Source: Candidatus Aminicenantes bacterium
GTDB lineage: Bacteria > Acidobacteriota > Aminicenantia > UBA2199
NCBI GenBank assembly: GCA_011049425.1
Contig: DSBM01000083.1
Span: forward strand, 1 to 37,002
Reading direction: 5' to 3'
Length of the DNA: 37,002 nucleotides
The notes under the pieces were generated by a model, which saw only the letters and a program-made list of their open reading frames with translations, was not told the DNA's origin and ran no database searches. Made by a program: the position numbers and the translations under genes. This document shows, piece by piece, positions 1-37,002 of this stretch. How positions within the stretch are numbered: the stretch's first letter is position 1; every line of letters begins with the position of its first letter.

Positions 1-2
1 AG

Positions 3-22
3 GGGCGGTTCGCGAACCGCCC
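3..22. repeat. Perfect 20-bp palindrome, REP-like
   Basis: Positions 3-12 (GGGCGGTTCG) are followed at once by their exact reverse complement at 13-22. The DNA can form a 10-bp stem, although with no free loop the innermost pairs would open. G-rich/C-rich palindromes of this style are scattered between genes in many bacterial genomes. It lies at the window edge, so flanking parts of a longer element may be cut off. It could also be the terminator of a gene to the left, but no T-tract follows on either side. Confidence 0.6.
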
Positions 23-410
23 GTACACTGTCTCCTGCCACCTTATTTCAAATCCCAAATTCTAAATCCCAAACAAATTCAAATGACCCAAATCCAAATG
101 ATCCAAAAAAAAAGCGTTACGGTTTCCCTTGCCAATCGCCCCTGGCCACCAGCCCTTTGGGCCTTGAATAAAGAATAAGGAAGAAAGAATAAAAAGGCTC
201 GAGTGCTGCATGATGATCTTGAAAGATCTCCAGGATGCACTCGGAATGAACTGCTTGGGGTCTTGAAAGAACTTGTAGAAGGCAGAAAGTAGAAAAAAGC
301 ATAAACAGGGTTTTTTCCTTATTTTTATTTCGACTTTCGACTTTTATCTTTTCACTTTCCCCGTTTGACTCCCTGACGAACAGGGCGTAAAGTGAAACTT
401 GGAGGTATTC
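23..410. other. Gene-free leader region with degenerate repeats
   Basis: No convincing gene is seen here; the open frames present are low in complexity. From about 47 to 115 the plus strand is almost free of G and is built of imperfect CAAAT/AAATCC units. Positions 32-45 are the exact reverse complement of 28097-28110. Positions 277-302 (AGAAGGCAGAAAGTAGAAAA...) closely match 28217-28251. Positions 329-357 carry repeated GACTTTC/ACTTTTC units that recur at 28261-28282. A nested hairpin lies at 200-243. No promoter for the downstream gene could be chosen with confidence. Confidence 0.6.
200..243. other. Nested inverted repeat, possible structured element
   Basis: The outer arms are CGAGTGC (200-206) and GCACTCG (237-243). 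The inner arms are GATCT (215-219) and AGATC (224-228) around a TGAA loop. The 8-base stretches between inner and outer stems do not pair well, so the fold would be two stems separated by an internal loop. It is about 170 bases upstream of the CGGC-domain gene. Its function is unknown. Confidence 0.35.
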
Positions 411-851
411 ATGCGCATCGGCATCATTATTTGTGGACGTTACCAGACCTGCGGCGGCGGCAAATGCCTGCGCGCCATGCGGGAACGGGTCGGCGGTTTT
501 GCCGTTTACCCCGCCGAAGAATCCCTTGAACTGGTCGGATATTCCTATTGCGGTGATTGCCCCGGCGGCAACGTAGAATACGTCCCCGAGGAGATGAAAC
601 GCAACGGCGCCGAAGCCATCCACCTGGCCACGGGCCTGGTGGTTGGATATCCCCCCTGCCCGCGCCTGCGCCAGTTTAAGCAGTTCATCGAGGCCCGCTA
701 CGAACTTCCCGTGGTGGTGGGCACCCATCCCATTCCGGAAAAGTACATGAAGATCCATGAAAAACTGCCCTTCTGGAAAGCCATGAACATGGATGAACTC
801 GCGGGTCCCCTGATGCAGGAGGACCCTGAAATCCAGGCCGCCTATAACTGA
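411..851 (+). CDS. CGGC-domain protein (putative metal binding)
   Basis: This is a 146-residue cytosolic protein of the CGGC-domain family, small cysteine-rich proteins thought to bind metal but without an established reaction. Conserved-looking cysteines are Cys8, Cys14 and Cys19 in an N-terminal CGRYQTCGGGKC segment, Cys47 and Cys50 in CGDCPGG (the position of the family's CGGC signature), and Cys83 in YPPCPR. There is no signal peptide or membrane segment. The ATG at 411 is chosen because GGAGG sits at 401-405; a TTG at 399 would put the ribosome site inside the gene. It appears monocistronic: 150 bases separate it from the tricorn gene. Family assignment is fairly sure, the biochemical role is not. 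Confidence 0.75.
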   Translation: MRIGIIICGRYQTCGGGKCLRAMRERVGGFAVYPAEESLELVGYSYCGDCPGGNVEYVPEEMKRNGAEAIHLATGLVVGYPPCPRLRQFKQFIEARYELPVVVGTHPIPEKYMKIHEKLPFWKAMNMDELAGPLMQEDPEIQAAYN

Positions 852-930
852 CTCAAAGACAGCGCTGACACTTTACTGCGAACTTTCGAAAATCCGCTTC
901 ATTCCGCAACCTGAACCAACCCGGCCGCTC

Positions 931-951
931 CCCGTATAGAGAATATTCGGG
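931..951. other. Small hairpin between genes
   Basis: CCCG-T-ATA (931-938) can pair with TAT-T-CGGG (944-951) around a 5-base loop, with one T-T mismatch. It lies between the CGGC-domain gene and the tricorn gene. No T-run follows, so it is not a classical intrinsic terminator. It may simply affect mRNA stability. Confidence 0.3.
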
Positions 952-1001
952 CCGCGCAGCCGTTACCGGCAAAACGGATCCAATAACCCCCAGGAGGATG
1001 C

Positions 1002-2963
1002 ATGAAACAATTTATCACTGCCATACTGGTATTCACGCTGGCCGTTTACCTGGCCGCTGAAGACAAAGAAGCGCGATTGCTGCGCACCCCCGACATCAAC
1101 GGGGATCGCATCGTGTTCGCATACGCCGGCGACATCTGGACCGTGCCGGCTGCGGGGGGCAACGCCCGACGCCTCACATCCCACGAGGGCATGGAGATTT
1201 TTCCGCGCATCTCACCGGATGGCAAGTGGATCGCATTTTCCGGCGAGTACTCCGGCTCACGCCAGGTGTACGTGATTCCCGCCGACGGCGGCACGCCCCG
1301 GCAACTCACCTGGTACAACGACGTGGGAATCATGCCTCCGCGCGGCGGTTTCGACCACATCGTGCTGGATTGGACACCCGACAGCCGCCGTATCCTGGTC
1401 CGGGCCAACCGCACCCCCTACGGCAAGCGCATGGGCAAATACTTCCTGGTCAGCGTGGAGGGAGGATTGGAAACACCATTGTCCATCCCGGAAAGCGGCT
1501 TTGGTTCTTTTTCTCCGGATGGACGACAAATCGTTTACACTCCCATCTCGCGCGAATTCCGCACCTGGAAGCGCACCAGGGGCGGCCGCGCCCAGGATAT
1601 CTGGATCTACAACTTGGAAAAGGACTCGGCCCGGCGCCTGACCACATTTGCGGGAACGGACCAGCATCCCTACTGGTTCGGCAATACCATCTACTTCACC
1701 AGTGACCGCAATCTAAGGCTGAACTGGTACGCCCACGACCTGGAAAGCGGCAATACCCGCGAGGTCACCCGCTTCAGCGACAACGACGTATTGTGGCCCT
1801 CCGGCCACAACGGCTTGCTGGCATTTGAGAAGGGCGGACGCATTCATGTCCTGGATACCGCCACTGAAGAAACCCGGGCCGTTTCCGTACGCATTGCCTC
1901 GGATCGACCGCAAACCCTGCCCCGGTTCCGCAATGTCGCTGAATTCGTGTCGCGATTCGGCTACGCCATCTCTCCATCCGGCAAACGGGCGGTTTTCGAC
2001 GCCCGCGGAGATATTTATACCGTGCCCGCGGAAAAAGGCATCACCTATAACCTGACACGTTCCCAGGGTGTGCGGGAAATGTTTCCCGCCTGGTCTCCGG
2101 ATGGAAAAGCCATCGCCTGTATATCGGACCGCACCGGAGATTACGAGATCTTCCTGCTTGATCCGGCTGCCAAAACCCCGCCGCGCCAGTTGACCCGCGA
2201 CCACAAAGTGTGGAAATACCCGCCTTCCTGGTCGCCCGACGGCGCCAGCCTGCTGTTCGCGGACATGAACCGCAAGCTTCAATTGCTTGATGTGGCTTCG
2301 GGTAAAATCACCATAGTGGACCAGGGCGAGCGTGGAGATATTACAGATTGCGCCTGGTCACCCGACGGCAAGTGGATCGCGTATTCCAAGAGCGGTGACA
2401 ATTTTTTGGATTCCCTCTACGTTTACTCTGTGGAAAAGCAAACAAGCCATTTGCTGTTTCATGATGGTTTTGACAACTACGCGCCCGAATTCTCCGCCTG
2501 TGGTCGCTACCTGTTTTTTGTTTCCAAGCGCGATTTCCGCATGAATTTTTCCAACTACGAATTTGATTTCATCTACAACCGGGCGGAACGCATCTATGCC
2601 GTCCCCCTGACCACGGATACCCCGCCCCTGTTCCCGCCGCAAAACGACCGTGAAGTAGATCCGCACCAAAAGAAAGCGTCTGAAGGCAAAAAAAAACCAG
2701 CGAAAAAGCGGAAACGCGCATTGAATTCAACCACCTGGCGGACCGGGTGGTGGTCCTGCCGCTGGATGCCGACAACTACCGGGGCCTGGTGGCCCTTGAA
2801 AACGCGCTGCTCTATACCAAAGGCGACGAATTATTCCATTTTGACCTCGAAAAAAAGCAGGCCAAGGCGGTGCTTAAAGGCATCCAGGGATACGATGTCA
2901 GCCGCGACGGCAAAAAGCTTTTGTACCGGGCAGCCGGCCGGGGTTACGGCATCGTGGAGGTGA
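1002..2963 (+). CDS. Exported tricorn protease, N-terminal part (frameshifted)
   Basis: This is the front part of a tricorn-type peptidase, which in the archaeal prototype trims peptides left by other proteases. AGGAGG at 992-997 precedes the ATG at 1002. Residues 1-20 form a signal peptide, so the enzyme should act outside the cytoplasm. Beta-propeller repeats follow, with many SPDGK-type blades (SPDGKWIAFSG, WSPDGKAIACIS, WSPDGKWIAYS) to about residue 540. A lysine-rich linker (about 556-570) contains an A9 tract at 2688-2696. Past it this frame yields tryptophan-rich sequence unlike the family and stops at 2963. The frame one base back continues the tricorn sequence from about 2697. A single -1 shift would give a protein of about 1083 residues, close to the usual length (about 1070). 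Real coding in this frame therefore probably ends near 2697. Confidence 0.8.
   Translation: MKQFITAILVFTLAVYLAAEDKEARLLRTPDINGDRIVFAYAGDIWTVPAAGGNARRLTSHEGMEIFPRISPDGKWIAFSGEYSGSRQVYVIPADGGTPRQLTWYNDVGIMPPRGGFDHIVLDWTPDSRRILVRANRTPYGKRMGKYFLVSVEGGLETPLSIPESGFGSFSPDGRQIVYTPISREFRTWKRTRGGRAQDIWIYNLEKDSARRLTTFAGTDQHPYWFGNTIYFTSDRNLRLNWYAHDLESGNTREVTRFSDNDVLWPSGHNGLLAFEKGGRIHVLDTATEETRAVSVRIASDRPQTLPRFRNVAEFVSRFGYAISPSGKRAVFDARGDIYTVPAEKGITYNLTRSQGVREMFPAWSPDGKAIACISDRTGDYEIFLLDPAAKTPPRQLTRDHKVWKYPPSWSPDGASLLFADMNRKLQLLDVASGKITIVDQGERGDITDCAWSPDGKWIAYSKSGDNFLDSLYVYSVEKQTSHLLFHDGFDNYAPEFSACGRYLFFVSKRDFRMNFSNYEFDFIYNRAERIYAVPLTTDTPPLFPPQNDREVDPHQKKASEGKKKPAKKRKRALNSTTWRTGWWSCRWMPTTTGAWWPLKTRCSIPKATNYSILTSKKSRPRRCLKASRDTMSAATAKSFCTGQPAGVTASWR
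2688..2696 (+). other. A9 tract at the tricorn frame change
   Basis: Nine consecutive A residues fall in frame as AAA AAA AAA after GGC. The sequence needed for a full-length tricorn protease moves to the -1 frame here. A-AAA-AAA is a classical slippery string and A9 is long enough for RNA-polymerase slippage. A small GCG-GAAA-CGC hairpin (2708-2717) and a 6-bp hairpin (2730-2735 with 2746-2751) follow downstream. A one-base homopolymer undercall in the assembly is the simplest alternative. Confidence 0.6.
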
Positions 2964-4252
2964 AACCGGGACAGAAAAAAGGCGCCGGAAAACTGAACCT
3001 GGAACACCTCAGCATGAAGATTGATCCCCGCAAAGAGTGGCGCCAGACCTTTAACGAGGGCTGGCGCATTTTCCGGGACTGGTTCTACGTGCGCAACATG
3101 CACGGCGTGGACTGGGAAGCAATCCGAGAGAAATACGCTCTCCTGCTGGAACACGTGGCCCATCGCGCCGATCTGGACTATATTTTCGGTGAGATGGTGG
3201 GAGAGCTGAATGCCGGCCACACCTATGTGAACTGGGGGGATTTCAAGCGCGTAAAACGGGTGGATACCGGCCTGCTGGGGGCCGTACTTGCGGCTGATGA
3301 AAAAGCCGGACACTACCGCATCCAGCACATCTTTGCGGGTGAAAACTGGAACGAAGAGACCCGCTCCCCTCTGACCGAGCAGGGCGTGGATATCCGTGAA
3401 GGGGATTACATCATCCGCCTGAACGGTTCCGATGTCAGCCTCAACGACAATCCCTACGCCTTTCTGGAAAATACCGCGGGCCAACGCGTGGAGATCACCG
3501 TTAAAGCCGACCTCAAAGACAAGGATGCCCGCACGTTCTGGATCCGCCCCGTGGTTTCCGAGATCCGGCTCATGTACCTGGATTGGGTTCGTGAGCGCCG
3601 TGAGATGGTGGAACGCCTCTCGGGCGGACGCATCGGCTACATTCATGTGCCGGATACAGCCGTGGACGGCAACCGCGAGTTGTTCAAGGGATTGTACGCG
3701 TTGCGCCACAAGCAAGCCCTGATCATCGACGACCGTTACAACGGCGGCGGCTGGAGCCCGGGCAAGATGATAGAAGCGCTTTCCCGCAACGTGGTGAGTT
3801 ATTGGCACCGCCGCGACCTCAGGCTTCGCCCGGAACCTATGTACGCCCACGACGGCCCCAAGGTCATGCTCATCAACCACTACTCCTCCTCGGGAGGCGA
3901 CAACTTCCCCTACTGGTTTCGCAAACACAAGTTAGGTCCCCTGATCGGCACCCGCACCTGGGGCGGCCTGATCGGATACGGCTGGAGCCCGGGGCTGGTG
4001 GATGGCCCCAGTTTCGCGGTGCCCATGTCGGGAATCGTGGGCACCGACGGTGAGTGGGTGGTGGAAGGCGTGGGCATCCATCCCGATGTGGAAGTCTACG
4101 ACCGCCCGGATGCCGTGGCCAAGGGGAAAGATCCCAGCCTGGAAACCGCGGTGGAGTACCTGCTGAAAGAACTGAAAAAGAACCCTGTCGGGAAGGTAAC
4201 CAATCCTGAGGAGCCCGATCGTTCCGGTTGGTACGAAAAACAAATTCACTGA
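2747..4252 (+). CDS. Tricorn protease, C-terminal catalytic part
   Basis: This frame continues the protease begun at 1002. Tricorn-like coding starts by about 2697 (EFNHLADRVVVLPL), upstream of the first usable GTG at 2747, so the piece is probably not started on its own. In order it holds the end of the propeller, the helical core domain (WRIFRDWFYVRNMHG), a PDZ domain (GVDIREGDYIIRLNG) and an S41-type serine peptidase fold. By comparison with the archaeal enzyme, catalytic elements are the His in GELNAGHTY, the nucleophile Ser in HYSSSGGDNFP and the Glu in VVEGVGIHPD. The serine that precedes the catalytic His in the archaeal prototype is Gly here. No independent ribosome site is visible at 2747. 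If the A9 frameshift is real, this domain would be made only by slippage. Confidence 0.8.
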   Translation: MVVLPLDADNYRGLVALENALLYTKGDELFHFDLEKKQAKAVLKGIQGYDVSRDGKKLLYRAAGRGYGIVEVKPGQKKGAGKLNLEHLSMKIDPRKEWRQTFNEGWRIFRDWFYVRNMHGVDWEAIREKYALLLEHVAHRADLDYIFGEMVGELNAGHTYVNWGDFKRVKRVDTGLLGAVLAADEKAGHYRIQHIFAGENWNEETRSPLTEQGVDIREGDYIIRLNGSDVSLNDNPYAFLENTAGQRVEITVKADLKDKDARTFWIRPVVSEIRLMYLDWVRERREMVERLSGGRIGYIHVPDTAVDGNRELFKGLYALRHKQALIIDDRYNGGGWSPGKMIEALSRNVVSYWHRRDLRLRPEPMYAHDGPKVMLINHYSSSGGDNFPYWFRKHKLGPLIGTRTWGGLIGYGWSPGLVDGPSFAVPMSGIVGTDGEWVVEGVGIHPDVEVYDRPDAVAKGKDPSLETAVEYLLKELKKNPVGKVTNPEEPDRSGWYEKQIH

Positions 4253-4260
4253 AACACCTG

Positions 4261-4290
4261 CGGCGGCGGCGCATTCCCGCGTCGCCGCCG
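4261..4290 (+). terminator. GC-rich hairpin after the tricorn gene
   Basis: The arms 4261-4271 and 4280-4290 pair over 11 bp (GGCGGCGGCG against CGTCGCCGCC, with one G-T pair) around an 8-base loop. It starts 9 bases after the tricorn stop codon. There is no U-tract after the stem, so termination would be factor-dependent, or the stem protects the mRNA 3' end. Confidence 0.5.
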
Positions 4291-4307
4291 GATCTCCCCG
4301 CGGTGTT

Positions 4308-4324
4308 GTTACAATTATGTTACA
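4308..4324 (+). promoter_or_regulatory. GTTACA direct repeat, one helical turn apart
   Basis: GTTACA occurs at 4308-4313 and again at 4319-4324, an 11-base period that places both copies on the same DNA face. It lies 33 bases upstream of the candidate -10 of the efflux operon. That position suits an activator or repressor of the pump, but no regulator gene is adjacent and the site is short enough to be chance. Confidence 0.3.
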
Positions 4325-4356
4325 CTAAAAGCATAACCACGCAGGGTAAAATTTCG

Positions 4357-4362
4357 TATAAT
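4357..4362 (+). promoter_or_regulatory. Candidate -10 box of efflux operon
   Basis: A perfect TATAAT lies 47 bases before the adaptor start codon. No good -35 hexamer is seen at 16-18 bases upstream (the bases there read TAACCA), so if this promoter is used it may need an activator. Confidence 0.4.
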
Positions 4363-4409
4363 TCAGACGAAATCCCGGTGAAATGGAACTTTCCCCACGA
4401 GGAGTCAAT

Positions 4410-5621
4410 ATGAAGCGTGCGTTTATTGTGCCGGCCATCATGGTCCTGTTCTTTTCCGGTTGCGGAAAAGACAAAAACGAGGGTGGAAAAACTTCACCGC
4501 CGCAAGCCAAAAGTGAATCCGCCGCAAAATCCGGCGGCGAAAAAGCGCAAATGCCTTCGCGGCTGCAACAGGCGGTGAAAGAGGGGCGCATCTCCGAAGA
4601 ACAGGCCCGTCAGATCATGGCCCGCCGCGCCGGCGGGGGGGACAAACCGCTGGTGCGGCTGGGCACGGCGGCCCGTGGCGAGATCCGTACGCACCTGGTG
4701 CTAAACGGCACCGTGGAACCGGAGCGCAGCGTGGACGTTTATGCGCGTTTGTCTGCTTACGTGCAAGAGGTGGTGCGCGAAGAGGGCAACCGGGTACGGG
4801 AAAAAGACATCCTCGCCCGCCTGGATGACACCGAAATCCGCATCAGCCACCAGCAGGCCAAAATCCAGTTGGAGCAGGCGCGCCTGACCCTGGAAGAAGA
4901 AAAAAACAACCACCAGCGCAACCAGGAACTCAAGGAAAACGAACTGATCTCCGATATGGACTTCCAGGCATCTGAAGCACGCTACCGCCAGTCCCGCCTT
5001 GAATTCGAAAACAAAACGGAAAACTTCAAGAACCTTGAACTGCAATTGAATTACACGCGCATCCGCGCGCCGGTTTCCGGTTTCGTTACCCAGCGACTCA
5101 TTGAGGTGGGTGACCGGGTCACCGCCAACCAGCACGTGTACACAGTTGAGGACTTTTCTCCCCTTTTAATCCGGGTTTTCGTGCCCGCGGCGGACATCAA
5201 TAAGCTTCAGGCCGGCATGAATGCCGAGATCTCTTCCGACACCCTGCCGGGACGGACCTTTACCGGTCACATCAAGTTAATCAACCCCCGCATCGACGTG
5301 CAATCGGGCACGGTCAAGGTGACCATTGAAGTGAACGACTCCAGCCTCACCCTGAAGCCCGGCATGTTCGTGGAGGTCAACATCGTGACCCGCAGCCGTG
5401 AAGACGCTCTTGTCATCCCCCGCACCGCCGTACTCTACCAGCGCGACCAGGTACTGGTGTTTCGCTTTCGCGAAGGCAAGGCCGTTGCCGCTCCCGTAAG
5501 CGTGGGCGTCACTGAAGACGATCGTGTGGAGATCGTCGAGGGTCTGGAAGAGGGTGACACCATTATCATCCAGGGGGCGGAAATGTTGAAAGACGGTGTT
5601 GAGGTCAGCGTCCTCAAATGA
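4410..5621 (+). CDS. RND efflux periplasmic adaptor, lipoprotein
   Basis: This 403-residue membrane-fusion protein should bridge the inner-membrane RND pumps encoded next to an outer-membrane channel. The ATG at 4410 is chosen because GAGGAG (4399-4404) precedes it and the protein then begins with a lipoprotein signal ending in FFSG-Cys18. A charged linker follows (about 20-75). Next come the barrel-sandwich/lipoyl half-motif (VDVYARLSAYVQEVV), an alpha-helical hairpin (about 150-210), the second lipoyl half (YTRIRAPVSGFVTQR) and beta-barrel and membrane-proximal domains ending near VIVEG-type strands. Its stop overlaps the next start as ATGA, showing translational coupling. No TolC-like channel gene lies nearby. 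Substrates cannot be read from the sequence. Confidence 0.88.
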   Translation: MKRAFIVPAIMVLFFSGCGKDKNEGGKTSPPQAKSESAAKSGGEKAQMPSRLQQAVKEGRISEEQARQIMARRAGGGDKPLVRLGTAARGEIRTHLVLNGTVEPERSVDVYARLSAYVQEVVREEGNRVREKDILARLDDTEIRISHQQAKIQLEQARLTLEEEKNNHQRNQELKENELISDMDFQASEARYRQSRLEFENKTENFKNLELQLNYTRIRAPVSGFVTQRLIEVGDRVTANQHVYTVEDFSPLLIRVFVPAADINKLQAGMNAEISSDTLPGRTFTGHIKLINPRIDVQSGTVKVTIEVNDSSLTLKPGMFVEVNIVTRSREDALVIPRTAVLYQRDQVLVFRFREGKAVAAPVSVGVTEDDRVEIVEGLEEGDTIIIQGAEMLKDGVEVSVLK

Positions 5622-8600
5622 AAATCGTTCATTTCTCTCTTCGCCACCCGGTAACGGTGTTCATGTTCTCCGTGGCCGCCATAATCTTCGGCATGATCTC
5701 TTTCTCCCGCCTCAACCTCAATTTGCTACCCCACATTTCCTATCCGACCCTAACCATCAAAACCGAATACCCCGGGACGGCTCCGGCCGAGATCGAGCAC
5801 ATCATCACCAAACCCGTGGAAGAAGCCGTGGGCGTCGTGGACAACGTGGTCAATATCTCTTCCATCTCGCGGGCGGAAATGTCTGAAGTCACCGTGGAGT
5901 TCGCCTGGCACACCAACATGGACTTCGCCACCTTGAAAGTGCGGGAGAAACTGGACCTGCTCAATTTGCCGGTGGATGCCCGCAAGCCGGTGATCCTGCG
6001 CTACGATCCCAACACCGAGCCCATCGCCAAGTTGGGCATCACCGGAGAACCGGGATTGGGTCGCATCCGTTACCTGGCGGAAACCGACATCAAGCAGGCG
6101 ATTGAAAGCATTGAAGGCGTGGCTTCCTGTTCCATTTCCGGCGGTTTGGAAGACGAGATCCACATCGATCTGGATGAACGCCAACTCAGCCTGCTCAATA
6201 TCTCGGTCGCCCAGGTGGCCCAACGCCTGGCCCAGGAAAACGTCAACCTGTCTGCAGGGATTCTGAAACAGGAGGACAGCCAATACCTGGTGCGCACGGT
6301 CAACGAATTCAAGACCGTGGACGAGATCAACGAAATCATTATCGATAAACGCGACAACATTCCCATCAAACTGGGGAACCTGGCCAAAGTCTTCCGCGGA
6401 TACAAAGAGCGCAAAGTGATTTCCCGCATCAACGGCCGGGAATGCATTGAGGCGGCGGTATACCGTGCGGCGGACGCCAACACCGTCAAGGTGGCGGATG
6501 CCCTGACTGCCCGGCTGAAAAAAGTGGAAAACGACATCCTCAGCCCCCGCGGCCTGGAATACGAACTCATCACCAACCAGGCAAGGTTTATCAAGAGCAC
6601 AATCAACCAGGTGATCAACACCGCCATCATGGGCGGAATCCTGGCCATACTGGTGCTCCTCTACTTCCTGAAAAACCTGCGCACTACCATTATCATCGGC
6701 CTGGCCATTCCCATCTCCGTTATCATCACTTTTTTTCTCATGTTTTCTTTCGACATCACGCTCAACATCATCTCCCTGGGTGGGTTGGCCCTGGGCATCG
6801 GTATGCTGGTGGACAACTCTATCGTGGTACTGGAGTCCATCCAACGCCAACGCGAGCAGGGCAAAGACCTGTACAACGCGGCCCTGACCGGCGCGTCCGA
6901 AGTGGCCAGCGCCGTTACCGCCTCAACCTTTACCACGGTTGCGGTCTTTTTCCCTATTGTATTCGTGGAAGGTGTGGCCGGGCAATTGTTCCGCGACATG
7001 GCCCTGACGGTGACGTTTTCTCTGCTGGCCTCTCTGGTGGTGTCGTTGACCCTGGTGCCCATGCTGTATACCGCCTTGCGGCGAGAAGACTCGAAAGATC
7101 ACATCAACCGCCTTTTCCAGCGTGTTTTCCGTCCTCTGGACCGGGTGTATGAGCGGGCTTTTGCCTGGTACGGACGAATACAGAAACGCTCCCTGTCCCG
7201 GCGCCGCCTGATTCTGTTCACCGTACTCGGCATCTTTTTGTTGTCCATCACGGCCTTCAATTTCATGGGCCAGGAGTTGATCCCCGTGATTTCTCAGGGG
7301 GAATTCCTGGTCAACATCGAATTCACTCCGGGCACTTCGCTGGCGGAAAACACCGAAACCGTGTCCGGAATCACGCGCCGCCTGCAGGATTATTCCGAAG
7401 TGGAAAGCGTTTATGAACTGATGGGTAAAGGCTCCCGGGGCGGTATCTCTTTCCAGGAAGAAAGGGAAAACCTCTCCGAGCTCACCATCCGTCTCAAGCC
7501 GGGCATTCTGGGAAAAAGGGAAGAAGCAGTTATGAACCGGGTACGATCCGAGCTGGATTCCATGCGGGACCTGAAGATAAAAGTCTACCGTCCCCGCCTC
7601 TTCTCTTTCAAGGCGCCGCTGGAGGTGGTCATCTCCGGCAACGACCTGGACGAATTAAAACGGGTTTCGGACGAGCTTGTAGGGAAAATGCGCGGTATTG
7701 AAGGCCTGATCGACATCAAATCCTCCATGGAAGAAGGCTACCCCGAAGTGCAGATCCTGTTCAACCGCGCCGTGCTGGCCTCACAGAACATGACCATCAA
7801 CAGCGTGGGCGAACAGTTGCGGGACAAGATCGAAGGCAACGTGGCCACCCAATTTATTGAGAGTGACCGGGAAGTGGATATCCGGGTGCGCATTTCAGAA
7901 AACTTCCGCGACCAGGTGGAAAAGATCCGCCGCATCCACGTACGCAACGGCCTGGGGCTGAACGTCCCCCTGCGTGCCATCGCCGACGTGCGCATCAGCG
8001 AAGGCCCGGCGGAAATCCGCCGCATGCACCAGCAGAAGGCCGCGGTTGTGACCGCCAATATCTTTGGCATCGACCTGGAAAGCGCCTCTTCGCGCATCAT
8101 GAAAGCCGCGGAATCCATCAACCACCCGGATGACTGCCGCATCCGCCTGGCCGGCCAAAGTCAGGAACGTGACGTGGCTTTCCGTTCCATGGTGTTTGCC
8201 ATCCTGCTGGCGGTATTCCTCGTCTATCTGGTTATGGCATCTCAGTTCGAATCTTTCCGCAAACCCTTTATCATCATGTTTACCATTCCCCTGGGCATTA
8301 TCGGCGTGGTGGCGGCGGGCCTGATCGCGGGAATTTCCATTAATGTCATCGTGCTCATCGGTTTGGTTATCCTGTCGGGAATCATCGTCAACAACGCCAT
8401 CGTGCTGGTGGACTACACCAGCCAACTACAGTCCCGGGGCCTCTCCCGGCGTGAGGCCATCCTGCGGGCCGCCCGCGTTCGCTGGCGCCCCATCCTGATG
8501 ACCACCATTACCACGGTACTGGGCCTGCTGCCCATGGCTCTGGACACCCAAGAGGGCTTTGAAATCCGCATTCCCCTGGCCGTCACCCTGATCGGCGGAC

Positions 8601-8701
8601 TCATCTTCGGCACCTTCCTGACCCTGGTCTTTATCCCTATTGTCTACAGCCTGGTGGTTCCGGATAAACCGGCGCCCTCCCCGGTGGAGGACGCCCGGTG
8701 A
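5618..8701 (+). CDS. RND family efflux transporter, first of a tandem pair
   Basis: This is a 1027-residue inner-membrane proton-driven exporter of the AcrB/MdtB-like RND superfamily, full length for the family. It has a TM helix at the start (FSLRHPVTVFMF), a large periplasmic loop, TM2-6 around residues 330-480, a second periplasmic loop and TM8-12 from about 860. The TM4 motif is GMLVDNSIVVLE, with Asp399 at the place of AcrB Asp407 and Asn400 where AcrB has Asp408. The TM10 motif is IIVNNAIVLVD, with Asn925 where AcrB has Lys940. The start overlaps the adaptor stop and the end overlaps the next RND start as GTGA. The tandem arrangement resembles mdtBC, whose products form a mixed trimer; whether these two do so is inference. 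Confidence 0.9.
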   Translation: MKIVHFSLRHPVTVFMFSVAAIIFGMISFSRLNLNLLPHISYPTLTIKTEYPGTAPAEIEHIITKPVEEAVGVVDNVVNISSISRAEMSEVTVEFAWHTNMDFATLKVREKLDLLNLPVDARKPVILRYDPNTEPIAKLGITGEPGLGRIRYLAETDIKQAIESIEGVASCSISGGLEDEIHIDLDERQLSLLNISVAQVAQRLAQENVNLSAGILKQEDSQYLVRTVNEFKTVDEINEIIIDKRDNIPIKLGNLAKVFRGYKERKVISRINGRECIEAAVYRAADANTVKVADALTARLKKVENDILSPRGLEYELITNQARFIKSTINQVINTAIMGGILAILVLLYFLKNLRTTIIIGLAIPISVIITFFLMFSFDITLNIISLGGLALGIGMLVDNSIVVLESIQRQREQGKDLYNAALTGASEVASAVTASTFTTVAVFFPIVFVEGVAGQLFRDMALTVTFSLLASLVVSLTLVPMLYTALRREDSKDHINRLFQRVFRPLDRVYERAFAWYGRIQKRSLSRRRLILFTVLGIFLLSITAFNFMGQELIPVISQGEFLVNIEFTPGTSLAENTETVSGITRRLQDYSEVESVYELMGKGSRGGISFQEERENLSELTIRLKPGILGKREEAVMNRVRSELDSMRDLKIKVYRPRLFSFKAPLEVVISGNDLDELKRVSDELVGKMRGIEGLIDIKSSMEEGYPEVQILFNRAVLASQNMTINSVGEQLRDKIEGNVATQFIESDREVDIRVRISENFRDQVEKIRRIHVRNGLGLNVPLRAIADVRISEGPAEIRRMHQQKAAVVTANIFGIDLESASSRIMKAAESINHPDDCRIRLAGQSQERDVAFRSMVFAILLAVFLVYLVMASQFESFRKPFIIMFTIPLGIIGVVAAGLIAGISINVIVLIGLVILSGIIVNNAIVLVDYTSQLQSRGLSRREAILRAARVRWRPILMTTITTVLGLLPMALDTQEGFEIRIPLAVTLIGGLIFGTFLTLVFIPIVYSLVVPDKPAPSPVEDAR

Positions 8702-11700
8702 ACCTGCCTCAATTCTCGCTGAAACGCCCGGTAACGGTCGTGGTGGCCATGCTGGTGTTCGTCACCATCGGCATTATCTCCCTGGTGCGCCTGCCCCTGG
8801 AGATGATGCCCGACATCTCTTTCCCGGGACTCATGGTCTGGGTCCCTTACCCTTCCTCTTCGCCGGAAGAGGTGGAACGTACCATCACCCGGCCCCTGGA
8901 AGACATCCTGGCCACCATCAACAACCTCAAGGTCCTGCGCTCCACTTCCCATTCATCCAGCGCGCGCATCCACATGGAGTTCGAAAACGGCACCAACATG
9001 GACCTGGCCTCCATGGAGATCCGTGACAAGGTCGACCAGATCCGCGACAAGCTGCCCGATGATGTCGAACGCATCCAGATCCGGCGCTGGTCTACCTCGG
9101 ATTTCCCCGTCATCTCTTTCAGCCTCACCGTGCCGGGCATGCCCCTGCATACGCTTTACCAGAAGGCCGAGGATATGATCCAGCCCGACCTGGAGCGCAT
9201 CGAAGGCGTGGCCAACGTGGATATCCGCGGCATTCGCAATAAGCAGTTGATGATTCACCTGCACCCCGACGCCTTTTACTCATCAGGCATCAACATCATC
9301 GACCTGGTCTCCACCATCCGCAACAACAACATCAACATCTCGGCCGGCCACCTGGAGGAAGAAAAAGACAGCAGCCGTCGCCGCTACCTGGTCCGGATTC
9401 CCGGCGAACTGAAAGTGGCTGAAGAAATTTCCCGCCTGCCTCTGAACGAAAAGGGGCTGCGCATCCGTGATGTGGCCGACATCACCTACGACTACCCGCG
9501 CAAAGAGTCCTTTTATCGCTTGAACGGTCATGAAGCCATCAGTTTCCGCATCTATCGCGCATCCAACGCCAACGTGGTGGATGTGTGTCAACGGGTGCGT
9601 ACCGTTATGAGAGAGATGGGTTATGACGACGGCCAGTTGGCGGGCCTGCAGACCCTCTATTTTCACGACCAGTCCGAAGAGATCCTGCTAAGCCTGAAAG
9701 ACCTGTCCATCGCCGGACTGATCGGCGGCTTGCTGGCGGTTCTCACGTTGCTCTTCTTTTTGCGCAAACTGCGCAGTACGGTGATTATCGCGGTGGCCAT
9801 TCCCATGGCCCTGGTGTTCACCTTCAGTTTCATGTACCTGTACCGGGCGGTGTTCAACTCTTCCATTTCCATCAACATCATCTCATTAAGCGGCCTGATG
9901 ATGGCCGTGGGCATGCTGGTGGACAACGGCGTGGTGGTGTTGGAAAACATTTTCCGCATGCGCCAGGAAAAGGCACTTGCCCCGGTGGAAGCCGCGGTAC
10001 GCGGCAGCAGTGAAGTGGCCATGGCGGTCACAGCCTCCACCCTGACCACACTGGTTGTGTTCGCCTCCCTGGGTTTCATGTCTTCATCCGGATTCGGTCG
10101 CTGGATGAGTGACTTCGCCCTCACCATCTCCCTGGCACTGATCGCCTCCCTGGTGGTATCCCTGACCTTTATTCCCCTGGCGGGAAGCCGCCTGCTCACC
10201 GGCAAGTCCAAACCCAAGGCGCGCTGGCTGGTTCACGCCACCAACGGGTATGAAAAAGTGGTAAGTTGGACAATCCGCTCATGGAAAACCCGCCTGGTCA
10301 CCGTACTGGCGGCCGCGTCCATTCTGGTTTCCACCTTTGTCATGCTGGCAGGGATCGAGAGGGAGTTCATGCCGGGATCGGAAGAGCGCCAACTGGAATT
10401 GCAGGTGTATATGCCGCGCAGCATCACCCTGGAAGAGATGCAGGCCCTGTTCAACCGCTACGAATCGATCATCGTACGTAACCAGGACAAGTGGGCGGTG
10501 GAAACATTTACCACGGACTATGGTACCGAACGCAGCCGGCGCGGACGGTACCGCGGCGAGGTTTCCATGTACCTGAAAGAAACCGGACCCACAATCGCCG
10601 AACTCAAGGAAACGGTCAAGAGAACCCTGCCCCGCGATGCGGGCATCAGTTTTGAATTCGGCGAGCGCCGCCATCGCGGCGGTGCATCGGGCGGCATGCG
10701 GGTGGAGTTGATCGGGCCGGATTTCACCCGCCTGACCGAGCTGGCTCCCCGGGTCATGGATGCCCTGAGCAAACTCGATATCATCGAAGACGTCACCTCC
10801 GACCTGGAGGGCGGTGACACCCAGTTGCTGGTAACGGTAAATCGCAACCGGGCCGAAAGCTCCGGCGTGGACAGCCGCCGCGTGGCCCGCACCATCCAGA
10901 ACTCGATTTCAGATCGCCCCATCGGCAAATTCAAGACGGAAAACAAGGAAATCGACATCATCCTCAACCTGAGGAACGCGGATACCCTGAGCCAGGACGA
11001 CTTGCGCAACATCGCCCTGCAAACCGGAACCCAACGCATTCCCCTATCCGCGGTCAGCGACTTTTCGTACCGCATGGGATCGATGTCGATTCAAAAGGAA
11101 AACAAAAAATCCCGGCTGAGCATCACCGCCAACGCCAACGTTCAGGGCATGATGCAGTTGTCGGAAACCATTACCGCCGCCATGGCCACAATACCCTTTC
11201 CGGAAGGCTATTCCTGGAGTTTCGGCCGTCGCTGGCAACAATTCCAGGAATCCCAGCAGGGCACCAACCTGGCGATCATCCTGGCCCTGGTGTTTATCTA
11301 CATCATCATGGCCTCCCTGTTTGAGTCTTTTGTCCACCCCTTTACCATCCTGCTCACCGTACCGCTGGCCCTATTCGGCGTAGCCCTGTTTTTCACCCTG
11401 ACCGGCATCACCTTGAACAACACCTCTTACCTTGGGCTGCTGACCCTGTTCGGCATCGTGGTCAACAACGGCATTATTCTCATTGACCACATCCGCACCC
11501 TGCGAAACCAGGGAATGGAGAAGTACCACGCCATCGTGCAGGGCGGCAAGGATCGCATGCGCCCCATTGTCATGACCGCCATTACCACCATTTTCGGGGT
11601 CCTGCCCCTGGCTCTCCCCGCCCTGCTGCCCGGGCTTTTCCCCGGATCCCAGGGGCGGGCGCAGATGTGGGCTCCCATCAGTGTGGCGATCCTGGGCGGA

Positions 11701-11820
11701 CTCACCACTTCCACATTTTTCACCCTCATCATCCTGCCGACCTTCTATGCCATCTTTGATTCCCTCGGCGAATGGATCAAAACCCGTCTGGGCTTTGTTT
11801 CCCGCCAAGCGAGAGTCTGA
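8698..11820 (+). CDS. RND family efflux transporter, second of a tandem pair
   Basis: This is a 1040-residue RND transporter, full length, with the same fold as its neighbour but diverged throughout. GTG at 8698 is the start: GGAGG at 8686-8690 is well spaced and GTGA couples it to the preceding stop. TM1 is in FSLKRPVTVVVAMLV. The TM4 motif is GMLVDNGVVVLE (Asp409, Asn410) and the TM10 motif is GIVVNNGIILID (Asn923, Asn924), so both tandem pumps carry the VDN/VNN form of the proton-relay motifs. The C-terminal part contains a proline/glycine-rich insert between the last two helices (about 966-985) that the first pump lacks. The two pumps share a single adaptor upstream, which suggests they work together or with alternative substrates. 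Confidence 0.9.
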   Translation: MNLPQFSLKRPVTVVVAMLVFVTIGIISLVRLPLEMMPDISFPGLMVWVPYPSSSPEEVERTITRPLEDILATINNLKVLRSTSHSSSARIHMEFENGTNMDLASMEIRDKVDQIRDKLPDDVERIQIRRWSTSDFPVISFSLTVPGMPLHTLYQKAEDMIQPDLERIEGVANVDIRGIRNKQLMIHLHPDAFYSSGINIIDLVSTIRNNNINISAGHLEEEKDSSRRRYLVRIPGELKVAEEISRLPLNEKGLRIRDVADITYDYPRKESFYRLNGHEAISFRIYRASNANVVDVCQRVRTVMREMGYDDGQLAGLQTLYFHDQSEEILLSLKDLSIAGLIGGLLAVLTLLFFLRKLRSTVIIAVAIPMALVFTFSFMYLYRAVFNSSISINIISLSGLMMAVGMLVDNGVVVLENIFRMRQEKALAPVEAAVRGSSEVAMAVTASTLTTLVVFASLGFMSSSGFGRWMSDFALTISLALIASLVVSLTFIPLAGSRLLTGKSKPKARWLVHATNGYEKVVSWTIRSWKTRLVTVLAAASILVSTFVMLAGIEREFMPGSEERQLELQVYMPRSITLEEMQALFNRYESIIVRNQDKWAVETFTTDYGTERSRRGRYRGEVSMYLKETGPTIAELKETVKRTLPRDAGISFEFGERRHRGGASGGMRVELIGPDFTRLTELAPRVMDALSKLDIIEDVTSDLEGGDTQLLVTVNRNRAESSGVDSRRVARTIQNSISDRPIGKFKTENKEIDIILNLRNADTLSQDDLRNIALQTGTQRIPLSAVSDFSYRMGSMSIQKENKKSRLSITANANVQGMMQLSETITAAMATIPFPEGYSWSFGRRWQQFQESQQGTNLAIILALVFIYIIMASLFESFVHPFTILLTVPLALFGVALFFTLTGITLNNTSYLGLLTLFGIVVNNGIILIDHIRTLRNQGMEKYHAIVQGGKDRMRPIVMTAITTIFGVLPLALPALLPGLFPGSQGRAQMWAPISVAILGGLTTSTFFTLIILPTFYAIFDSLGEWIKTRLGFVSRQARV

Positions 11821-11851
11821 GCAGTCGACGGGAAAAAGAATCCGTCCGGGT

Positions 11852-11879
11852 TTGAACCCGTTGGTGAATCTGGTATAAT
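11852..11879 (+). promoter_or_regulatory. Sigma-70-type promoter for the transaldolase operon
   Basis: TTGAAC (11852-11857), a 16-base spacer and a perfect extended -10 TGGTATAAT (hexamer 11874-11879). Transcription should start near 11886, giving a leader of only about 12 bases, just long enough to include GGAGG (11887-11891). It would drive the transaldolase gene and probably the envelope genes after it. Confidence 0.65.
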
Positions 11880-11897
11880 GCGCGCTGGAGGCCATCT

Positions 11898-12542
11898 ATG
11901 AAGATTTTCCTCGACACCGCCAACCTTGACGAGATCCGCCGCGGCCTGGACATGGGCATGGTGGATGGAGTCACCACCAATCCCAGCCTGGTTTCCCGGG
12001 AAAACCGCGAATTCCTGCCGCTGGTGAAAGAGATTTGTGCCCTGGTGCCCGGTCCCGTCTCGGTTGAGGTGACGGCCCTGGACAGCGACGCCATGGTGGA
12101 GGAAGCCCGGCGCTACGCCGATATGGCGGAGAACGTGGTCATCAAGGTTCCCATCAACAGTGAAGGTCTGAAGGTGATCCGGCGCTTGTACGAACTGGGC
12201 ATCCGCACCAATACCACTTTGGTTTTTTCTCCCTCCCAGGCCCTGCTGGCCGCCAAGGCCGGGACTGCCTTCGTTTCGCCCTTCGTGGGACGCATCGACG
12301 ATATCTCCGGCAGCGGCATGGAGCTGGTGGAACAGATCGTACAGATCTTTGGCAACTACGACATCCAGACCGAGGTGATCGTGGCTTCAATCCGCCACCC
12401 CCTGCATTTCGTCCAATCCGCCCTCATCGGTGCCGACATCGCCACCGTGCCCTTCTCCACCCTGGACCGCCTGCTGAACCATCCCCTGACCGATCAAGGC
12501 ATGGCCCGGTTCCTGGAAGACTGGAAAAAGGTTAAAAAATAG
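11898..12542 (+). CDS. tal: Transaldolase (small, TalC/FSA-type subfamily)
   Basis: This 214-residue TIM-barrel enzyme moves a three-carbon dihydroxyacetone unit between sugar phosphates in the non-oxidative pentose phosphate pathway. It is the short form of the family. Visible active-site elements are Asp6 (FLDTAN), Asn28 (TTNPSL), the Schiff-base Lys83 (VIKVP) and Arg132 (GRIDD). Two residues separate transaldolase from fructose-6-phosphate aldolase in this subfamily: Glu57 (aldolases have Gln) and Phe129 in SPFVGR (aldolases have Tyr). Both point to transaldolase. ATG at 11898 follows GGAGG with 6 bases between. The next gene starts 6 bases after its stop, so the two are probably cotranscribed although unrelated in function. 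Confidence 0.88.
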   Translation: MKIFLDTANLDEIRRGLDMGMVDGVTTNPSLVSRENREFLPLVKEICALVPGPVSVEVTALDSDAMVEEARRYADMAENVVIKVPINSEGLKVIRRLYELGIRTNTTLVFSPSQALLAAKAGTAFVSPFVGRIDDISGSGMELVEQIVQIFGNYDIQTEVIVASIRHPLHFVQSALIGADIATVPFSTLDRLLNHPLTDQGMARFLEDWKKVKK

Positions 12543-12548
12543 GACATT

Positions 12549-15500
12549 GTGAGACGTAAACACCGCAGGATCATTGGTTTTTTTTTACCCTCCTGCTGCT
12601 GGTTGGGCTCTATTTCGGCCTGAAAACCGTTGCTTTTCACCAGATCAATCGCCGCCTGACCCGCCCCATCAACTTTTCACAACTCAGCCTGAACCTGTTT
12701 CCTCCGGGAGTTCGCATCCACGGGATTGACTCTCTTCCCGTTTCTCCCGGTTCCCGCATATCATTTAAATCCGCCCGGATCACGATCCCCCTTTCCTCAC
12801 TTTTTTCATCATCCCGACGCATCAACCTGAAAGTGGATTCACCGCGTATCGTAATGGCTCCATCCCCGCAAAAAAGCGCCGCGGACAAAAGCGCGCCCTT
12901 CATGCTCAACCGCGTCAACATCAATAGCGGAAGCTTCAGATTTTCCGCCGGCAAGTACCTGGTGGAATTGCTGAACGTGGATCTCAAATCCTATAAAGTG
13001 GAAGAACAACTGTATTACAGCCTGAAATCCCCCCACATGAAAATCATCTTTCCGTTCAGCAAAGAACTGGTGCGTGTTGAAGGCGATGTGAGCGCCACGA
13101 TTTCTCAACAGGGGCAACGGATCCAAGTCCATCGATTCGCCTGGAACACCGCGGATTTCCAACTGTCAGGGAACGGGCGTTCCTCTCCCAACGGGGGATT
13201 CAAAGTCAACATCGGCTTCCGCGGTTCCGCATTTCATATTCTGGAACCCCTTCTGGGCGCTCTCAGTACCCGCGGCATGGCGTACGCCAACGCAGAGGTG
13301 GCGAGCGGCCCCGATGGTGAATTGTCGATCAACGGTCGGTTTCGTTTCCCGGAAATGGAGGTCAACAAAGAAAGCTTTCGTGCCGTCCGGGGAACCGCGC
13401 AATGGAACAGCCAAAGCAAACGCATCGATGTCAACCTCTCGGCCACAGAAAACGGGCTTCGCGGGCAACTCTACGTCACGAACCGGGAAGAAGCGGTTTA
13501 TCTGAACCTCAGGGATTTCTCGGGCGCCAAGCTGACGCGCATCATTGAAATCTACGACAGTGTCCCCCTCTCCGGTCGCTTGATTGAAGGAGAAATCCGA
13601 ATCAAGGGAAGCAAATACAGCGGACACGTTCAGGTGGACAGGCTTCCGGTCCCCCTGGCGGAATTCAATCCGCGCGGGCCGATCCGGTTTACGTACGATG
13701 GCAGAAAAAAATTCGCCACCTTTGAATCATCCGGATTAGAGACGGACTTCGGCTCCATGGCACTCCAGGGCGAAAGTGACGGCCGTCGGAACCGGCTGCG
13801 ATTGACCGCCCGGGGAACCCTCTCAGATTTCAGCCGGACGGAAAAATACCTGGCATTCTATACCGGCATCTCTTTGAAACCCTGGAAAGTCGCGGGGGGA
13901 CAAGGACGCTTCGACCTCGATCTCAACAAGGTCGGGAAACGGCTCGACTTCGTCAGCCACCTGGAGGTAAACAACACCCGCGCCAACGGCGTCCCGATCC
14001 AAACACTGGCCGGGATCATCAACGGCAAAAACCAAACCGTGAATGGCCGTTTCGATTTCAGCGATCCCCACCTGCAAGGCAGGGCGGAGTTCAGCAGTGA
14101 TAACGATCACCTAAAGATTCGCTTTCCCCGGGTGGATGGCTCCGTGGCCGGGATATTCCGCATCCTGGATCTGGATATCGACCTTGAAGGTGATGGATCG
14201 GGCACTTGTGTGTACAGCCTGAAAAAGGGTGCCGACCTGCCCCGAATCAGTGGGAACTTTTCTTCTCCCCAACTGAACTTCAATGGCATTCCTTTTAACG
14301 ATCTCTCGGGCGCCTTTCAAACCGACACCGAAAGCCTCGAATTAACGAACCTTACCTACCTCTTTATGGAGGGAAAAGGCGCCACGGACCTGACCATTGA
14401 TTACACCCGCCGGGAATACGCATTGGAGGGTTCCTGCACCGGCATCAACATGGAGCGCCTGACCAAAGATCTTTTCGGATACGCCGACGTGAATTTTTCC
14501 GGATCGGGCACGTTCCTGAATGACCCCATCACAGTCGCATTTTCGGTAACCGATTTGCATCTCTCTTTGCAACGCAAGGGAACCCTGGTTGGAACAGCCG
14601 CGATCAGTACTGATTTTTCCGATTTTGCGCTGAAGGCCGAGGGGAAACTGACGCGGATGGAAACCAGTTCACCCTTGAACCTGGAACTCTCACTGCAGAA
14701 CAACCGCATGCAGGGGGACTTCAGAATCCAGTTGCAGGACCTGAACTTTGTCATTCCCTGGAAACACAACCATGGACGGTTGGATATGACGGGTCAGATT
14801 TCCAAACCACCGTCCGGAAAAACCGATATCCGAGGCATCGTCCGCTTCGATGGGACCACGTTTTCCATTCCCAACTTTTCTCATGCCCTGGAAGACTTCC
14901 AGGGATTCATCACATTCGACAACGGCGCCTTCTCACTGCAATCGTTTCGTGCCAGCATGGGCGGCGGGCCGATTGAGGGCAACGGCATGCTTACCCTGAA
15001 GCAGGGTGAAATTCAGAACCTGTTTTTCAGCCTTTCCGGTCGCAACATGACCCTGTATCCCATTGACCGTACGGTGTTTACCATGGATGCCGACCTGACG
15101 TTAAAACAGAGGGACCGAAAACTGCTGGTACAGGGCAATTTGAACTTCAGGGACGGCGTGTGGGAACGGGAAGTGGATGAGGGCATATCGTTTTACACTG
15201 ATCCGGAAACGGATTCGGCGGGATCGGGCCTGATGAAACTGCTGGATTTCGACCTGAAATTAACCGGTAAAGACAACATCCGCATGCACAACTCTTTCGG
15301 CGATATTACAGGCGCACTTAACCTTCATCTCACCGGGACTCCGGATTTCCCCAGGCTGGAAGGATCATTGGAAAGCCGCCGCGGAGAGATTTTTTTCTCC
15401 GACCATAAATTCAACCTACTCAAGGGACGAGTGACCTTCAACAACCGCTTCGTCATTGACCCGGTGATCAACCTGGAATCCGAGACCTTTATCAAAAACT

Positions 15501-15964
15501 ACCGTATCCGTTTCAATATAAAGGGAGTTTCATCCCGCCTGCAACCCGAGTTTCAGTCCTCTCCGCCGCTATCTCAGCAGGACATCCTGGCCCTGCTCTC
15601 TCTGGGTGAGCTTTTCAAGCGCCCCACATCAACGGAAATGAGCTCACAGATCGGCACCACCGGACTGATCACCTCTCAACTCACCGATGAGATTCAGAAA
15701 CGCGCCCGCAAACTCGGCGTCGACCTGGTCATGAAGATCGACCCGGTAATCGCGGGGACCGCCAGGGAGGGAACATCACGCCTGACCGTGGGCACATCGA
15801 TCGCCCAAAACCTCTTGATCGTTTATTCAACCAACATCAGCAGCCTGCGCCAGGAGATTTACTACCTGCAATACCAGTTGTCGCCCGCCATCTCCCTTAT
15901 CGGCATGCGCAACCAGGAAGGAAATTTCAGCATCGATATCCGTTACCGCCGGAGGCGGTATTGA
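12549..15964 (+). CDS. tamB: TamB-like translocation/assembly protein, start frameshifted
   Basis: This is a large AsmA/TamB-family protein: an inner-membrane anchor with a long beta-rich groove across the periplasm, working with TamA in outer-membrane assembly or phospholipid transport. The frame open to 15964 has no ATG/GTG/TTG start between an in-frame stop (12557) and GTG 12833, yet its translation from about 12587 is clearly coding. It gives a hydrophobic anchor (LLLLVGLYFGL) and then TamB-like beta-strand sequence. A GTG at 12549 with AGGA at 12541-12544 starts VRRKHRRIIGF in another frame and meets this one at a T9 tract (12578-12586). One extra T restores a single protein of about 1138 residues. 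The conserved DUF490 C-terminal domain is plain (LSQQDILALLSLGELF; LTVGTSIAQNLLIVYS). Its TGA ends one base before the tamA ATG. The frameshift may be an assembly error. Confidence 0.82.
12578..12586 (+). other. T9 tract at the tamB frame change
   Basis: Nine T residues lie where the start-proximal frame (GTG 12549, positively charged N-terminus) must change by -1 to enter the long tamB frame. With ten T residues the reading becomes IIGFFFTLLLLVGLYFG, a normal signal anchor. It could be an undercalled homopolymer, a phase-variable switch, or a transcriptional-slippage site. Confidence 0.6.
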
Positions 15965-15965
15965 C

Positions 15966-18677
15966 ATGATTTTGTCTGCGCGCCGGGTCGTGATGATGTT
16001 TCTCTTGTTTGTACTCACCCAGCCGGGCCTCCTGCGCGCGCAACATACCGATCTGTCTCAGTATCGCATCCGCGGGATTGATTTTCGTTACCTGAACCGG
16101 CGACTTCCGCCTTCAAGGCCGGAAAGCTTTCACGCCCTGGTCAACCTCGCCCCGGGAGAGAAATACAACGCCCAGCTGGTCCGCAAAGCCATGGACCACC
16201 TATTCCAGATGGGACGTTTCCTGGATATCACCGTTAAGGTACAGACGCTTCCAAAAAATGAAATAAACCTGACTTTTCTCCTGGAACGACGGTTGCGGAT
16301 CCGCGGCCTGCGTTTTGAACACGATATGGGCCTGAAAACCAAGCGCCTGCATCAGGCCGTGTTTTCTCTGCGCAGGGGAGCTTACCTCTACAACGGCGAC
16401 ATGGACAAAGCCGTGGGGGAGATTCGCGCTCACCTGAAATCCGAAGGGTATTTTTCTCCACAGATATCCGCAGAGGTTCTGTCCGATGTGGAAGCCGCGG
16501 AAGCCACAATCGTATTCAGGGTAAAAACCGGTCGCATCACTCGCATATCTGAACTGACGCTGGAGATGACCCGGCCCTTGATGAAGGCGCGTTTTATAAA
16601 AATTCTGAACTCCAGACGTTACATCCCCCGGCAATTGCATAAGCGCATTGAGTCGATCCGCACCATCCTGCGCAGATCCCACCACTATTTCCCGGAAATC
16701 GAAATCCGCGAAGATTTTCTGGATAGCGAAAAATCCCGGGTCCACCTGACTGTTGCCATTGACCCGGGATACCGTTATGAATTCCGCTTCCTGGGCATGC
16801 GCGAACGCATGGGCCTGATCGAGTCAATCTGGAAAAGCAAGGTTTTTGAAATATGGGCGGAAACGGAAAGCCGCGCCCGAATCCTGCGCCACCTGAAAAA
16901 CAAGGGCTTCCTGGATGCCCGGGTGGAATCCAGTATCACCACCACTGAAAATGTCAAGACCATCACCTTTAACGTGGAGCGGCGACGACGTTATGCCTTG
17001 GGAACCATCGCCTTTAAGGGGAACCAGGCCATCGCGGATGATAAATTGCGTCAAATCACCAAAACGGACGACCAGGTTTTCGACCGGCTGGTTTATCTCA
17101 GGCTGCGTTCCTTGCAGGTGGACCTGGAGGTGTTGAAACTCTATTACTATTTCAACGGCTTTCCCCAGGTTGTGGTGAAAATGATTCCCGAACTGGGACG
17201 ATCCAAGGCGAACATTCTCTTCGACATCCGCGAAGGCCGCCAGGTATTGGTGGAATCCATTCAACTACGCGGCAACCGCCTGCTGAAGCGCGAAGAGATC
17301 CTGACACTGATCCAGACCCGGCCGAAAGAACCTTTTGTCCCCCAACGTTTCAGCGAGGACCTGCAACGCATCGCCCGCCACTACCGCATCCGGGGATACA
17401 CAGATATCCGGGTGGGGGATGAGATATCCGCTGGCATCCGCAAGTCCATCCTCATCACCATTCATGAGGGACCCCGATTTCTCACCGGTGATCTGATCAT
17501 CCTCGAAGCCTCCAAGGCTCAGCGTGAATTGATCCGCTCACTTTTCCCCTTGCAGAAAGGCGACGCGTTCAATCGGGACCGCTTAGCGCAATTCCAAGCC
17601 GAGCTGGAAAACAGCCCCGCGTTTAACGATATCACCATCGAGGAGATCCGCAAAACTCCCGGCGTGATCGATGTCATGATCAAGATCACACCGGACAACA
17701 GCCGCTATTACGGTTTTGGATTGGGATGGGAAGACCGGCGCGGTTACCGCGGTACCCTGGAATTCCAACAGCAGAATTTCTTTTCTTCCTATTCCTCGTT
17801 TTCCGCCATGCTGCAGGCGGGTCCCAAAGAGCGACGCTGGGCGGTTTCCATTGATACCCCTTATTTTCTGCGCAGCCGCCTCAGTTCCTCTTTGCGCTTC
17901 TGGCAAGAAGATCAGGTCTACCCTTCATACAAGTACATCCGTTCCGGGATCAGCCAGTCCGTAATCCACCGGATCGCGCAATCTTCCTACATTTCCGCTT
18001 CCCTGAAATGGTACCGTACCCGGCTGACGGAACTGGACATTACTCCGGATGATATCGACCGCATCGACCAACCCTTTGACACAACCGCCTTTTCATTGCT
18101 CTACGTGAATGATCAGCGGGACAATCCCTTTAATCCCAGCCGGGGTGAATTCTTTTCATCCAACCTGATTATCGGATTTCCTCTGCTGGAAAAAGAGTAC
18201 TCTTTTTTCAAATTCTTCTGGAACTACCAGAAAAATTTTTCCCTGTTCCGCCATGGAACCCTTTCACTATCGATACGCAATGGATTCGCCTCCGGGGATA
18301 TGTCCATTACCGAGCGGTTTTTTGCGGGCGGGATTCATACCTTTCGCGGCACCGGCAATGACCGCCTGGGCCCCATCGATTCCCGGACCGGAGCCCCCAG
18401 GGGGGGCAACGCCATCGTGTTGTTTAATATTGAAGCGGCACAACCACTGTATCTCATTCCCACGGAGGGATTCCAGGTGTGTGTATTCGCCGACATCGGC
18501 GATGTCTTTGCCGATACCGCTGAATTCAGCCTGAAACGGCTGGAAACCGCCCTGGGTTTCGGCATCAAGTACATCACGCCTTTGGGGCCCATTCGCGTGG
18601 ACTTCGCCTGGAACATCAACAGAGACCGCGCGAACAACCCCTTCCTGGTCAAAATCGGATTCGGCAATGTTTTCTAA
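15966..18677 (+). CDS. tamA: TamA/BamA-type Omp85 outer-membrane protein
   Basis: This is a 903-residue Omp85-family protein that would insert proteins into, or bridge to, the outer membrane. It has a signal peptide (residues 1-25, cleavage near LLRAQ), a long periplasmic part with several POTRA domains (about 30-560; repeated GxxxxxxxIxFxGN-like segments such as YALGTIAFKGNQAI and QVLVESIQLRGNRLL) and a C-terminal beta-barrel ending in Phe (FGNVF). The family's loop motif appears as F793-R794-G795-T796. Direct linkage to tamB favours TamA over BamA, but the long POTRA region resembles BamA, and no other bamA is in view. GGAGG at 15951-15955 and the 1-base gap to tamB indicate one operon. Confidence 0.85.
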   Translation: MILSARRVVMMFLLFVLTQPGLLRAQHTDLSQYRIRGIDFRYLNRRLPPSRPESFHALVNLAPGEKYNAQLVRKAMDHLFQMGRFLDITVKVQTLPKNEINLTFLLERRLRIRGLRFEHDMGLKTKRLHQAVFSLRRGAYLYNGDMDKAVGEIRAHLKSEGYFSPQISAEVLSDVEAAEATIVFRVKTGRITRISELTLEMTRPLMKARFIKILNSRRYIPRQLHKRIESIRTILRRSHHYFPEIEIREDFLDSEKSRVHLTVAIDPGYRYEFRFLGMRERMGLIESIWKSKVFEIWAETESRARILRHLKNKGFLDARVESSITTTENVKTITFNVERRRRYALGTIAFKGNQAIADDKLRQITKTDDQVFDRLVYLRLRSLQVDLEVLKLYYYFNGFPQVVVKMIPELGRSKANILFDIREGRQVLVESIQLRGNRLLKREEILTLIQTRPKEPFVPQRFSEDLQRIARHYRIRGYTDIRVGDEISAGIRKSILITIHEGPRFLTGDLIILEASKAQRELIRSLFPLQKGDAFNRDRLAQFQAELENSPAFNDITIEEIRKTPGVIDVMIKITPDNSRYYGFGLGWEDRRGYRGTLEFQQQNFFSSYSSFSAMLQAGPKERRWAVSIDTPYFLRSRLSSSLRFWQEDQVYPSYKYIRSGISQSVIHRIAQSSYISASLKWYRTRLTELDITPDDIDRIDQPFDTTAFSLLYVNDQRDNPFNPSRGEFFSSNLIIGFPLLEKEYSFFKFFWNYQKNFSLFRHGTLSLSIRNGFASGDMSITERFFAGGIHTFRGTGNDRLGPIDSRTGAPRGGNAIVLFNIEAAQPLYLIPTEGFQVCVFADIGDVFADTAEFSLKRLETALGFGIKYITPLGPIRVDFAWNINRDRANNPFLVKIGFGNVF

Positions 18678-19320
18678 ACTTCGCATCATTGTACTGGCGG
18701 CATGGCTCAGCCTTACCTGTCCACTATCCGGCCGCATCCTTACGGTGGACCGCATCGCCGCGGTGGTCAACAACGAAATCATCACCCTTTCCGACATCGA
18801 TCGCGCACTGTTGATCTACCCGTTTTTCCGCGCGCCCCATGAAAGTGAGCGCGACTTCTACCTTCGGGTACTGGAGGACCTGATCCATTACAAAGTCGCC
18901 TGGCTGGAATACCGCGAAGAGATTCAACTGACCGCTGAAGACTACAATCCCCTGCAAACCGCCATTATCCGCAAAGCCGGCTCCCTGCAAAAGGTGATTT
19001 TGCTTTTGGAACGATTCGATATGACCCGGGAGGATTTAAAGCCCTTCATCCGGGAACGGGTCATGTATGAAAAAGTGTTGAAAGACAACTTCCAGATGAA
19101 AATCACCATACCGTTCACCGAAATCGAGGAGTTTTACCGGCAGCAATACCTTCCCGTCCAGAGAAGCCTCAACCTGCCCGCTCGCAGCCTGGTGGATATG
19201 GCTCCCATGATCGAAAAACACCTGCGCACCCTGCAAACGGAAAACCGGGTGTCCGGCTGGCTGGATGAGATCAAAATATCATACCGGGTGGAAAACCGCC
19301 TGGCGTCGGAGGCTCCATGA
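18667..19320 (+). CDS. SurA N-domain-like periplasmic chaperone, no PPIase domain
   Basis: This 217-residue protein has a signal peptide (about 1-23) followed by the SurA N-terminal chaperone signature (VDRIAAVVNNEIITLSDIDR) and helical sequence resembling the SurA core. SurA carries unfolded outer-membrane proteins through the periplasm to the insertion machinery. The parvulin peptidyl-prolyl isomerase domains of full SurA (about 430 residues) are absent; only a short C-terminal part remains. The ATG overlaps the tamA stop by 11 bases and the end overlaps the next ATG as ATGA, so it is translated with them. Position directly after tamA fits a chaperone that feeds this Omp85 protein. Confidence 0.72.
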   Translation: MFSKLRIIVLAAWLSLTCPLSGRILTVDRIAAVVNNEIITLSDIDRALLIYPFFRAPHESERDFYLRVLEDLIHYKVAWLEYREEIQLTAEDYNPLQTAIIRKAGSLQKVILLLERFDMTREDLKPFIRERVMYEKVLKDNFQMKITIPFTEIEEFYRQQYLPVQRSLNLPARSLVDMAPMIEKHLRTLQTENRVSGWLDEIKISYRVENRLASEAP

Positions 19321-20294
19321 CCCTGTTCCAGCATGTCAAAACGCAATGGATTTCGGATTTGAAATCCGGCCAGGCGGTTGAGGCCCCTTTCCGGGTTGTC
19401 CAGATCAGCCGCCGCCACAAAAAGGACGGATCCCTCTTCCTGGCATTGACCCTGATGGACCGAACCGGAAAAATGGACGCCAAGGTGTGGGATCACGTGG
19501 AAAAAGTGGAAAAAGCAATAACCGCCGGAGAAATTTTCACTGTAAGCGGCACAGTGCACGAGTACCATGGCCGCCGGGAGATCCATATCCGGAACGTGCA
19601 GAAAATTTCCGACAACATGGACGTAGACGGCAAAGACTTCAGTGAAAACGCGGCATTTGACGTAGACGCCCGCTTTGACGCCATGATCGCTTTTGTGTCT
19701 CAACGCCTGAAAAACCCCGAATTGAACCATTTGCTGGAAGCATTCTCGCTCAACCACGGCGAAGCATTCAGCCGCCACTACGGCGCACAGAAAATCCATC
19801 ACGCCCGCATCGGCGGCCTGCTGGAACACACCGACTCCATGGTGCGCCTGGCCGCAATGGTAGCGGATCACTATGAATTGGATAGCGACATCATGCTTAT
19901 GGGGGCCCTGCTGCACGACCTGGGCAAATTAAGGGAATTTAGCGCTGAACCCGCGATCCAGGCCACTTTCCAGGGCGGGTTGCTGGGCCATATTGTTATC
20001 AGCCTGGAAATGTTCAACGATCTCTGCCGCCGGGTTCCCGGCATACCTGAAGAAATACGCCTGCACCTGCAACACCTGATCGTTTCCCATCACGGCGAGC
20101 GGGAATTCGGCAGCCCGGAAGTTCCAAAAACCCGGGAAGCCATGGCCCTTCACGCCATTGACCTGCTTGATTCCAAACTGGCCATTTTTCTGGAAGCCTC
20201 CCGGCACGCAATCCCGGACCAGGGGTTTTCCGACTACATACCGGCCATTTCACGCCGGATACTGATCCAGAACCCAGCGGAAGGGGATGACTAA
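19317..20294 (+). CDS. yhaM: YhaM-like 3'-5' exoribonuclease (OB fold + HD domain)
   Basis: This 325-residue protein resembles the YhaM family of metal-dependent 3'-5' exoribonucleases. Residues 15-100 form an OB-fold nucleic-acid-binding domain (FLALTLMDRTGKMDAKVWD; TVSGTVHEYHGRREIHIRN). The HD phosphohydrolase domain follows from about 120, with His162, His171 and the His200-Asp201 dyad (ALLHDLGK) as likely metal ligands and further histidines in HLIVSHHGERE. No signal peptide is present, so it acts in the cytoplasm. It is coupled by ATGA to the chaperone upstream and overlaps the next gene by 8 bases. Its place in an envelope operon has no obvious reason. YhaM is best known in Firmicutes; homologues occur elsewhere. 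Confidence 0.8.
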   Translation: MTLFQHVKTQWISDLKSGQAVEAPFRVVQISRRHKKDGSLFLALTLMDRTGKMDAKVWDHVEKVEKAITAGEIFTVSGTVHEYHGRREIHIRNVQKISDNMDVDGKDFSENAAFDVDARFDAMIAFVSQRLKNPELNHLLEAFSLNHGEAFSRHYGAQKIHHARIGGLLEHTDSMVRLAAMVADHYELDSDIMLMGALLHDLGKLREFSAEPAIQATFQGGLLGHIVISLEMFNDLCRRVPGIPEEIRLHLQHLIVSHHGEREFGSPEVPKTREAMALHAIDLLDSKLAIFLEASRHAIPDQGFSDYIPAISRRILIQNPAEGDD

Positions 20295-20655
20295 ACCGGA
20301 ATCGCCCCCCGCATGCCCCCGATGTGGATCCATGGCCGTGGTCCGGGCTGAGAATGAATCCGATCACCGCAGTCACGATACCCTGCCCCTGGTATTGATT
20401 ACCGCTTTGCTGGTACTGGGAACCTATTTCGCTTTTCTGATCTACGCCTACCTGGCCTATCCCCTGACCGTGCTGTTATTTACCGCGGCGGCGGCGCTGA
20501 TCATCCGCTGGAAAGAATCACACAAGTGCGCCCGTTCTCCTCTGCAAACGCAATACTATTGCAACGATTGTGGTGATTACTTTATTGGTTCAACCGGCAG
20601 TGGGGAATCCGTGGGCAAACTTTCCGGGGATGGCCCTCCTTCCACGACCTTGTAA
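20287..20655 (+). CDS. Small zinc-ribbon membrane protein
   Basis: This 122-residue protein of unknown function has Cys10-Pro-Arg-Cys13 at the start, two adjacent membrane helices (about 33-54 and 57-73), a lone Cys81 and Cys92-Asn-Asp-Cys95 after them. The two CxxC knuckles could form one zinc ribbon if both ends face the cytoplasm, which the helical hairpin allows. The ATG overlaps the yhaM-like stop. The last 26 codons overlap, on the opposite strand, the end of the converging gene at 20577-21062; that tail is low in complexity in both proteins. Confidence 0.6.
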   Translation: MTKPESPPACPRCGSMAVVRAENESDHRSHDTLPLVLITALLVLGTYFAFLIYAYLAYPLTVLLFTAAAALIIRWKESHKCARSPLQTQYYCNDCGDYFIGSTGSGESVGKLSGDGPPSTTL

Positions 20656-21062
20656 CGCACCACCCGACCGTTCAACACCCAGAATTGATACTCCACGTTT
20701 TCCGGACGGAAACGACTGAGGCGAATCTCCACTTCCCGGTCCGGCAAGCGGTGAGAGACCCTTACGCCCGCGTATTGAGCCACCTGGACGATGTTTACCC
20801 GCTCCGCCGGCTCGTAAACGATAACCACCCTTGCGGCTTCGGCATCGGTTTGCACGTCCAGCACGCCGTCGGTCTTTTCCACGTATCCCAAGCTGCTTTT
20901 CATGATCTCGGCGGGATTTTCGGGCATTTCCCCGCTGCGCAACATCAGCAGCAGGACCATGGACATGACCACAAACAGTCCTCCCCCCACGGCGTAGATC
21001 ATTTTGTTGGACTTCTCAGGATTAATCCGCTGGCGCAGTTGTTTTTTCTTTTTCTTGGCCAT
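20577..21062 (-). CDS. Hypothetical single-pass membrane protein
   Basis: This 161-residue protein is not recognised. It begins with a lysine-rich cytosolic tip (MAKKKKKQLRQR), one membrane helix (about 21-41) and an extracytoplasmic domain of about 120 residues (VQYAGVRVSH-like strands; VEYQFWVLNGRVVRYKVVE) with a proline/serine tail. AGGTGA lies 6 bases ahead of the ATG. It is the last gene of the minus-strand cluster, 22 bases after the moxR-like gene, and may serve that ATPase. Its 3' end overlaps the converging zinc-ribbon gene by 79 bases. Confidence 0.6.
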   Translation of the reverse strand: MAKKKKKQLRQRINPEKSNKMIYAVGGGLFVVMSMVLLLMLRSGEMPENPAEIMKSSLGYVEKTDGVLDVQTDAEAARVVIVYEPAERVNIVQVAQYAGVRVSHRLPDREVEIRLSRFRPENVEYQFWVLNGRVVRYKVVEGGPSPESLPTDSPLPVEPIK

Positions 21063-21084
21063 TCATCTCACCTGGGCGACCCCT

Positions 21085-22074
21085 TCAGGGAACCACCACG
21101 TTGTCGAAAATTTCCGTGATCAGATCATCGGCGGTCAGCTCTTCAGCCTCGGCCTCGTAGGTCAAAATCAGGCGGTGACGCAACACATCGCGCCCGACCT
21201 CTTTGACATCCTCGGGCGTCACATATCCCCTGCGGCGAATAAACGCCAGGGCACGGGCCGTGCGGGTTAAAAAGATGGATGCCCGCGGGGATGCCCCGAA
21301 ACGAATCATGGGCGCCAGTTTTTTGACTCCGGCCGCGGCGGGATCACGGGTGGCGAAAACCAGGTTCAGGATGTACTCCCGGATCTTCTCATCCACGTAA
21401 ACCATGCGCACGGCCTGTTGCATGCGAAAAACATCTTCTTCGGTGCACACGGCCGTCACTTCCAAGTCCTCGCTATCCGCCATGCGTTCCACAATGGCAC
21501 GTTCCTCTTCCAGGCTGGGGTAATCCACGCGGGCCTTCATGAGGAAACGGTCCACCTGGGCTTCAGGCAGTGGATAGGTCCCTTCCTGTTCAATCGGATT
21601 CTGGGTGGCCATGACCATAAAGGGAGGAACAATGGCATGGCTGTTATCCCCGATGGTCACCTGCAACTCCTGCATGGCTTCCAACAGCGCGCTCTGTACC
21701 TTGGCGGGAGCGCGGTTGATTTCATCCGCGAGCAGCAGATTGGTGAATACCGGGCCCTTCTTGGTAGAAAACTCGGATGTTCTGGGGTTGAACACCATGG
21801 TGCCGGTCAGGTCCGCGGGAAGCAGATCGGGGGTAAACTGGATACGGCTGAACCTCAGGTCCAAAACCCTTGCCAGGGTCTTCACAGCCAGGGTTTTGGC
21901 CAACCCGGGCACACCTTCCAGAAGGATATGTCCTGAATTCAACAGAGCAATAATCATGCGTTCCAGCAAGTCCCGCTGGCCCACGATGACCTGGCCCATC
22001 TCCATCAGGATACGCTCCACCACCTGGCTTTCCTGCCGGACGCTTTCGTTGATAGCGGTCATGTCATGGCTCAT
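21085..22074 (-). CDS. MoxR family AAA+ ATPase
   Basis: This 329-residue ATPase belongs to the MoxR family, chaperone-like AAA+ proteins that help mature or activate other proteins, often together with von Willebrand A domain partners. Walker A is G54-VPGLAK-T61, Walker B is [11 protein letters not shown] (113-123) and sensor 1 is Asn159 in MATQNP. The C-terminal lid domain follows. AGGAGG lies 8 bases before the ATG at 22074 and overlaps the stop of the upstream gene. The DUF58 and VWA genes that usually accompany moxR are not in this window; instead it sits behind a DnaC-like ATPase and a sigma factor. Confidence 0.87.
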
Positions 22075-22086
22075 GTCAGCGGCCTC

Positions 22087-22794
22087 CTATCCCCAGCGGC
22101 GCCGGTAATCGGTACCGGGGATTACCAGGGCTTGGGTCATTTCAAACAAGCGGCTGCGAATGCGCAGCCCCAGTCTTTGTTCCAGTGTCTCACCACCGTC
22201 TGCGCTCTCGTCGTAAAAATTTGTCGCGCAACAGGTCAGTCTTCCCGCATTGTAACGCCGGTTAATGATATAGTAGATGTTGTCCTGCACCCAGGGGCTG
22301 ACCCGGGACGCGCCCACTTCGTCAAACAACAACAGGTCCGCCCGGGCCAGGCGCTGCACCAGATGATGAATGGTGGAGAAATCACGGCTGGAATGGTCTT
22401 CTCCGCTGCGCATTTCCCGCACCAGATCATTCCAATCGATGTAGTACAGATCCATTCCAGGGCGGCGGTTCAGCAACTCTCCGGCAATGGCGCACAGCAT
22501 CTTGGTCTTGCCCACCCCGATATCTCCCTGAAAAAGCAGTCCTTTATCCACCGCCGGGTAATCGTTCACAAAACGTTTTACCCTGACAATCACCTGCTTG
22601 AGAGCGGAATTGGGCTTGCTCGCGGCAAATCCCCGCAGGTCGGTGCCTTGAAAGCGAGCCGGGATATTGAGCCGCTTCTCCACGGCAATCAAACGATTCA
22701 TGGCCTGACATTCACACGGTTCGGCGTATTCGTGCCCGTCTTTTTCGTGAATAACCCAACCGGTTTCCCGGCACAATGGACAGCGTTCCGGCAT
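22087..22794 (-). CDS. DnaC/DnaI-like ATPase with N-terminal zinc finger
   Basis: This 235-residue AAA+ ATPase resembles DnaC/DnaI helicase loaders and related IstB-like proteins. An N-terminal zinc-binding knuckle is suggested by Cys5, Cys8, Cys27 and Cys29. Walker A is GDIGVGKT (90-97), Walker B is LLLFDEV (154-160) and sensor 1 is CCATNF (188-193), with basic RIRSRLFE beyond it. In replication such proteins place the DnaB ring on DNA. No dnaB, replication origin or transposase is nearby, so a role outside initiation is possible. The ATG overlaps the sigma factor stop as TGATG. Superfamily assignment is safe, the precise role is not. Confidence 0.75.
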   Translation of the reverse strand: MPERCPLCRETGWVIHEKDGHEYAEPCECQAMNRLIAVEKRLNIPARFQGTDLRGFAASKPNSALKQVIVRVKRFVNDYPAVDKGLLFQGDIGVGKTKMLCAIAGELLNRRPGMDLYYIDWNDLVREMRSGEDHSSRDFSTIHHLVQRLARADLLLFDEVGASRVSPWVQDNIYYIINRRYNAGRLTCCATNFYDESADGGETLEQRLGLRIRSRLFEMTQALVIPGTDYRRRWG

Positions 22795-23642
22795 CAGTTC
22801 AGTACCCCGTATATGCCCTGAACCAGAAGTTTTTTTTTCAATTTGGCCAGAGCCTTCATCTCAATGCGGCGCACACCTTCCGGGCTCATGCTCATTTTTT
22901 TGGCGATCTCCCGCAGTTTCATGGGGTCCTCTTCCCCAAAACCGTAACGCATCTTCACCACGCCGGCTTCCTTGGGAGTCAAATCCTCGATATCCTCACG
23001 GATCAGGTTGTTTAAAGACACTCCCAGAAACTCGTCTTGCGGATCAACAACCGACTCATCCGGAATGTAGTTTGAGAGGAGGGTCTCCCGGCCATCCATC
23101 ATGTTCTTGTCCAGGCTGATGATCTCGTCCGGCACGGAAAGCATTACCTTGACCTTTTTAACCGGAATCCCCAGTGCCTCAGACAACTCATTCTCCGTGG
23201 GTTTGCGCTTGAGTTTGCGCGTCAGATTAAAGAAAACCTTTTTGAAATTCAGATAGTCGTTGTAGAAAATATCCGGAAAAGAGATGATGTTCTGGTTCTT
23301 GGACAGGTAACGGCGGATTTCGCTGCGCACCCACCAGATGGCATAGGTATAGAAACGGTTGTCGCGGTCGGTGTCAAAACGTTTTAAGGCTTCGATCAAC
23401 CCCTTGTTGCCTTCGTTGATGAGATCGAGAAAATTCTCACCCTTGAAGTAGTATTTCAATGCTTCTTTTACCACCAGTTTCTGGTTGGCGACAATGATCT
23501 TTTTAAATGCCTCTTCATCGCCCTTCTTGGCACGGATAATCAATTCACGTTCCTCTTCCGCGCTCAATACCGCGATGGTTTTCACTTTTTGGAAATAGAG
23601 GTTGAGAGAATCCAGCGACTCCCGGTCCCTAGTCGCGCTCAT
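22794..23642 (-). CDS. Sigma-70 family factor, sigma-32-like
   Basis: This 282-residue alternative sigma factor has region 2 (LINEGNKGLIEALKRFD; YTYAIWWVRSEIRRYL, about 70-120), region 3 (KRKPTENELSEALGIP) and region 4 with its helix-turn-helix (MKLREIAKKMSMSPEGVRRIE, near 240-262). There is no long region 1, so it is not a primary sigma factor; the size fits the RpoH/heat-shock class. ATG at 23642 (GAGG 4 bases upstream) is preferred over an upstream ATG at 23708, because the earlier one lacks a ribosome site and lies well inside hspR. It overlaps the end of hspR by 14 bases and shares an operon with dnaJ, which supports a heat-shock role. An in-frame A9 run codes three lysines near the C-terminus. 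Confidence 0.83.
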   Translation of the reverse strand: MSATRDRESLDSLNLYFQKVKTIAVLSAEEERELIIRAKKGDEEAFKKIIVANQKLVVKEALKYYFKGENFLDLINEGNKGLIEALKRFDTDRDNRFYTYAIWWVRSEIRRYLSKNQNIISFPDIFYNDYLNFKKVFFNLTRKLKRKPTENELSEALGIPVKKVKVMLSVPDEIISLDKNMMDGRETLLSNYIPDESVVDPQDEFLGVSLNNLIREDIEDLTPKEAGVVKMRYGFGEEDPMKLREIAKKMSMSPEGVRRIEMKALAKLKKKLLVQGIYGVLN

Positions 23643-24015
23643 TATCCTCTTTGAACGGGGCAACCAACGGCGAGGTGAACTTGACGATGGCGTTGCGCTT
23701 TTCATCAAAAAGATGCTCTTTGTCTTTGAATTCCTTTTTCAATTCATCGATGAAACACGAAAACTGTTCCTGCATGATCTCCATTTTCCGCCGCATGTTC
23801 AGGATGATTTCAATTCCCGCCAGATTGACTCCCATCTCCCGGGACAACACCAGGATGAACCCCAGGCGTTCCAGGTCGCGATCCGTGTAAACCCGGGTGT
23901 TTCCCTTGGTCCGCGACGGGATCAGCAATCCCTCTCGTTCGTACAGCCGGAGGGTCTGGGGATGAATGTCAAAACGTTGGGCCACCGCGGAGATCATATA
24001 GGTTCGTTCTTTCAT
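23629..24015 (-). CDS. hspR: MerR-family regulator, HspR-like
   Basis: This 128-residue DNA-binding protein has an N-terminal winged helix of the MerR family ([38 protein letters not shown]) and the segment [12 protein letters not shown] typical of HspR, the repressor of dnaK-type operons that binds HAIR inverted repeats and needs DnaK as co-repressor. A coiled-coil tail follows (about 80-110). It has no cysteine pattern of metal-sensing MerR proteins. The start overlaps the dnaJ stop (ATGA), the usual dnaJ-hspR order. No full HAIR repeat was found in front of dnaJ, only a CTTGATT half-like sequence within the promoter. Confidence 0.82.
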
Positions 24016-25124
24016 ACCCCCAGTTCCTCCCGCGGATTGTATGCGGCCGTTTCTTCCAGTTGCTTCAGCAGGCGGCGAATTTCGATGTCCGTGGTGGGAG
24101 GTGGCGCGATCTGGACCTCAACGATCATGTCCCCCCGGGCGCGACCCTGGAGATTCTGAATACCTTTGTTCTTGAGACGCAGGCGGCGGCCGGATTGAAT
24201 GCCCGGCGGAATTTTGAGCAACGTGGTTCCACTCAGTGTGGGCACCGGCACTTTGGCTCCCAGCGCGGCTTCGGTATAAGTGACGGGAAGCTGCATTTCC
24301 AGGTCGTTGCCGTTGCGACGGAAAAAAGCATGGGGCGTCACCTGGATGGTGATGATCAAATCTCCGGGTGGACCGCCGTGACGACCGGCATTGCCCTTAC
24401 CGGCCAGCCGTACCCGGGATCCGGAATCCACTCCCGGAGGAATGCGTACCCGAAAGCGTGAGAGGGTCTCTAACCGTCCGTCTCCGCCGCAACGAGAACA
24501 CGGGCTGCCGCTGAGACTGCCGCTGCCGCCACAGCGGGAACAGGGAGAAGCGAAAGTCATGAATCCCGTTTGCCGTTGAACCTGCCCCGTGCCGTGGCAT
24601 TCCGGACAAACCATGCGGCTGGATCCGGGAGTCGTTCCAGACCCCTTGCACACATCGCAGGGAATGCGGCGGGTCAATTGGATCGGGGTCTCAATGCCGT
24701 TGATGGCATCCATGAAACTGAGGGTAATCGAGTAATTCAGATCTTCCCCCGGCACCGGACGGGATGCTGCGGCTTCACGGCTCTGCCGCCCGGAGAACCC
24801 ACCCGCTCCGCCGAAAATGGTTTCAAATATATCCCCGAAGGAGCCGCTACCCCCGGAGTTGAAATCAAAGCCGCGGAATCCCCCACCCGGCCGTTGGGTG
24901 CCGGCTTCGGGCCCCACCCGGCCGAAAGTGTCATACTGCTTGCGCTTTTGCGGATCTTTAAGTACTTCGTACGCCTCGGTAATTTCTTTGAAACGCTGTT
25001 CAGCCGCCTTGTCTCCGGGATTCAGATCCGGATGGTGTTTTCGGGCCAGCTTGCGATACGCTTTTTTAATCTCCGCCAGCGTTGCCTTGCGTTCCACACC
25101 AAGAACGCGGTAATAATCCTTCAT
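24012..25124 (-). CDS. dnaJ: DnaJ co-chaperone (type I, with zinc fingers)
   Basis: This 370-residue Hsp40 would stimulate DnaK's ATPase and deliver unfolded clients. The J domain holds the His-Pro-Asp motif (KHHPDLNP, near residue 33). A glycine/phenylalanine-rich stretch follows (about 75-120). The zinc-binding domain has all four CxxCxGxG repeats ([32 protein letters not shown]), so this is full DnaJ rather than CbpA. C-terminal client-binding domains follow. The ATG at 25124 starts the conserved MKDYYRVLG; a TTG 42 bases upstream would add an unusual extension. No Shine-Dalgarno sequence precedes the ATG, and a strong promoter ends 6 bases before it, so the mRNA may be leaderless. dnaK and grpE are not in the window. 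Confidence 0.92.
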
Positions 25125-25130
25125 ACGCGC

Positions 25131-25159
25131 ATTGTAATGGAGGGACAAGGAAAAATCAA
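25131..25159 (-). promoter_or_regulatory. Promoter of the dnaJ-hspR-sigma operon
   Basis: On the minus strand TTGATT (25159-25154) is followed by a 17-base spacer and TACAAT (25136-25131). Only six bases (GCGCGT) separate the -10 from the dnaJ ATG, so transcription would begin at or next to the start codon. The -35 overlaps CTTGATT, which resembles half of an HspR box; its partner half is not seen. Confidence 0.6.
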
Positions 25160-25198
25160 GCCGCAAAGCAACGGCCGCAAAGGGGCAAACCCGCCCGG

Positions 25199-25438
25199 TT
25201 ACCGCTTTTTAGGGGTTGGTTTCAGTGGTAAAAAATCACCGGGAATCTCTTCCTTTCGTCGACCCAGAATCCACGCTTCGACCTTGGTGGTGATATCAGC
25301 GTGGTGGTTCTTTACCCGCAGTTCCTCTCCATCAAGCAATCGAATCTTTGTTCCGCCATCCGGGTGCGAAGAGATTGTATGGATCTGATCCGCGTTGAGA
25401 AGGATCTCCAAACCGTCAATGCGAAGCAATCTAATCAT
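25199..25438 (-). CDS. FlbD-like small protein
   Basis: This 79-residue protein matches the FlbD family ([20 protein letters not shown]...[12 protein letters not shown]), short proteins mostly found in flagellar operons and of unclear function. The C-terminal tail ([18 protein letters not shown]) is longer than is usual for the family. No flagellar gene is in this window. The ATG overlaps the end of rnc by 8 bases (ATGATTAG), so it is coupled to RNase III. Family match is fairly convincing; role is open. Confidence 0.65.
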
Positions 25439-26168
25439 GGGTCAGGAAAAACACACTGGACAACTGACCATCTACGGGAACGCCGTCCATTTTGTGCAAC
25501 GCCCTGCTGGCCGCGTCCTGCTCAGCTTGTCGCCGGGTTTCTCCCACTCCCCGTGCGAACTCCTTGCCTCCGATCATTACCGCCATGGTGAATTCCATCC
25601 GCGGAAGTTTGCCCCGTTCAGCGATCAGATGGTATTCCGGGGGGGAATCTTTGCGTGACTGCATCCGCTCCTGCAATTCGGATTTGAAATCGTTGATGCG
25701 GATGCGCCGCCCTTCCCGCCCCATCTCATCAATGGCGCTCTGGAAAAAGGGCAGCAACACGGTTCGGGCCGCGCGAAAGCCGCCGTCCAGGTAGACGGCC
25801 CCTGCCAGGGCTTCGAATGTGGAAGCCACGATGCGACGGTTGCGGCGACCGTTGTTTTGCTCTTCTCCCCGCCCCAGGAGCACGAAATCTCCCAAGCGGA
25901 TGGTGCGTGCGACCTGGAAAAGAAAATTGCTGGACACCAGGTGGGCCTTGAGTTTGGAGAGTTCGCCCTCCCGCGCATCCCGGAAACGACGAAAAAGGAA
26001 TTCAGTAACCACCAGGTTGATAACCGAATCCCCCAGAAACTCCAGTTTCTCGTTGTCCGGTAACGCCTTTTTGCTGCCTTCGTGGAAAGAGCGATGGGTC
26101 AATGCTTCCCGCAACAAATCTTCGTTGCGGAAAGTATGGCCCAGCAGGCGTTGCAATTCGTTCATCAT
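25431..26168 (-). CDS. rnc: Ribonuclease III
   Basis: This 245-residue enzyme cleaves double-stranded RNA in rRNA maturation and mRNA decay. The signature NEKLEFLGDS (39-48) provides Glu40, Glu43 and Asp47, and FEALAGAVYLDGG provides Glu119. The position of E. coli Asp114, a metal-binding residue three before that Glu, reads Ser116 here. A double-stranded-RNA-binding domain follows (DFKSELQERMQ onward, about 158-232) and a short C-terminal tail. The start ATGATG overlaps the stop of the phosphatase gene upstream (ATGA). No other gene of the common rnc neighbourhood (era, acpP, fabF) is present here. Confidence 0.92.
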   Translation of the reverse strand: MMNELQRLLGHTFRNEDLLREALTHRSFHEGSKKALPDNEKLEFLGDSVINLVVTEFLFRRFRDAREGELSKLKAHLVSSNFLFQVARTIRLGDFVLLGRGEEQNNGRRNRRIVASTFEALAGAVYLDGGFRAARTVLLPFFQSAIDEMGREGRRIRINDFKSELQERMQSRKDSPPEYHLIAERGKLPRMEFTMAVMIGGKEFARGVGETRRQAEQDAASRALHKMDGVPVDGQLSSVFFLTHD

Positions 26169-28048
26169 TTCATTTTCAGGACCATAAAGGTCAGGTCATC
26201 ACTGTGATCCCCTCCGCCGCTGTACTTCACGCTGAAATCCAACAGGCGCTGGCGAATCTCACTGGCCGTAGCCTGGGAGTTTTCGCTCACCACTTTCTCC
26301 AGGCGATCCAATCCCAGCATTTCACCGCCGGCGTTCATAATCTCGGAAAGACCGTCGGAAAACAGCAACAGGATATCGCCGGCCGCCCAGGTAGTGCGGG
26401 ACTCCTGGATACGGCCGCCATCGAAATGGGGCAGACCTATGGCCATACCTTCCGGATACAATTGTCGGCATTTATGGGTGGCCGCCTGGTAAAACAATCC
26501 CCGGGTATGACCGGCCCGGGCAAAGACGAATTCCCGGGAACAGAGGTCAAAGCGCGCCATGCTCACGGTAATAAAGGTCTTGCGATCAAATGTGCGCTTG
26601 AGACTCTCATGACAATGGGCCAGCAACTGCGCCAGGGAAAGTTTTCGGCTTTGAAGGTAATTGACCACCCCCTTCAACTCCGCCATGTAGAAGGCTGCGG
26701 ATGCACCTTTGCCGGAAACGTCGGCCACCAACATGGTCAGGCTGCGGCCGGGATCATAAAAATAGTCAAAGTAATCACCTGCGATCTCCAGAGCGGGGAT
26801 ATTGACCGCCGCGATATCCAACTCAGGCGTGCTGAATGTATCTTGCGGCAACAGCTTCAACTGGATGCGCCGAGCCGTCTGCAATTCGCCTTCCAGGCGC
26901 TGTTTCTTTTTCTCTTCCTGCAGCAGGCGTTTGATTCCCGAAGCCATCTCGTTGAACGAATCCGCCAGATCCGCCAACTGCCCGCCGCCGCGGACGCGGA
27001 CACGCGCGTTGAAATCCCCACGCCGGATCTGACGCGTTCCCAGGTGCAACTGGTTGACTGAACGGGTAATGACACGCACGATACGGAACCCGATAAAGAA
27101 AGAGATCACGATAAAGGTGGCAAACAACCCGATCAGAAAGTAAACAAAGCGCATGGCATTGATCTGGGAGGTATCCTGTCCCCCGGAGCGGATCTTGGCG
27201 AAAATACGATCGTAATCGATCAGGAGCCAGAAAAAATGTTCGCGTTCCACCAGCCCCTGCTCGTGCAACACGTCCAGATCGATAAAGCGGAATTTGTATT
27301 GCCAGGGCATGAGCACGATCTCGCTATCGGAATCGGTCAGGGCCGACAATTGGGTGGATACCTGACTTTGAAAATTCTGGTCCCATGGAATCAGGCGGAT
27401 ACGGAAATCACTCACCCTGGACAGTTGTTGGATAAAATCGCTATCCAGGCGCATGGCCATGAGCACGGCGAATCGTTCATTCTGGCGATACGCTCCCAGG
27501 TAAAGTCCCCCACCCAGTTTGAAATAGCCTGAAAACTGGGTCAGCCTCACCCGCTCCACCGGGATATCGGCGGGGTAGCGATAGAAAGGTTCATACTCGC
27601 CGGTGCCGTTCTTTTCGTAGAACGCAGCCACCAGGTTCTCGGGATCGAAACGGGTGACGAAACGGATGCTCTCCTGCATGCGACGGCGGTCATCCAGGCT
27701 CAAATAATGGGTCACGCTGCTGTTGTACTCCGTAACCTGCCGCTTAACCAGGTTGTCGATAATCACCACTCCATACTGGGCAATCAGGATATAGATCAGA
27801 AACAAAAAGAATACACCCACCATGATGATCGGAGCCAGCACGAAAAAAAGCCCGGAAAAGATCAAGCGATTGCGGATCTTCCACATCAGGTGACGCCGGG
27901 CCAGAATGGTCAGCTTGACCAGGACCAAGGCGACCAGGGCCCAGGTAAGGAAAGACGCGAACGGACCGGGAAATAAGAGCCGGGAAAACAGCGTAACCAC
28001 GGCCAGCAGGATGAGAATCCGATCCAGGGAAGTCAGTTTGCGCCACAT
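26165..28048 (-). CDS. Membrane-bound SpoIIE/RsbU-type PP2C phosphatase with HAMP
   Basis: This 627-residue signalling protein has two hydrophobic segments near the start (about 9-50), another TM (about 60-95), an extracytoplasmic sensor region (about 100-300), a TM helix (FVYFLIGLFATFIVISFF), a HAMP linker, a short coiled coil (LLQEEKKKQRLEGELQTAR) and a PP2C phosphatase domain. Metal-binding motifs are GDYFD (424-428), VADVSGKG (441-448), SDG (564-566) and HSDD (615-618). Such phosphatases usually dephosphorylate anti-sigma-factor antagonists. No antagonist or anti-sigma kinase is adjacent, although a sigma factor lies downstream. ATG 28048 is preferred to an ATG 39 bases upstream because GGAG precedes it and the -10 box lies between the two. 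Confidence 0.85.
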   Translation of the reverse strand: MWRKLTSLDRILILLAVVTLFSRLLFPGPFASFLTWALVALVLVKLTILARRHLMWKIRNRLIFSGLFFVLAPIIMVGVFFLFLIYILIAQYGVVIIDNLVKRQVTEYNSSVTHYLSLDDRRRMQESIRFVTRFDPENLVAAFYEKNGTGEYEPFYRYPADIPVERVRLTQFSGYFKLGGGLYLGAYRQNERFAVLMAMRLDSDFIQQLSRVSDFRIRLIPWDQNFQSQVSTQLSALTDSDSEIVLMPWQYKFRFIDLDVLHEQGLVEREHFFWLLIDYDRIFAKIRSGGQDTSQINAMRFVYFLIGLFATFIVISFFIGFRIVRVITRSVNQLHLGTRQIRRGDFNARVRVRGGGQLADLADSFNEMASGIKRLLQEEKKKQRLEGELQTARRIQLKLLPQDTFSTPELDIAAVNIPALEIAGDYFDYFYDPGRSLTMLVADVSGKGASAAFYMAELKGVVNYLQSRKLSLAQLLAHCHESLKRTFDRKTFITVSMARFDLCSREFVFARAGHTRGLFYQAATHKCRQLYPEGMAIGLPHFDGGRIQESRTTWAAGDILLLFSDGLSEIMNAGGEMLGLDRLEKVVSENSQATASEIRQRLLDFSVKYSGGGDHSDDLTFMVLKMK

Positions 28049-28057
28049 ATCGGCTCC

Positions 28058-28063
28058 ATTATA
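28058..28063 (-). promoter_or_regulatory. Candidate -10 box of the phosphatase-rnc operon
   Basis: A perfect TATAAT on the minus strand ends 9 bases before the ATG at 28048. A weak -35 (TTGTAT) lies 18 bases further upstream. Transcription from here would start 2-3 bases before the ATG and leave out the GGAG sequence, giving an almost leaderless mRNA. Confidence 0.4.
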
Positions 28064-28348
28064 CGCCGGTGACCGGCCGGAATACAAGTATATGAATAAG
28101 GTGGCAGGAGGCAGGTGACAAGAGACCTCGGACGTCTCTGTAGGAAAGACAAAGGTTCTGGGTTGTTGTTTTTACTTTAGACTTTGCCCCTCGCCCTTGG
28201 CCATTTCGGTACCAGCAGAAGGTAGAACGTAGAAAGTAGAAAAAAAAGCATTGAGGCTGCTTTCGACTTTAGACTTTCGACTGAATTTTTTGTCCTGCCT
28301 TCCTGCCACCTGTCACTTGATTCCTTCTTTCACTTTTCACTCTACACT
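28064..28348. repeat. Divergent intergenic region with mosaic repeats
   Basis: About 366 bases separate the phosphatase and phosphomannomutase start codons and contain no gene. TAAGGTGGCAGGAG (28097-28110) recurs as its exact reverse complement at 32-45, and again imperfectly in inverted orientation at about 28290-28311. AGAGAC (28121-28126) and GTCTCT (28134-28139) form a small hairpin. 28217-28251 is a variant of 277-302 with one more GTAGAAA unit. 28261-28282 repeats GACTTTC/GACTTTA. The plus strand switches from purine-rich to pyrimidine-rich in the middle. Confidence 0.6.
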
Positions 28349-28378
28349 TTGCCAATCCCCGGTGACGTGGGGTATAAT
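28349..28378 (+). promoter_or_regulatory. Sigma-70-type promoter for phosphomannomutase
   Basis: TTGCCA (28349-28354, five of six matches to the consensus), an 18-base spacer and a perfect TATAAT (28373-28378). Start of transcription should be near 28385, leaving about 30 bases of leader with GAGGAGG at 28404-28410. Confidence 0.65.
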
Positions 28379-28414
28379 GGCTATCCGTTGGCATTAAATA
28401 CTCGAGGAGGACTC

Positions 28415-29779
28415 ATGTTGACCATAGACAAAACCATCTTTCGCGAATACGATATCCGCGGCATCGTAAAAACCCAGCTCCAGGATAGCGTAGTGGAACG
28501 CATCGCCGCCTCTTTCGCCGCCCTGTTGGTACGTGCCGGAAAAGACTCCGCCGTGGTCGGCATGGACGGACGGCCCTCTTCACCCCACTTCAAAGATATC
28601 GTCAACCACACCCTTGCCCGGTACGGCATCCACGTAACCGACATCGGTCTTGTCCCCACTCCGGTCATGTACTACACCCTGTTCAAAAAGAACCTGGGCG
28701 GGGGCATCATGATCACCGCCTCCCACAACCCCCCCGAGTACAACGGTTTCAAGGCCATGGTGGGCCATGACACCCTGTCCGGCGACCAGATCCGGGAACT
28801 GTACGACCTGGCTTGCCGCGAGGATTTTCCGCCGGAGAAGCCGGGATCCATTCAGGTTGTGTGCATGAACGAAACCTACATGCGGGAGATTCTGGCCTCA
28901 CTGGACATGGGACGGAAAATCAAAACCGTAATCGACTGCGGCAACGGCACGGCGGGCATTACGGCCATGCCGCTTTACCAGAAGATGGGCGTGGATGTGG
29001 TGGGCCTCTACACTGAAGTGGACGGCAGCTTCCCCAATCACCATCCGGATCCCACCAAAGCGGAAAACCTGGCGGACCTCATCGCCGCGGTACGGGAGCA
29101 CAATGCCGATCTGGGGATCGGCTTTGACGGCGACGCGGACCGCATCGGGGTAGTGGACGGCCGGGGCCGCATCCTCTGGGGCGACCAGCTGCTGGTGCTT
29201 CTGGCGCGGGATGTGCTTTCGCGTCACCCCGGACGCACGGTAATCTCCGAGGTTAAGGCTTCGGAAGTCCTTTACGAAGAGATCCGCAAAGCCGGGGGAA
29301 AAGCCATCATGTGGAAAGCCGGCCATTCCCTGATCAAGAAAAAGATTTTCGAGGAAAACGCTGTTCTGGCCGGCGAGGTCAGCGGACATGTCTTTTTCAA
29401 CGACCACTGGTACGGGTTTGACGACGGCGTATACACCGGCGCGCGCCTGCTGGAAATCCTTTCCCGCCATACAAAAAACCTGTCGGAGTTGCGCGATTCC
29501 ATTCCCACCCGGGTAAACACCCCGGAGCAGTACGTGGACATTCCCGAAGAGATCAAGTTCGCCGTGGTGAAACAGGTTGTGGAAGCCTTTCGCAAAGAGT
29601 ACGAAGTAATCGATATCGACGGGGCCCGCGTGCGGTTTCCATTCGGCTGGGCCCTGGTGCGGGCATCCAACACCCAGCCGGCGCTGGTGATCCGCTTCGA
29701 GGCGGACACGGAGGAAAACCTGGAAAGCATACGCTCCCGGGTGCTCGGCGAGCTGGAGCGAATCCGCGCCCGATTCTGA
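28415..29779 (+). CDS. Phosphomannomutase/phosphoglucomutase
   Basis: This 454-residue enzyme of the alpha-D-phosphohexomutase family interconverts hexose 6- and 1-phosphates, making mannose-1-P or glucose-1-P for LPS, exopolysaccharide and nucleotide-sugar synthesis. The four family loops are present: phosphoserine loop TASHNPPEYNG (Ser103), metal loop GFDGDADRIG (Asp238, Asp240, Asp242), sugar-binding loop GEVSGH (320-325) and phosphate-binding loop RASNTQP (416-422). Layout and length match the bifunctional AlgC/ManB type. ATG 28415 follows GAGGAGG with 4 bases between; a TTG at 28349 that would extend the frame is inside the promoter. It stands alone, about 100 bases before the second efflux operon. 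Confidence 0.9.
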   Translation: MLTIDKTIFREYDIRGIVKTQLQDSVVERIAASFAALLVRAGKDSAVVGMDGRPSSPHFKDIVNHTLARYGIHVTDIGLVPTPVMYYTLFKKNLGGGIMITASHNPPEYNGFKAMVGHDTLSGDQIRELYDLACREDFPPEKPGSIQVVCMNETYMREILASLDMGRKIKTVIDCGNGTAGITAMPLYQKMGVDVVGLYTEVDGSFPNHHPDPTKAENLADLIAAVREHNADLGIGFDGDADRIGVVDGRGRILWGDQLLVLLARDVLSRHPGRTVISEVKASEVLYEEIRKAGGKAIMWKAGHSLIKKKIFEENAVLAGEVSGHVFFNDHWYGFDDGVYTGARLLEILSRHTKNLSELRDSIPTRVNTPEQYVDIPEEIKFAVVKQVVEAFRKEYEVIDIDGARVRFPFGWALVRASNTQPALVIRFEADTEENLESIRSRVLGELERIRARF

Positions 29780-29882
29780 CTGACGGCAAACGCAAACTTT
29801 TTTTCCGCTCTTAACGTACAATATGTGTGTTTAGCGCCTTGCCAAGAGGCTTCCGCATGTTTTACCGCTACCACAGGACAGC

Positions 29883-31118
29883 ATGATGCATATCGCAAAC
29901 AAAAAAAAAGCCGCCTGGATCATCGTCACCATTCTGATATTCCTGATCGCAATCTGGATGATGCTGCGACAATCAGGAGATGAAAGGGGCCCGGGGAACG
30001 GCCCCGGAAGCGTCGCCGTCGCCGTTGAAGTCGCCCCGACACAAAAAGGCTCTTTGCGTGACCTGGGAAATTTTACCGGCACCTTGACGGCAAGGACCAA
30101 TGTAATCGTGGCGCCCAAAATCTCGGGTCGCCTGGAGCGGCTGTTCGTAAACATCGGTGACCCGGTGCGCAGCGGCAGTTTAATCGCCTTGCTGGATGAC
30201 GAGGAATATCACCAGCAAGTCATTCAGGCCGAAGCCGACTTGCGGGTGGCAAAAGCCAACCTGGAAGAGACCCGCAGCTCCCTGAACATGGTGCAGCGAA
30301 GCCTGGAACGGGCCCGTGCCCTTCATGAAACCGGAATCACCAGTGATGCGCAATTGGACCAGGCCGTAGCCGAGAACCAGGCGCAATTGGCCCGATTAAA
30401 CGTTGCAAAAGCCCAACTCGCCAACCGCGAGGCCGCCCTAAAAAGCGCAAAACTGCGTCTTTCCTATACCCGGATCACCGCTTCCTGGGACCGGGGTGAC
30501 ACGGTACGCTACGTGGGTGAACGATTCAATCACGAGGGCGCGCTGCTTTCCCCCAATACCTCCATTCTCTCCATAGTAGAACTTCAACCCATCCTTGCCG
30601 TTTTTTACGTCACGGACAAGGATTATTTCCGCCTGCGTATCCAGCAGCAGGCAGTGATATCCAGCAATGCTTTCCCGAATGAACGCTTTGCCGGACGGAT
30701 CGCGCGCATCGCTCCCTTATTGCAGGAAACCTCGCGCCAGGCGCGGGTGGAAGTGGAAATAAACAATCCGGAATCTCGACTCAAACCGGGCATGTTTGTC
30801 AACATCGAAATCGAGTTCGCCCGGCGGGAGGATGTAACCATTGTCCCCTTTGACGCCCTGGCCAAACGCAACGATGTGCGGGGCGTTTTTATCGCCGACA
30901 TGGAAAACCGGACAGCTCGTTTCGTTCCCGTGGAGACAGGCGTAACTGAAGCGGGGAAAACCGAGATCGTCGCACCCGAAAACTTGTCCGGACATGTGGT
31001 GGTCATGGGCCATTATCTTCTGGAAAACGAGGGCCGGATCATCGTCGCGCCGCCAACTGCGGCCGAGGGCGATAATCCGGACACTCAGCCTTCACCGCCA
31101 TCGGGGAGTAAGCCATGA
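29883..31118 (+). CDS. RND efflux periplasmic adaptor, membrane anchored
   Basis: This 411-residue membrane-fusion protein has an N-terminal anchor helix (about 12-28: WIIVTILIFLIAIWMM) instead of a lipoprotein cysteine. It has lipoyl half-motifs (VIVAPKISGRLERLFVNIGD and the YTRITASWDRGD strand), a helical hairpin (about 105-190, alanine/glutamine-rich), a beta-barrel and a proline/serine C-terminal tail. Two ATGs are adjacent (29883 and 29886); AGGA at 29875-29878 suits either. An A9 run codes three lysines just after the start and is in frame. The stop overlaps the RND start as ATGA. Only about a quarter of the residues look shared with the lipoprotein adaptor at 4410, so it is a separate pump. 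Confidence 0.87.
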   Translation: MMHIANKKKAAWIIVTILIFLIAIWMMLRQSGDERGPGNGPGSVAVAVEVAPTQKGSLRDLGNFTGTLTARTNVIVAPKISGRLERLFVNIGDPVRSGSLIALLDDEEYHQQVIQAEADLRVAKANLEETRSSLNMVQRSLERARALHETGITSDAQLDQAVAENQAQLARLNVAKAQLANREAALKSAKLRLSYTRITASWDRGDTVRYVGERFNHEGALLSPNTSILSIVELQPILAVFYVTDKDYFRLRIQQQAVISSNAFPNERFAGRIARIAPLLQETSRQARVEVEINNPESRLKPGMFVNIEIEFARREDVTIVPFDALAKRNDVRGVFIADMENRTARFVPVETGVTEAGKTEIVAPENLSGHVVVMGHYLLENEGRIIVAPPTAAEGDNPDTQPSPPSGSKP

Positions 31119-34100
31119 ACCTGCCTGATTTCTCGATCCGGCGGCCGGTATTTACCGTTATGCTGGTTCTGGCCATCGTCGCCGTGGGACTGGTCTCCCT
31201 CGGCCGCCTGCCCATTGACCTGATGCCCGACATCACTTTTCCCACCTTGAGCATCATGACCTCCTACGAAAACACCGGCCCCGAAGAGATCGAACAGATC
31301 ATCACCCGGCCCATCGAAGAGGCCATGAGCGCAGTCCCCGGCGTGGAAGAGGTGTTTTCGGTCTCTTCCGAAGGCAGCAGCAATGTGCGCGTGATGTTTA
31401 CCTGGGGCACCGATCTTTCCGCCGCGGCCGACGACATACGTGAACGCCTGGACCGAGTCATCCCCCGCCTGCCTGACGATGTGGAAAGGCCGATGTTGCG
31501 CAAATTCGATCCGGCCATGTTTCCCATCCTGATCGTCGGCGCGCTCAGCAACCTTGATCCCATCCAGACGCGACGCATTATCGATGAACAGATCTCGTAC
31601 CGGCTGGAACGGGTTGCCGGCGTGGCCTCGGTCGATATCTGGGGAGGCCACGAACGCGAGATCCAGGTCAACCTGGACGTGGCCAAGATCAAGGCGTTGG
31701 GACTGGCATTGGACCGCATCATTGCCGGGATCCGGGAGGGAAACGTCGATCTGCCCGCCGGCGTGATCGAGCGCGGCAACTACGAAATCCTGGTGCGCAT
31801 TCCCGGGGTTTTCACCAACCTGGAAGAGATTCGAGACACGGTTGTGGCGGTTCGAGACGGCGTACCCATCCGCTTGCGAGAGATCGCGGATGTGGAAGAC
31901 ACCTTCCGCAAGATCACGCGCGTGATCCGCATCAACGGTGTGCCCGGAACCCGGTTGGCGGTCTACAAGCAGTCGGGGACCAACACGGTGCAGGTTGCCG
32001 GTGGCGTGCTGAAAGAGATCGAGCGCATCCAGAAAGACCGGCCGCAGATCCAATTGATCCCCATCCGCGACAGTTCCGCATATATTCAAAACGCCATCAC
32101 CAATGTGGGCTCCACCGCCATCTACGGAGGTCTGCTGGCCGTTTTCGTCCTGCTGTTCTTCCTGGGCAGTTTGCGCTCCACCCTGGTCATCGCCACCGCC
32201 ATTCCCATCTCGATTGTCGCCACGTTCGCTTTGATCTACTTCGGCGGCTTCACGTTGAATATCATGACCCTGGGAGGCCTGGCATTGGGCATCGGCATGC
32301 TGGTGGACAACGCCATCGTGGTGCTGGAAAACATTGTGCGCCTGAAAGACGGCGGCATGCTTCCCAAGAAAGCCGCGGCCGAAGGCACACGCGAGGTGTC
32401 AGCCGCGGTAGTGGCCAGCACGCTAACCACCCTCTCGGTTTTCCTGCCCATGGTTTTTGTGCGCGGAATAGCGGGCATCATGTTCAAGCAACTGGCTTTT
32501 GTGGTCAGTTTTTCCCTGGTTGCTTCGCTTTTCGTCGCGCTCACGCTGGTTCCCATGCTTTCCAGCCGCATGCTTCGCTCCGGAAGCGGCCCCGTCTCCA
32601 AACTGGAGAAGTGGAAGGTTCGAGTTACCAGCGCTGTCCAACTGTCCCTTGCAACGCTGGAAAACCGGTACCGAAACCTTTTGCGAATTTCCCTGAACCA
32701 CCGGGCCCGGGTAGTGGTAATCGTATTGGTTTTGCTGGTGGGCAGCATCGCCCTGATCCGCTTTGTGGGCAGCGAATTCATGCCGGCCACGGATGAAGGC
32801 GAGGTGCGCTTATCTGTTGAAATGGAAGTCGGTACCCGCCTCGACGTAATCGACGAGCGCTTTCAAACCATCACTTCCATTATTCGACGTGACGTACCGG
32901 AAATGACCAGCATCGAGGAGAGTATCGGCGGGGGATGGTGGCGAAGCGGCTCTCATACCGGCAGGATCACCCTCAAGTTAACGCCCAGGTCGGAGCGCTC
33001 CCGCTCAAGCGATCAGATTGCCGCGGCTTTGCGACGCAGTCTGCAGAATATTCCCGGCACCGTGATCCGCGCCCGCGCCTCGGGCGGCATCTTTTTCCTG
33101 CGCGGCGGCGGAGATGAAGAGAGCGTACAGGTGGAAATCAGGGGGTTCGACCTGGAAGTCGCCGAAGCCCTGGCACAGAGAGTAAAGGCAGTGGTGGAAA
33201 AAGTAGACGGAATTTCCGATGTCCGTCTCAGCCGTGAAATGGGCAAACCCGAAGAACTCCTGGTCATCAACCGCAAAGCGGCGGCGGACATGAAGCTTCC
33301 GATCAACCGCATCGGCGGCACCCTGGAAACCGTGCTCTCCGGCACCCAGGCCAGCACCTTCAGGGAAGGCGGCGATGAGTTCCGTATCCTGGTTAAAGTC
33401 AAGGACGCCGAGAAACTGACCATCGACGAAATCCTCAACCTGACCATAACCAACAACGATGGACGCCAGGTCAGTTTGCGCAATATCGTTGACGTAAAGC
33501 CGCGCAGCGGCCCCCAACGCATTGAACGCCGCGACCGTGAACGCGTGTTGACCATCAACGCTGAGATTGAAAACCGCGACCTGGCCTCGGTACTGGGCGA
33601 CATCCGCGCGGGATTGCGCCATGTGCCGATCCCCCGCAACTTTGAAGTCGCTTTCACCGGAGACTTCGAGGAACAGCAAAAGGCGTTCCGCGAACTCCTG
33701 GTCAGCATCCTGCTGGCCCTGCTGCTGGTCTACATGGTCATGGCCATGCTCTATGAATCGGTGCGTGATCCGTTCATTGTCATGTTCTCGGTTCCCCTGG
33801 CCGTGATCGGGGTGGTATGGATGCTCTTGATCACGGGTACGACTTTCAACATGCAGTCCTATATCGGCTGTATCATGCTGGGTGGAATCGTGGTCAACAA
33901 CGCCATCCTGTTGGTAGACCACACCAACCTGCTGCGCAGACGCGATAACATGAAGGTGCGTGAGGCCATCGAGGAAGCCGGTCGCAGGCGCCTGCGCCCC
34001 ATCCTGATGACCGCCATGACCACCATCCTGGCCATGTTGCCCCTGGCCATCGGCCTGCGTGAAGGCAGCGAAGCCCAGGCGCCCATGGCCCGGGCCGTGA

Positions 34101-34189
34101 TCGGAGGGCTGCTGAGTTCAACCCTGATCACTTTGATCGTGGTTCCCGTTATGTATTCGTTTCTTGAAGAGAAACGCAAAAAGCAGTAA
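31115..34189 (+). CDS. RND family efflux transporter
   Basis: This 1024-residue full-length RND exporter is the partner of the adaptor upstream. TM1 lies in FSIRRPVFTVMLVLA. The two periplasmic loops and two groups of TM helices (about 330-480 and 860-1015) are in their usual places. The TM4 motif is GMLVDNAIVVLE (Asp398, Asn399) and the TM10 motif is GIVVNNAILLVD (Asn928, Asn929), as in the two tandem pumps at 5618 and 8698. GGGGAG at 31103-31108 precedes the ATG. The charged tail LEEKRKKQ ends at a TAA whose last base is also the first base of the inverted repeat that follows. No outer-membrane channel gene is linked. Confidence 0.9.
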   Translation: MNLPDFSIRRPVFTVMLVLAIVAVGLVSLGRLPIDLMPDITFPTLSIMTSYENTGPEEIEQIITRPIEEAMSAVPGVEEVFSVSSEGSSNVRVMFTWGTDLSAAADDIRERLDRVIPRLPDDVERPMLRKFDPAMFPILIVGALSNLDPIQTRRIIDEQISYRLERVAGVASVDIWGGHEREIQVNLDVAKIKALGLALDRIIAGIREGNVDLPAGVIERGNYEILVRIPGVFTNLEEIRDTVVAVRDGVPIRLREIADVEDTFRKITRVIRINGVPGTRLAVYKQSGTNTVQVAGGVLKEIERIQKDRPQIQLIPIRDSSAYIQNAITNVGSTAIYGGLLAVFVLLFFLGSLRSTLVIATAIPISIVATFALIYFGGFTLNIMTLGGLALGIGMLVDNAIVVLENIVRLKDGGMLPKKAAAEGTREVSAAVVASTLTTLSVFLPMVFVRGIAGIMFKQLAFVVSFSLVASLFVALTLVPMLSSRMLRSGSGPVSKLEKWKVRVTSAVQLSLATLENRYRNLLRISLNHRARVVVIVLVLLVGSIALIRFVGSEFMPATDEGEVRLSVEMEVGTRLDVIDERFQTITSIIRRDVPEMTSIEESIGGGWWRSGSHTGRITLKLTPRSERSRSSDQIAAALRRSLQNIPGTVIRARASGGIFFLRGGGDEESVQVEIRGFDLEVAEALAQRVKAVVEKVDGISDVRLSREMGKPEELLVINRKAAADMKLPINRIGGTLETVLSGTQASTFREGGDEFRILVKVKDAEKLTIDEILNLTITNNDGRQVSLRNIVDVKPRSGPQRIERRDRERVLTINAEIENRDLASVLGDIRAGLRHVPIPRNFEVAFTGDFEEQQKAFRELLVSILLALLLVYMVMAMLYESVRDPFIVMFSVPLAVIGVVWMLLITGTTFNMQSYIGCIMLGGIVVNNAILLVDHTNLLRRRDNMKVREAIEEAGRRRLRPILMTAMTTILAMLPLAIGLREGSEAQAPMARAVIGGLLSSTLITLIVVPVMYSFLEEKRKKQ

Positions 34190-34272
34190 AGGGGGACGGA
34201 TCTTGACAATTTGACATTTTCTATATTTTTGCCGAACAGGTCATTATGTTTGTTTTAGGATCCGTCCCCCTT
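34189..34272. repeat. 84-bp inverted-repeat element between convergent genes
   Basis: Perfect 14-bp arms, AAGGGGGACGGATC (34189-34202) and its complement (34259-34272), enclose 56 A/T-rich bases that include TTGACA twice (34204-34209, 34211-34216). The left arm begins on the last base of the RND stop codon. The right arm encodes the last residues of the converging gene, whose TAA (34257-34255) is inside the element. GGGGAC-type inverted repeats like this are scattered in many genomes and are often linked to REP-type transposases, none of which is here. It may also act as a two-way terminator. Confidence 0.7.
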
Positions 34273-36768
34273 GCCTTCCGGCAAGGGGTGGGTGAATTCA
34301 GAGAGAAATGCGCCGGGAACCGCAGCCAGGGAGAGCGCGAACACCCGCCAGAAAGCCGTCACGAAAATGCCGTGCGCGTCCGCCGCCCAGGCGGAATTTG
34401 AAATCCAGACAGAAACCCCCGTAGAAACAACCCCGAGCAAAGCACCGGCCGCGACAGCCAGAAGGACTCGCGAGCCCGTGGCGGCACCCCGCGCCCACCG
34501 GGCAACCAGCGCTCCCGCAACCAGGGCCAGAAGCATCGCCAACCACCATACATCAGCCATGCGCAACACGATGCCGGAACGCTTCAGCACCCACCATTCC
34601 ACCAATCCCCAGGCTGATGCCGCCGCCATGACCACTGGAAACAAGTGCCAGCGTCGCGTTTTCAATTCGCGCCGGTATTCCTCGAGAATTCCCAAGCGCC
34701 GGCGCAGGGTGAGGGGCCAATTGTAGAAGAGGTTGAACACGGCGTGTTCCAACAGGGCACCGGCTTCGCCGAAAACGGGTACCACGTGCACGGCCTCGGT
34801 GGCCCAATGCCCGGCCATGAAACGCGCCAGGGTTGGATAGCGGTAGGTCATCTGGATGGGGAAAGCCAGGTAACCGATGTATTTGAAAAAACTGAGCGGC
34901 AGGGCGATCTTGTAGTCTTTCAGATTGCGCTCGCGGATCACCAAAACCAACACGTAGATGCCACGCACCAGTGAACCCGGTGAAATCGGCGTAATTTGAA
35001 AGAGCACCACAATGGCCGCCACCGCGGCCATGACCTCGGGACCACTGAGTTCCGGATGCAGGCGCACGTAGATCCAGCTGACGATTACGGAAACGACCTG
35101 GGTTACCGGCATTGTACAGACGTGTACAGCCAGGCTCTTGAGGTATTTCTGAATAAACGGTTCATCCAGTTGATGATGAATGGTATCCGCGTCTTTTTCG
35201 CTGAGAATATGCTTGCGCCGGCCTTCCGCCACCATGTCGCGCAACCACTGCTCCCGCAGGGGAGCACTGAAGTAGAGCCGCACCGGGCGCACAAAGATCT
35301 GGTGCAGGCGGGCGGCGGCGTATCGCCGATCCGTGAGTAACCGGTGCAAACCGGCGGGCAGGATCGAAAAAGGCAGGTGCGCCAGGTATCGGCTCACGGA
35401 TTCCGCTACCTTTCGCGCGCGCGTGGCTGTCATGCGGCCGCCGCGATGCCAGCGAATAACTTTTTCCCTGATTTTGCCTTTCAGGGCCCGGACCACATAC
35501 CCCCGCCGGCTGAATAAAGCCGCGTAATGGCGTCTCCAATCGCGGCGCCGCCACAAGCGGCGCAGGAACTTTCCCAGCAGGGGAATCAGGCCGAGCAGTG
35601 CAAACAGCCAGGTTTGGGGCAGATTCAGAGGCCGGACCGCGCCGGGCTCCGGGGGATCGGAAATCCCACGCACTTCCCAACCCCGGCGGGCGGATGCCCA
35701 GATCCGCGACCAGAGTGGACGGCTGTACGACAGGCGTACATGATGGTGGGTAATGTCGGGCAGAGAATCGCGGTATTCCTTTTCCCGCTGCTCCAATTCC
35801 GCCAGCACCCCGCCCATATCCGCGAAGGTATCGGCATGGCGATCGATAAAGGCCTTTAATCTCTTTACGTTACCGCGATCGAACTGCACCAGGCGGCCGT
35901 GTTTCATTCCCTGCCAGATCAACTTCACATCTCCGGGGCTCATGGGCAGGAAAGGCAACAAGGTCAGGCCGGCACGGAAGTCCACGGCCACCAGACCCTT
36001 TTCCGGGTCCACCTCATCGCGGCGTTTCAGACAATTGGGCTGGCTCTTGGCGGTGCTCCACTCGTATTGGCGGGCAAACTCCCGCGCCCCCATGGCGTGC
36101 AACAACGCCACCAGGTCGGCCATGAAGCGTTTCTTGGCGCGATATTCCGGGGAACCGAGTTTTTCCGGCGAAACTCTTTTTCCGCGGCGATGACGCCATA
36201 ACAGGTCCAGGCGGTCGTCCACTTCCAGGCGCCAGGTACGCCCGTCCACCCAGTCGCTCAGTTCTCCACAACTTCCCAGGCCCGGGTCGGTAAAGGTAGC
36301 GTGCACGCGGTTGACCGCTTCCTCACCTCCCATTCTCAGGGAGGCCCCACGCCGGATCAGGGCCTGCCACAGCGACCCCGCCCGGGCGGCCGCTGGATTC
36401 ACCTGAAGCTGAAAGGGCCCCTGAAAACCGACCCAGTGCAAAAAGTTGCGGAACAGGCGGGAAAATCCCGACGGCGGCACCAGGATCTTCATGGCATACA
36501 CGCCGCCGGCAACGATTCCCCCTACCGGGTCCCGGCTTGAAAGTTCTTCCACACGCACCCGGTAGACCTGACCCGCGAAGCCCCCGCCCACAAAGCTCTC
36601 CACTTCCAACCGGCAATATCCCCGCCCGGCCGGAAACACCCCTTCCAGGTTTAATTCCAGATGCTGGCCGGGTTCGTAACGCTGCCGGCGGAATGGGCGG
36701 AAAAGCCCGGCGGCATGAAACTCCTGCTCCAATTGCCGGCATACCAGGGGATCGTATTCCTTTTTCAT
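34255..36768 (-). CDS. Kinase-like domain fused to multi-spanning membrane protein
   Basis: This 837-residue protein is not recognised as a known family. The N-terminal half has features of a protein-kinase/UbiB-like fold: a glycine loop (VGGGFAGQVYRV, 60-71), a lysine in YAMKIL (Lys94), LLHAMGA (212-218) like the kinase alpha-E end, SQPNCL (242-247) where a catalytic loop would be, and VDFRAG (262-267) like the DFG motif. The usual catalytic-loop aspartate is not evident, so it may be a pseudokinase. Residues 384-400 are hydrophobic and a basic stretch follows. Several TM helices lie at about 545-640, and four more from 705 to 820. The last four residues (GDGS) come from the repeat element at its 3' end. 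It is monocistronic with its own promoter. A role in lipid or polysaccharide handling is only a guess. Confidence 0.7.
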   Translation of the reverse strand: MKKEYDPLVCRQLEQEFHAAGLFRPFRRQRYEPGQHLELNLEGVFPAGRGYCRLEVESFVGGGFAGQVYRVRVEELSSRDPVGGIVAGGVYAMKILVPPSGFSRLFRNFLHWVGFQGPFQLQVNPAAARAGSLWQALIRRGASLRMGGEEAVNRVHATFTDPGLGSCGELSDWVDGRTWRLEVDDRLDLLWRHRRGKRVSPEKLGSPEYRAKKRFMADLVALLHAMGAREFARQYEWSTAKSQPNCLKRRDEVDPEKGLVAVDFRAGLTLLPFLPMSPGDVKLIWQGMKHGRLVQFDRGNVKRLKAFIDRHADTFADMGGVLAELEQREKEYRDSLPDITHHHVRLSYSRPLWSRIWASARRGWEVRGISDPPEPGAVRPLNLPQTWLFALLGLIPLLGKFLRRLWRRRDWRRHYAALFSRRGYVVRALKGKIREKVIRWHRGGRMTATRARKVAESVSRYLAHLPFSILPAGLHRLLTDRRYAAARLHQIFVRPVRLYFSAPLREQWLRDMVAEGRRKHILSEKDADTIHHQLDEPFIQKYLKSLAVHVCTMPVTQVVSVIVSWIYVRLHPELSGPEVMAAVAAIVVLFQITPISPGSLVRGIYVLVLVIRERNLKDYKIALPLSFFKYIGYLAFPIQMTYRYPTLARFMAGHWATEAVHVVPVFGEAGALLEHAVFNLFYNWPLTLRRRLGILEEYRRELKTRRWHLFPVVMAAASAWGLVEWWVLKRSGIVLRMADVWWLAMLLALVAGALVARWARGAATGSRVLLAVAAGALLGVVSTGVSVWISNSAWAADAHGIFVTAFWRVFALSLAAVPGAFLSEFTHPLPEGKGDGS

Positions 36769-37002
36769 CGGGTTTCCATCCTAAGCCGCTGCCGGATATG
36801 GCCAGGGCGTGATGCCCCATTCTAGCCGAACCTGCCCGTCTTTGCAACCAAACAGAAAGTTGGAGAGTTGAAAACTTTTGGTTCTCTTCCATTTTGTGTG
36901 GGTTTGGGGGTTATGCATATTTGAAAAAATGATAAGGCTGCATGAGAGTACCCTTTCGGGCACAAATCACCGCTCACCACTTCGGTTCAGACCCATGCGG
37001 TC
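36769..37002. other. Upstream region of the kinase-like gene
   Basis: Apart from the promoter at 36819-36847, I see no gene. The last 70 bases hold short pairing segments (CCC-TTTC-GGG at 36951-36960; ACCG and CGGT around 36970-36985) that might belong to a structured RNA or to a gene beyond the window, but no known RNA family was recognised. Confidence 0.4.
36819..36847 (-). promoter_or_regulatory. Promoter of the kinase-like membrane protein gene
   Basis: On the minus strand TTGCAA (36847-36842), a 17-base spacer and TAGAAT (36824-36819) form a good sigma-70-type promoter. The leader would be about 44 bases and includes AGGA some 10 bases before the ATG. Confidence 0.6.

Follow-up and report, generated by a model that had tools for sequence, protein, structure and literature searches.

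Does one enzyme lie behind the two overlapping reading frames found near the start of the DNA studied here, and if so, what has broken it in two? The window, a stretch of 37,002 nucleotides, is the entire contig C83 of a Candidatus Aminicenantes genome (G000; 2.62 Mb in 171 contigs), and the features discussed below lie on its plus strand unless stated otherwise. An ATG at 1002 opens a frame of 653 codons that runs to a stop at 2963, and within it lies a run of exactly nine A's (2688-2696), read as the codons AAA-AAA-AAA at 2688, 2691 and 2694, with an A_AAA_AAA heptamer of the slippery X_XXY_YYZ form in frame at 2690-2696. From this tract the -1 frame is open to a TGA ending at 4252, and a -1 slip there is predicted to fuse 565 and 518 residues into a product of 1083 residues, the joined codons of which contain no further stop or frameshift. 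An earlier note on this DNA had described a propeller-coding frame that reaches the nine A's, an in-frame A-AAA-AAA string, tricorn domains continuing in the -1 frame and a joined product of about 1083 residues, and our analysis bears out each of these points.

The upstream part of the gene (1002-2696) begins with what looks by eye like a Sec-type signal peptide and continues into a propeller region, which matches PF07676 PD40 (E 8.4e-33) and aligns over residues 25-541 with residues 41-549 of tricorn (1n6d; E 1.7e-28). The downstream part (2690-4252), read in the -1 frame, encodes the propeller end followed by the C1, PDZ and S41 catalytic domains (Tricorn_C1, PDZ_Tricorn and Peptidase_S41; PF14684, PF14685 and PF03572), and aligns with residues 592-1034 of tricorn (1k32; E 2.3e-54). 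Read across the frame change, the domain order is that of a tricorn-type S41 protease, and its alignment to tricorn protease (PDB 1k32, 1n6d; family S41) runs the length of the protein, through the propeller region and the C1, PDZ and S41 halves, whereas the Aminicenantes gene differs in its apparent signal peptide and in the one-base break that the assembly places in a Lys-rich linker. In the downstream part AGHTY aligns with TSHSY of tricorn and SSSGGD with AGSDGD, segments that we take to hold the catalytic His and Ser.

Because the sequence just 3' of the tract aligns with tricorn from residue 592, presumably the end of the second propeller, the unshifted product is predicted to be an incomplete propeller protein that ends inside the propeller region. 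The earlier note held that without slippage the cell would export a beta-propeller with no catalytic domain; this is right as regards the S41 domains, which lie in the -1 frame, but the propeller would not be a complete one. The 88 codons that the unshifted frame adds before its stop (2697-2963) found no match among the NCBIfam models. The same genome holds two more tricorn-type genes, G000:C36 and G000:C56, both intact, and the first of these (13744-13753, L166) has A8 in the same linker. A literature search for tricorn and Aminicenantes together found no paper.

On the sequence evidence we think it very probable that the locus is a single gene for an exported S41 protease of the ordinary tricorn type, a kind common in bacteria, and that it has lost one base in a homopolymer of a fast-evolving interdomain linker. 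The same-genus comparison consisted of one genome, G001 (Aminicenantes MAG, JAFGNX010000100.1), whose gene is 86% identical to that of the window in DNA and 89% in protein and forms a single open frame of 1104 codons. Where the window reads AAAAAAAAACC, G001 reads AAAAACAAAAAC, with two A5 runs separated by C at the site of the tract, and the window is one base shorter. Homologues were found in 60 of the 60 genomes searched (G000 included), as 108 loci of which 21 were merged as duplicates, leaving 87 distinct ones. Since the query was the 3' half alone, broken homologues would be found as readily as intact ones; wherever the frame was readable in the 87 loci, no frame break at the linker was seen. 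At least 40 open codons precede the linker in 85 of them, and the remaining two, L097 (18 open codons) and L030 (0), are cut by contig ends. Several short open frames among the homologues sit on contigs that end nearby, and in L071 and L107 there is no break at the linker. The comparison with close relatives that had been suggested earlier accordingly gives a sister gene and 87 loci with neither A9 nor a break at this place.

The linker that holds the tract (2631-2737) is Lys/Glu-rich and hypervariable in length and sequence across the 87 loci. The longest A run in it is 2 in 8 loci, 3 in 3, 4 in 11, 5 in 23, 6 in 29, 7 in 9 and 8 in 4, while a run of nine or more is absent from all 87. Runs of 6-8 are so common in these linkers (42 of the 87 loci) that the site can be called mutable, and the linker of this family is one in which A runs appear and vanish. 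In the window as a whole there are 11 A8 matches against 3.0 expected. A split gene, the 3' half of which would be translated alone as a second subunit, might start from the GTG that lies in the -1 frame at 2747. We regard this as scarcely conceivable, given that no homologue is split at the linker, that the 3' half is without a signal peptide and would begin inside the propeller region, and that a Shine-Dalgarno-like sequence before 2747 was not seen by eye.

Both halves of the gene are under purifying selection. Against the sister, omega is 0.090 upstream (521 propeller codons), 0.247 in 36 codons of the linker and 0.124 downstream (504 codons, in the shifted frame), and the replacement and synonymous counts of the two halves do not differ significantly (p 0.25). 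The shifted 3' half is still under strong purifying selection. With replacements polarised by 31 outgroups, the counts on the window and sister branches are 9:11 upstream and 12:10 downstream (Fisher p 0.76; 35 and 28 replacements unpolarised), and no excess change on the window's branch was found in the polarised replacements. In a crude Poisson model, relaxed selection on the 3' half over at least 10% of the window's branch is disfavoured (P 0.015), and over 5% it is allowed (P 0.19). The retained selection and the absence of a branch excess together imply that the break is very young, is not in the organism, or is bypassed. The frame break itself might be taken to mark a decaying pseudogene, yet with 1083 codons otherwise free of stops and frameshifts, omega of about 0.1 in both halves and no excess on this branch, decay is highly improbable.

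Could the cell instead use the tract on purpose, making a propeller-only protein beside the full-length one by programmed transcriptional slippage or by a programmed -1 ribosomal frameshift? The in-frame heptamer and a 9-bp hairpin downstream of it would suit such a device. The stimulatory structure of a -1 ribosomal frameshift lies 5-9 nt downstream, whereas the 9-bp stem predicted here (2730-2751, -14.9 kcal/mol) begins 33 nt past the tract, and the stem predicted at 2708-2717 comprises 3 bp (-2.7 kcal/mol). The fold 3' of the tract does not stand out (z -1.23; matched by 20 of 200 shuffles), ranks 15 among 128 windows of the gene, and gives way to a different predicted fold in the homologous stretch of the sister. 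The two hairpins that the earlier note had placed after the tract do exist as predicted stems, but they lend little to recoding, and we do not judge the longer one functional. That the truncated product would stop inside the propeller region also speaks against a programmed event. According to Baranov et al. 2005, in the part of that paper drawn on here (PMC1088944), a 9A run conserved among homologues is a sign of purposeful use; the linker runs of the 87 loci range from 2 to 8. Neither the sister nor any of the 87 distinct loci shows the tract, its length or the break, so the programmed version falls away, and we consider it very improbable. Of the two explanations first proposed, the one-base loss is thus borne out by the sister alignment and recoding at a slippery string is not, the nine-A run and the break being absent from the relatives; an evolved recoding signal is neither needed nor seen.

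Whether the base was lost in the organism or in the assembly can be approached through the other homopolymers of the genome. Counted on both strands, G000 has 253 A8, 61 A9, 6 A10 and 0 A11 runs, and because the genome holds 61 A9 runs, the run is in itself unremarkable. The flanks of the A9/T9 runs were scored stop to stop by a codon model for which 109 long frames of the window and the retrieved loci served as training set. By this scoring 48 of the 61 runs were not between coding flanks by the criterion used and 13 were; 12 of these lie in one intact frame, and the other, the tricorn tract, splits frames. The coincidence of A9 with a frame break is unique to the tricorn tract among the 61 runs. 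Of the six A10 runs, none has coding sequence on both sides. A10 is scarce in this genome, but the A10/A9 ratio of 0.098 is within the range of 34 relatives (0-0.28) and not significantly below the 0.19 of the pooled family (p 0.13). In alignments of G001 with the window at 410-4894 and 4806-21705 (21.3 kb), no gene has an uncompensated frame-breaking indel other than the one at the tricorn tract. Two pairs of indels compensate each other (19612/19628 and 20584/20589), shifting the frame within a gene for a few codons only, and other gaps fall outside the listed genes.

These controls bear on the first of two explanations for the lost base, namely an assembly or base-call artefact that would have turned ten A's of the organism into nine in the contig. 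A one-base difference in a homopolymer with perfect frame on both sides is consistent with such an undercall, as are the roughly 520 codons downstream of the break, undamaged and with selection intact. The clean 21.3 kb and the 12 of 13 coding runs that keep frame indicate that the assembly is not generally error-prone, and this cleanness elsewhere speaks somewhat against a gross error profile; we would give the artefact a little less than an even chance. Alternatively, the one-base deletion may be real and recent in the strain that was sampled (or the population may be a mixture of A9 and A10) and be tolerated through slippage that restores part of the full-length product, which would make the gene a pseudo-pseudogene as Baranov et al. 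2005 use the term. The frequency of A runs of 6-8 in the linkers of the family is in keeping with a real deletion, whereas the intact G000:C36 and G000:C56 mean that the loss could simply be tolerated, and we put such a slippage-rescued deletion somewhat short of an even chance. As to the loss itself, we would divide our expectation about half and half between an assembly or base-call undercall and a deletion that arose very recently, by replication slippage, in the strain sampled.

Several papers speak for a real deletion of this kind. Slippage is apt to occur at runs of nine A's, and such runs can rescue genes that carry a frameshift (PMC1088944, PMC3017870, PMC5009743). Baranov et al. 2005 (PMC1088944) describe nine as a length prone to slippage in many bacteria and as the one at which a large proportion of genomes show evidence of selection against slippage, and they name a set of frameshifted yet expressed genes pseudo pseudogenes. 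Rockah-Shmuel et al. (PMC3812077) show that, as repeats lengthen, indels form more readily and are more readily bypassed. The genome of Blochmannia vafer shows the same pattern in eight genes with poly(A) frameshifts, four of which were tested and showed no rate acceleration, and its authors refer to earlier work that put full-length transcripts at 30% of the total (PMC3017870).

The tricorn gene resembles the A9 pseudo-pseudogenes in that its frame shifts at nine A's while the rest of it is intact, and in its intact homologues and the selection kept on its 3' part. In the description given for those (PMC1088944), however, a frameshift extends eight A's to nine, whereas the tricorn gene misses one base relative to its sister. 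It shares with the poly(A) frameshifts of Blochmannia and Buchnera, corrected by transcriptional slippage, a single poly(A) indel and the lack of branch acceleration; those genomes, by the same account (PMC3017870), are extremely AT-biased and carry more than 100 coding polyA tracts of at least nine, in contrast to the single case here. Like the A9 of Thermus dnaX, a site of transcriptional slippage (PMC1088944, PMC5009743), the tract has its nine A's in the sense strand, but in dnaX, as the cited parts describe it, the unshifted frame gives the long product, and the long product of the tricorn gene needs the shift. By the standards of this literature, the case is a non-conserved homopolymer frameshift, real or artefactual with about equal probability.

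A run of nine or ten A's is prone to replication slippage, to RNA-polymerase slippage and, less so, to ribosomal slippage, and its length is liable to be miscalled as well. If the DNA truly has nine, RNA-polymerase slippage that inserts A's, together with some -1 ribosomal slippage, would probably yield a share of the 1083-residue enzyme, and the locus would add to the homopolymer frameshifts that slippage makes tolerable, this one found beyond the insect endosymbionts with their AT-rich genomes. It is very improbable that A9 is real and fixed in the species, with slippage of RNA polymerase (or of the ribosome) routinely supplying the full-length tricorn beside the truncated propeller protein as a species-specific dosage device; such a device would then sit in a genome that is not extremely AT-rich. 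The case matters mainly for annotation hygiene, in that automatic gene calling would list a propeller-only protein and, apart from it, an S41 peptidase where the relatives show one enzyme.

Other runs and loci were looked at along the way. The A9 at 22830-22838 (minus strand) was considered as a parallel break and rejected, for it sits where a sigma-factor-like frame comes to its end (KALAKLKKKLL...stop), with an overlapping DnaC-like gene next to it. The frame (22794-23708, minus) overlaps the start of that gene (22087-22794, minus; both named by eye), and the arrangement, with A9 shortly before the stop, has the look of ordinary translational coupling. At 29901 the A9 falls within the N-terminus of an intact frame. 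In L143, L130, L126 and L146 the frame stops soon after an A9, but these appear to be normal ends of genes, with another gene next; none of these was kept as a break. Among the homologues, L024 (G023:C129) has an in-frame TAG where the window protein reads KRTRGG, near locus position 352 (reverse-complemented), and homology persists upstream of it in the same frame, which points to a nonsense codon or a base error. In L068, L087, L094, L098 and L107, loci labelled Planctomycetota or Phycisphaerae, the linker is enlarged by an acidic insert the size of a domain.
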